A model generated the notes under the pieces. The model did not search any database, was not told the origin of the DNA, and worked only from the letters and a program-made list of their open reading frames with translations. Below are positions 1 to 64,000 of a stretch of DNA of 64,000 nt, piece by piece. Position 1 is the stretch's first letter. Every line of letters begins with the position of its first letter. This stretch comes from Loxodes magnus (lineage: Eukaryota > Ciliophora > Karyorelictea > Loxodida > Loxodidae), in NCBI GenBank assembly GCA_946699065.1, contig CAMPDV010001743.1, positions 33,412 to 97,411 on the forward strand, read 5' to 3'. The position numbers were made by a program, and so were the translations under genes.

Positions 1-755
1 ATTCCTGGTCGGGTAATATTAGGTTAGGTCATTCCATATTTTCTATTAGATCTCCTTTCTCTTCCAGCATCGTCTCCATAGGTGGTCTGTTCTCCTGCAG
101 ATGTAACATTTTTTCCTAAAATATTTCTCTTTAGTTTGTTCAATTGGCTTATTATTCTCTTATTCGATCTCCATTGGGATAGATTGCATAGCCTATTATT
201 TTACACTTGTCTCTAATTTTTCCAATTTGATATGAATATTTTCATTCGATTCGTATAATTGTTCCAGCTGCCTATCGAGTTCGTCAATTCTTATATTCAT
301 TTCAGCCTGGTTTAAGTTTCTAGGAGCATTGGTTTCCTCATCTTCTAAATGCTCTTGCTGTTCTTAAGCTAGTTCTTCAATCTGTTTTTCCAGATCTTTA
401 TTTTTTTCTATTAATGCTAAGATAAGCTTAGCCATTTCCTCCTTCGTCATTCCTAAGATTTGTTCTTTATTGAGATCTCCGAGGTCCATTTAGGGGTTGA
501 ATTTCCTAATCTAGGCCTGAAAGTTACTAATCTTTTGCTTCTTGGGAAGGTCCTCAGTCGATATTGTTGCATGTTAGTATTTCTAGGGTTGTCTGGGTGG
601 TGTTGTTTAGAGTTGCTCCTATATGGTTTAAGAAGAAGGTTTGGTTTTGGAAGATGACGTGTGGTGTTTAGAAATTTAGGTTTCCTGCTTCCTCTCTTCC
701 TTTTTAGCTTAGAAAGAGGTGGTATAGAAGCCCTTTTTGAAACCTTCTACCATAT
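1..755 (-). CDS. Retrotransposon ORF1-type protein, coiled coil + CCHC knuckle (runs off left edge)
   Basis: An open frame in the TAA/TAG=Gln code runs leftwards from about 755 off the window edge. The first in-frame ATG in the well-conserved part is at 489 (MDLGDLNKEQ). The next ~90 residues are charged and helical, rich in Glu, Lys, Leu and Asn, typical of a coiled coil. A zinc knuckle CYICRRTDHLWRRC (C-x2-C-x4-H-x4-C) follows near 110-70, then a basic tail. This order is that of ORF1/gag-like proteins of non-LTR elements, which bind element RNA. No endonuclease or RT is visible before the edge, so the ORF2 partner is outside or absent. The 5' extension from 489 to 755 is open but has no clear start codon. 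Related copies lie at 1392, 3045, 20871, 23109 and 28018. Confidence 0.6.
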
Positions 756-870
756 TTTTTTTATTTTTTTTTTATTTTTTATTATAATAATTTATTTATA
801 ACAATCAATAAATAAATATCTTTTAAATAATAGAATAATTATTTATTATTATAGGTATATTGGCAGCCGA

Positions 871-1221
871 TCACACTTCTGCCGCTTATATTAAACTTTT
901 AAGTCCATTCTTCTCTCCATTTTTCTTGGTTCCTAAAGTCTTCTGGCTCCATTTTTTGTTAACATCACTCTTATTGTTTTTTGGTTTTCTTTTCATATGT
1001 GGTATTTTCCTTCTTTATTGCATTATAGTTTTTCTTGTTTTTGTCTATATTTCTTCCAATATTTCTTTTTGAAATTTTAAAATTTCTTCTTTCTTGAGGC
1101 TAGGTACAACTTTTATGGTCTAATCCATGCTCATCCGGCCAGAAGGATTAAAATCCATTACATCCTGATGGGAATTGGACTTCGCTTACTTGCTCGGTTT
1201 CTCCTCCAAGTTTGATTTCAT
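871..1221 (-). CDS. Small basic protein of unknown function
   Basis: The frame opens with ATG at 1221 (MKSNLEEKPSKQAK) and ends at TGA 873-871: 116 codons, no frameshift. The protein is rich in Lys, Ser and Gln with a strongly basic second half (RRKIPHMKRKPKNNK), as in a nucleic-acid binding tail. The same frame is open upstream to about 1343 (GILSCSKEVGVLNEIEL) across a TGA placed directly before the ATG. If that TGA is read as Trp, as elsewhere in the window, the protein could be about 40 residues longer, but no upstream ATG is present. It lies just upstream, on the same strand, of the ORF1-type gene at 1-755 and could be part of the same element. No family recognised. Confidence 0.4.
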
Positions 1222-1391
1222 TCAGCGTGAATCATTTTCTGCAATTTTTTCTACTTCTCTTAATTCTATTTCGTTTAGGACTCCTACTTCCTTGGAGCAG
1301 GAAAGAATCCCTTTCTGAATTCCAGTATCTTTTTTTATACAATATAATAAGTTAATATATTATTAATTATTTAAAAAATAAAGGGAAAAAA

Positions 1392-2135
1392 ATGGAATAA
1401 TCTATTCGCCTTTCCAAAAACCAAATTAAGAACGCAAAAAGGAAAGTTGCGAAACTAATGCAGAAACAATAACAAGAAGAAGATAAATTAAGTTCCTCAT
1501 CTGAAGGAAAAGTTATAATTGGAACAATAGAGACGAATCCAGTAAAAGTACAAAAATAATCAGAAATATAAATATAAATTGACTAAATGAAAACAATAAT
1601 ACAAAATTATTAGGAAAAAATTTACAATCAAGGGGAAAAAATAAGAGAACTAATGAATACTATCGAAGATTAAAACAACGAGCTACTAATAATAAGACGA
1701 CAATTGATTTAAAATAATTTAGTCACGGAATAGTAACTATATGAATAATCTCAATCGAATTTTAAGCAAGAACAAAATATGATTATTGAAAAAGTTTCTA
1801 CATAAACAAACATCCAAGAAAAATAGAATGACGAAAAGATTAATATAGAATTACTCCAAAGAATCGATTAACTTGAAAAAAAAGTATTTCTGAAGAGACT
1901 CAAGAAAAGACCAATCAAAAATTGCTATTATTGCAAATCAAAGTGACACCTATTACAAAATTGCGATCAGTGAAGATAAATTTAGATGAAAGAACAACAA
2001 AGAACGTTAAGAATGCTTAGCAGACTCTGAATCACCGAAACGGGAATTTACAAGAAGAAGATATTCGTATAAAAGACAGAAGATTCTCAGTGGTATCCAT
2101 CCACGCTAAAAAAATGGTAGCAAAAACCTGATTGA
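1392..2135 (+). CDS. Retrotransposon ORF1-type protein, 247 aa, with TGA inside the zinc knuckle
   Basis: Starts at ATG 1392 (MEQSIRLSKNQIKNAKRK) and stays open for 247 codons to TGA 2133-2135, after which the sequence turns into low-complexity ATT repeats. The N-terminus is basic, the middle is coiled-coil-like and Gln/Glu-rich, and residues ~175-190 form CYYCKSK-[TGA]-HLLQNC. The spacing is exactly a CCHC knuckle (C-x2-C-x4-H-x4-C) only if the TGA is read as an amino acid, presumably Trp. Further in-frame TGA codons follow before the last one, so the final TGA is chosen as stop because coding character ends there. Glu, Lys and Gln content and knuckle match the other ORF1-type copies. It is a solo ORF1: no ORF2 follows. 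Confidence 0.55.
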
Positions 2136-2579
2136 AAATCCAGGGAATGCTAAACTTTAATTACTTTTAGTTTACTATTATTATTATTATTATTAATTAT
2201 TTATTTAATTATATGTTTACTTAAGTTTAATTATATTAAAGTTAATATAAATTAAACATATTTAACTAATAGAACATTTAATTTTTGTAATTTAATAATA
2301 TTTAACAAAAGCATTATTAGTAAAATAAAAAGCTATTCATTCCAATTTTATTTTATTTTATTTCATTTCATTTCTAATTTTTAATTATTCTATTCCTTTA
2401 AATTTATGTTTTTTTATATTTTTTAAGCTATAATTAAAAGGATTAATGTCTTTTTATCTAAATAATTTAAATTTAATACATTTTTAATAATTTTAGCAAA
2501 ATAAAGAGATTAAGATTTAAATTTAATTTGAAATTAATTGTAAATTTAAGTTTATTCTCAATTCTTCATTTATAAGTTT
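2136..2579. other. AT-rich spacer, no gene seen
   Basis: Low-complexity ATT/TTA-rich DNA between two ORF1-type copies. I see no motif, RNA gene or repeat structure in it beyond homopolymer and ATT runs. Confidence 0.5.
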
Positions 2580-3045
2580 TCCTTTTTACTTACAGAACTG
2601 CTCTTGTTTTCTTCCAAATAATACGAATTTGAAAAATCTTCTATTACTAATTTAATATTTTTATCTTAATCCTATTATTTTATAATACCAGATTTTTCAT
2701 CTTGTTCTTAATGATTCTCTTTTCTTTTAGTCTAAATTGTAAAAAATTTTGCACTTTATGTCCTGGCCTCTTTCAATATCAACATCTAATTATTTTCTGA
2801 TAGGGAATATAATTTATCGTAGGTTTTAGTTCCACATCCATCAGATCATTCATCGATATCTTTTAGAGGAGCATGCTTTCCGTCAGCTCTGCGAATTGAT
2901 TTAATTTTGTTTCTAATTAATCCAATTTTATATTATCTGCCTATATATTTTCAGTTTTTTGTAGATTTGTATTATTCATCAAGTATTCAACTTTTATTTC
3001 TAGTTCTTATACTTGCATTAAAAGTTAAAAATTTTCTTATTGCAT
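2580..3045 (-). pseudogene. Decayed ORF1-type copy with damaged zinc knuckle
   Basis: Reading down from ATG 3045 (MQQENFQLLMQVQELEIK), the frame gives a helical, heptad-like segment ending in LNQFAELTESMLLQ. About 50 residues later comes a knuckle remnant where the second Cys position and a neighbour are both TGA (tgt-tga-tat-tga) before KRPGH, and the last Cys is Phe. The wording of the helix is very close to the copy at 28018 (RNVQELEGEITYQK.., FSQFAVLAESLFLQNESM). So this belongs to the same ORF1 family but has probably lost zinc binding. No in-frame stop is seen before the sequence becomes AT-rich near 2580, so the right protein end is unclear. Confidence 0.5.
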
Positions 3046-4169
3046 AATTTTAAGATCTTAAAGTATTTTTACTGATCGTAGTTTGACAAAAATGAATCCT
3101 TTTAAGAAGAGGTTTTTTCAAGAAATTTTCCATTTTGTTATATTCCTGTAAATAATATCTCATTAAGGTCTAGCTTAGATACACATGCTTAAAAATTTTA
3201 AATTAAAATTAATGAAAGAGCTCTCTTTTTACTTGCATGCAATTAACATCAAATTTAGATATCTTATAAAATCGGTTAAACTTTAATTAAAATTGTCATC
3301 TTATTAATAAAGAGTTTATATAATTTTCTTAACTAATTTTCATCCATTAAACAAATTTTTAAAATAGTTAAAGAAAACAACTCATAGAATTATTTATATA
3401 TGCTTATTTATTATTCGAGAATTTCTATTACTCTATTAGTGTAATTTTTACTAAGTAAAAAAATAATAACTCCATTATTAGTTAAATGTAATTTTAAAAA
3501 TTCTTTATATATGTTTTTAGAAAATGTTTGTTGCATACACTCATCAAAATTGTAAATTTATTCTTAGTTTGCAGATTTATTTATTTGAAAACACTAATAA
3601 ATAAGTTCTAGTGTTCTTAAATGTCCAATCTAATTCTCCTAGTTTTTCGTTAATTTAAAGATCTTTTCTCTTTTGGTTTAGGTTATTGGTACTATTAATC
3701 GATTAATTTACTTATCTAAAAACAAAATATGACTTTGGATAATAGGATTTGCTATTTATTAACTTCCTTTTTGTGCTTTTTATATAGTTATTTTCTGTTT
3801 TATTATAACTTTATTTCATTAAAATGTTTGCGAAACAAATTATAAACATCTTCAATCAACTTTCATTAGTATTTGATTTCTCTAATTATTAGCTTTAATA
3901 ACCTTTTTCCCTCTTAGCTATTTTTCTTTTAGCCTCCTCTTAAAAACCTTCAGTTCATTAACTTTATGAAAGAGCTAGAATCTTTTATTTTCTCTCTTCT
4001 TCTTAAATTCAAATTTTTCAACTCCTTTCAGCATTTAGGATTGTTTGCCTCTTTAAATTATCTAGCTACAGTCATAATTTTATTATCTTTTAGAGTCTAT
4101 TTTTAACTGAAGTATTTTAATAATTTTTTCTTCAAAAATAAGCCACCAGATTTAGTAATTTCTATAAAG
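3046..4169. other. AT-rich spacer, no gene seen
   Basis: About 1.1 kb of AT-rich sequence with scattered T-rich runs. I find no sustained coding pattern in either strand and no repeat copy of the elements described elsewhere. Confidence 0.4.
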
Positions 4170-4763
4170 ATGTCTTTAAGGAATTATCAAATCGGAAAAT
4201 TCTTTTATGACAAAGATTATAAAAAGCTAATTCTGTACGACTACAATTATATAAATTCGGACTTTGTAAAAAAATAAAATCCCTAAGATTGACAAATACA
4301 TACAAAATTCCCATCAAAAATTGCTTAAAAAAGATAGAAATTTAAAAATTTAATAGTTGAAACTAAAAGATAAATTGATGTGAGAAAAAAATATAATTTA
4401 AGAAAGAAACTTAATAATGATTGTGCAAAAAATAAATAAGAAGATGAAATTAGAAGAGAGAGAAGAAAATGCGAGAACACATTTAAATCTAATATAGAAG
4501 AAACAAAAGAACAGGATCAGGAAGAATTAACTATAGGCTGATTATAAACATACATTAACTCTTATACTTACTCTAATTCTCAGGAAATATAACTATAAGT
4601 AGTGCAATTATGTCCCAATACTCAAAGTAATGAAATTTTTTAATCTTATTATTATTTTTTTTAATTTCAAATTATTCTAAACAAATTTCTGCTTATTTTC
4701 TTAAATAACATATTAAGTTTATTAAAAAAATCTAAGCAGTTTTTTAATTTTATTAATAAATGA
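4170..4763 (+). CDS. Unknown 197-codon protein with two Trp-TGA codons
   Basis: ATG 4170 opens MSLRNYQIGKFFYDKDYKKL and the frame stays open to TGA 4761-4763. The first ~150 residues have a balanced, coding-like composition: an aromatic N-terminal part, a very basic central region (RQIDVRKKYNLRKKL) and a Glu/Arg-rich helix (EDEIRRERRKC). In-frame TGA codons sit in QD-[TGA]-QIHTKF and TIG-[TGA]-LQTY, both natural places for Trp. From about 4635 on the translation becomes Phe/Leu/Lys low complexity, so the true end may be earlier than the annotated TGA. I do not recognise the family; placement among ORF1-type copies suggests an element-borne gene, but this is inference. Confidence 0.45.
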
Positions 4764-6929
4764 ACATGTTCGGGCGTTCTATTCTATTATTCATATTTAA
4801 ATCAATATCCATCTATTAAAAACCATTATTATAAGGAGTTTAAAATTAATTATACTAAAATATCAAAATAACTACTAACTATATGTTGGATATTTTAAGT
4901 TAATTTTACTCTTTATTTTTTATAAGTATTTCTTATTAATTTTTATTTACATTAAAAATATTTTAAAAAAATGGTTATCATAAATTAGCATATGTCAATC
5001 TAATAAATTAAGTTGGAGGTTTTTTTACTATTTGCAATTACATTTGTTAGATATTTTACTTTGTCGGAAATTTTTTACTTCTAACTATTTTGTTTTTATA
5101 AGTAAAATTTTAATTCGACAATTTTTGAAGATCTTATTTTAATAATTATTTAAATTACAAAATTAAATTTGAGTTTTGTTATTTTGCACTAACATATAAA
5201 CTCAATTGTTTTTCGATCACTCAGTTATGTTTAAATTAAAAACAAACTACAAGGATCTATAAATTTGGACGAGTTTAAATCTAAAAATATTTTTATAATT
5301 AGTTCTAAATTAAATCAAATTAAACTATTAAATTCTTCCTTATCATCAATTTCTATTAATCTATTTTAATTAGTTAGATCTGCTTATCTTTATGGAAATA
5401 AAAAAGGAAATAACATATTTACTATATTTTATGTTTAATAAATTGCTTATTAATTTAAAAAATTTAATTATTCTTAGTAAGATAAAAAAATTTATTTTAC
5501 TTTTATAAATTTTTTATTTCAACTTAATTAGTAATAATTGTTTTAACTGCAAATGAATCAAAATTTATGACATTTTCTTTATATTTAGATTATTTTATTT
5601 CATTCTCTAAATATTATGTACTAAATTTTAATCAATTTGATTATTTTTTCTGTTAAAATAAAAAATTATTGACTTTAGTTATTATTTTAATTTAAACTTT
5701 TTTTATTTTGTTAATATTTAATTTGCTTAATTTCTTTTATCTGATAATTATTATTTTTAATTCTATTAACTATATTTAATTTAAAATGTTATTAAAACTC
5801 TAAATCTATTTAATTTTTTTGAATATTAGAAATTTGAATATCTTCTTTCTGCCTAAAAATTAAAATATTGTTTTATTATTTATTAAATTTCTTCATTATT
5901 CATTCAAAAAAATACATTAACCTATTAATTAAAAACTATTACTTTTAAGGTTTATAAATTTCTAGTTAAGCACGCAATCTTAAAATATTTTTTTTATTTA
6001 TCAACAGCTTCATTATTCTAATTTTTATCAATTGATATAAATTTTATAAGTTTATTAATCTTTTCCTGCAATAAGTTGTATACCTTCTTTTTCGTATAGA
6101 TTACATGGAAAATTTATTGATAAGGTAAATAAATTTTTACTAATTGTTAAAATTTTCGCATTTTTTATTTATTTTAACCATCTTAAAAAATTATTTATAA
6201 TTACACAACTCTTCTAGTAACTAATAGATACTCAATTTAATTTAAATTTCCTAATCCTAAAAAAATTTCAAAAAGGATTATTTTATTATCTTTTTCGAAT
6301 TTAAAAAGAAGCTTTATTAATAATTTTTCTAACTTTGTTTATATTATTATCGTAATTTCAAATCATTTTTTTTACATAATTTACAATTTTTATTTTTAAT
6401 ATCGTAAGCAAAATAAATTTTTAAAATTTCGAACTTTTATCTGGGTTTCTTCACAACCCAGACATTTATAAAGGTTTTAATTTTCTAAAGTACTAGTAAA
6501 AAATAAAAATCCAGAAGCATACATAAATTTTCGCTTTCAAAATTTTTCATTTTAAACTTTAAAATTTTATTATTTATTTATTCTTTCGTTTAAATATTAT
6601 TAAAATCAATAACTGTTGACTCATTTTAATTTTTTTATTATAACTTATTTTAATAATTGTTTAATTAAAATAACTAATCTAAATAATTTTCCTAACTTAA
6701 TTTCAATACAAGCAAATAATTAAATAATTATTTATTAATATACTTATAAACACTCTTTTTTAGTACTTTGAACTAAAAATTCTATTTTTTCCTTAAATCT
6801 AGGCAGATATAAAGCTTGTTCTAAATAGTAAGTATACAAGCTTTTACAATTTTACTTATTTTATATTTCTTTAAGTTTAAATTAAAAGATAAATTATTAT
6901 ATTATTTAAATTTAATTTAAATAGAGTGT
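4764..6929. other. Gene-free AT-rich stretch
   Basis: About 2.2 kb of extremely AT-rich DNA dominated by ATTTAAT-like words. I see no coding pattern, structured RNA or internal repeat. It is flanked on the right by the GC-richer SINE-like element at 6930. Confidence 0.5.
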
Positions 6930-7205
6930 TCTTACCTTTTAAGGTCGCGAGAAGAATTCCCCAGAGATGAACTGACTGTGAAGCAACCTTTTCTAAATGT
7001 TGGACCGCATTAATCTCTTTATCATGGGTTGGAAATCTACCTGTAATCGCCTGTTAGCGTCCTGTTTTTTGGAGATTTTGAACCAAAACCTTGCCCACAA
7101 ATAGAAGAGAGAATGCTATGGGAATATTGAAGATCAATGAGACTTATAATTAACATTTTTAAAGAGAAGCGCCCTATTGTAGGGCTACGCACTCTATAAT
7201 AACAT
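6930..7205 (+). mobile_element. SINE-like element with LINE-type 3' hairpin
   Basis: A GC-richer island (about 6945-7200) in very AT-rich DNA, without a convincing reading frame. It ends in a perfect nested hairpin, GCCCTA-TTG-TAGGGC inside GAG..GCG / CGC..CTC, then CTATAATAAC and a run of T. The reverse complement of the terminal ~40 bases matches the 3' ends of the minus-strand elements at 7398 and 17110 (TATAGAGNGCGTAGC...), so this element sits in the opposite orientation and shares the tail of the LINE at 17.1 kb. Short non-coding body plus LINE 3' tail is the definition of a LINE-mobilised SINE. The body (start GGTCGCGAGAAGAATTCC) does not match a tRNA, 5S or SRP RNA that I can recognise. 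Confidence 0.55.
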
Positions 7206-7395
7206 TTTTTTTATGTCACAAGTTTTATAACGAAGAATTTATAGCCTTATTATAATAAATTTTATATGTATTTATTAATTATAGCTATTCTTAGTTTTAA
7301 ATCAAAGACTCTTTTTAAAAAACCTTATTTTATACCCTTTTAAATGATAAACAAAATAAGAAATAAATAAATGAATAATAAATAAATAAAAATGA

Positions 7396-7797
7396 TTATA
7401 GAGCGCGTAGTTCCTCATTAGCGCGCAGCTCTTTCAATATTAATATTTAATATTAAGAACAATGTTCTCATGTTTTTTGTTAAAATTCTAGAAATTCAAT
7501 GAGTCATGTTAGCTTCTCCAGATGGGGAATCTTCTTATTAAAAATTATTCTTAAATCTTGAGTCAAATGATTCAGTCTTCTTAAATAAGGTCCAAATAAG
7601 AATTAATTATTAGGTCATCAAGGCCCGTCAGTCAAACTTTCATACTGCTAGAGAGAACCCTCGGGGTAAGTTAGGCATGTTTCAACGGAACTTACCCATC
7701 CTTCCCCGTGGTGGCATCTAGTACGAGATTACTCGCAATGCAGTATACACTGCACCAGATTACCTACTAATTTATCTGACGCGGCCAACATCCATTT
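7396..7797 (-). mobile_element. SINE-like element with structured GC-rich head
   Basis: Read from 7797 down, a GC-rich head (GGATGTTGGCCGCGTCAG) covers ~175 nt with three clear stems: GCAGT-GTAT-ACTGC, CGAG-TAAT-CTCG and a 9-bp stem GGGTAAGTT / AACTTACCC around a 16-nt loop. An AT-rich body follows, and the element ends at 7437-7398 in GAGCTGCGCG...TACGCGCTC and CTATAAT plus A/T-rich tail. That 3' hairpin is nearly identical to the one ending the truncated LINE at 17.1 kb. I tested the head by eye against tRNA A/B boxes, 5S, SRP, U snRNAs and rRNA and found no convincing match; a novel Pol III or ribozyme-like head is possible. Confidence 0.55.
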
Positions 7798-8239
7798 TAT
7801 ATATAAATAATAATTATTTAAAATCTACTGTTATTAATAATTAACTAAAATAATTAATTACTTATAAATGCTTATTCTATACTTTATTGGTTACAAAAAT
7901 TTAGTAAATAAGATAAAATTGAAGTAGTAAATATTTAAGCTAGCTAAAAATGAAATGTTTACAATATCACTATTTAGTTTACAGATTTTAAATAGTAATA
8001 TTCTATTTTATTTTTCAAATAAGTTTTAATATTTTTATTTTGTCTATTAAAGTGCTTCAACTAACTATTTATAAATTTATAGTCTTATTGTATATTTTTC
8101 CTAAATGAAGATGAGAAAATATATTGTGTAATTATTAAATTAAATTTAAACTAAAAGAGTTTTTTGACGTCTTTAATTGCAAGAATTGCTTCTTTCAATC
8201 ATAGACGTTAGTAAATGTTTTTAAATTGTTTTTTAATCT

Positions 8240-11200
8240 TGTTTACATCTCATCAATTTTCCTTAATTAGTTCTTCTTTCTATTCATCTTTAGCTTCTTC
8301 CTTTTTTGCTTTCTCCATTTCTAGAATCTCAAGTCTCTTGTCATTAGCTTCTTATGAAATATTTTAATCTATAAGTAAAATAATCCAATTTAGACCTTGA
8401 AAATGAGTTTAGATATTCTTGATCGTATAGTATAAGGCGCCTTAAGTCATAATTTCCGATCTTTTCCGATAATTAATTCATTATATTAGAATAGTACACA
8501 TATTTAAAGATATGCTCGAAAGTTTCATACTCTCCACACATACAATAGGGATTATCAATGGGGTAATGACGATCTTAAAGATCCTTACGGAAATTATAAG
8601 TTTAGGTTCTAAGTTTATATATACTGATAATTTCTCGTCTATACTATTTGTTTAATTTAGTATAAGTAATTTGTGGAAGTTGTTAAAGATTACCGAATTA
8701 TTCAGTATATACTTTAGCTGTTTTCATTCTCATAAATTTTTTAGTAGCTACTTTGTAGAAATATTGTTGTATTTTTTCTCTTACATGCTTAGTAAAAGTT
8801 TTAAGATTGGTATTATTCTATTAATTCTGCAGATCGATATTATAAAGATCTGATAATTGCTACACTTAATCGTAGTATTGAAATCCTTTTTTCCATATAT
8901 TAATGAAAAGAGAGCCTATTGTTGATCTTGGAAAATCAATACTTTCTTATTTAATTTTATGGTAGAATCTGAAGAATTTTATAGCCATAATGTGCTTAAA
9001 AGGTAATCAATTCAGGTCTATATAACATGATTCATTAAATGTTGCTGTTGCTACTTAAAAAGCTTTTCTTGAAATTAATCTCATGCTTGATTCTATTCTG
9101 TTCAGAACTCCAGTTACTCCTTTTTGAATACTTCATGGTACTAAGTCTCCTCCATATTCTGCTTTAGGTAATGTAAAAAGTCTACATAAAGTTTTTAAAT
9201 GTCAAGGAGTTACATTCTTATGAATCATCAGTTAAAAAACAGCTTTCTTCATTGCAGCTAGATATTTGAATGCAACTTCTTGCAATGGGGATTTAAGTTC
9301 TTCTTCTGATGTAGAATAACTCCTAAATATGTTACTTGTTCTTTTTAAGCAATTGGTTAATTTCCTAATCATAAATTTAAAATTTATTATTTCTGATTCT
9401 TCTTTAGAAATTAGATGCATTCAGATTTGGTAACATTGATCTTTAAATGTGCTCATGCAAAAACTTTATTTGCTTCATTTATTAAATTCTACATCTACTT
9501 TGCAGATTTGGAAAGAAGAATAAGATCATCTGCCCATCCTCTACAAGCGAAGCTAATACTTGAATCCAGGCATTTAAATCCCAATTAGTTACTTTTACTT
9601 TCCAGATATCTAATTACTATGTCATAATACAATAATACTAAAACTGGTCCATGAGAACTTCCTTACATAACTCCATTGTTGAATTATAAAGTTCTGGTGC
9701 TCTTTCCATCTATGATAAATGAAGAACTTAGGTTTTTATAAAATGATTCTAAGGCTATTATTATTCCAAGTGGTAGTTTAACTCTCTTAAGTTAATCAAA
9801 CCAGAGTCTTCTTTCTATTGAGTCAAACATTTTTTCAACGTCTATCAGTGTTGATATCAATTTAGTCTTACCTTTAGCACATTTCCGATAGTTATCAATT
9901 ATTTGTTATATTATTCAAATTTATTAAGTTGTTTATCTGTTTTTCATAAATCCCATTTATGAAGAGTGAATCAAATTTCTCTAATAAATCAGATTGTATA
10001 GTCTTTTTGTTAAATTTTTATCATATAGTTTTAGAATAGTATTAATAAGAGAAATAGGTAGTCAGTTTTTCCAATCATCTTTATTTCCTTTTTTAAATAT
10101 TGGAATTATCACAGATATATTTAATTCCTAAGGTATTCTTCCAAGTCTTAGCATATTATTCAGAAAAGAATGAAGAATTATTAATAAATATTATCCACCA
10201 TATTTCAGAAGTTCGCCTTTTATTCCATCAGCTGCTTTTCGATTCGGAATTTATTTTATAATTTCTTATATTTCTTTTATGGTAAAAAGATCAAATCCTT
10301 ACAAATACGAGAGTGGATAATCTTTAATTTCTTAAATATTATCGTATATTTTATTTTAATTACTAAAATTTATCTATTCTTGAGTTAGATTAGAATGCTT
10401 GTTAAAAACACAATTTTCCCATGATTCAATAAATTTATTTTTGATTTCTTAACTAAAGTTCATAGTATTTCTCTTCAAAGGATTTAAAGATTTCCTTAGA
10501 ATCTCCATTAAGAAATAGAAACTTCTTTTTTGCTTTGTTTTTTTTAAATTTTCATAGATTATACTTGAAGTCTTTCCAAAGTCGTTTTGCTGCCTCATGA
10601 AGATTGGTTACTTGCTAGTTTATTCTTCCAAATTTTATGTGAGCGTCCTTATATTCTGAGTTAGCTCTTTTTGCCTCTATATATTTCTTTGTGAGAGCTC
10701 GAGGAAGTTTGTTATAATTTGAGTCTGGAATAAACGAATCTAATGTTTAATCAGCATTGTCTTAAATACTACTTTTGATGCATTCATATTAATCTTCAAG
10801 ATTATCTTAATCTATTTAAAAGAATTCTAGATAAGTTTGTAGGAAAGATTCTTAATATTTTTGCCTATCTATTGCATCTTATAGCCTATTTATTTTATAT
10901 TTTCTCTGAGTTATTTTTTTCCAATATACTATAGAATTATTGATAAAGTCGACAGTGATTGGAATATGATCAGAAAATAAACTATTATTATGAGCAGTGA
11001 AATTTGCAAACTAATTAACGTTTAAATGGTTGTTTATAATGATATAATCATTACAATACGTTTTTCCTGTTCCTTTGTGAATACATGTATTAATGTTGCT
11101 ATCATTCACTATCTCAAGATCGTTTTATAGTAAGAATTCTTATATTCTAATAGTATTATCATAAGCATTTTCAGGATTATCACCAAAACCTTATAAAAGA

Positions 11201-12180
11201 GCATTAAAATCTCCCATTAGTATATGTGGATTATCATTATATAAATTCAGCAATGTATTTAGTTGTTCATAAGTTAAATCTTTAGCATCTTAACTTTTTC
11301 CATTATCAGGCATGTAACAAGACGTGATTAAAATGATATCCAGTTTAATTGTTATGAATCTATTTATTTCTTTTTCAACTTATATATGTATTTCTGTACT
11401 ATTAAATTCTTCTCCTACAATTAAGCATACACCTCCTCCTTTTCCTGAGTTCTTAAAATATGTTTTAAATCCATTTATCAATATTGGAGGAAAGTCATCT
11501 TTTTATCGGGTTTCGTTTATTGATAAAATATCTATACTGTTATCTCTGATAAATTCTTCAATATTCAAGCACTTGCTCGCTATTCCATTAATATTTATAT
11601 GTCCCATCTTTATTTTTTAAATTTATTAGTCCTTTCTAATTTTTCCCGATCCTGCAGGTAGACCACTTTCGTAAATGCAAATGCTTTTCTATCGTTATTG
11701 GTTAATCTAAATATGTACTAATCTTTTTCCATACTCAGGATGTTAATGAAAATATTGTATCAAAATATATATTACTTACGTCCTATATTTTTTAAGTAGC
11801 TTTCTATCTATATCAATTTTACTTTTCACACTATCACATGTACCTTATTCTAAATCTTAAGTAACTGTGACATATCTACCTTATATATTGTGCATTTCGT
11901 ACTATGGACGTCTTCAAGTTTCGGATTTAATAAACTTTTAAAGTTATAGACTAGTCAGATTGAAATAACATATTATTTAATCGCACTCTTTTTTATTATT
12001 ATGTTTACTCATACGTTTTGCTGGCGGAATTGTTTTAACTTCTTCTTCATGTTTCCTTTTAAGAATATTAAGATTAATATTGGAAGATAAGGTTTAATTC
12101 TGATAAATAGCATCAATCGAATCTGTTTAGTTTTATTAATCTTTTTTAATCTTTTAGTAGAATAATTAAATATATCTGTT
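8240..12180 (-). pseudogene. LINE family A ORF2: APE endonuclease + reverse transcriptase, frameshifted
   Basis: Cuts target DNA and copies element RNA onto it. From ATG 11607 (MGHININGIASKCL) the APE-type endonuclease is easy to follow: INETR with the catalytic Glu, GKGGGVCLIV, MGDFNALL and FSDHIPI with the catalytic Asp/His. The same frame is already open upstream, so EN may be fused to a longer N-terminal part. RT motif A reads DVEKMFDSIERRLWFD (~9830), motif B GVMQGSSHGPVL (~9660), and the catalytic box GWADDLILL is at 9519-9545 (Trp in place of the usual Phe/Tyr). TGA falls on Trp in FA-[TGA]-AHLKIN, TP-[TGA]-HLK and LVP-[TGA]-SIQKG. YLGVIL and the following LPKAEYGGD are in different frames, so at least one frameshift is certain. 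The C-terminus CMCGEYETFEHIF is the usual LINE Cys/His tail. Confidence 0.8.
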
Positions 12181-12181
12181 T

Positions 12182-14131
12182 TCAAATTTTAATTAAGTTT
12201 TTAAAACTCTTCTATTTTTATCTCAAGTGTCTACATATTTTGGGTACTTTAAATGAATTTTAAGTTGAGTTAGTGATATTAATGCTATAGTAAAACAAAA
12301 TCTTCGTCTGGCAATTTAACTTGACAGTATTAGTTATTATGTTATGTTATAATAGTATTAGTTTATGCTTCCTATTAATTATTTTAAGTTTACATTAACT
12401 TGTCTTGCTTGATTATATTTGTTTGAGTAAATTTTTGACACAAAAAAGCTGTTTATTATTTATTTATATTATCTGTTTAGATAATACTATCCTTTGCTTA
12501 AATATTTCCATATAATGTCTAAGTTTATGCATCTAAAAATTACTTCTTCTAAAATTACTATTAATTACTAAATTCTTTTGTATGTTAGATTTAATTCTAA
12601 AATAATTCTTTATACATTTGAATTTCCTTATTTTTTAATAGAATTTAATTTTGAAAAGCTATATTTATTTCATAGTTTTATTATCTTTACTTATCTAATT
12701 AGATTTTAAAAGTTAAAATTTCCATTAAGCTTTCTATTCTTAATCTATAAATTACTTATTTTAGTTTTATAATTTTTAATATTAAGAATATAATTCTTGG
12801 AGTTAAATTTCGTTTATTATTTTTTATTAGGTAATTTGTTGAAGTAAATATTAGTTCTATTCTAATATAGTCTATTGATATCCTTGCTAAGTTTTATTTA
12901 GAAAGTTATCTATTTCAATTTAAGTAAAATTTCTAATTTTATTAAAGTTTTGGCATAGTGAATTATTTATTCCTATCATTTAAGCTTAAGTAAAGCTTTA
13001 ATTAGCATTGGCTTCAATTTGAATCTCTTTATTATATTATATTTCATCTATTGAATTGACTTAATTCTCATAGTTTTTCTATTATATCTAAATTTCTTGA
13101 ACTATACTAATTATTTCATCTGTTTAAACTATTTAGTTACTGTAATAAGTGGAGAAGTTTGTTTAAGTAATTTTATGAACTAGTTATTTTGATAGCATTT
13201 TTTTGTGATATTGCTATATATCAGATTTGATTGATTAAAAATTGTTCTATAATTGTTTATATTTCTAATAAATTTTATTTATATAAGTTTTTTAATATTT
13301 TTTGGATATTTCTTAGTTACTTATCAATGTTTCAATATCTCGTTCATATTTTACTTTTATATTAATTAGCATTTCATTTAATTATTGCTTCTTATCTATA
13401 AGTCTTTTTATATTATGTTTAAGTTCTTTTATTTCTAAGGTAAATAAGTTTTCATTAGACTAATTAATTATTTGATCTTATATTACATTTCTTAAATCAG
13501 CAGTTTAATTTTAAGGTTGTTTGCTCTGAAGATCAGGTAAATAATGATTATTTGAATTATCAGGATTAGTAATATTATTTTATTTCTGACTAATTTAGTT
13601 ATTTGAAATTTAATAGAATTGTTAATTAGTATTATTCAAAAATTAATCTTAAGTTTATGTTATTTTTGACTACCATAAAAGGATATCTGTATTTGAATTT
13701 TAATTAGGATTTGAAGGTATATCTTTTGAATTCTAACTATCTAAGATAATATCTTATTTTTGGAAAGATTTCTTAGGTAATCGTTTCGTATCTTTCGCGG
13801 TATTATTTTAGGCGGTTAATCTGTTCATCTATTTATAGGTTGATTTCACTTTCATAATACGCTACAATTAATATCCACGTTGAAGAGAGTTCCTAAGTAG
13901 TTTTAATGGGACGCGTATGAATTTGTTTTCCGGTTTTTGACTACAATTTTTAAGTAGTTGTCTTAATAAATTCATTATTAGGTTTACTTATTTAATTTGT
14001 AGTTACTCCAAATCTTTCGTTTGGATATTTTAATGCACCTGCCTATGCTTTTCCTATGAATTTGCAGCTTCTTTGAAATTAATTAAAGAAGAGTCACTAT
14101 TAAAAACTAGTGAATTCTATATTTCGTCCAT
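12182..14131 (-). CDS. LINE family A ORF1 protein, 649 codons, Gln/Asn-rich coiled coil
   Basis: ATG 14131 (MDEIQNSLVFNSDSS) opens 649 codons without a TGA, ending at TGA 12184-12182. Part of this length is expected by chance because TAA/TAG are sense, but the N-terminal 150 residues have balanced composition and the order ORF1 then endonuclease is as expected. The protein is very rich in Gln and Asn, many from TAA/TAG, with long heptad-like helices (TLEIKELKHNIKRLIDKK). No CCHC knuckle is seen here, unlike the solo ORF1 family. Near the 3' end the coding signal changes frame: QVKLPDEDFVLL and then TIPPAKRMSKHNNKKE, a basic nuclear-type stretch, lie in other frames and lead into the endonuclease. 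ORF1 and ORF2 may once have been continuous. Confidence 0.55.
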
Positions 14132-14399
14132 TTTTTTTTTTATTTAAAGTTAATTTTTATTTATATAACTTTTAACAAGCCAAAGAAAGTTAAAAAAATC
14201 TATAATAAAAGAATAAATAGTTAAAAAGAATTTAATCAAATAAATATTATCACTAAAATCTTTTTTCATTCATTATATTTATTTTATTAAAATATACTAT
14301 AAAGTAAAAAATTTTAAAACTGGTTTCATCAGTATAAAAGCAAACATTCCAATATTATTATATTAATTTGTATTTTCATATTAAATTTAAACTTAATCT

Positions 14400-15185
14400 A
14401 AAAATTTTTTGACGTATTTAATTGCAAGAATTTATCCTTAAATTATAAACGTTAGTAAATATTTTTAAATTGCTTTTAATATTATCTTGATCTCATAATT
14501 TTTCTTCAATTACTTCTTCTTTCAACTTATCTTAAATTTTTTTTTTGCTTTCTCTATTTCTAGAATCTCAAATTTTCTTGTCATTAGCTTCTTATAAAAT
14601 ACTTTTATTTATAAATTTAAATACTTCAATTTAAACATTGAAAATGAGTTTATATATCCTTGATTATAGTATAACGCATTAATTCATAATTTTCAATCTT
14701 TTCCGATAGTCAATCTCTTATACTAGAATATTATATAATTTAAAGAATTGCTAAAAGTCTCATACTCTCCACACATTATAATAGAGATTATCAATAGAAC
14801 AATTAAGATCTTAAAGATCCTTAAGAAAATTATAGGATTAAGTTCTAAGTTTATATATATTGATAATTTCTCGTCTTTACTATACGTTTAACTTCGTATA
14901 ATTAATTTATGGAAATTACTAAATATTACCAAATTGCTCAATATATACTTTAGCTGTTTTCCTTCTCCTAAATTTTTAGTAACTGCATTATAGAAATATT
15001 TTTATATTTTTCTCATATAAATTTACTAGAATTATTAAGATTGATATTATTCTAATAATTCTGCAGATTGATATTATAATGATCTGATAATTGCTACACT
15101 TAATTATAGTATTTAAATTCCTTTTCTAAATATTAATGAAAAAACTCTATTTTTTATCTTGGAAAATTGATTTTTTTCTTGATTC
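14400..15185 (-). mobile_element. 5'-truncated, decayed copy of LINE family A
   Basis: This stretch aligns by eye with 8155-8945 over its full length in the same orientation. Shared landmarks are TGACGT.TTTAATTGCAAGAA at the 3' end, CTTGTCATTAGCTTCTTAT, CTCATACTCTCCACACAT and TTATATATAcTGATAATTTC. It carries many point changes and small deletions, so it is older or more decayed than the 8.2-14.1 kb copy. The similarity stops near 15185 within the RT C-terminal region, the pattern left by 5' truncation. Confidence 0.8.
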
Positions 15186-16879
15186 ATTTTATAGTATTTA
15201 AACTAATATAGCTAAATATTAACTTTAGATAGAAATCAATAATTAAACTAATTAAAAAGTCCGCAGCAAGGAAAATTTTTTAATTTTTGCAAGCATATTT
15301 ACAGTTTAAAAAGCTAGCAGAACTTTTTAGTTGAATAATATTTGCCTCAACAAAAAAGTATCTATAAGAATGTTTAAATTCATAGACATAAAAAGAATAA
15401 AACTGAATAAAATTGAGTAGTTAGATATGTCAAGAAACATATAGGTATCTTAAGTAAAGGTCTTAGAGGATGAAAATGTTTATTTTATGAGAATTGTATG
15501 AAAAATTGGAACATTAAGGAAGTATTAAGACTAGGATATAAATTGCTGGACGAAAAAAAATGAAAATAATCTATTTACAAGTTTGTATAATTTAGCTGAT
15601 TATGGATTAAAAGTTAAGAATAAAGTTTATACTCTACAGTCAAAAACTATAGATATTATATTACGTATTTTAAAAAAGAATAACTAAAAAGGAAAAAAGT
15701 TTTTTCACTCTGCGTTTTAGAGCAGGGGGATCATAAGAGAAATTTTAAGATAAAAGCAAATTTTTAAAGTAAAAAAAACGCAATTTTGATCTAAAAGTGA
15801 AGTTTATGATAAAAATTATTTAATAAAAAAATAGTAAAGAGAAAACAGAAAGTTTAAATGCTAAAACTAGTAGAAATATTTGTTTGAAGTTAAGCTTTTT
15901 TTCTTGTTAGAATTAAAAAACTTTCTGAGTCTTATTTATTATTTCAAAAAAATTGTTTCAATTAAAATGGATTGAATTTTATAATAGATTTTGATATTTT
16001 AATTTTCTCTTAAAAGATTTATAAAAAATCAACATTTTCAGTTTTATGTTAATTTTTTAATACATTTCTTCAGCAATCATTTATTTTTACTTTTTTATTA
16101 GTTTTTTTATTAAGATCATAAATGCTTTATTAAAATTAAACTTTTAATCTTCCACAAGTAAAATATAAACATTGTTATTTAACAAATTTTTTTAATGAAT
16201 TTAAGGTTTTTTTAGTGGGAAAGTAGATGCTTTAGTGACTTGGTTTTATCTTGATGCAAAACTAAGTTTAAAATTTTATAGGTAGTAAATAAAAAAAATT
16301 AAAGTTTCAATTTGAATTGAGATTTAAATTTCTGTATATAAATGCTTATTACATATTTTATGTAAAGACTAAAGTAAAAATAAAATGAAGGAACTAGAAA
16401 TATTTTATATTTAATTAAATGTAAATGAGTAGTGATAAAATGATTTAGATTCTTAAATGTTTAAATGTATACAGATAATTTTATAAAGGAAGCAAATTGA
16501 AGGATATTTAAATATTGATCTAATATAAATGAATAGCAAGTAAATCTAAAATAATAACAGTTAAATTAATTTAGTCCTTAAAGAAATCAAGGAGTTAAAG
16601 GAGAAGAATAACATATACAAGTAATTTATATAAAACTTAATATTTAGTGATTTTAAAAGATTAAGCAAATGCTTAAATTTGAACACCGATAAAAATGCAT
16701 TAGATAAAATCAATAATCTATAGCAAGAAATCATAAATATAAACTAAGATAAAGAAATAATGCCTATACATAATTAATCATGAATTAATTTAGTATCGGT
16801 AATAATAAATAAATTCGTAATCTAGTTTCAATAATTTATTAATAATATCTCTGAAAAAATACCTAAAAAAGGTTTCATC
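15186..16879. other. AT-rich spacer, no gene seen
   Basis: About 1.7 kb of AT-rich DNA. A small GC-richer spot near 15705-15740 (CTCTGCGTTTTAGAGCAGGG) has no recognisable function. No sustained coding pattern was found. Confidence 0.4.
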
Positions 16880-17020
16880 TACAATAAAGACATGTGATTT
16901 TCTGAGTGGAACCTGTAAGAGTACTTTGCAGGGATATACAAGCTATATTAATTTGTTAGGGTTACAAGTAGCAACAAATATATTGTATCGTGAAGTCAAA
17001 TAAGACTATTAAGAAATTTA
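16880..17020 (+). pseudogene. WD40-repeat gene fragment
   Basis: The DNA from TGTAAGAGTACTTTGCAGGG to about 17005 resembles one blade of the WD40 gene at 28.7 kb. In one frame it reads CKSTLQGYTSYIN and, after a frameshift, SSNKYIVS followed by TGA where WD40 repeats have Trp or Gly. About one repeat is preserved. It is directly followed by the truncated LINE at 17.1 kb, so the LINE may have landed in or next to this old gene copy. Confidence 0.5.
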
Positions 17021-17107
17021 ATTTTTCAACTTGACAATATATAAGAGATTTAAAATTTATTTATGTAATATATTAATAGGAAAGGTAATATCGGATAAAT
17101 AAATAAA

Positions 17108-18550
17108 TTTTATTATAGAGCGCGTAGCACCTCGTTGGTACGCAGCTCTTTCCATATCTCAATATATGTCCGTTTCTTCAACTAAGCCTTCAGGTAATAG
17201 AAATTTTTCTCTTATTAGTTACATATCTTCCTTATTTTCCTCTACATTATCTCTTGTTCTTCTTCTTCTTCTATCTATCTACGCTTTATTAGATCTTTAT
17301 TGCAAGCTTAATTTATTTTTTCTTGCATATCTTACTAATTTTCATTTTTAATTATTTTCTTCTTGATAAAGCTTTTATATACTCATAAAAATTATCCTTT
17401 TCTGTTCTAATTATTTTCCTATTTCTTTTTTCATTCAATTTTCTTTTCTATATATCCTCTTTTCCTTTTCTCTAATATATCTTTGATATAATCTTTTATT
17501 ATCAAGTTAGCTTTAGCTCTTTTTTACACTTCTTAGGTTCTAATGAATTTCTCGAATTTGGTCGTGTCTCATATATATCAAATAATTTCATTCCTTATCT
17601 CTCTACTCATATTGCTCTAAGATTTCAAATAAATTATTATCTTCCTTCTTTGTATTCTGAACAGTTTTCTATGATATGCCTTTCATTTCTTTTCCATTAT
17701 TACAGAAAGGGCATTAACTTTTTATAACTAGGTGTCTTTCTTTTAAGCAATCCTAGTTCCAATTGCATCTCGTTCTTATTCTAAATAGGTAACATATTTC
17801 TTCTATTTTATTTTTATTGTATCTCAGGTAGTTGGGTGGTCCTACTACATGATCATCAAATCATGCTTTTCTATATTGTAATGTTTTTATCATATAATCC
17901 GTTCTTTTTCTATCTTCTACGTATACTCTATATTTTTTATATTGCAGATTGATTTTTTCCTTTCCCTTTTAATTTTTATTACCATCATCTAAAAGTATTT
18001 CTTTGTCTTCAATTTTTAATTCTAATTTTATCACTGTGAAATATTATTCAAATATAAAATTCTCTTATTTGCTTAGGTCAAATATTAATTCGTCTACTGT
18101 TTTTCCTTATTTTCCTATTAATTTGCCTCTTAATCTTAACGTTTTTTGTCATAGGTAATGTTTAAATTTCATAGACTGCAATTCGTGTTCTAGCATCTCA
18201 TTTTGCACTTAAAAAGGGACATCTTTGATTGCTTGTAAAAACCTTCTCTATATTATTTCTAATTGCTCCGTCACTTATTTTCCTACAAATTATTCGCAAT
18301 ATGGGATCACTTCTGTCCCATAACTGAAAACTGAGCTTACTAAGGTTTTTATCTTAATTTCTGCATTATATGGTGTTAATCCCTTATTAATTGTTATTTT
18401 TCCCAATATTCATGTTTACATTTTTTATGCTGCTTCTAGTCTATTCTCAATGTATTTTTTTCAAAACTGATGTTCTCTTCTTTTATATGACCTAGATACT
18501 AAAAGGTCGTTACCCTTTCTATCCTTAAATTTCCCACCTCGATAGTATTT
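17108..18550 (-). mobile_element. 5'-truncated LINE (family B), RT C-terminal part and 3' hairpin
   Basis: Minus-strand translation from about 18550 begins within the RT thumb region (VGNLRIERVTTFQYLGHI, the LINE 'YLG' motif) and runs through LISFEKYIENRLEAA-like helices, SVFSYGTEVIPY and a C-terminal Cys motif CPFCNNGKE. Frames are mostly open in the TAA/TAG=Gln code with few breaks. The 3' end at 17160-17110 is a stem-loop, GAGCTGCGTA...TACGCGCTC, followed by CTATAATAAAATTTATT. The same hairpin ends the two SINE-like elements at 6930-7205 and 7396-7797. It differs in sequence from family A, whose 3' end is unrelated. The 5' boundary near 18550 is abrupt, as in truncated insertions. Confidence 0.75.
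17110..17160 (-). repeat. 3'-terminal hairpin shared by LINE B and SINE-like elements
   Basis: Stem GAGC(T)GCGTA / TACGC(G)CTC with an inner ACC/GGT and a short loop. Matching copies lie at 7398-7437 (same orientation) and 7163-7200 (opposite orientation). In stringent-type LINEs the RT recognises such a 3' stem-loop, so it probably marks the RNA for reverse transcription. Confidence 0.6.
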
Positions 18551-20256
18551 AAATATTTTTGGGTTGCAAAGGTATAAAGGAAGTGATAGAAATGTGGTGA
18601 TAAAGATTTGTATTATAGGTATTGAAATAAATATTGAGAATTAGTTAATTAGAGTAAAATAAAATGTAAGATAGTCTATATTTTGATTACTATTATTTAA
18701 AATATAAAATATTACTAATTAAACTTGCCTCCTTTAATATTTCTAAGTTATTCATATTTCATATTTTCACTATAAAGCTATATTTATAAATAATTGTAAA
18801 TAATTATAAATCTAAGTAAACAAAATAATAACAAGTAGAACTTTATTGTAGCCATAGCTAGGTATGCTTAGATAGATTTAAAACTACTTCATTTGGATAA
18901 ATTATTTTAAACCTAAAAATTATAAATTAAGCTATTATTTAGTAACTTTAATAATATTCAACAGACTCTAATTTTCCATATTTCCATAAATCTTAAATAT
19001 AAATCATTTATTATGATAACATTATAACTGTATAATATTTAGATTAAAAATATAAGCAAAATTAAAAATGCTAATTTAATAATAAAATTATAATAAGTGT
19101 AATGAAATACGTAAATAGTAAATAATAAGCTTAGTTTTATATTTATAAACCTATAAATAAATCAAGATAAAAAAGATAATTCAAATCATATCATGTAAAC
19201 TACTTATATTTTATTATAATATTAAAATACTATTATTACCAAAATTATTTATACTATCAATTTCTAAAATTAATAACTTATATCAAAAATAGCTAACAAA
19301 AATCTTATATTTCATTTCTAATTGTAGCTTAAGGATCAATTTAGAGTTAAAAGATTATATAATAGTTAAACTAAAGTTATGACAAGTATTTTATAAGAAT
19401 ATCAAGAAAAGTAAGTAAACAAATAATAAGAGAAATTAAATATTTTCATAATTAATATAAAGATTGTTATGCTTTATTATTATTTATTTCTTTATTTAAT
19501 ATATAAATTTGTTGTAAGCATTTACTATCTATAATAGCTATTTTATATAATACATATAATGTGACTCTTTTATTTTTATAAATAAAGCATTTTTTATAAT
19601 TATATAGAACGTCTCTAAAAGTATAAGTTTTACTACTTGATAGGATTAATAAAAGTGATATAGTCCATTTAGATAAGATATTAGTTTTGATAATAGATAC
19701 TAAAAATAAGAAGAGATTGGTTCGTTATTGATTATATTGATTATAAAAGTATCCCATGTAATTCTAATTGGTTATTTTAAAGTAATGATATTAACTATCA
19801 AATAAATAATATGCAAAACTGCTACTATTATTTTTAATACTAGCGCAACTAAAATTTATATCTATTAGCAAATAAATCTTTACTACACTTAGTTTCTTAT
19901 TAGATTTTTTATCATATTTTAGCCTTTTATCTAAATATCAGATTAATTCTAAACTTTTATTTATTTTGCTTATTTATTCAGTTAAATTTTTATATTTTAT
20001 TTTGACTATTTTAAAAATAAGCAGGGATTTTGTATTAATTGAGAAAAAGAACTAGAAAATAATTAATTACTTAGTTTTTCAATTATGTACAAATTTCCAC
20101 TAAGTTGCGGTATTAAATTTTAGATGAATGAAAAAATATCTAGTACTTCAAATAACAACTGATTTTGAAAAATTAACGAGGAAAATTAAAAAATTAAAGA
20201 AGATAATAATAATAATATAATAATAATCTATTTACTTTACTTTTTCCTTAGGTTAG
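18551..20256. other. AT-rich spacer, no gene seen
   Basis: About 1.7 kb, extremely AT-rich, with TATTTATA-like words. No coding or structured segment that I can support. Confidence 0.4.
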
Positions 20257-20871
20257 TCATGGAAATAGTTTATAAGTTATCTCAAGTGTTCGTGGGATCA
20301 CTCTTTTCTTCTCTCGAATTACTAGACTCGTTTTCTTCTATTACGTATCGAATTAAGCCTATTTATCTCTTCTTGACAATAGGAGACTTGTCTTGTCTCA
20401 ATTAGGTCCAAACATCTATCTCGTTCTTCTTTTTTGTGTTTTTACTATATCCAATAGTAATTAATCTTCACCATATGCCTTTTTCTTGTAAAGTATTCCT
20501 TCTGGGGAACAAAATAACTTAGACATATCATTTCATAACTTTTTACTTATTTATTTCCGTTTTCTCTGAAAGTACCAGCAGTTTTTAAATATATGTCCAT
20601 TTCTTTAACAAAAAAGGCATCTTATTGTGCAACTCTTGGAGATATGTCCTAATTTTTGACATTTTCAGCATTTTTTATATTTTTTCCGATTAGAAAAACT
20701 TTTGGAATACTGCTATTCCATTACCATAGGATAATTATGAGGAGAAATAATTTATTCAGAATTATTTTGCTTGTTAGTATCTTTAAGTTTTAACTCTGAT
20801 TTTCCAGTTATTAGAAAGCTAAGAATTGGATGCTTTAGTGCTGATTTCCATTAATAGTCCTTAATTTTCAT
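20257..20871 (-). CDS. Solo ORF1-type protein with two zinc knuckles
   Basis: ATG 20871 (MKIKDYQWKSALKHP) opens 204 codons to TGA 20259-20257. Residues ~70-110 hold two knuckles in tandem: C-[TGA]-KCQKLGHISKSC and CLFCQRNGHIFKNC. In the first, TGA lies between the paired Cys residues and must be sense. After them come a basic region (YFQRKRKQISKKL-[TGA]-NDM), CSPEGILYKKKAYGED, and a charged tail that ends at the TGA. The tail resembles those of the copies at 1-755 (KRKEIQQKIWNDL) and 1392. An upstream stretch to about 20985 in another frame has coiled-coil wording (MQQLQNENQGLLMEIS), so the full protein probably starts further out and a frameshift or tiny intron lies between. No ORF2 is present downstream. 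Confidence 0.65.
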
Positions 20872-21039
20872 TTTATAGTTGCTACATACTAAAAGAAAGA
20901 GAATCTAGACTTTAAATAAAGTCTAAAAGTGATTGTTACTATTTTTTATTTTCAGCTCCAAGGAAGTATATTTCGATTAGAGAGTTTTATTAGTCGATAT
21001 TCTGTTAGTTTTTATTCGATTATTTCTTAAGAACAATTC

Positions 21040-21560
21040 TTTTATATAACAAAAGGATTGTAAGTAATAGGTAAAACTCAAAAAGAAGGTTGGCGAACTG
21101 GAGTTGAAAATTAAAGATTCACCAGAATAATTAAATTTATTGCTAGAGATAACTGAAGTTATTAAGAAAATAAATTTAAATTTAGTAAATAAAACAAAAA
21201 ACTCTAAAACAGGATCAAAATTGGAAAATTAAATTAAAATATATATTAAAGAAATAGAAAAAATAATATAATTTAAGAAGTTGTAAGTTAAAAGATTAAT
21301 GAGTTAATTTAATTAAAATACTAAAATTTTCTATAAAAATATATTCGATCCTATACTAATTAAAAATTGTAAGATGTTTGAAGTTTGAAGAAGATAATTT
21401 ATAAAGAATTTTGAATAAATTTTATGAGATTATATAGAATGATTGATTATGGAAATGATAACATTTGCATAATAAGCATCTATATTGGTTGGAAAACAAT
21501 CATTATTGCCAATCTACGAGTAAGTTTATTAAAAAACTGAAAGCTATAGAGATTTTTAAC
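21040..21560 (+). CDS. Possible coding fragment, unknown
   Basis: An open frame without a start codon reads KLKKKVGELELKIKDSPEQL, then a Lys/Ile-rich stretch, then FDPILIKNCKMFEV-[TGA]-RRQF and IL-[TGA]-DYIE-[TGA]-LIMEMITF. The Trp-TGA placements and mixed composition argue for real coding, but the DNA is AT-rich and chance frames are long. It lies head-to-head with the ORF1-type gene at 20257-20871. Confidence 0.25.
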
Positions 21561-23108
21561 ATTTTTAAATCTATATTTAAATAAAAAATCTATAAAAATA
21601 ATTACTTTTATACAATATCTCTATATTTCAAAAAAGAAAAACAATGTATATTTTATAGCTTTTAATTATTTTTATATTTATTTTGATCTATAATTTAGTT
21701 AATTTTTAAATTTACATGATAATTTTTTTATTTTTCTTTGTACTTTTCTTATCATTCTTACTTTTTCAAAATTCTTAGCTTTGATTAATCAAAGCTATTT
21801 TTTCTATTCTTTTTAGTAAAGATTTCTTAATTAATTTAATATAAACTGATAGTGTCAATTAAAAATAAAAAAATCTATAAGTTATTTTTATAAAAAGATA
21901 ACAATTTTTAAGTTTTCTATTTATTTTTTTAATTAGCAACTATTAATTTTTTCTATATTTAAAGCTTATTCCTGATTACATAAGTTTCATATGCTTTATC
22001 TTAGGTTTTAGTTAAAAAATGTTAAGAATTCATTTAAAATATCTTGAAAATTAATATTTTTAACTTATTCTAATTATATTTTATTTTTAGCATTTACTTT
22101 TGTTTCACATAAAATAATAAGACATTTTTGATATAATACATTATTTTTAACTTTCATTCAAAAAATTAGATTCTAATATTTAAAATTTTAATTTAAGCTA
22201 TTTTAGTTTCTTAATTAGATATGCAAGCAACTGTTGTATTAAATATCTGCAAGATCTGATATTTTTAAATGTAGTTTTTTGTGTTTCTTATTATTTAATT
22301 AGTAATGATGCTTTTTGTTTTTGACAAATTAAGTTATCTAAATCTCTGCTCTTGTTTAAATTTTTGGAGGATGATTTGATTGATTATATGCTAAGAGTTT
22401 AAATTTCTGAGAAGCTTATAATTTCTAATATTTTTGATAGAGGCATAAAATTATCTAAATGTATATAAAAGAATTTTAATTTTTTAAAAGTTGAAATCTT
22501 ATTATATCCTTTTCACAAAATTAGTAAGTACACTTTTAAGATTAATTTTAATTTATTCCTTATTTAAGCTACTATCAATAATTTGTGACCTTAAAAGAAA
22601 TAGTTTTTTTTTATTTTTAAGGCGTATAATATAGAAAAAATAGTTTCAAAATAACTAAACTTTTGAATTTTCTTGTGAAACTATGTTAAAAATCTGATCG
22701 ATATATTTATCTTAAATAATTATGATCTTAATTTCTCTTAATTTGGTTACAAATTTATTTACTTAAGTCTCCCTATAACTTCATAAGACACTATCCAAAT
22801 AATTTAATTAACAATCTTATAAAAGCTTATTAAATTTACTTTATCTAAGCTAGTAAAAATATTTAAACTTATATTATCTATATATTTTAATTAATGATAA
22901 TCTATGTTAATATTTAATAAAAATCTAAGCTGATTTATTTGGTTAATCTGGTAATGTCTATAAGATCTTAGTAAAGTATGTATTTAAATATATTTTTATA
23001 TAATTATTTAATATATATATAAAATGGCTTCTAAGAAATAACAGAACTTTGAACAAAACATTTAAACAGGAAAATCTCTCTAAAAAATAAAAAAGCGAAA
23101 TAATTACA
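21561..23108. other. AT-rich spacer, no gene seen
   Basis: About 1.5 kb of AT-rich DNA with T-rich runs. The last bases before 23109 contain an alternative ATG (23023) in another frame whose product is short and Lys/Asn-rich; I do not support it as a gene. Confidence 0.4.
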
Positions 23109-23692
23109 ATGAGTGAAAGTGAGAAATATGATTGATATGACGAACATTAACCACTTGGAAATCCAGAATTAAAAAAACTTCCGACACAAACTCAAATAGA
23201 AATATTATCTAAGTCATTAAAAGAGTTTACGTTTAAAAATAGATATCTCACTGATAAAGTAAAAAATTAGAAAAACTAATAACATCTTTACTTGAGAAAC
23301 AATATTAATAATCATAAGAAATAGAAAACAAACTGGAACAAAGAATTCTTTAAATTTAATAATAAATTCAGGTAACGCCATTTTCGATTTAACAGAATTA
23401 ATCAGATCCTATTGAAATAGAAAATGAAGCCTCAAATTAAAATAAATAGTAAACGTTTATTTAAAATAAGTAGTAAATTTAAATTAAATAAGTGTTACAG
23501 GAATAATAGTTTAAAAGAAGAATAAAATGCTACGTGTGCAATAAATAACACCAATGAAAATACTGCTACTAACTAAGCGAAATTTAAAGAAAGAATAAAT
23601 AAGATATTTTTAGAAAACTATTTAGGATATATCCAACATAAAGCGGAAACATTTATAGAAAAAAATTCTTTAATTCAAATCTTAATCCTTGA
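23109..23692 (+). pseudogene. Solo ORF1-type copy, one frameshift, short zinc knuckle
   Basis: ATG 23109 opens MSESEKYD-[TGA]-YDEHQPLG and LPTQTQIEILSKSLKEFTF, similar in wording to the helix that follows MDLGDLNKEQ in the copy at the left edge. After YLTDK the frame is lost by one base near 23260; continuing in the next frame gives KKLEKLITSLLEKQ, a Gln-rich linker and a knuckle CYVCNKQHQ-[TGA]-KYC (C-x2-C-x3-H-x4-C, one residue short of the canonical spacing). The frame ends at TGA 23690-23692. Same order as the other ORF1-type copies and again no ORF2. Confidence 0.55.
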
Positions 23693-26600
23693 AAAAATAA
23701 TTAGGAACGCTACATGCAAGACTAAAACTATTCAGAATATTAAAGGATGCTGCGCTAATGAAGTGCTACACCGCCTAACTAAGCCTAGTAGGAATTCAAG
23801 ACAAACTAATGGAGACAAGCTGATAGAATAGGTCAGATGGCTGACTACTAAGGCTTTAACAAAGCTTTTTAACTTTTTTTTAAACTTTTTATAAACAGAA
23901 AACTAGGCTTTTATTTTATTATTTTGATTAAAGAGTTGTTTGATCATTTGCTTATTGGTAAAGTAGCTTTCTTAAGAAACAAAAGTTAAGGAAAGTGTCG
24001 TATAGTATGCAGTCAATTCGAAATAGGATTTCGGAATAAATCCTTTCGGAGTAATTCCAATAACTCCGTTGTCTAGAACATTGATATGAATTTAGGTATT
24101 GGATTAAACTAATTAAGTTACTTCTGGATTCATCAAATAAGAAGATTTTAATCCTAATATCTAAAGGTATTTATCAGCTGTAATTTATAAAAGGTAAATT
24201 TAAACCATAGCGAAAGCTTATCAACAAATATCTGGTTATAGTAAACTACAGGAGCAGCATAGAGTCTTAGCATCTTAGTGATTTATTATGGAGTAGTATT
24301 TTATATTTATTAGTTGTAGCATTAAGTTGAATTTAATCCATAATAAGAGTGTAGAGGAATATTAACAGTGGTAGTTAGGTTTATTTGATTAGTATCAAAA
24401 GTCTCAAGAGGTTTATAAAATGTTTATTCTTATTGATATATTAACGAAAGCTGTTTAAAGTTTAGTTTGTCTAATAAAAGTTATAGCGGTTGTGGTTCCT
24501 ATTGATATGTTGGCATAATTAAATTTTGATTTTGTTGATAGAATTACTAGTCTGTTGTATAGCGTAGTGACTGTATTTAGGTTAGTTTATAGGTATAATA
24601 GACATTAAAGGTGATGTGTAGAATAATTTGAATGGTATAAGTTTGAATTTGATTTTGTATGTCTTAGATTTGTTTTGTTATAAGGATAAAGGCACTATAC
24701 TGTACTTATCTATTGTATATGATACATAGTGATCTAAGTAAGTTGTTGTTGACTCTAAAGATAGCAATAAAGATTTGATTATAATGAATAAATAGTTGAT
24801 ATATTAAATGAACTATTGCTTTACATTAAGTATATGAGTTTGGTTTAAAAAAGGAAACATAATAATATTTGATCTTTTATTAGTTGTTAAATAAAATTGA
24901 AGAATTATGGATAAGATTAAATTATTAGCAATCGAAAAAGATATTAATAATGATAAAAACTAAATTAAAAAGTTAAATTAATTTTAATTTAAGAAATATT
25001 TCATAAGGTGCTTATATCTATTTTTTCAATAAATGCCTTAATCATTTGATAAAACTTAAATCATTTATAATATTTAATTTTAGTAAGAAGTGATTCATAA
25101 ATTTAAACAGATCAGAGTATATATGAATAAAGTATTTAAGTTGATTGATAAATTAAAATAATTTAAGTATTATATTGATTTATTAGAGGATTAGAGGAAA
25201 TTAAGCATAAAGTCTATTATAATATCTTAAGCGAATCATTTATTTTCAATCTATTAGCAACTCTACAATTAACGTGCTTGAATGTTTATTTATTGTACCT
25301 AAAATGTTTATTTAATGCATGCTAATAGAATGTGGATTTAACTAAAGTTTTTATAAATAAAATAGAAATAAATAAATTAAAGAAATAAATTAAGATTAAT
25401 TTTAGAATTCATTTTAAAGCTTTCAAAAGTTTTTACTCATCTGTGAATAAATCAAATTTTGGATCATTAATTAACTTAGACATTTTTGTACTAAAGTTCG
25501 CGCTTAAGATGAGAAAAATACATTTTTAGGAAATTGAAAAGGAATTTTTTTAATTCTGGAAATAGTTGATTTGAGAAAAAAGAGAAAAAAAGAAAAGTAG
25601 ATAAACTAATGAAGATAAAAATAGAAAATAAATGTAAAATTTAAATTTTATTTTACTAGTTTATTTATAAAAAATTATTTTAGAATAAATTTATAAAAAT
25701 TATAACCAAAAATTAACTGCTTAATTAAATGTGACCATTCCTTTTTACACAGTATAAGGCTTAGTTATATATGAACCTAAAATTTCTATCAGTTAACTAA
25801 AAGATTTAATTTAATTAAATTAGGAGACAAATATTTCTCAGTTTTTAGGCTTTTTTGATTTAGTTAAATGACAGTAGCTGTATTTACTTATAACTACTAA
25901 AAACTGTTAATTAATTTGAAAAATTATTATTAAAGTAAGTTGAAATATATAAAATAGTGTGCATACAAAATAATTTTTGGAATGATTAGAACTTATAAGA
26001 ACCAATATTGTAATAAAATGCCATTAATTAAAATTTAATCTTTTCAATTGGCTTTGATAAATCAGTTCTAAAGCAGATGAACAGAATAGTGTTTAAAAGC
26101 AATAGAAGATTTTATGAAGTGTTCATGAAAGCTAATTAGTTATAATGAATATATTAAACTTTGAGTTTTTGTTGAACTGTTTAAGTTTAAATTTATAAAT
26201 AAGATAAATGAATCAAACCTTTAATATAAAAATTAAATAAATAAATATAAGCTTAAAGAATTATATAATAAAGCTTTAATTATCTGGTTTTTCTATTTAT
26301 TTTCATTAAAAAGGAAGATCAGATTAATTAAATAAACTTACAATCCTTTAAATAGAAAATGTTTTAAAAATTATAAAACTTAACTAAAATTTAACATTTT
26401 TCTATCAAATTAATTTAAGCTTAAAATTATTTAGACTTTAACTTTATAGTTAAGAATAAACATTTCTTTAGAAAAAAGCATTTCTCTAAATTTATTTTAG
26501 AGATTAATATTTATAAAATATAATCTTAATAATTTTTTATTAGTTTTTATTTAAAAATCATATATTTTATGGTTCCAACTAATATATAATTATAAGTATT

Positions 26601-27699
26601 TTAATATTCTTTGTTCAAAGTTTTGTTTCTAGGAGCAATCATTATTCATATTTCAATCTTTTAAGAAAAATTTAATATAGATAAATCCTAAATTATTAAT
26701 AACCTTCATTATTATTCTTAAGCTTAATACTTCATTATATGGTTATAATAAAGATTTATGTAGCTTTTTTCAATTTATGTGAAATAGAAGTCTATATAAA
26801 TAAATTTAAGCTATATTTGAAGCTCATCTAGAAATCTATGTCCTTATGCTATTTAAATAAAATAAGGATTTAGTTTTTTAATTAGTTGCTTGAGTTTCTG
26901 ACAGATACTAAAATATTAATTAATTAAATTTGATTTCTATATTATAAGCTTTAAATCGTTATTTGAATGTATTCAATTACTACTAAATACATTTTCATAT
27001 TTTATAATTGAAAATTCTTCCTGAATAGCTTTAAATAGAATATTTAATTTATAAGTAATTTTATAGAACTTCATTGTAAATAATATTAAGATAAATAAGC
27101 AATTTGCAGTTTATTTTAGCTATTTATTTTGATCTATATAAGTTTATAGATTCAATTTTAGCTTAATAGACCCAATATTAATACATTTTCTCTTTAATTT
27201 CAATATCAGATTTAACATCAAATTAGTATATCTTTAATAAACCTCCTATCAAATTATCATCCTCTTATTTTTAATTAACTAAATCATACACTAAATTAAT
27301 ACAAACAATACATCAAAGCTAGAATCATTTTATAAAACTGTAAGATCTATTCAATAAATATAAAAGCGAGTGCATTGCTAAACTAATAACCACAGATACA
27401 ATAAATCACTACTTTAGTTTTCAATTCATTAATCAATAGATTTATTTTCAAACTTCCAAAACTTAAATTTATATTCTTCTTTGTATGCTCTAGTTATTAT
27501 ATACTCGCATCAAGACAAATACCTCAATAATAAGGAAAAACTGTCTTCCTTACTCAATTAAGAAATGCTTTTTTAATTAAATTCTTCTAAGTATAAACTT
27601 TATAAAAAGCTTAATAGCTCTTGGTATATTATAATTACCTAAGCTTTTCATTATTTATTTTTCTTTTACCTTTAATACTTAAACGGCAGATTCAGAAGT
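23693..27699. other. Mostly gene-free; GC-richer patch and a G/T-rich stretch
   Basis: 23735-23860 is a GC-richer, ORF-poor patch ending in AAGCTTTTTAAC and T8; it could be a small RNA or element tail but I see no family signature. 23980-24870 is G/T-rich on the plus strand. Minus-strand frames here are open over several hundred bases (for example NGVIGITPKGFIPKSYFELT near 24040), yet more than one frame is open, so I do not call a gene. 24900-27699 is AT-rich with nothing recognised. Confidence 0.3.
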
Positions 27700-28018
27700 T
27701 TTTGACAGAGATTATTTGGATATAATGTATACTGCACTCCTCTTAGCTATTCTTTTAAAAGTAGTGCTTATGTTTAATATGATCAGTTTTCTTTTTTTCA
27801 CTTCTATAAGCAAATTTTTTCTGGTTCATCTTTAGGTCTACATCCATTGACTCATTTTAAAGGAATAGGCTTTCGGCTAGCACTGCAAATTGGCTGAATT
27901 TTGTTTCTAATCATTCGATTCTAACATTTGCTGAGTACTTATTTTAAGTCTTTTAGTATGTGATTTCCCCTTCAAGCTCTTATACATTTCTTAAAAGTTT
28001 AAAATTCTCCTATTACAT
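27700..28018 (-). pseudogene. Partial ORF1-type copy
   Basis: From ATG 28018 (MQQENFKLLRNVQELEGE) the frame reads a coiled coil, RIE-[TGA]-LETKFSQFAVLAESLF, then QNESMDVDLKMNQKK and a basic stretch. It parallels the copy at 3045 almost residue for residue over ~70 positions (MQQENFQLLMQVQELE.., LNQFAELTESMLLQ). The zinc-knuckle part is not found, so the copy is truncated or decayed at its 3' end. Confidence 0.5.
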
Positions 28019-28699
28019 AATTTTAGTTCTTAAAGTAAATTTTGCTAGTCGTATCTAGATTGGGATAGATCATATTCAGAAGAGATTTTTGCGTAAAATG
28101 TTAGCTTTTTATATAGTAGGTAATGAAAGGATAAAAATAAGTGAATGATAAATTTAGTTTATAAGGTAAATAGTAAATTTTAATTGATTATTGTATATAA
28201 TATTTAATTATTTTATTTAATTTTAACTTAAATATATTTTCTAATGGATAGTTCGTTGATCTCTTTAAATAAATGGTAAAACAGTTTTGCTTATAGCATA
28301 AAAATCTAAAGGGATAAGCATTATATTTAATTTAAGTTATATAGAAATAATAGCAAAAATATAAGAAAATAAAATATTTTTCTTATATTTAAATGATTTA
28401 AAAGGATGTAAATATGTTTTAATAATAATATACTTATAAGTATAATTAATTAATTAATACTTTTATACTTAATTCTATTTAAACTAAGTCAGGATATTAT
28501 TTTCCTTATATCAGATAATATAATTAAACTATTATAAAGTAAGTTATAAAATTATAAATCAAAATAAAAATATATAATTTATTAAGAGTATCTGTTTAAC
28601 TAATATTTTAAATTACCTAATTATTCTCTAGGTAAAATTACTTTTTTACTTTTTAAATATGAAATTCTACCTATTTTGTTTTTTAAAACTGGAAAATAT

Positions 28700-29490
28700 A
28701 ATCAACTACGATAAAACAAAGGTAGGTCTTTAATATTTAGATAAAATATTCCATGAACATACGGTCCTGTATTATCTGTAGCGATATCTAGTAACTATAA
28801 TTGAATCGTATCGGGAAGTAGAGATAATACGATAAAGATATGGGACTTAACAACTGGCTAGTGTAAGAGTACTTTATAGGGACATACGAATCCTTTATTA
28901 TCTGTAGCGATTTCAAGAGACCAAAAAAGGAATCGTACCGGGAAGTTCTGAAGGTACGATAATGATATGGAACTTAGCAACTGGTTAGTTAAAAAGTTCT
29001 TTGTAAGAACACACAAATGGTGTAAATTCTTTAGCGATATCAAGTGATTGAAATTGAATTTTATTGGGAAGCTATGATAAATCGATCAATAAATGGGACT
29101 AGCTAATGTAAGGGTTCTTTGTGGGGAGATACGAATCCTTTATTATCTGTAGCGATTTCAAGTGACCAGAACTGATCATATCAGGAATTATTGATAAGAC
29201 AATCAATATATGGGGATCCACAATTAGTCAGCTACTTCGAACTCTTCAAGGTCATTCAAATAATGTATCAAGTATTCAATTTATAATGCTTCTAGTGTTT
29301 CAATTTCTGGATCATGTAGATATGGAACTTTTATATAGGTGAATGTATATAAACTCTTTAAGGCTAAAAAATGATCTAAATTCTATAGCATTGGGTAAGG
29401 ACAACAAATAAATAGTATCAGGAGGATATGATAATACTGTGAGAAAGTGGAAAATAATAAGTTGAGAGAAAGTAATAACTATTAAGACTT
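28700..29490 (+). pseudogene. WD40-repeat protein gene, frameshifted
   Basis: About six WD40 blades can be followed, scattered over three frames. Examples are IVSGSRDNTIKIWDLTTGQ, QGHTNPLLSVAIS, EGTIMIWNLATGQ, SSDWNWILLGSYDKSI and QGHSNNVSSIQF. DNA between blades is itself repetitive (GAATCCTTTATTATCTGTAG occurs twice). In the SSD-W-N-W motif both Trp are TGA. WD40 propellers are scaffolds; many ciliate and cyanobacterial proteins of this type carry long arrays of near-identical blades. At least three frameshifts and no credible start suggest a dead gene or a recombining gene fragment. A one-blade relative lies at 16880. Confidence 0.7.
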
Positions 29491-32400
29491 TTAATTTTAC
29501 AATTTAAGAAGTTTATTATTACTATTAGGTAAAGCATACTATGTATTTAATTACGTATAAAAGCTTTAGATTATATAAACCAATTAAAAATTAAGATATT
29601 TACGCATGGTAAAAAACAAAAAGACTTAAGAAACAACATGAGAATAGAAGTTTGACATTTTTAAACATAAACTTAAATAAAGTGATACTTCTGAATTAAA
29701 TCAGAAGCTTCATTTAATAGGAATTTGATTAAAGTGAATTAATGATAAATTTGATAGTTTTAGGTTTATTAAATGATTATTAAAGATTTATCTCTTAACC
29801 AATCTGCTTTAAAACTAGATTTGGTATGAAATATAAGGTTATTTTATTATTTGTTATGATTTAATTAAATATCTAGTACTTATTTTAAATAAATATAAAA
29901 CATTTATTCTTCTTTATATAGAATACTAATTTAAGATCTTTTATTTTATTTTTTAACTAATTTATTATTAACCTCTTTAACTATTCGTTAAGTTAAACTA
30001 ATTATTTCAATTTTTTAATTTTATAACTTCTAAAATTACTTAATTAATATCTTAAAATAAAGATTTATTTTTTATAATACGACAAAATTAAATTTCTAAG
30101 AATAAAGAATCAACAAAATTAAAAAAAATAGACATAAGATGTTAGATTAAGATTTATAAGTTTTATTAATTTCTGAGTTTTTATAATTTATGCTATTATA
30201 ATAAAGTTTAAACTATTTTTATATTTAATTTTTATTAATTTATTAAAAATAGCTTTTTTATATTTGTTTTCTTATCATTATTTTTTATTATATATAATTA
30301 AAGCATTTATAAAGATATTTTTATTTATACATTTTTTTAATTTCTCTTTTTATTATAATCTTTTAATACTTTTGTTTTACTCTAAGTATGAAAATTAATT
30401 CTTTAATAATTAAGCCTCCAATATTATTTAGTATGTATTTTAATCAGTTTAAACAATACAATTTAGTCTTTTTATTTTTTCTTTTATTTTGCTATATTTA
30501 CAGCTACTTCATTCTGTAGTTTTTTCCTCAGATTTCCTTTTTTTGTTCTTAACTTTCATTATTATTCTGTAAAGTGACTTGTTTTAATGTAAAATTAACA
30601 TATATTATTGTTTTTTAAAGATCGTTTTAATAATGACATTATTTAATCTTAGAGAATTCCCCGCTGTATTTCCAAGATTTTGAAGGAAATGTTTTGAAAA
30701 TTATCTGACTTTATAATGGTTAGAAGTTTATAATTTTCGAATTTATATTCATTAGTCAATATATTATCTGTTTGCAAAAACTGATTGGAAGAATATCTGT
30801 TATAACTATTTAAAATTTCATTAAGAAAGAGAAACATGATGAGAATTACTTTTCACAAATATTGAAAGTTAATACTTCATTGACTAAAAAAATTCACAAG
30901 CATCTTTTGGTAAAAAAAGCATTTATAATAATTAAAATTTTCAAAAACTCTTTTGTTCAAAAATTTAAATTTAAAGCTAAGTAACTTTTATATGCTATGA
31001 GATTAAATCTACACAGAATTAGTTCAAACTTAAAAAATTAACGTTATTTAAAATTTTGTCTTATAGATAAAAAAGTAACCTTTTTTTAGTAAAATTATAG
31101 AATAATTATTTTAAAATTAACATTTAAAATTGTATTACTTTAAAAATTATTCAGATTATCTTTGTCTTAATTAGAAATTTTAGAGTTAGTATTATCGTGC
31201 ACTAAGCATAAATTTAAAATTATTTAAAATGAAAGATCTAAATTTTCTAATAAGTAGATATTCAATTATTATATTAGGATTTGAATTAATGAATATCAAA
31301 ATAAATAATTTTCATATCTTCAATTAAAAATTAAATTATTTTCTCAAATTAAAAATTAAACTTTTTAAGTTTTTATTAGTAGATCAACAAGCATTCAAAA
31401 GATATAACTTGAAAGATTTAAATTTCTTTACTATTTAATATATTATTTTCTCTCATCTCTTTTTTAATAATTTATAATTAATTTATTTTATGAAGAAAAA
31501 TAAATTTTTAATCATAATTTGCTATTTAGCAATTCTGAATTCATAAATATACATGAAAAAATTAAATATTTTCTAATTGTCTTTTTATTAAATTTATAAT
31601 CCTTACCTATAATAAATACCAAAAATAGCAAAGTCAATAAATTCTTATATTAAAAAAGTAAAAATTGTATAAAATAAATATATATTATAAATATTTATAT
31701 TTTAAATTTAGAGAGATGTAATTAAAAAATTTATGTAGAATAAAAATGATTTGCATTATTAAAATATATCTACAAATATTTATTCTTTTTAATATATATC
31801 TCCTTTAAAATTTTTCCATCCTTAAAATTTCCTGAAATAAAAAAAAAGAAATTTAAATTTTTTTTTTTAAAATTACTAATTTCTCTAATACTTTTTATCT
31901 AAAAATTTTATACTTCTAACGTTTTTATCTTTATAAGAATATTTAAAGCCTTAGCATTAAAATTTTTAATCCGTCCGAAAAATCTCTTATAGTGCAAAAC
32001 GCTGAGCAAAAAAAACAAATTTTTTATTTTCGAGTTTTTTATACTGTATAAACCTTTTTAACTTTTTCAATTCTTATTTTAAGAATTTTCTTAAAAATTT
32101 TAATATTCTTATATTAAAATAACAATTTACATTAAAAAAATTACACTACTTAATTTAAAAAATTCTTTCTTTTCCTTTTCTTTTTTCAATTATCTAAAAT
32201 CCAAAATTCTCAAACACTTTTTTTTATTCGTAAACTCAAAATATTTTTTTTAAATAGAAATTTTTTACTCTACTCTCTTAAATTAAAATAAATATTATAA
32301 ACTCTCAACTAATTCCATTGCTCCTTTTTAACTAATCCATTCTTAATCTTATTAACTTAAACTTAAAAAACCTCACTCTTTAATATATTCATTAAACATT

Positions 32401-33414
32401 ACCATCCCTTTTTACCCTTTTATTAGTTATGCTTCAAATTTTTTTGTAAAAAAAATATCACTTTTGTTCCAACAGAAAAATCTCTTAGTGCAAAACAATG
32501 AACAAAAACAAATATTTTATTTTCATTTTTTTCATTATTTTTAAACATTTAAAACATTAATTTAAATATAAAACTATTACATCCATTAAATTATTAAACG
32601 TAAAATCTTTAAAATAAATAATAAAATAATAAAATAAAAATTATAAATAATTACCTTCCTATTCTTTATCCACAAAAATTTAACTTTATTAATTTAAAAA
32701 ACAATTTACTCCATAAAAAAATACCTTTAACACTCTTTATACTATTTTCACCCTTATCACTCTTATCACTCTTTATAATATTTATATTCCCTATACTCTA
32801 AATAGTATTTATAACCAACTTTTATTTACTAACCATACACACACTAAATAGTATTTATAACCAACTTTATTTAAACTTATAAACAATCTTTCATTTATAA
32901 ATATATAAACTCAAAAACATATTAACATATATATATATATAGAAGAAGAAATACTTTTAAACTCATAAAAATATTTACATGTATATAAATATAAGCATAT
33001 AAACATATAGTTATTAATTTAATTTTTTTAATTAATAAGAGTTATTATTAAGTATATCAGTTGTTCACTTCCACCATTTGAAATCAGACTCCTTCATCAC
33101 TACAAACATGAAATTCATACAACCTTTATTCACATTAATATTCTCACTCCCTTATTTCACAAAACATACACTCTATAACATTATCCCTAAACTCATTTTA
33201 CCAACTTATATTAATTAAAACTTACCATCTATTTAATTAAATTGTAAACAACAACCTTACATACTAATATTTACTCCAATTATTACATTCTAAAATAAAA
33301 TATATAAACTAAAAATACCTTTTCCTAATATTGATTAAATTTATATTACTATCCTTAACTTTATAAACATATGTTATATTGTATATTACCTTCTGATCAG
33401 TAAATATTTACTTC
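29491..33414. other. Gene-free AT-rich stretch
   Basis: Nearly 4 kb without a supportable gene. 29500-32100 is plain AT-rich DNA. From about 32100 to 33414 the plus strand becomes almost free of G (A/T/C only, with ACTTACC-like words), a marked strand asymmetry that continues into the minisatellite. Two short related words, AAAAATCTCTTA.AGTGCAAAAC.., occur at ~31978 and ~32468. Confidence 0.45.
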
Positions 33415-34075
33415 CTATAAGTTAAGAAATATTAAAATAGCTTACCTAAGTTAAGAATATTAAAATGACTTACCTAAGTTAAGAATATTAAAATGCCTTA
33501 CATGCTATAAGTTAAGAATATTAAAATACTTACATGCTATAAGTTAAGAATATTAAAATGACTTACCTAAGTTAAGAATATTAAAATGCCTTACAATCTA
33601 TAAGTTAAGAATATTAAAATACTTACCTAAGTTAAGAATATTAAAATAACTTACCTAAGTTAAGAATATTAAAATGACTTACCTAAGTTAAGAATATTAA
33701 AATGACTTACCTAAGTTAAGAATATTAAAATGCCTTACAATCTATAAGTTAAGAATATTAAAATACTTACATGCTATAAGTTAAGAATATTAAAATGCTT
33801 ACCTAAGTTAAGAATATTAAAATGCTTACCTAAGTTAAGAATATTAAAATACTTACTTCCTATAAGTTAAGAATATTAAAATGCTTACCTAAGTTAAGAA
33901 TATTAAAATACTTACTAGCTATAAGTTAAGAATATTAAATACTTACATTCTATAAGTTAAGAATATTAAAATGCTTACTAGCTATAAGTTAAGAATATTA
34001 AAATGCTTACATCCTATAAGTTAAGAATATTAAAATGCTTACTCTCTATAAGTTAAGAATATTAAAAGGCCTTAC
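33415..34075. repeat. Minisatellite, ~22 units of 26-33 bp
   Basis: Core GTTAAGAATATTAAAATGCT with a TTAC spacer, repeated about 22 times. Two spacer types alternate irregularly: a short CCTAA form and a longer one carrying CTATAA after ATGC, ATCC, TAGC, AATC or similar. Units differ by only a few bases, so the array is recent or homogenised. The plus-strand unit has no TCA, so no TGA arises in any minus-strand frame across the array. It begins about 80 bases beyond the apparent end of the minus-strand RING/B-box gene. Confidence 0.9.
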
Positions 34076-34155
34076 CTATTTTAAAAATAAAAGTTTAAAA
34101 ATGCAACGTACTTCCTTTAATTAGATTATTTACCATCTACATATATTATAAAAAA

Positions 34156-35931
34156 TTAACTCCATCTCATTTATAACTATTCCCCATCCATTATATTTAA
34201 AGATTGCATTGTTTAGCTATCCTCTAACTTATTGCCATTCTTAGAGATAGCCAATGACCAAGATCATAATCTTGTTTATTATTCTATCATTTCATATAGC
34301 TATTCGATAGTAGTGTCTTGCTTAACCTCAAGCTTCACAGATTTATTATTCGGAGATACTATCGATATTATGGTTTCATATTTCGTTATCCTTGCTCGTA
34401 ACTCATTCAACTAACTCGTTAACTATTTCCTTTCCTCCAATAAAATTTATATCTAGTTTGCCAAATTAGATCTCTCCTATTTCAAACTCTCTATCTGCTA
34501 ACCCAACTCAAGATTTAATGAAATATTATCATTATTAGCCTTAGTAACCACATTCAAATCACTTTCTCTCTAACTATTTTACTCACCCAATCTATTGATT
34601 TAAACCCTTAAATTATCATTGTCCTTTCTCTAAAGATCAAACTCATTCTACAACTCTTTTAATTTTTGCTCTTTCTATTAATCTTGCTTTACATACTACT
34701 CCTATTAAGATTAATTCTTCTAATCCTTCTCTTGAATAGCTTAAAGCAACTCACTTAATCGCAATTTATATTAAACACCCTCATTCGATAAAATTTTTAT
34801 TTACTCAGTCAAAACCTTAGACTATTCCTCTAACTTATCTTTATAACCTTATAACTCTAAATCTTTTTACTACAAGATAGCATTTTACTACTAGATCAAA
34901 CTCTTTATTTATAATTATTGATCCTCTATTACTTTCTAGTTACGAGATATTTATTCCCTCTAGTCAGTCAACAACATATCCTTATCTCTTAGCAACTTTT
35001 AAATTTATTCTTCACTTTCCTTTTTTACACTCTCATATGATTTAACCTGCAACTATAACTCCTTTCATAAATGCTATATAGTTCTCTAAAAATATTATTT
35101 CTATTCTCTAACTCGCAACTCTCATAGTGGCTGAATCTCCTTTATCATTTTCTCAAAGACCTAAACTTCCATATTCTTTAAACTAAGAATAGCCTTATAC
35201 TAAGAATATTTTTACTCATCTTTTATTCACTTCTCTTACAACTATACCTCCAATCTCTCTATCTCCACCTTCTTTTTCTCACATTACTATATAGTAACCT
35301 ATTACATTAACCCGATACTCTTTAGTCTTTCAAAAAGATCATTTTAACCCATTTCCTACCTACACTATTCATCTTTCTCCTATACTCTTATCACCACCTC
35401 CTCACATGCTTACTCTAAACTTCTCTTGATTTTATCATAGATCTATACTATATATTTAATATTTATCGCATAATCCTCAGACAATTACTTTTATCATTGA
35501 TTCACAATAGAAGAATATTGCTTTAACCTCTCCTTTATAACACTCAAAGTCATTTGCATACGAACTTACATAGTAGGAACGATCTCCTCTTGTCTAACAC
35601 ATTGATGATTCTTATGAGAATCCTATTAACATTTTTCACATATTAATGCACTGTCACTCAGACAATACAATGATAGAATCTCATTATGCTACTAACATAT
35701 ACTCAATTAGTTTTATTTGGACTCCTCTTAAAGATGTAAATCTAGTATTTCCAATTCTTCAATTGGCCTATCAGTGATAATGTTGTGCTTTCTACAGTTG
35801 AACATCTATTAAACTTTGTAGATACCTTTCAAGCATTTTTCACAGATGATACATCCACAATCACATCTTCTATGCTTTTTTAGCTTTTAGTTGAACTCTT
35901 CTTCACAAACTTCACATTAAGATGCTTGCAT
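34156..35931 (-). CDS. TRIM-like protein with C-terminal ubiquitin-like domain (RING-B-box-coiled coil-Ubl)
   Basis: One uninterrupted frame from ATG 35931, about 591 codons. Residues 6-48 are a Cys/His-rich RING-type module (CEVC, then CDCGCIICEKC, then C..KH). Residues 79-109 are a textbook B-box: C79, H82, C90, D93, C98, C101, H106, H109. Residues ~115-510 are a long Gln/Glu/Lys-rich coiled coil. The last ~75 residues read like ubiquitin: NKSVKLEVKQDTTIEQL, later GNKLEDSQTMQSLNIMDGEQ. RING/B-box/coiled-coil proteins are ubiquitin E3 ligases; a Ubl at the end is not standard for TRIMs. Five in-frame TGA codons are read as Trp (e.g. EK-[TGA]-IKDEQ). No in-frame TGA stop follows before the minisatellite; I end the gene at the TAA where the Ubl fold should end. 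It shares a 136-bp upstream region with the gene at 36068. Confidence 0.8.
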
Positions 35932-36067
35932 TTTATTTTTTGAATAAACTAAAAATTAAAAGAAACTAAATTTTAGCTTAAGAGATACTTAGATATTAAT
36001 AGTATTATTTTATTAACTTAATACTTAATAAATAGAAGAATAATTACTATTAAAATTAATATATAAA
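35932..36067. promoter_or_regulatory. Candidate bidirectional promoter
   Basis: Only 136 bp separate the divergent ATGs at 35931 (minus) and 36068 (plus). The DNA is very AT-rich, with AATATATAAA directly before the plus ATG. Any promoter for both genes must lie here or inside the genes; no specific motif can be assigned from one sequence. Confidence 0.4.
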
Positions 36068-38768
36068 ATGGAAGAATTTTCCCTCTAAAATATTACTATA
36101 TAAATAATATTTTGCTACATAGCCAAGGGATACGATGAATTTTAGGAAAATATTGCGAAATTAGTAAGCTTAAATAAAAATTTAGTAGAATAGCTAGATG
36201 ATACCTATAATAGCCTCTAGTAGATAACTAAATTAATACTCGTGACAGAATATCAAAGAAAATTAACAAATATTTCTATCATTACAGAATCTTAACTTAA
36301 GTTATAATCACATCCAAGACTTCTCGTTTATTAACTACAAATAACTAGAAAAGCTGGTAGTTAGTCATAACTAAGTTTAACAAATTTTCTGAAATGCTGA
36401 TCTCTTAGAGTTGACAGAAAGATGATATTTCCTGAAACTAGTTGAAAAACCTAGAAGGACTGGAGAACTACTTTTAGTGCTTGATACTTGCTATATTGAA
36501 ATAGAGTCGTAAAAGAAAACGCAAGATAGCATATAAATTTTGGCTTATCCTCAAAAATAGACTTGAAATAGAACTTCTTTAATCGTAAATATTATCCGTA
36601 CTTAGAATAGAAATTAAAATTTTAAGAGTGTACTAAGAGCCACTAACATTAGAAAAGTATGAGTAACAGAATAAAAATTTAAAGCAACTAGCAAAAATAA
36701 TAAGTGCATGGGGATTATTTTATAGTAGCATGGAAAGATTGAAACATTAAATTTTATTAATTTTAATGAATATATGAAAAATTAAAGCTTAAGTTAGCAT
36801 GTTGGATATATAGCTATTCTCTTAGGTGAAGAAAGTAAAATAACAAGTTATTAAAAAGCTAGTATGAAGAAATTCAAACACCTTTAAAAATGATTATAGT
36901 TAGCCATTAAAAATGCTATTAATCTTAATGTAGAATACCAGGGTTAATTTCCAGAGAAGTGCAAAATTCATTTTAATTTCCTACTTATTAGCCAAAATCC
37001 ATTTCAACTATGAAAATCTGTATCTCACCTCATACTTATTAAGAATAATAAAAGTATTATAATCTTTATAGCTCCGTATGTGAAAAAACTTATCATTATT
37101 CTAGCTGAGAAACAAAAAATGAACGAAACTTAATAATAGCAAGAAATAAACACTCCAAAATAAGAAGAAATGCTCAATGGAGTAAAGGTAATCCATTAGA
37201 CATTTCTGAAATGATTCAAAGAATTAAAGATATTCAGATTAGTCTAAATCTTAATCTCAGGAAATAATTTAAAGTACTAATAGCCAATAAAGTAGAAGCA
37301 GTTTTATTAATCAAGGCATTTAAATTGAATAATTTTTTCATATCTACTTAAGATGAAAAATAGCAATCAAGAGGCAGAATTTTAAACAGATTATTTTTAA
37401 AAAACTTAAAATAGATCTACTGCTTCTTTTATCTTCAGGTGAATATTTAAAACATTGGAAAGACATACTTCTGATAAACTTATAGAGTAGATAAATTTAA
37501 ATATACACAACAGTTTTTCAATAATGAAAACTAAACTAAGATACAGTAAATAAGTAAAAATAACTGAAAATTAGTAAGGTAAAATAACTAGAAGTAAGGC
37601 AATTAAAACCTTGATATCCTTGAAGAAATAACTAACTGAATGCCTTTAAAGTTTGTTTGAAATTAATGAGTCATAGAAGGAATTGATTTTATAAGGGTAA
37701 CAATAGAGAGGTGACCAAACTACTTAAAGCAAGTAGATACATCTTGAAGATAAATGTTTATCTCATTTCAATTTCTCCCACTTTCTATCTTCAGATCTGC
37801 TCAAAGACACTAATTAAAGTAAAGTGATAAATTTAGTCAAAAAGGTAAGAATGATTAAGATACGTGCGACAGGTAGAAAAGTAATTGGAGTAACAGCGAA
37901 AAATAGTAAAAGTAAATTAGCCTAAAGAATCAAAAACCAGGCTACTCAAAAATTTCTAATTAAAAAACTTGCAAATCCTAGTCAAATTTAGAATTCTATT
38001 TAAGCTTTAATTTGTAAAGCTAATAAATAGCAGAAATACTTAAGTTTCAAAGATCCTAGTATGATGCTAAAATAAAATGGAATTAAAACAACGCCAAATG
38101 AATATAAGAGTTAGAGAATAAATCAGTTTCTCTATTAACTTGAGATAAGTATCCTAGAAATCAGGGTTACTTAGAAAGAAGGCAAGTGTCTAAGAATAAA
38201 AAAATGATAACAGAAAAGAAGTAAATAGTAGGATTTGGCTCAAGAATACAAAATCAAATAAGAAAAGCCTAAATATTAATTTTCTCGTTTATCTATATAA
38301 GATAATATCCCAAAAAATAAAGCTATATGGAATTGGCAAAGCACTTTGAAATAAACTTTAGTATCTATAAAAATATTCAAAGCTTATTAACTAAACTACA
38401 AAAGTAAGTACTTGTATAGAAAGACTAAGAAAAGTTAAAAAAAATTGAAGAAAAAGATTAAAGAGCAGTTTATTAAGGAAATGAAATTGAGATAATTTGT
38501 CGAAAACAGGAAATAAAAGCGAAAAGAGTAGTCAAGGTCAAAGAGAAATGTAGGAGAGTTTAAATTAATCTATTAGTAACTCCAAAATTAGTATTTAAAG
38601 ATGTTTTAGAACTTTTGAAATAGAAATAAAGTGACGATTATTATAATCATGTTTTAAAGTTCGAAAAAGGAGAATAAACCAGTTCGCTCAGCAAAAAGCG
38701 AGCAAAAGAAGCCTTTAAACTCATAGATGGTCTTGAATAAAAATTTTAATAACCAGATTGAAAGGTGA
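36068..38768 (+). CDS. Large unknown protein, 893 aa, one 19-nt intron
   Basis: ATG 36068 (MEEFSLQNITIQIIF) opens the frame. Removing GTAGTTAGTCATAACTAAG (36357-36375) joins it to a second frame that stays open to TGA 38766-38768, giving 893 codons. Across the junction the protein reads LQITRKAVQQIF, then LLELTERWYFLKLVEKPRRT and GELLLVLDTCYIEIE, which has the flavour of a C2-type beta sandwich (inference only). Later segments include FNEYMKNQSLSQHVGYIAIL, NVEYQGQFPEKCKIHFNFL and IIIFIAPYVKKLIIIL, then a long Lys/Gln-rich basic C-terminal third. Several TGA codons are in frame, so an earlier stop (e.g. near 38212) is possible. A partial inverted copy lies at 63650-64000, so it belongs to a repeated family. 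Function unknown. Confidence 0.6.
36357..36375 (+). other. 19-nt intron
   Basis: GT...AG, length 19. Without its removal the two coding frames of this gene do not connect. Confidence 0.5.
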
Positions 38769-38839
38769 AGTAGTTTCAATAAGTTTGATCAGCTAATAAA
38801 TTACTCATCAAACTTATAGAACATAATAAGACCTATTTC

Positions 38840-41800
38840 ATGAACCAAAACGTGTTTAGACTAGTAGATAATTTTCTCAATTTTAAAAGCTTAGAAATGA
38901 GTTAACCTAATCTTAATAACTATATTCTTACCAGCAAAGATTTCAGACATATTCTCCTTCAATTACTTCTTCAATCAAGCTAATAATATCCTTCGAGAAT
39001 ATCTCATTTTTTGTATACAAAGCGAAATTCTTCCCTTTTTTATGTTGGGTAAAGGAATAATAAAATCATTAATCTCTTTAGCAGTAATTCTGCTAGGACC
39101 TAATTTTAAGCAATATCAAGATAAAGTTTTATTTTTTATAAAAGCTAATACCTATAAATTATATAGATTGATTAATAATAAAGCCAGCTGAATTTGTTTC
39201 TGATTAGTAAAAATCCCTGTACATTTTAATAAATAATAAACTCCTGCTAAAATTTAAAGCCGAAAGAAGTCTTTTGTGTTATCATAATTATAAGCAAAAA
39301 TGAAAGCAAGATATAGATTGACTGCAATAAACATGGCTAGCATTTTTTAGTATATCAACATAGAAAATTCTACAATTTGAGAGTTTTAACCAAATAATTA
39401 CACTTAGAAATATGAAAAAATGAACTTATAGGCTGCGTATTTTGTTAGGTCTAGCATAAGTTAATCTTCAATGAGAAGAACTTATTTCGGTTCTTCTATA
39501 TCTACTTCCTTGATAGCATAGAGAATAAACTCAGCATTGCTCTCTTATGACTGCAAATCTTAGCAAATTCTAACTAAAATAGACATTCTTCTTATATGTA
39601 GGTTTAATAGCCCTTTCTAAAATCTTTACTTTAACAATAGGTTTGAGGTAACTTAGCATCTTGTATTTCTTTAATTTAGTAATTTAGGATATAGGTTTGT
39701 TTGTTGCTATCTTGATATATGTGATTTAAAAAGAAATGAATTATAATTAGTTGTAGTTAATATGTAATAAAGGGTAATAAAGAGGAGCAATGTTAAAGGT
39801 AGAAAGCAGTATTTAAAGTGATATATTAGTTTTATTATAATACTAGTGGGTATATTGGTAGTAATATTGGAAGTAATTAGAATGTTGTTAGGTTCTGTTG
39901 ATTAGTTAGTATTAGTAAAGGTTTGATATAGTTAAAAGGAGGTATTAGTTTGGTTTAAGTGTAGATAGTTTGGATTAATTTTAGATAGTATTGAATTATA
40001 GGAAGTAATGAAGGTAATAATTGGTATCCCACTTATAATAACTATAATAGCTTTATAAGATTAACTAAAATATGGTTTAGACCTATGATTTGATATGGTA
40101 TTAAATGCTATAACTAATATAGTAATAAGACTCCTAACTGATTGGTATAATATACTCTGTATTATAGTATTAAAATACTTAGAACATTATTTAGATAAAT
40201 AGTAATAATTATTAATAAAAATAGCTTATTAACTACTTAATTATAACTAAACTAATTAACTACTTTATATACTAAGTATACCCAAGATATCAATCATATT
40301 TAATAATACCTATTATTATTACCTATCTAATAGATATCATATCTATGTCATACTTAATTCATCATTATTAATCTCTCTATATTCATTTTATTACTATTTT
40401 AACTCTAACTCCTAAAACTAATTCATTCTTATTACTTATATTTTCATATCATCCTTTTATCATATCTCCAACTACAATGCTAGCTATACATTCATTTTGT
40501 AAACAGTAGACTTTTTAATACAACTAAAAATAGTTTAAATAACAAAGATAAAAATTGTTAAAGAGCCATTAGGATTAATTTTCTATAAAACACCTAATAA
40601 AATTGCTCCTAAGATTAAGACTACATAAAGCAATCAAAACTGAAAACTGATGAACTCGCGTTTCCTGTTTGTTTCTGTATACTGAATAGCGATATAACTG
40701 AATCAAGTCAATTAAACTTAAACGAAGCTGTTAACATTGATTACTACAAGTAATTCATTAAAATTTTGAAATATATTGAATGTAATTATTCAGGTCACTT
40801 AACAGTACTTTCAGTGCTTTTTATTATAACAAAAAAAGTTACAATAATGACTACTATAATCATGAATATTCTTATTATATTAGTTTAAGAGTCAGGACAA
40901 GGTCCACATTTATTTTCTCCTACTCTTTCGTAATTTGATGAGCAAGAATTGTATAAATTACCTGATTAGCTTGCAGTTAATTCTTCTTTCAGTTAATAGT
41001 ACTTCGATAGTTTTAATCTGCTAATAAATCAGAACTAGGAACGTCTGTTCCAAGGCAACTGATAGCTTTAGGACATTTTATAACACTGTTGCTTCAGTAT
41101 CCTGATTATGGGAAAATATCAAGCTCCTCATGTGCATTCAGCTTCTTCTGGACACGATTCACAATCAAGTGCATTTAGCTCTAAAGAGTATTTTGCTTAA
41201 TCACAAACGTAACAGATTTCAGAAGACTGATAAATTTCACCTTCTATACAATATCTTAAATTTATGGTAAATACTTAGGAAGTTCAATTTTTGAATGAAA
41301 ATGGATCATTTTACTAATCAAACTCTTCATTAATTTCTCTAACAACTGCTTCTATTCCAATATAAGAGCTTTAAGTTACTTGCATTATCTGACCATTTAT
41401 ATTAAATAATCCTTAGTCAGAGTAAAATTAGTCTTGTCCAAAAAGAATAGCTTAGTCTTTAAATTGCTCTTGAATTTAGAATAAAAGTCCAATGTGTTGG
41501 GATGTATAAACTTACTGTTCAAATGAATCTATTAATATAAAACGAAAGGCTTCATTTTTTGCCTGTCCAGGAGCATAAATTTCTACATAAGTGCTTTAAG
41601 TATTTTATTATTTTTATATATTTCTTACTGTTTTTTAAAGCAATCTATCATTTGAACACTTAGGAATCATATTATAAATATTTTCTAATTAGATAATAAC
41701 ATATCCAAAACAGTAGCTTAAGAGGCTATTTAATTTCTATATTTGCTTAATTGTTCAAATAATATTAGCAGAATAATTCTTATTCTGTAACTTCTGGATA

Positions 41801-44800
41801 TAAATATGAAATTTTATTTGCCCAACTGATAGCACCATCTTCATCCTATAAGGCTTAATTATTCTAAAAAGTGTTATAAGATAAATTAAATTGCCAAAGA
41901 TAGTCAAAACACACTAATCGGATAGCTCCTCCCTTGGGCTTATCAGGTTTATCATTTTTTCTGGCTTAGTTTTAATAAAAAGTATTGATAGATATGCTTA
42001 CATTCACCTGTAGCACTAAAATAGCACCTTCATCTTGATAAGCACTACATTAACTAAAGTTAGAGTTAAAGATTTTTATGAAGTTAAAGTTTTTCATTAT
42101 TAGCGTTAGTAATGAATAAGCATCCACCAGAAGCTTCTGTAATATTGTAGAATATAGAATCTTAAATTGTAATGTCCTTACTTTCTTCTAGATAAATAGC
42201 TCCTCCTTCTTTATATCCTCCCCCATCTCTAAATGTAGTTCTAGTTATAAGTGACAGCGCTGGAGAAATAAAATAAACATATCTTAAGCTAAAGTTTACG
42301 AAGAAATCTTAGTCCAATGTAACTTAGCAGTTATTACAGTAAATACTTCCATAAGTATCATTGCTCTGGTACTTATTTCTCTAGGAACTTAAATTGATAT
42401 CATTTCCAAAAATGACTTCTCCATATTTCCCCTCAGTGGTAAAATAGGTAATATATAGAGACTGTTTTAGAGGTTGTTAGTTAAGAATATGGTTAAAGAA
42501 TTAAAGAATTGGAAATAATTAGGTATCAGTTAGTAATAAAGGATGGTTAGTTTGGTATTTAATTATGAAAGGTTTACTGAAATGATAGGTAGTACTGGTG
42601 CAAAACAGTTATTTACTTTATTTTGAGAGGTTGATTATAAATTTTGGATTTGAGCATATAAATAGTAGCTAGGCTTGCTATATTACTAGTAAGAACTGAA
42701 TTTTAAATCTTATTGCTTGAAAGGGAAGATATTATAGATATAGCTGATACTTGGCTTTTACAGGAGTTTCAAGATATATTCGAATCTTTAATCTACATCT
42801 ATGATTCTGACTCAGCATATACGAAGCCTCCTTGCTTATCAGCTGAGTTATTAAACGCCATTTATTTAGATAAAATTAGCTAGGCGTTTGAAGTTAAGTA
42901 AATAGCGCCTCCTAAAGAAGCATTATTTGCAAGAAACATTCTCAAAATTTGGCTAAGTGACTTTTGCGCTTACTAAGAGCCTGCATATAAGTATGGTTGG
43001 TTTTGATTAAAAAGGGAATTTTTTACTTAGAATAGAGGAGAATGAATGATATAGAGCAGCATATTGATAAGCATAGTTACTAGTAAAAGATGAGTTTTAT
43101 ATATTCATTCTAACATTAACTAGCTAAATTTATCCTTTTCTATAGGTAGTGTTCCCAACTAATCTTACATTTATAAATTAAGCTTCTACGTCTTCAAAGC
43201 AAAGTAAAACATCTTGTGATGTATTTTCTATCATTTTAGTTCTTTCAAAAGATATCAAATTAAGAAATCCAAAGCTTCTAAAATATCCCAAACAAGTCTA
43301 ATAGTAATAGTTTTGCTCAAAGATTCAGTCTCTATCATCATAATTCACATCTTGGAAACCAAAAATCAAACCAATATTCTTGAAGAAAGTACAGTTTTCC
43401 GTTCTTATTATTATTGGATATCCTCCATCCCACTTTGTCTAGATTAAGTATGCAAAATTAAATTGATTGCCTGTATCTATGTTATAGCTGAATTCACACT
43501 ACTTTAAGTATATTTCTCAAACTTAATTCAGAGAGTTTTATCCCATTAATAAAGCTGGAATTTTGGTTTATTAGAGTATTGTACTTAAACTTTACTAATA
43601 TGAACTATAAATAATTCCAATTTTACAAAGCAATCAAATATTTTGTAGAGGTTTAGTTAGAAAATTCAGAATTTCTAATTTTGCTATCAATCCTTAATAA
43701 CATTCTATCCAAAATTTAGAAACTACAAATTTATTTTCCGCTGCTTCCCTAAAATTTACTGTTTATTATTTACAAATTTACTATATTATGCATCCTGGCT
43801 AGTTTCAAATCTGCAGCTGCCATTCAACCTATATTTTCCATTAAAAAAGTGTTCTCAATTTTAAAGGAGGCAGTTTAAGTTTTTCCATTTACATTAAGCA
43901 TTCTAGTTTATCTAATTATTAGATAGCTAGTCTTTATTATTTAAACTGCTAGTTTAGGAAAATGTGCAATTAGTTATCAGCACTTATTACCAGAACTTAA
44001 TTTCCATTCAAGGCTATAAATTACAATTCTTGCGCCTTATCACTCCTTATGCAGTCCTATACTCAGTTTACTATCATTCCTCCACCTCTTTCATTATAGT
44101 TATCAGAAAATATATTAAAATAGATATGCAGAGTTAACTATAATTCAACAACTAATATAGCCAAAATCTGTTTCAACTCAATTTTGAGTCAATCAGTTAT
44201 TCATTCAGATTTAGTTATAGCAAAAGCTACAATTAGTCATCTTAATATCTTCTACCATTCTTATTTACTCAAATATTACATCTTCAACTATTCCAAAATT
44301 GTCATCTTATAGATACAAGCCACAGAAAAATCTCTAATTATGGCTCAATATATTGCTGCTCAGTATCACTTAAAGTTAACTACTCAAATTATTGATGTAA
44401 CTAAGTTATAGCTAAACTAACCATTTTACTAACCATTTTAGCCTTCTATTGCTGCTCTTTATTAGGTGCCATTCAAATCACTCTCATACCAAATATCTTA
44501 GTTTTAAATATCTTCATAACAGTCATTCAAATCTCCTGTTAAATAACTTACAGTTTTGAATCAAAAGGATAGCTTCAATTTCACTGTATAGATAGTTTTA
44601 TAAATACGATCAAATTAAGCTTTTAGTGAAGGTAGCTTCGTTTATTTAGATTAGTTGAATCTAGTTAAATTAAAAAACCAAGGAAGCACAATTCCTGCAT
44701 AGTTTTAATCTCCACTTTTTTAATCTAAATTATGGAAATTATTTATTTCACTCCCTCTATTAAATTTTAGACTTCCACAATCAAATTATTCGTGCTCTAA

Positions 44801-45730
44801 TACTCAATACATACTAACTAAATACTTTCATGAATCAAGAAACTAAAAATTTGTGTCATTAAAGTCTAAATTACAAGATTATCATTCAATGTAATTACAA
44901 TGATACTTAGAAAATTGATGAAACCAAACATTATTTAAACTCAATTTTCCTTGAATGATCATTATCAGAGATTATGTATTTTTCAGACATTCATTTCCAA
45001 AAAAATAAGGTTATTTAAAATATCTGTTGCTAAACTTCATGAATAACCATATTTATCAAGTAAAGAAAAAGGATCATCTCTCGAAAAGGAAGTTCCTGCA
45101 TATATATTACAGGATCACTTATCATTTTTGTAGAAATACACATTTGGGAGATTCATATTTAATGCAAATGTGTGAATTTTTAATATTACGTTCTCAAATT
45201 TTAAGTGGCTTTAAAAGAAAAAAAATTGAATATCTGTTCACATGAAAAGAATTTTAGTTCTTTCTTTAGGATCAAAAGTACATTTAACTAAGTCTGAAAT
45301 TTAGTTTTTTGGATACTGAAAGCAATAAAGGGCTTAAATAGTTAATTGCTTAAATTACTTGTATAAGCTTTTAGTCTATAGTTTACTTTAGGAGTAAAAA
45401 GTAGCTAGTAAAACTGTCAGGAGCTATTGAAATTTTTCCTTATTATAGTTCGTCTAAATAATGAGTTCCATTTGTTAAAAGAATCTTAACATAATTCTTT
45501 TAAACTCCTTCTGCCAAAGCTTCAGCTAATGAAAGATAAGGTCGATCAAAAGTTCCTAGTCCTTTGTATAAAATGCAGCCAGGCTGATATTCTCCTGGTT
45601 TAAATTTTGAGTTTTCATTTGGTTATTCGCTAGATGCCCCTACGAAATAGAGGGTTGTGGTAAGTGGAATAAAATTTTTGATATTTTCCCTCGAAAATCA
45701 GTCAGCTGCCAGTTATCGAGAAATTTTCTA
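38840..45730 (-). CDS. Very large surface protein: beta-helix repeats, Cys-rich region, multiple TM segments
   Basis: A multi-exon gene read right to left; exact joins are uncertain. The N-terminal part near 45700 is hydrophobic (ILLWIFLYCVL), fitting a signal peptide, followed by GTFDRPYLSLAEALAEG. From ~44950 to ~41800 come repeats of the POMP/parallel beta-helix type: NCTFFKNIG, MQNSSFTSNYA-like units, NNASLGGAIYLTS, NNSADKQGGFVYAE, QDEGGAIS-[TGA]. A Cys-rich block follows near 41200 (CYVCDQAKYSL, DCESCPEEAECT-[TGA]-G, CGPCPDSQ), then a TM helix (IIRIFMIIVVIIVTFFVII). Beyond a skewed, intron-like gap (39740-40520) more membrane segments appear (MLAMFIAVNLYLAFIFA). This order is typical of the large ciliate 'transmembrane protein' families. 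Many Trp are TGA and many Gln TAA/TAG. It converges with the gene ending at 38768. Some frame changes are unresolved: introns, errors or decay. Confidence 0.65.
39740..40520. other. Non-coding, strand-asymmetric gap inside the surface-protein gene
   Basis: The left half of the plus strand is G-rich and nearly C-free (GTGGGTATATTGGTAGTAAT), the right half is C-rich and nearly G-free. Coding signal for the surface protein is present on both sides but absent here. It could be a long intron or an inserted element; the skew flip would let the two halves pair weakly. Confidence 0.4.
42432..42616 (-). other. Probable long intron (~185 nt) in the surface-protein gene
   Basis: On the minus strand coding signal stops near GTAAATAACTG (42616) and resumes after ...CCACTGAG (42432) with GKYGEVIFGNDINLSS. 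The interval is C/A/T-rich and G-poor on the sense strand. The exact splice sites are not certain because the reading phase does not fit perfectly with these ends. Confidence 0.4.
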
Positions 45731-46149
45731 TTATTATAGCACGCAATAGAGAAAAATTCAGAGTAATATTGAATATAACAATGTTATGCCCCTCTCCCTC
45801 GCGAATTCGGACCAAAAGCGATAGTTTTTGAGTACTGGAACTAATAAAAAGGGAAAGATTTGAAGAAAGCGAAGCTTCCTGAGAAAATAACAACGCAGGA
45901 GACCTTTTATTCAAGCAATCTAAGTTTTGATGTTTCCATCAGTACCATTCCCACAATTAATAAGCTAATTTAAACAGGTACAGAGATATCTTCATTTCTT
46001 AAGAATATTAAAATTGCGCTACTTGAACAAAATATAATTTCGCTTATGAATCCGATTAAACTAAAAGTTTTCTATTCCTAGTAACTATAATAGATGAATA
46101 CGTGAGATATTTAAACTAGTTTTGTTTGGATAACAGTAAAATGGATATT
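45731..46149. other. Boundary between host gene and archaeal-like block
   Basis: Minus-strand frames remain open to about 45914 (e.g. IREGEGHNIVIFNITLN), so the surface-protein gene may start there. The plus strand first shows recombinase wording at about 46150. No target-site or terminal repeat was recognised at the junction. Confidence 0.3.
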
Positions 46150-46925
46150 TTTAAATTAATATGAAAGTAGACGCTCAGAAGAGGATTAAGTATCCGAGTA
46201 ATCACAACCTATCTTAATTGTATACAAAGATTATTTATATAATATCCAAAGGATCCTATTGAAATTTATATGATAGCTATAAAGGATTTTCTTGATAGAT
46301 TAGTTGACAGAAATTTCCCGGGAAATACACTAAATGTGCATATGAGCAGCCTTAAACTTTCAATATCAAGAAATTGCATAAAAGTCTCTTGCTCAGGATA
46401 TGTTATTAGAAATACCAAAAATGCTACCTAATTTTTTAATAAAGGCCTTGCTTAATACTATTGATAATCCAAAGCACAAACTTATTGTGAAACTTATCTA
46501 TTCAGCAGGATTTAAAGTAAATAAGATTATCTAGTTAAAAATGGTTAATCTTGACCTCAAGAAAGGATTTAGATGAGAATGTAAAGGCAAATATAGCAAG
46601 AATATTGTTTGCCATTGCAGACAGCCTTGAGGATAAAATAAAGGAGTATAAGAGGAATAGAAATAGCTCATTGCTTTTCTCGAGAAGAAATGGGCATCTT
46701 ATGTTCGGAATGTGCAGCAAATTTATCGAGCAGCTGTCTTAAGTGCTGTTATTGAAAAGTATGTACATCCTCATACCTTAAAGCATACCTTTGCAGCTTA
46801 TCTTACTAAGAATGGCTATGATGCTAGCTCAACTCAATTCTTACTAGGATATTCTAGCATCCAGGCAACCTCGATGTACTAAGGCTTCGCCCAAAATGAT
46901 CTGTTCATTGTCACTTAGACAGTTT
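46150..46925 (+). pseudogene. xerA: XerA-like tyrosine recombinase, archaeal type, decayed
   Basis: N-terminal core-binding domain: RGLSIRVITTYLNCIQRLF, DFLDRLVDRNFPGNTLNVHM. Catalytic domain after a frameshift: LLEIPKMLPNFLIK, ALLNTIDNPKHKLIVKLIYS, AGFKVNKIIQLKMVNLDL, then HPHTLKHTFAAYLTKNGYD, FLLGYSSIQATSMYQGF. Family knowledge: Xer recombinases use R..K..H-x-x-R..H/W..Y. Here the first Arg (GLR in relatives) is Lys, HxxR is HTLK, the LLGH His is Tyr, and only HxxR's His and the final Tyr survive. At least two frameshifts and a TGA (GFR-[TGA]-EC) interrupt it. The wording is closest, from memory, to XerA proteins of archaea (DPANN groups), not to eukaryotic YR transposons. It cannot be active. 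Confidence 0.75.
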
Positions 46926-46984
46926 ACCATAATAATAGACAGTTATTTTTTCTAGAAATGGATAAATACTGTGTCCGCATATCA

Positions 46985-47655
46985 AACTGAGATGATTTTA
47001 TTGCAAGAGATAAGGTAAAGGGATTGTCAAATACCCGTAAAAGTTAATTTGACAGAAAGTTTTTGGAAGCAAAAAAAATCTAAATATTCTAAACTCAGAC
47101 TAACTTGCTGACAAGCTTCATATGGCTAAAACATGGAGATTGAATGAATTCTATAGGAATAGGGTTGCTTTCCTTGGCATAGAATCAACAGACGTTCTTA
47201 AGTATGATGAGCTTACTGACATTGGTTTGCTTGATGGGATTGATACAAAGACAATGTTAAAGGCATTAATCTCAATCTTTTTGCATTAAATCAGGAATTG
47301 AGCAAATATAGCCTTATTATTACCTTTAATGGAGAATCTATTGGAATACCTTTCCTAAAAAAGAAAGATCCTGATATACTGCCTAAATCCCACTCTTTGT
47401 TGTAAAGGCAACAAGTAGGAGAGTAGGGTAATTAGGCGGCCTTAAAGTGATTGAAAGTAACTAGGAATGCAATGAAAAAAGATAATACAATTTTTATGGC
47501 GGTGATCATGTGGGCTTATAGATAATGTATCAGGCAACAGGAAGATGAGTATTATGTAAAGCTTCTCTTTAAATACAATGAAGAAGATGTTGTTAATCTC
47601 AAGTAAATTGCTGACTTTACAATAGATAGGCTACAAGAAACAGTGAATCATCCCT
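46985..47655 (+). pseudogene. Archaeal RNase H-like 3'-5' exonuclease (YprB/RNase_H_2 type), decayed
   Basis: Starts with N-[TGA]-DDFIARDKVKGLSNTRK and FDRKFLEAKK, the helix-hairpin-helix-like lead-in of archaeal proteins of this family (usually ..WEDFL..DKVKGLS). Then LHMAKTWRLNEFYRNRVAFL and GIESTDVLKYDELTDIGL, followed after frameshifts by ALNQELSKYSLIITFNGESI, GIPFLKKKDPDILPKSH, FYGGDHVGLQIMYQATG and KYNEEDVVNLKQIADFTIDR. Family knowledge: the active-site DxE lies in (F)LDIETT, TFNGxxFDxPF and YNxxDV. Here DIET is GIES and FD is IG, so metal binding is lost. Several frameshifts. The TGA at the lead-in Trp fits TGG-to-TGA drift in a host where TGA means Trp. Confidence 0.75.
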
Positions 47656-47689
47656 AAAAATTAGTTTATAATATCCAATATATCTTTCT

Positions 47690-48115
47690 GCTTATGAAGC
47701 ATGAGTAGATTAAGAAAATGATTCCAAAAAAACTTAATGAAGTACATGAAAAAGAAAAGATTCAGAAGCTAAGGCCAACACAGATGGAGGTAATAAAAGC
47801 AGAATTATCGAAAAAAAAGCATCTCCTTGTGTAAACACCAACTGCATCCAAAAAAAAATTGGCCACAGAAATTAAATCACTTACATCTCTGATTTAAGGA
47901 AAAGGAAAGAAGCCTTGTATTGTCCCATTAGAGGCATTTGCATCTAAAAATTACAAGGAATTTAAGATAAAATTTGAATATTTTGCCAAATTTGCTCTTT
48001 TTATTGGTTGTATTGAGATAACTGAGCCCTATCTTGCAAAATATAACTTAATCATAACCACAAGAGAAAAGCTAGACTCATTGCTTAAGCATCATGCGCC
48101 CTGGATCTAAACATT
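47690..48115 (+). pseudogene. Hel308/Ski2-like DNA helicase N-terminal fragment, archaeal type
   Basis: Reads MIPKKLNEVHEKEKIQKLRP, TQMEVIKAELSKKKHLLV, then TPTASKKKLATEIKS, KKPCIVPLEAFASKNYKEFK, EPYLAKYNLIITTREKLDSL and LKHHAPWI. This is the order of motifs Q, I, Ia and Ib of Hel308 helicases (relatives: ..LLVCTPTASGKTL.., IYIVPLKALA, YLAKYD.I.TTSEKLDSL.RH.APWI). Walker A GKT is changed to KKK, and the DExH box expected ~20 residues further on is missing. Only helicase domain 1 is left. Orientation and tight order with the recombinase and exonuclease suggest one block of archaeal DNA. Confidence 0.75.
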
Positions 48116-48960
48116 TAAGTAATTATCATTGAAAAATCATCTTCTCAAAAATCCGGGAATTGAGCTGATGAATAGGTTTTTAATACTAAGATACTCTATT
48201 TTTAGAAAAGTTATATCTTGCTGATGTCAAAAAGTTTTATATCAATTTTTGACAAGGACTTAAGAGGAATATTATCTTACAAGCTCGTCTCAGGCTGCTT
48301 ACACTCATAAGATTCTATTAATTCCTGGCATGCGTAATCCTTTCATTGCCTTTCTTTAAATGAGGGGAAATATTAGTGGAATACTTGCAGCACAGTTTAG
48401 CTGTGGCTTTTATTTTGGAAATATTAGCCTAACAAAATGCCAAAAAATGAAATAAGAGAGAATTTATCAACTTTCTTTGCATTAGCTGTATATATCTCAT
48501 TTGTACGAGGCATAATTAAAATCCTGTTTAATTTTGGTTTTACACGAATTTTTCCCAAAATTATATAATGCCTTTTAATACAGGGATAATTAAAAGAAAT
48601 TGAGAATCCTCCAACGCATTTTGTAACATTCTATCTTTTCCGGAAAAACACGACCCGAATAACATCATAAGAGCGTTTGAAAGCTTAGAATGCTATTTAA
48701 CAGGCTTTACTGTATTGTTTGAAAACCTTATAATGCTATGAAAATTTAATTAAATTTTGTTAGAGCAAATGTATAATTCCTAATTACATAAATCAATTTC
48801 TGAGTAAGGCTCATTACAAATTTATAGATTTAGTAGAATTTGATGAAGAAGATAAAAAAAAGTTTAATATTAAGCTGATTGTTAAAAAAGAGCCTGTTGT
48901 TACCCTCTTGATATTTTATCCGAGAAAGAATTCCAAAAAAACAAGAAAGTTAGATTACTT
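48116..48960 (+). pseudogene. Further decayed coding-like DNA, origin unclear
   Basis: Short coding-like pieces in several frames: LLKNPGIELMNRFLILRYSI, LLIPGMRNPFIAFL, GNISGILAAQFSCGFYFGNI, DPNNIIRAFESLECYLTGFT and LVEFDEEDKKKFNIKLIVKK. They are not AT-noise but I recognise no family. They probably continue the archaeal-like block, possibly with rearrangement right after the helicase fragment. Confidence 0.3.
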
Positions 48961-49388
48961 TAAAAAGATGTGAAACTAAGCAGAATTGAAGAAGATGAGA
49001 AAGAGAGAAGGTTCGAAGAAGAGTGTAAAGCAAAAGAAAGATGAGGATTCAGACTATATATGTCAGAGCAGCTGACCGAATATAGAGAACTTGATGTAAT
49101 TCCATCTTTGGAAGAGTGATCCGAAAATACCTCAAGTGACAAAGGCACATGATCTCCTAAATCTGTGTGAAGGTAAATTGGTGTTAAGAGATGTTTCTGG
49201 GAACCAAAAATTTTGAAACAAGCAAAAAGCTGATGGCAGAAGAAGAACTTATTGGTAGCATAAAAGTAAAAAATAATTTTGAAATTCAACATAATAACTA
49301 AGTAAAATTAACTATTACCATAAATATAACCAATCTAATCAATCTTGATCATAATATAAAATAATTTATTATAAAATAACATTAAAAT

Positions 49389-50888
49389 ATGCAAATAAAT
49401 ATGGAACCTGAACTGAGAAGAGAAACAGAAATTAACACAAATGGGAGAACTTACCATTATCATTGTATTTTAAAGGGTGAGCAATTTACGGTTCGTCTGG
49501 TCAAATTTTTTACAATTACATTCGAAAAGAAGTTTGACAAAACTTTTTTGTTGGATAAAGATCCAAGTTGGATGGCCATAAAAGAACTGAGCACAGTGTA
49601 TGACTTTCTTAGTCTCAATATTAATCAAACAAGCTTTAACCTTGTCGAAAACGAAGAAAGCATTACATTGGTAATAAGCTGGACACTGAATGAATATATT
49701 ACATTGCATTTCAATGCAACTCTATCAAAAGAAACAGTAAAGCCTAATATTGTCGTTGAAGAATTAGGCATGAAATTTTTAAATTTATAACGCAAAGTTC
49801 AGAAAATTGAGAAATATTTTACATTTTATAGTCAGAATATGTTTTGCAGGAAAAATTGTAAAATTTACCAGGACGTTTTTACAGCAGGGGATGAGTCTGT
49901 ATTGAGAAGAATTGGAGGAGGGGCATATGACGCAACTTCTTATGGGACCAAAAATAAATGGAACTATACTACTATGATTAATTTTGGGGGAAATGAGAGT
50001 GATGGTAATGGAGCTGAGGTGAGTATACCTGAGGGATTTGACTTGCTTTGGATCAGAGTGTTGAATGACAGATTTACTGATGTCTCAATTTACTTTTTAG
50101 ATGGAGTTAAAGAAAAAATCGGTAGGTTTTACGCTGGGAATAGACATTTAAATGGAATATCCCCAAAAGGAACATCAGCAGATGGAGGATATGCCACTCA
50201 TTTATGGATGCCAATCCCAGTCAAAAGAAATGGAAAAGTTGCGATGGTCTCAAAAGCAAATACTACCTCAGGATTTTGGATATCAGGGATTGCCTTTGGA
50301 TTGAACATTTGGAAGATTGCCTACAATCCTGCAGGTGCATACTCATTGAACTTAAATGGTGGAAGTGGAGTGATAGCACATAATCTTTGGAACTAAGATC
50401 AATTAGCATATGTTGCTGTAAACACAGTTGGAGTGTTGTATGTTCCGGTAATCCCTTCTAAAAATAATAAGATGCTTTATTGGGTGAGCCATAATAACAG
50501 TTGGAATGATAATTGTTGTACCCAGGTGAGGGTAAACGACGTTGAAGTGGATGGTTTTTACGATGGATATGATAATCCAATTGCGAGACATCATAATGGA
50601 AAAATATATTCAAGGTATTTTGCAACAATTATACCAAAAGAAATAATTCCAAATGATGCAACTTTCATCAAAGTTGAAATAGATATGTCTAAGCAGGTAA
50701 CTAATGGATTTCATTTCAGAGAGTTTGGAACACATGATGAGCTAACTTTTGATTGTATCGAAATTTAAAAACTATCAACTTAAATAATTATATCTAAACT
50801 ATTTTAGTAATGGGGCCCATAAATAATAGTGACATATACTTTAGCATTTATATTTTATATTACGTAATTCTTTGTTTTATGTAGTTGA
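49389..50888 (+). CDS. Intact unknown protein with atypical codon use
   Basis: ATG 49389 (MQINMEPELRRETEINT) opens a single frame. It crosses TAA at 49788-49790 and 50394-50396, both Gln in the host code (LNL-Q-RKV, LWN-Q-DQL), and is coding-like to 50765. TAA 50766 would end it under the standard code; under the host code it runs on to tandem TGATGA at 50886. The first ~130 residues look like one beta-rich domain (VRLVKFFTITFEKKF.., TLVISWTLNEYITLHF). The following ~310 residues are Gly/Asn/Trp-rich (IGGGAYDATSYGTKN, FDLLWIRVLNDRF, GTSADGGYATHLWMPIPV, HFREFGTHDELTFD), resembling a beta-sandwich surface or capsid-like protein. All Trp are TGG and most Gln CAA/CAG, unlike the other host genes. 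No signal peptide or TM. Function unknown. Confidence 0.7.
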
Positions 50889-51602
50889 TGATAATTAAAA
50901 TGAAATGTAAAAAAATAAAGTTGAACTCTGGAAAATATCTTTCCGTTCAAATTTTTAATTAAAACATATTTATGACCCAAATGCCGAAATTTATTGTGGC
51001 TTGCTTGAAAACTGATCATAGGATAAATTTTCAACTATGATAGAGTCTTATCAATTATGTATTTAAACGGATTTGAAATTAACTTAAATAATTAAAATTA
51101 ATCCAATTATTTAATGCAGAATTTATTGTACAATTAGCGTATAATAGATAAATATTCTCAATCTTTTCTAACATCCTTGAATAGCAAAGTGATTATATTA
51201 TAAAAAATGTCAATTTTATATATTTATCTCTTAAAAATAGCATCAATATACTTTATGTCTCATTTTGTTGAAATAATGAGATAGCAGTTGATATTTTAGA
51301 TTTTGACTAGAAGAGTTAATTTTCCTTTTAAAAATGTTCAGCTTTATTAATTTTATAATTTATAGAAATATAATATCTATTAACTGATATCTATGCTTTT
51401 AAATATATTTTATTAGAAATGCTTCATTAGTTCGTTAGTATAATGTAAACCTTTAATAATTAAATTACCTTTAATTTATTGTTCATATTTAGCATATAAC
51501 TAGCAAGGAATTTTTAATAAGTTATTAATTTAAATAAACCTTCACTGAAATTTAAATTGTAGGTATTTTATATCTAAAAATGTGGAAGAAAGATACAGAT
51601 GG
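50889..51602. other. AT-rich spacer, no gene seen
   Basis: About 0.7 kb of AT-rich DNA. No coding pattern or repeat recognised. Confidence 0.4.
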
Positions 51603-53763
51603 ATGTCAACAACGCATATCTATAAGAAGAAATTAGGAGAGTTTGGGGTTAGAGGGTAAGAAAAAGAGGCTTTCATTAAGTAAATAAGGGTAAACGTGTT
51701 CATTATGGATGAGTTACAAGGAGAAAGGATCCTAGCAAAAGCTTAAAAGCAAGGAGGAGTAGAAAAGCTTTGAGGGTACTGATACTTAAAACTTCTAGCA
51801 TTTAAAGATGCGATAAATTTGCGATGATTACTATACTGCTGACGAACGGTCTATACTGAAAGATTTAAAGATTCAGATCAGTCTTTTATAGGAAATTTAG
51901 AGATTCTAAATCAAAACATGAATAAGCAAAGCTAAATTTAAAGATTCATCAAAAATTATTCAGAATCCACTCCTAACGAAAGAAGCAATCAAAGCTAGTC
52001 TAGTTTGATTAGCTCTCAAGAATTTAATTAAAAAAAGCAAGCCAATAAAGTTTAAGCACTATAATAATAAAAATAAAGAAAATTAGAAGCAAAAGTTGGT
52101 AATATAAGCTAGATAGAAATGGAATAATAAGAAGCATTAGATTGAAAAAAGTTTATGACTTCATAATGGACTTTTCCTTGCACAAAAAAACCAAAGAAAA
52201 GAAAAATTTAACAGATTTGAGAAACATACCTAAGAAATAAGTTTTGGCAAAAGATAGTTTCGTTCCCCTAGAATAAGAGAATGAAAGAGATAGGCAAGCA
52301 AATAGCGCTACATCTTTATAAAATTAAAGTTCATTTTCCTGTCTAAGAGATATAGGTAAGAAGTAACGCTTTTAAGACGCTGAAAGTGAGTTCAAAGGAG
52401 CAATCGAAGTTGGTATGAAAGTATAGATTTGAAAGATAAAGGAAAAAATATAATAGTAGAGGAGATGAACGGAAAATCAGGGACAAAAAGAAATATGGAA
52501 AAGTTTTATATTTTATTAACGAAAGACAGCAACGAATTTACAACTCCCAATATAAAAATATCTATTCAAAATAGTTGAAAATAAAAAGTGAGACAAGCTT
52601 CCCAAAAGTACAGTTTAAAGAAAATACCGCGATTGCTAAAGATTAGAGTGCAAGTAATTTAGTTAAATAGCTCGAGAAACTAAAAAATCATTAAGAGCTT
52701 TAATACTGAAGTATAAGTTAGATATGGAGATCATTACTCTAACAAAGAAGCTATTCTAGTTGCTTTCGTAATATCCTTAGAACTCTTAAAAGTTTCAATC
52801 AAGAAATGAATCTTTTAAGAGATTTTTAACAGTTTTTCTATTATTAAGTGTTAACATTGAATGAATAACTTTAAAGCATACTTATCAAAGAACTTAAGTG
52901 GAACATTTTCTTGATTTTTTTGTTTAACCAACAGTAGAAACAACTCCAAGTAATGATGTTAAAGTGAGACACTGAAAATTGTTAGTTGCGGAAAAGTCTT
53001 TATACTAAGAAAAAGTAGTTTAAAGTAATCTGAGTAATCTATCCTGTTTAAGCACCTAAAAAATAAAAAAAAAACTTAGATTTGGAAATCAAGAAGACAA
53101 ACTGTCTCTTCCAAGAAAATTAAGCAGCATAATCTCTTTAGTAGAGATTACTTTTACCCTTAGAGAAAATCTTTCTGATGAAGTAGCAGATTTAAATAAC
53201 CAATTTTATTTACTATATTATTTTATTGCTATAGACTGGCGAAAAAGCTTAGAAGAAAAAGAACAATATTAATAAAAGATTTTAGCAAAATCAAGTTTTA
53301 GAGAATAATTATAATTCTGCGGAGAGTTAGTAAACTCACAGATTTTGAATAAGATATGCTATAAGTCTTTAAAAATCTTTTAGTATGAAATAAACAAGTT
53401 ATTAATACTTTAGTTTAAATTAAAACCTTATACCTTATACACTAGTAACTATAGAGAAAATAAGTCTATTTTAATTGGTATAAATCATAATATTCACTTT
53501 TGTAAAGCTGTTCAAATAGGTAAAATAATCAAATAGCAAATAACATAATGTAGTATCATGTAAAAATTATTAGAATTCAATTCCAGATAGCCGAGGTTGA
53601 TAGAATTTGCCTCTTACTAGTTAGCTTAGATTATCAATCTTTTTGTATAATCCAGACTAGAAGTAGCTCTATTTAACTAAATGGATTTATGGATTAAATA
53701 AGTATATTAATAAAAATGGAAATTCTTGCTTTATTAAAATCTATTGAAGACTTAAAATAACCT
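51603..53763 (+). CDS. Large unknown protein with a 17-nt intron; 3' end uncertain
   Basis: ATG 51603 (MSTTHIYKKKLGEFGVRG) opens a frame with in-frame Trp-TGA codons (VEKL-[TGA]-GY-[TGA]-YLKLL, INLR-[TGA]-LLYC). Composition is mixed and coding-like through ISSQEFNQKKQANK and NERQQRIYNSQYKN. Removing GTTTTTCTATTATTAAG (52832-52848) joins it to the next frame: RDFQHVNIEWITLK, EHFLDFFVQPTVETTPSNDV, IISLVEITFTLRENLSDEVA, FREQLQFCGELVNSQIL, then ...LEFNSRQPRLIEFA. Gln/Lys-rich central region. I see no known domain. No clear stop is found near 53763; the frame stays open well beyond, where the opposite strand also carries a plausible ORF, so I end it conservatively. Confidence 0.5.
52832..52848 (+). 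other. 17-nt intron
   Basis: GTTTTTCTATTATTAAG. Its removal exactly restores the frame between two coding-like segments. Confidence 0.55.
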
Positions 53764-53789
53764 AGAATTACACTTAATGATCGTTTAAG

Positions 53790-54204
53790 GTAATCTAGGC
53801 TCAATGGTCACTTTTTCTTCAGTCTCTTTCCCTCTTGAAATTTCATTTTTCTTTTATAAAGAAATAAGCCTTTAAATGCTATTACGCTTACTAGTCTTTA
53901 TGATTTGGTGGATTTATCTCCTTTTTATCTAAACGTACGTCTGTCTTTACTCTATAGCTAAGATTTTTAAACATAAGTCTATTCTCAGGCCATAAATGGA
54001 AAAATATCATAAACTTCTAAAGCGTCTTTTCTGTTTCATAATTCTTAACTGATTTATTTTTTTTAACATTCATAAACTAAGAAACTCATTACTTGAGCTA
54101 CCTGTTTTCAAAATTTATTTACTTTTAGCTAAACTCATAATCAGTTCTTTTATTGCTGAGATATTTCTTCTTAAATGCTCTAATATTGGACCATCTCAGT
54201 CCAT
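53790..54204 (-). CDS. Possible small gene, convergent with the previous one
   Basis: From ATG 54204 the frame reads MD-[TGA]-DGPILEHLRRNISA, IKELIMSLAKSKQIL, then a very basic stretch (RIMKQKRRFRSL, IKRRQIHQIIKTSKRN) and SRGKETEEKVTIEPRLPQT. Composition is coding-like, richer in charged residues than chance frames. The plus strand is also open here with a hydrophobic translation, so one of the two is a shadow. No family recognised and no clear stop. Confidence 0.3.
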
Positions 54205-54889
54205 TCTAAGGAATTTTTTGATACTTAAGCATTTTAAATAAACTCAGAAAATAGAGTATTTTTAGTTAAATAAGGGAATTTAAGCAGCTGATGTAACTAT
54301 ATAAACTAGACTCTGAATATAGATATATTTTTACTAAATATTTTGATATTCACTCATTTCTTACTCCATATAAAAACATAAATTTAAAGAGTAAGGTACT
54401 AACCTACTTTTCATAACTGCAGCTTTAGAAATAGTCATGCTGATATATACAAACAAGATCTATCACCAACAACAGACTATTAGAAGAATTTTCTTAATTA
54501 AATAGCTTCTTACATATAAAAAGCTGGAAAGCATTTCTTAGCCTAAACTTTTAATTTCTATTAACACTATTCATTTAAGAATAATCTATCACTCTTTTTC
54601 ATATAAAAGCTATATAATTTTACTCTAACTATTAATAAATAATACTCTTTACCTTGTTCTCAACTCATAGAAGAGTGGACTAGAAGCAAAAACTTATAAA
54701 TGAATGAAGGAAATAAATAGTTAAAAGGATTTAAGTATTAACCATTAAAATATTAGACATCAGTAAGAGAATTTAACACTTAGATTATTAAATTTTAATA
54801 CTTAATTTTACTTTAAAATAGGCTATTCAAGAGAAAAATCTCTAATTTAATAAATTAAAAAAACCTCAGCTAAGATAATTATTCCATTA
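54205..54889. other. No supported gene
   Basis: AT-rich DNA with open but unconvincing frames on both strands. Confidence 0.3.
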
Positions 54890-55880
54890 TTCGCTTTCGT
54901 ATGTGACTTAGTCGCTTTGGTGATGTTTCAACACCAAATAACGGAAGAGCTTTGATGGGAAAATTTTAGTTTCAAGAAAGTGCTGAAGAATCATAGATTG
55001 AATTCCAAGCCTTCGATAAGAAATCCAACAAGACTTATAGTTCTTTCTAAGAGATATAGCAAAGCTACAATATTTTCCATTACAACTATTATTGGATTAA
55101 AGTCTAGAACTAGAGAAATATTATCATAAGATTCGCTGTTAACCACTTCGTTGAATTGACTAACGAAGAATTCTGAAAGACTTGCTTAGGATACAAGGAT
55201 ACTTAAACAGGGCATAAAACTACATATATGAATATATATAAAATGTTGCTGATTCTCTTGATTGGGAATTGAAGGAAGCTTTAACATCTGTCAAAGATTA
55301 AAACCAATGCGAAAGCTGCTGTGCTTTCAGTGCTTTAGGAAGTTGGGAAGGAGCTTACTTCATAAAAACTGGACAATTGGTATCTTCTCTGAATAAGAAC
55401 TAGTTGATTGTTCTAATTCATTTGGCAACCAAGAATGCAATGGTGGATGGACGGACTATGCCTTCCAATATTGGCAATAGAATAGTGAAGAAACTGAATC
55501 AGATTTTCATACACTGGTAAGATGGATCATACAAATTGATTTCAACCAAGGATATTATAGCAAACTTTGTAGATGTTCCCATTAATGAAGCTGCTTTGAA
55601 AAATGCAGTCAATGGACGTGTTGTATCAGTTGCAGTTGATGCTTCAAGTTGGTCTTACTACTCTGGAGTCATTTATGATGGATATTGCTCAACTTCACTT
55701 GATCACGATGTAACACTTGTCGGTTATGGAACTGAAAATGGACAAGACTACTGGAGAATCAAGAACTCATGGAATACATGGTGAGGAGAGAATGGATACA
55801 TTAGATGGAAGAAAACCGACTCAAGTTCCTCAGGTGGACAATGCGGAGTTGCAACCTCTGTATCATACCCAAATCTATGA
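54890..55880 (+). pseudogene. Papain-family (C1A) cysteine protease with frameshifts
   Basis: A secreted or lysosomal endopeptidase by family. A hydrophobic N-terminus (IIIPLFAFVCDLVALV) is followed by the I29 propeptide: FQAFDKKSNKTYSSFQEIQQ and AVNHFVELTNEEF-[TGA]-KTC. The mature domain has SLDWELKEALTSVKDQ, QCESCCAFSALGSWEGA around the catalytic Cys (relatives CGSCWAFS, so G-to-E and W-to-C), [41 protein letters not shown] with the catalytic His, and NSWNTW-[TGA]-GENGYIRW with the catalytic Asn. The TGA there is the invariant Trp. Stop TGA 55878-55880 follows SYPNL. One-base deletions break the frame near 55385 and 55525, another near 54960, and no start ATG fits, so it is a recent pseudogene unless these are sequencing errors. 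Confidence 0.85.
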
Positions 55881-56394
55881 TCCAGCCAATTTTATATAAA
55901 AAATAAATAATGATTTCTTGAATTAAATTATATTAAATATAGTAGTGAATCGAACTTAAGCATGCTGACTTAATTAAACTACTATAGCTCTTATATTTCC
56001 ACAGTTTTAAATATAGGTAGTATTAAATTTTATATTATATATTGGAATTATTCTTTGGAATTTGTTTCTCTAATAGTTCGAAACCTTTTTCAAATGTTGA
56101 TATATTAAATTAGTAAATAATTAAGTTGCTATTCTATTTCTTTATTATTAAGTTTTGAATTAGATTAAACTTTCTTTCTTAATCTCTTGTCTTAGCTATT
56201 ATTTAAGATTGAAATGAGTTATAATATCCCTAGATATGATATTATTGAATTATAGCTTTATTACATGATGATTATATGTTGTTATTATTGCTATAAGGGA
56301 GTATAACTTGAAGATTTGTTTCAACTAAGATTCAAATTTATTTTATATTTTTACTTCTTCCTTTCATTTAATTTTCTATTTACTTATTTTATTT
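55881..56394. other. AT-rich spacer, no gene seen
   Basis: Intergenic AT-rich DNA; the 5' exon of the next gene may lie here but no start is convincing. Confidence 0.3.
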
Positions 56395-58927
56395 AAATAG
56401 GAGTCTTAGTTTCATCGACAAGATTTTAGATTGGCTTTACCTCAATACTAGGATTAATTGTTAAAGACTAAGTAGCTGATAAAATTAAAGCTAAATTTGT
56501 ATCCTTCTTCAGAGAATAAATTATTATATTTTCTGAATACCTATAAAGGATGCGTTAATCATCTTCAATCTATTTTTTTAAAAGAACTAAAGAATGATGA
56601 TCTCTTTTCCAAAACTCTATATTTCTTAGAATTTTATGCATGACTTAGCTATTCAAATAAGTACCAGTGCTCCTAATCTTTCTCCTCTAGATATGAAACA
56701 GTTCTTATGATATCTATCCTAAAATTAGAGAACCAAGAATAGATAACAATACCAGTTTCAAGCTACTATGAAGTAAGACTAAACGTAACATCTGAAAACC
56801 TGCAGAACTATATAGACAGCATCTACCAATGTCTTAACTAGTAAACAAAGTACCAGATATCCTAAAATTAGATGTCTTAGCTTATGCAGATCATTAAACA
56901 GTTCTACTATATAAAGCTTAACATCGAACAAGAAGTATAAGCTAGTCTAATAACTAGAAGAAGTACCTTTAACTATACAAACGATCATACTTTAACCTAT
57001 CAAACTTCTAAAGTCTAAATTTGATAAATCTTGCAAGTAATTCTTCTATCCTATACAAAGGAGAAGGAAATCCCTACTTAAGAAATACAAATATGAGACT
57101 AGAGTCTTTTCTTTTTTATGATCTAAACTGTTGAAACTCTAAAGGAGAAGTAATGATAGTATTGGAATTTCTCTGCCTAAGTACTAAGCTACTCTAATGA
57201 TCTCTAAGGAAGCTTTGTTGTAATCTTTACTATTTGAAGAAACAATCCATGTGAGATGGATGATTTGAGCTATATCAATTATTTAAGTCTTGAAGTATAC
57301 TAAATATCTGAAAAGACGTAAGAAGGATTCTATATCAAGAAGGATAGTCTGAAGAAAGTGAACATCTAAGTTGAGTATGTTCTGAACTATACCCAAACTT
57401 AGACATCTTCAAACGTAGTATGCCAAATGTGAGATATCAACGAATATAAGTGAGATAATGGAACTTCATGCTCTATTGAAAAAGCCCAACTAACTAACTA
57501 TTACAGGTGTAAATGTAGCTAGTCAGGACTTATTAGACTCGCTTCAATTGTATAAGAGGTAGAAGAATAAGAAAATGAGGAGCAAGAGGAACAATAAGAG
57601 GAAGAGAGTGGAGAAGAGCAAGATTAAGAGAAATAAGCTTAGGAAGAAGAAAGTGAAGAAATGAAAAATGAAGAAGAATCAAACTTAGACATTGATTTAG
57701 ATGAAAAAAGAAAACATGAAAATTAATCAAGCTATAAGCATCCAGTTCCAACTTACTTATTAGTAATCTTATGCTTCATATTTTTTCAACTTAGATGCTT
57801 ATAATTCTGATTGTAGTGTCAAAAGACAAAAGAAAATTTAGATCAAGCTTTAGATTTTAGTTCCATAAATCTACCAAAACTATCCCAATGAGCATCTTAT
57901 GCTTCCATAATAAGCCCTTGAGTAAGGGTTCAATCCCAAACTCTAAGAAAAACTTCATTGTTGTATATAGACTTTACTATTACCATCTGATGCTTACTGA
58001 TAAATCTTATAACTACAACTTAATAGACAAGATTAGGGTAATTTAAAGGTTAAGATTTTGGAGTTGCGGTTTTAGTAGGTTTAGGATGTCTGTATGAAAG
58101 TAGATATGCATAAAGATCCTAATCTAGTGATAGAAAATCTAGTAAGTCCTTATTTTCATCTACTGCGTTTCATGCTTAATTGCCATTTCTTGCGTTTGCG
58201 CTGCCTTTAACACAGCAGAAACTCTTCCTTGAATACCTTGTCTCTTTATCAGCTACTTTTTCTACTATCTCCTATTTGATCCAATTCTGGTCTTTTTGAT
58301 TATGATATTATGCTCCAATAAGATGTTTAGATCTACAAGTGAATAAAGCAAATCCTAAGTGTCATAAGCAGTGCATCCATCTTAAGATGGTGAGTAGATG
58401 AATGAAGGTTAGAAGGAGAAAAATAGTGACATAGCTAACCTGATAAGTAACTTCTAGATCGATGTTATGGTTGAAGATAACACTTCCTACTTGAATAAAG
58501 ACACACTATAGCAAACATAAATTACTACCCAACCTGATGCTAATGAATCTTATTTGCATTAGAAAATTAAAGGTAAATATTTGGATAGTATCCATATCAA
58601 TAATGGTGGACAGATAAAGGATAAAGCAGATAGAGGGACAGAATTGTTATTCCATAAGAACATTGAAAAGGAAAATCCGGAGACTAAACAGGAAATTTTA
58701 AATCAGTCTGAAGACGCATAAACCTGTATGCAAAACAAGAAGAAGTAATCATTCCTTCTTACTCTAGTTCTTCACCTAAAAATCCTCATTCTAAAAAGGA
58801 AGTTTAGAACCCTCAAGATGAAGAAAAAAAAATGATAAATATACTTTAATTTAGATCTATGGATGTAGAAGACTATAATGGAAGAATCAACTTAGACTCA
58901 TTGAAAAATAGCCAATAGTAAAAATGA
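56395..58927 (+). CDS. GPS-motif multi-TM membrane protein (REJ/polycystin-like), two 17-nt introns
   Basis: The frame is open from at least 56395; the true start is not found. The extracellular part includes YETVLMISILKLENQE, VSSYYEVRLNVTSENLQNYI and WRNNPCEMDDLSYINYL. A GPS motif follows near 57420: VCQM-[TGA]-DINEYK-[TGA]-DNGTSC, then YYRCKCSQSGLIRL. Family knowledge: GPS is C-x2-W..W..C..C-x-C and is the self-cleavage site of GAIN/REJ proteins; both Trp are TGA. An acidic Glu/Gln tract, then TM YLLVILCFIFFQLRC, a basic loop (HNKPLSKGSIPNSKKN) and two more TM segments (VLIFIYCVSCLIAISCV, ISYFFYYLLFDPILVFLIMI) lead to a charged tail ending at TGA 58925-58927. Removing 57816-57832 and 58726-58742 keeps one frame to the end. 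It is likely a surface receptor or channel-related protein. Confidence 0.75.
57816..57832 (+). other. 17-nt intron
   Basis: GTGTCAAAAGACAAAAG. Splicing joins the first TM segment to LQKFRSSFRFQFHKSTK and the following loop in frame. Confidence 0.65.
58726..58742 (+). other. 17-nt intron
   Basis: GTATGCAAAACAAGAAG. Splicing joins LNQSEDAQT to QVIIPSYSSSSPKNPHS in frame and leads to the TGA stop at 58925. Confidence 0.65.
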
Positions 58928-59094
58928 AATCTATACTTGAACTTTAATTATTGATTATCCTTATTTCTATAAGTCTATTTATCTTTAACCTTTTAAAATT
59001 GGTTTAAATATCTATTATCAGTATGTAAGAGCAACCTAAATAACAGGTAGTAAGAGCTCACCTGTTAGCTTAAGTGAATTGAAGTGAATAAATT

Positions 59095-60300
59095 ATGGCT
59101 TCAGTTTAAACTTTTAATAGGTTTGGCCTAAACCATCCTATGAGGAAAGCAGCAAGAATGAGACTTGATATCAGGAACTTTATTTTATGTCATACCGTTT
59201 CGTTCCAAATCCAGGTATTAAACACCAAACACTATGCACTCACTTTAAAAAAGGCTTATCAGGCTTTGCTAAAAGCTGCTTAAATTGTTATTTCTTGTCT
59301 TTCTTCTTAGCTAACTTTTTTCAGGACTAGCAAGACAATAAAGTAGAGTTAGGGGAGATAAGGAAAGGAGAGGGAAATAGATCCCAATAGGACTCTTTGA
59401 GCTAAACTTATAATCCTAGGCTAAAAAACTAGGCAAGAAAATGGTTAAAGAGCTAAAGACAAAGGAATGCAAGATGCTTAGATTTTATGCTTAATGGTAT
59501 GAAGATTTAGTAAGGAGATCAAGGATACTAAGCTAGTAAAAGGAACCAAAAGTAGGAGTTGCATTGGAAAAACTGGAGTAACTCTCATATCAAAATATCG
59601 ATTTTAATGGAAGAGTAAGGAAGCTTATACGATCATCTTAAAGGTTTAAGAGAGGTATAAAGAGACTGGGGTAATATCTAGAAAAATATCCCAGGCAGTA
59701 GCTTTCATTGCTAGATATAAAAGCGAAAATATTGTAAAGCTACAATTTTTACAAGCTACAATACAACAAAGCTTAAAGCTAAGTTCTAGTTTATATTCTA
59801 AACATTTTAGGAGTAAATAAAAGAAGGATAGCTCAGGAGTCTTCTCTTTTAGCCCTTCTTAAACACATCATTCTTATTTAATAGTAAATCAGCTAATGGA
59901 GCTATAAGCTAAACCTTTTAAGAAGTATGAGCATCAGCAAATCTCCAGAATGACTCTATCTTCATCTACTTCAATTCAGTTAAAGCATAAAATCTCAGCT
60001 TTATACTTAAACCATTCAAACTTCTTCCACCTTAAGCTTAAATATATTAACCTTGATAAAATAAACCCCTAAGGTGAGGTAAAAAAGGACAAAGCACGTC
60101 TTAAAGAGATAGCCAAACACCAGCTAAACTCCACATGCTTCATATACCATCTAAAAGCTCCTTCAAGGGTATCAAACCATCTAACATCCAGCTTTCAAAC
60201 CTTAAGACTAAAATTCCCAGATTTATATTGGAATTCAATTGATTTTGATCTAACAAGCTTAGTTTCTTTAATAAAGGTACACTTAAATTTGCCTTACTTT
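59095..60300 (+). CDS. Long open frame of uncertain strand, unknown
   Basis: ATG 59095 (MASVQTFNRFGLNHPMRK) opens about 400 codons with mixed composition (DIRNFILCHTVSFQIQVL, VAFIARYKSENIVKLQFL, KHKISALYLNHSNFFHLK). The minus strand is equally open here with a Leu/Trp-rich membrane-like translation, so only one is real and codon evidence does not decide it for me. The DNA is less AT-rich than spacers, which argues that something is encoded. The plus frame runs into the following RING gene in another phase. Confidence 0.3.
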
Positions 60301-60313
60301 TATACCCTTAAAA

Positions 60314-61332
60314 ATGTAAACTAATTAAGCTTAAATTTAAGGAGTGTGCTGCTATTGTAGGAGTAAGACTGTATATGAAGCTTAGGTTTTGATATGTAAG
60401 CATGGGTATTGTAAGGACTGTTTCTTGGAGGTCTATGTGAAGAGAGGTAGAGTTAGTAGAAACTCTAGGAGTTGGACTTTTTGTGTCAGGTTTGTGAGTA
60501 GAAATCGGAAATGACAGACTCAGAGTTGATAAGTATACTCCTAGCCAGAGATAAAATACCTTTCTAAGGGAAAAGTGAATTTGTATCTACCTAAGGAGCT
60601 GAGTATAGATAAGCACCTATGATCTGCTAGCAATGCTAGAGAAAGGATTAGGAAATTGAATTCATAGAGACTAAGTTAGACAAGCAGACTTAGGATTACT
60701 AGGAGCTTTATAACCAGAACTAGTAGTATATGGATTTAATAGAGCAGATGAATGAAAAAAAGAGAATTAGCAAAACTACCAGCACGAACAGGAAAAGCTA
60801 ATAGAGTGAATATGTAAGTTTAATTTAGCCTTGGTATATAGAAGTAAAACCACTAAACCTATAAAAATAACTATTAAAGCTTAATGCAAGAATATGCTTA
60901 ATTCAGGAGCAGCAAGTCGAATATAAGGAGAAGAACTAGAGACTATAAAAAGATTTAGATGAGGCTAACTAAAAAATTCTGGAGAGCAATTAGATGCTCC
61001 TAAACTATTACCATGATAGTGCTCTAAAATCCTAAGAGTTTGAATCCTTTATTTAATAACTATAAGCAGAGTTAAATAAAAAGAAAGGGCTGATTATAGA
61101 ATAAGAGAGCTAAATAAACTAGCTTAAAGAGGATAAAACCAAAGTGTTAATATCTGACTAGCAGTTTTAAGATTTGTAGTAGGAGAGTTAAAGCCTCATT
61201 GCTGAGATTTTGAAACTTAAGAAGGAAAAAGAAAAATAATTGAAGCAACTTGAGTGTACAAATCAAGTCTTGAAATTATAAGGGCTTAAGTATGCATTCC
61301 TAATATTAAAGAAAATAAGATTGAAAAAATGA
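60314..61332 (+). CDS. C3HC4 RING-finger/coiled-coil protein, one 17-nt intron
   Basis: ATG 60314 (MQTNQAQIQGVCCYC) with stop TGA 61330-61332. Splicing out GTTAGTAGAAACTCTAG (60452-60468) gives 333 residues in one frame. Residues 12-55 are a canonical RING: C12-x2-C15, C28-x-H30-x2-C33-x2-C36, C52-x2-C55 (VCCYCRSK.., ICKHGYCKDCF, FLCQVCEQK). Without the intron the last Cys pair is out of frame, so the intron is well supported. A second CQQC pair follows near residue 98. Most of the rest is a Gln/Glu/Lys coiled coil (EANQKILESNQMLLNYY, QLKEDKTKVLISDQQ), with many TAA/TAG Gln codons. RING proteins of this type are usually ubiquitin E3 ligases. It resembles the RING/B-box gene at 34.2-35.9 kb but lacks a B-box and Ubl. 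Confidence 0.8.
60452..60468 (+). other. 17-nt intron
   Basis: GTTAGTAGAAACTCTAG, between the second and third zinc-ligand pairs of the RING finger; removal restores both frame and canonical RING spacing. Confidence 0.75.
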
Positions 61333-61579
61333 GTACTTAAAAGAAAATTGCAGTAATTTGGATTACAAATAAACGTTATAAGATAAGCAACAACTTATTT
61401 CAAGTAATTTTGAAATGATAAGATAAAGCAAGATCAGAATTTTAATTAGCGAAGTTTTATCTTAAATTTACTTATTTCTTTTGAGTTCTTGACTGTTATC
61501 TTAAAGAGTCATAATTGATAAAAAATTTAAGATATGCAGCTTTTTGTTCTTTAATTTTGTGATAAAAAATGAATCAGAT

Positions 61580-62345
61580 ATGTCCGAAGATAATTAGATT
61601 CATAGTTTAATCAAAATCCTACGAAGCTAACAATTCTAAGGTCAGAAAAATAAAAAGAACGTAATCATCTAAACGAAAAAAGGTCATAGCTTATAGATTT
61701 TGACTAATCATTTAAAATGTCAGAAAGTGAGTTTTAGTTCGAAGAGAATAATTAATTCCCGCATGAAAAAGACTGAAAGTTGTTTAGTCTCCGTAGATTT
61801 CTTCTGTACTCTCTTTGAGTAAAATAAATTAAAAAATAACAGTAAAACAAAACGAGTGCTTAAATTTCCAAGGATCTTGTAGAAAGCTTTGAGGTTAGAC
61901 AGTTTATAAGTAAACTATCTTATTTTTTAAGTTCTTTAAAAGGAATGATAACTTTGCTTCTTTAAGATGAAATAGGAGAATAAATAAATATAAAGAAGAT
62001 AATTATCCGAACAGACTCGATTCTATCCTTATCAGGAACTTTTTTTAGCAGTTAAGCAAGTGAAAATGACGTCATGATAATTTATTTTATCCTATCTAAT
62101 CTCTTAAATGATTTAAGAATGAAATCCAAAGATTAAGTAAGATAAAAAGAAAGAAGTAAACAGCTAAATCTCCTTCACCATAACTAAGATATAAAAATAA
62201 AAAATAAGTTCAGAAAAAATTAAACGAAGAAAAATTTTAAGTAGAAGTGTGAAAGATAGAAAAAAACTATAGCTTAAGTAATATGAGAAAGAAGAACAAA
62301 AAAGTCACAAGTCCCATATTCAAACATCTCTAGTATATTTTTTAT
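61580..62345 (+). CDS. Small basic protein, unknown
   Basis: ATG 61580 opens MSEDNQIHSLIKILRSQQFQ and continues NHLKCQKVSFSSKRIINSRM, ESCLVSVDFFCTLFEQNKL, FPRILQKALRLDSL. At 61946-61948 a TGA follows LQKE; it may be the stop (122 aa). Beyond it the frame remains coding-like with more Trp-TGA positions (KE-[TGA]-QLCFFKMKQ, MTS-[TGA]-QFILS, IQE-[TGA]-NPKIKQD) and a Lys/Arg-rich end (IKRRKILSRSVKDRKK) until about 62345, so the longer form is preferred. The overall charge is strongly basic, as in nuclear proteins. No domain recognised and the final stop is unclear. Confidence 0.45.
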
Positions 62346-62459
62346 TAATATATCATTATCGTAAAATATACTCACTTAGTAAGATAAGGTTTTATACTAT
62401 TTTTAATAAGTCTAATTAAGTAACTATGAAAATAATAAAGAGTGAAATTTATTTATAGA

Positions 62460-62730
62460 TGTTAACCTACTTACTTTTAGTCTAATGTTTTGTAAAGATA
62501 TATAGCAATTAGCTGGTATAGCTTCAAGTATTTGAACGATATGAGTACTTTAAAAGTATTAAAGAGATTTGAGTGAATGAAGATAGAGACAAAGTTAAAT
62601 GATGAATGATAATGAGGATAATATGTAAAATAATAAGAGCCAGGATCTATATAACTATGCCAGCAAGAAAAAGATTTGACTGATACAGATAGGATATCAA
62701 ACATTCTAATCCACTTGATCATGATCACAT
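62460..62730 (+). CDS. Possible short coding segment
   Basis: A plus-strand frame without start reads YSFKYLNDMSTLKVLKRF, E-[TGA]-MKIETKLNDE, QEPGSIQLCQQEKDL and TDTDRISNILIHLIMIT. Composition is coding-like and less AT-biased than its surroundings. The opposite-strand ORF of 89 codons is hydrophobic and His/Tyr-rich and I consider it the shadow. It could be an exon of a gene continuing elsewhere. Confidence 0.25.
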
Positions 62731-62743
62731 GATGTAATATAGC

Positions 62744-62773
62744 CAATTAAATTAAATTAAATTAAATTAAATA
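62744..62773. repeat. Microsatellite (AATTA)n
   Basis: Five to six consecutive AATTA units between a coding-like segment and the repeat-related region on the right. Confidence 0.8.
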
Positions 62774-63649
62774 ATGTTCGCCTTTCAGCTTAATAAAATA
62801 ATTTTTAAGATATCACTCTCATTCTGAAACTCTTAGATCTTCATTATTGTTTTTATTTGATTTTTTTTAGTTTAGTTTCTCTTCTTCTTGTATCTTCGTT
62901 CATTCTAAAAATAATTATTTTAAGTCTTCTTTATTCAAATATTACTAATGGATTTATTTTTCCCTCAATCATTCTTAAAATTAAGTTATTTGTTAATGTT
63001 TTTGTTTTATGCTAGACCATGTTTTTTTAATCTTAAGATCAATATCTTCTAGGATTTATTTATTCTTTTTTGTTTCTTAATTTATTAATATTTGATTATA
63101 TTCTAGCATTTCTTTTAAATATTTCTCTATTTTTTATTAATTTCATTGTTTATTGTATATTTATTATTTCCTTCTTTTCAGATTTATGTTTATGTGTAAG
63201 TTTTATAATTTTTCTTGTATCTGAAGACTGTTTTCTTATATAATTTATCTGTATTAATAGCAATCAAAGACGCTTTCAAATTTTTCTTATTGCTAACAAA
63301 TGCATAGTATCTACTCTTAATCAATATTCTTTCTGAGAGGTCAGCTCTAAAAAATATTAATTGCGTTCTTAGTCTATAAATTAATTTTTATTATTTTATT
63401 AATTCTTTGTTTGTTGTTATATAAGTAATTTTTTAAATTTAGTCTCATTTTTATATTGTCTATAAATTATTTCGTCTGTTTTCATATCTTATATTCTCTA
63501 TATTGTTTCCTTTAAATTTTTTTAAAATTTTTTTCTAGATTTCTTTAGTATAACCGTTTATGTTTTATGTTGAGATCTTTTATTTATTCATTGTTTATTT
63601 CATAGTATTTTTCAATTTTTTTAATACTTTTTTTATATTTTGAATTCTA
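62774..63649 (-). other. AT-rich, Lys/Asn-rich open frames, no supported gene
   Basis: Minus-strand frames are open and read Lys/Asn/Gln-rich helices (e.g. LRTQLIFFRADLSERILIKS near 63350). They could be the distal part of the partial gene copy at 63650-64000 or noise from AT-rich DNA. Confidence 0.3.
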
Positions 63650-64000
63650 TTTTTAACTCTGTTTCTTACTTTGGAGCTGTTATTTCTTGCTATTATTAAG
63701 TTTATTCCTTTTTGTTTCTCAGCTAGATTAATGATAAAGTTTTTCTACATACGGAGCTATAAAGATTATAATAGTTTTATTATTCTTAATAAATATGAGG
63801 TGAGATGCAGATTTTCATACCTGAAGAATGGATTTTGGCTAATAAGTAGGAAATTAAAAAGAATTTTGTACTTCTCTGGAAATTAACCCTGGTATTCTAC
63901 ATTAAGAATAATAGCATTTTTAATAACTAACTATAATCATTTTTAAAGGTGTTTGAATTTCTTCATACTAGCTTTTTAATATCTTGTTATTTTACTTTCT
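63650..64000 (-). pseudogene. Partial inverted copy of the 36-kb gene (runs off right edge)
   Basis: The reverse complement of 63650-64000 matches 36835-37170 nearly base for base in several blocks, e.g. AATACCAGGGTTAATTTCCA, AAAGCTAGTATGAAGAAATT and TTATAATCTTTATAGCTCCG. The translated core KKFKHLQKWLQLVIKNAI, LNVEYQGQFPEKYKILFNFL is shared. Small insertions and deletions break the frame after SQNPF. Its 5' part lies outside the window. Either a gene family or a segmental copy. Confidence 0.75.

Follow-up and report, generated by a model that had tools for sequence, protein, structure and literature searches.

How did three broken genes of archaeal type come to lie in the genome of the ciliate Loxodes magnus? 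They stand head to tail on the plus strand at 46,141-48,215 of the window, by which we mean the whole 64,000-base stretch of DNA analyzed here, and read as a XerA-type recombinase, an RNase H-fold exonuclease and an N-terminal piece of the helicase Hel308 (Table 1). We consider it likely that a Woesearchaeota-like archaeal fragment was inserted into the nuclear genome of L. magnus, decayed there and then spread.

Three gene remnants on one strand

Profile searches of mechanical translations detected Phage_integrase, RNase_H_2 and DEAD helicase domains in that order on the plus strand. Homology was measured with a purpose-written, frame-aware protein-to-DNA aligner, and the real scores were compared with those of 12 dinucleotide shuffles per gene, of the reversed protein and of the opposite strand. 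XerA, RNase and Hel308 scored 436, 448 and 344. The corresponding control maxima were 38, 43 and 39 for shuffled DNA, 34, 33 and 45 for reversed proteins and 33, 39 and 35 for the opposite strand, the remnants scoring more than seven times as high as any of these. Unmended pieces were 30-38% identical to the database proteins found by search, and the best relatives, among which the donor was not found, were about 45-50% identical in the frame-aware alignment. Together with the Pfam and NCBIfam matches, these scores bear out the initial annotation, which had seen three decayed genes (XerA, RNase H-like and helicase) on one strand. Its span of 46,150-48,115 was correct to about 100 bases.

Table 1. 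Coordinates of the archaeal-bearing segment, its gene remnants, its flanks and host features in the window
Feature	Positions	Strand	Basis or remark
Archaeal-bearing segment	45638..48753	.	Breakpoints; about 0.5 kb extra before XerA and about 0.5 kb after the last helicase residue
XerA-type tyrosine recombinase pseudogene, nearly full length	46141..46929	+	Pfam, NCBIfam, PDB, alignment, tree
RNase H-fold (PF13482) exonuclease pseudogene	46930..47645	+	Aligned part 46,979-47,645; start inferred
Hel308 N-terminal piece pseudogene (split-Hel308 type)	47682..48215	+	Pfam, NCBIfam, PDB, alignment
Left flank	45300..45637	.	Occurs without the archaeal segment in C121 and C639, 91-92% identical
Right flank	48754..49500	.	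98-99% identical in arrays of about 2.5 kb spacing (C473, C1840, C1586, C1927), archaeal segment absent
Cathepsin-like cysteine protease (I29 + C1), host	55003..55871	+	Shifted frames; TGA at a conserved Trp position
LINE-type endonuclease (Exo_endo_phos_2), host retrotransposon	10555..11913	-	Pfam

The homology of the XerA remnant spans the N-terminal SAM-like and the catalytic domains, and its nearest relatives are archaeal. Pfam recognized Phage_integrase (E 9.7e-16, above the curated cut-off) and Phage_int_SAM_4 (E 0.0018, below the curated cut-off). The best NCBIfam models include archaeal XerA (2.3e-21), and the best PDB match was 4a8e, a 'probable tyrosine recombinase XerC-like' that we take to be Pyrococcus abyssi XerA. 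In the frame-aware alignment (46,138-46,929), 117 of 261 aligned residues are identical to those of locus L197. Two conserved Arg are changed to Lys and two conserved His to Tyr, and the terminal Tyr is kept; the two Arg columns and one of the His columns are presumably catalytic positions. Because the catalytic set is incomplete, we regard the XerA remnant as a pseudogene and not an enzyme.

The RNase remnant matches the PF13482 family profile (RNase_H_2, E 1.4e-6, above the curated cut-off) and falls in an archaeal clade. Over its aligned part, 105 of 219 residues are identical to protein P0062 when frames are followed. The conserved acidic residues of PF13482 are incomplete: conserved Asp are lost at 47,176, 47,343 and 47,399, and the Asp of the NEED motif is kept.

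For the helicase, 79 of 161 residues over 47,682-48,170 are identical to L166/L099 (frame-aware), and some templates extend the alignment to 48,215. Pfam recognized DEAD (E 1.6e-5, below the curated cut-off), and the Hel308-type NCBIfam models PRK00254 and helicase_Hel308 matched at 1.2e-24 and 8.2e-23. Because the reading is broken, these two scores, like that of XerA, fall far short of the curated cut-offs set for whole proteins. Among solved structures, five sequences matched the RNase-helicase piece at E of 0.01 or lower; four are Ski2-type or Hel308 helicases, presumably archaeal. Gly and Thr of Walker A are changed to Lys, and the intact motif is absent. The motif roles given here for the changed residues of XerA, for the RNase aspartates and for Walker A of Hel308 are those we take them to have.

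Hel308 is divided into separate N and C pieces, in separate frames, in most of the Woesearchaeota and Nanoarchaeota genomes searched (L092-L104, L166-L195). Of 40 genomes, 36 contain an N piece (E < 1e-80) that stands alone in an open frame of 218-293 residues. Our literature search, which reached part of the literature, found nothing specific on split Hel308 in Woesearchaeota or Nanoarchaeota. The window helicase matches such a stand-alone N piece, and no C half was recognized downstream of it (scores 37 and 41, against 31-40 for shuffles). The Hel308-type identity proposed initially stands, with the refinement that the helicase is an N-terminal piece only, as in split Hel308.

Archaeal kinship of the remnants

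As judged by sequence comparison, the three pieces are of archaeal, DPANN, Woesearchaeota-like kinship. The RNase is present in all 40 of the Woesearchaeota-type genomes examined. Woesearchaeota predominate among the source names of the best 120 of 3,167 proteins in a profile search with the RNase; there are also some Nanoarchaeota and a single Thermoproteota. Most of the best 80 of 210 relatives in a genome scan are titled Woesearchaeota or Nanoarchaeota; among the rest are single records titled Aenigmatarchaeota, Methanosarcina and Chloroflexota, and several titled only archaeon. The RNase tree places the window inside a clade of 91 rows with support of 100/100, and the Chloroflexota, the Methanosarcina and one Nanoarchaeota row fall outside. 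The bootstrap of this tree had not settled, and it supports the clade of the window, not a position within that clade.

XerA was found in 33 of the 40 genomes examined at E up to 1e-20. In its tree, the window row lies with Woesearchaeota rows in an 11-row clade (support 100/99), and this clade is set apart from other Woesearchaeotal XerA rows. The Hel308 tree separates the N pieces, including that of the window, from three full-length Hel308 (97/95); its branches are very long, the window's included, and its bootstrap had not settled. All trees are without eukaryotic rows, as the collections searched contain no eukaryotic genomes, and a nearer relative or a carrier among eukaryotes may have escaped these searches.

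As an unbiased comparison, all 97,411 bases of the contig, of which the window is bases 33,412-97,411, were searched with 3,873 stop-to-stop ORFs from the complete genome of the archaeon GW2011_AR15, and nine rows were better than the 1e-3 limit. The three top-ranking proteins were the RNase, the Hel308 N piece and XerA, with matches side by side at 46,165-48,215 of the window. Two weaker GW2011_AR15 proteins matched the same stretch, one at 6.9e-5 on the strand opposite the RNase and one at 2.7e-4. The RNase and XerA clades, the names of the hits and the GW2011_AR15 test uphold the archaeal, DPANN-like kinship that had been proposed at first, and the Hel308 tree does so more loosely.

Candidates for further archaeal genes on the contig were set aside. 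GW2011_AR15 gave one row elsewhere, at 7.4e-4. Another 14 rows, from the ORFs around 80 RNase loci, lie beyond the 46.5-47.5 kb bins; the strongest has 4.7e-4, and we take these rows as chance.

The initial annotation had proposed looking for one archaeal genome with the three genes adjacent, and none appeared around 80 RNase loci, around 53 XerA loci or in 40 genomes. Near the 80 RNase loci, 63 of which have at least 1 kb on both sides, XerA was absent, and the only helicase was a distant one (L054, 25% identity). Beside the 53 XerA loci (L196-L248) there was no RNase, and two distant helicases were seen; the phylum search matched 71 genomes, and loci were taken from its best 30 places, some of them already in the set. 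In the 40 archaeal genomes, XerA, the RNase and the Hel308 N piece did not occupy near positions. Either the order of the donor is unsampled or the three-gene order arose later. The lack of such an arrangement in the archaea sampled leaves a single-fragment donor a hypothesis. The remnants share with Woesearchaeotal XerA, PF13482 and split Hel308 genes the same domains, about 45-50% identity and a helicase N piece that lacks its C half. The Loxodes block differs from these genes in being broken, in lying in a eukaryote and in having an order unseen in the sampled archaea.

Copies and breakpoints of the segment

The block had been described as a single fossil, and a look for similar blocks elsewhere had been suggested. 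It is instead a repeat with breakpoints on both sides, present nearly complete at 38 or more places spread over many contigs. A DNA search of the L. magnus assembly (705,730,643 bases, 7,843 contigs) with positions 46,400-47,600 gave 40 rows, which comprise these places and one 132-base fragment. Two identity classes are evident: 31 places, the window itself included, are 96-100% identical, and seven older loci are 78-87% identical, being made up of eight rows at 75-87%. A further partial place lies at C846:47,261-51,083. These copy counts are lower bounds, the candidates scored in the own-genome searches being 39 of 39, 8 of 608, 81 of 81, 40 of 202 and 40 of 104. The coordinates of C846 and C1090, of C1051 and C2484 and of C1378 and C1387 are equal or nearly so, and these pairs may be alleles.

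A protein search of the genome with the RNase returned 80 rows, among which there was no full-length open frame and the stop-free rows were short. Many RNase copies are split across rows, from which the state of each copy was judged. The C-terminal part of the RNase is 49-54% identical to the archaeal protein in the older loci C343, C108:100,667, C383 and C145, and 41-43% identical in most younger copies. That these four older loci are closer to the archaeal RNase is as expected if decay continued in the ciliate. The older locus C108:60935-61444 is just 32% identical, which runs counter to the rule that older is closer. Many young copies, and likewise C343 and C10, show a row break near RNase residues 114-120; C108:100,365-100,670 lacks this break and is stop-free over residues 37-139. 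Decay seems to have been partly common by descent and partly private to lineages.

We located the ends of the segment with two further queries. The first, 45,300-46,600, gave 41 rows from the 40 candidates scored out of 202, and 28 of these rows span it. The older loci C10, C383, C108, C145 and C343 start at 45,637/45,638, and C121 and C639 match only DNA left of 45,638. The remaining rows are partial, two being cut by contig ends and two, on C554, stopping near query position 790. With 47,700-49,500 (40 of 104 scored), 16 rows span the query and 24 start at 48,754, most of the latter sitting in arrays with a spacing of about 2.5 kb. These breakpoints, the two ends of which were taken from different sets of loci, suggest a segment of about 3,116 bases at 45,638-48,753. 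It joins host DNA on both sides, on the same contig and with host genes, as a decayed insertion does.

About 0.5 kb of unassigned DNA to the left of XerA is common to four older loci and the younger loci, and is partly present in C343; entry was therefore probably single. A longer query (42,000-54,000, 8 of 608 candidates scored) gave one match of 9.4 kb, five of about 7.2 kb and two of about 4 kb. Several young copies therefore share long flanks. At the breakpoints of the window copy, which was the copy examined, there were no terminal inverted repeats and no edge or target duplications. The left end is constant in five older loci, with a flank that differs from the left flank of the younger copies.

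We propose that a short Woesearchaeota-like chromosomal fragment carrying XerA, the RNase and the Hel308 N half entered the ciliate nuclear genome. The inserted fragment would have yielded no working gene and would have decayed through point changes and small indels. The segment of about 3.1 kb (45,638-48,753) may then have spread, to older places now 78-87% and younger places 96-99% identical to the window. The younger copies, at least six of which share several kb of flank, probably arose by duplication of larger stretches. We would place one founding insertion at the start of this course, with entry through the germline and a prey or symbiotic archaeon as the source.

The segment could alternatively be read as an archaeal-derived tyrosine-recombinase element, with XerA as its integrase, that moved itself within the ciliate before dying. 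It encodes a recombinase, the XerA subfamily stands apart from other Woesearchaeotal XerA rows, and five older loci have one left end in common, but the sequence that flanks the younger copies on that side is missing from them. We nevertheless find self-movement unlikely: the breakpoints of the window copy lack terminal repeats and target duplications, the long flanks common to several younger copies are as in duplication, and the presence of the RNase in 40 of 40 and of the Hel308 N piece in 36 of 40 Woesearchaeota genomes suggests ordinary chromosomal genes. Cryptons and other tyrosine-recombinase transposons occur in eukaryotes. Like them, the Loxodes segment has a tyrosine recombinase within a repeated segment; unlike them, it has no recognizable termini, its recombinase is archaeal and only broken copies were detected. 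We doubt that the segment is a dead DPANN-archaeal recombinase element that founded a repeat family in the ciliate nucleus. If true, this reading would mean that a eukaryotic transposable element began as chromosomal or mobile Woesearchaeon DNA, and the segment would be a datable trace of past intimate contact between an archaeon and a ciliate.

Beside the block lies an ORF of 579 codons in the ciliate code (49149-50885, plus strand), the second half of which has few TAA/TAG. Its start is in DNA that recurs at a spacing of about 2.5 kb on other contigs. Searches of Pfam, the PDB, phage and plasmid records and viral_contigs gave no match to this ORF, and PHROGs gave one chance-level row. A structure model of it (mean pLDDT 32) was too poor for use.

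Decay, host setting and meaning

The families have 133 columns with conservation of 95% or more, and the window departs from them at 42, including catalytic positions; the count uses the RNase family without L067, L075 and L077 and, for XerA, the 10 rows near the window (eight loci, P0006 and P0007). The aligner placed small frame shifts in all three genes. With its frames shifted and its catalytic residues lost, this copy is dead. Assuming about 2.2 residue-changing sites per codon, 32% changed codons would correspond to roughly 0.17 substitutions per site since selection ended.

In L. magnus, TAA and TAG encode Gln and TGA is Trp or stop, and introns are mostly 25 bases or shorter, most commonly 17 (PMC11441545). 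Because TAA, TAG and TGA can be sense codons in the host, in-frame stops alone prove no decay. The initial claim of decay holds for the frameshifts and the lost active sites; these three codons are unreliable as stops in this species.

The same code raises the question of whether the genes were first expressed and adapted to the ciliate and died later. Such a working transfer would be in keeping with stop codons that can be sense in Loxodes (PMC11441545) and with the one older RNase copy that is stop-free over residues 37-139. Against it, the commonest family residue is Gln at none of the 12 in-frame TAA/TAG. At the four in-frame TGA, it is Trp in two. This pattern speaks for mutation over adaptation to the host code. 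The shifts are of one or two bases each, with no intron-sized inserts, and the tight, prokaryote-like intergenic spacing is still kept in the remnant block. We judge an earlier working life in the ciliate to be very unlikely.

Recombinase and helicase genes can travel on mobile elements, and both gene types are present here, as they might be if a virus, one of the sources suggested initially, or a plasmid had carried archaeal genes into the ciliate. Among 183 pattern matches in viral_contigs there was no RNase relative, and six-frame Pfam scans of 36.3-64.0 kb recognize no viral gene, which makes such a carrier highly improbable.

Archaeal kinship alone would also fit an assembly chimera or archaeal contamination, an explanation that is almost certainly wrong given that the remnants are decayed, that at least 38 near-complete places lie on many contigs with shared and distinct flanks, and that the study giving 706 Mbp for the macronuclear assembly of L. 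magnus used HiFi reads and sorted nuclei of more than 99% purity (PMC11441545). The LINE and the cathepsin-like gene in the window, together with these copies, agree with the initial placement of the block in ciliate nuclear DNA and not in contamination.

Several other features were observed in the window. An inverted repeat (36830-37166 and 63663-64000, 93% over 341 bases) reaches the contig end and has the archaeal block between its arms. A tandem array of about 22 copies of a unit of about 28-32 bases occupies 33409-34079, a region of strong GC skew. There is a direct repeat at 8133-8964 and 14379-15196 (82% over 843 bases, about 6.2 kb apart), and 7378-7440 and 17095-17157 are 84% identical copies with short GC-rich stretches, perhaps of a SINE-like element. 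A long ciliate-code frame at 42033-42941 (minus strand) has weak similarity to a right-handed beta-helix, below the curated cut-off. No telomere-like CCCCAA repeats were found, and there were no tRNA or Rfam matches within the 64,000 bases.

Organelle and symbiont DNA is known as inserts in nuclear genomes, as with NUMTs and Wolbachia inserts. Like these, the Loxodes block consists of prokaryotic genes, apparently unadapted to the host, that decay in the nucleus; unlike these, it comes from a DPANN-type archaeon and was amplified to dozens of places. The L. magnus genome also carries a Rickettsia-derived gene cluster (PMC11441545). That cluster resembles the archaeal block in being a prokaryotic gene cluster in the same ciliate genome, and differs from it in being bacterial and in showing signs of recent transfer (PMC11441545). 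Words beginning with 'archae' are absent from the main text of that paper (PMC11441545).

In the part of the literature searched, we came across no account of DNA from DPANN archaea in the genome of a ciliate. DPANN archaea are mostly regarded as partners of other archaea. If a ciliate nucleus carries a decayed and amplified DPANN piece, this would be a physical sign that such an archaeon met a eukaryote, whether as its prey or as its symbiont. These data suggest that DNA of tiny Woesearchaeota-like archaea can enter a eukaryotic nucleus, decay there and multiply. With dozens of copies in two identity classes, both its entry and its spreading would be datable from sequence.
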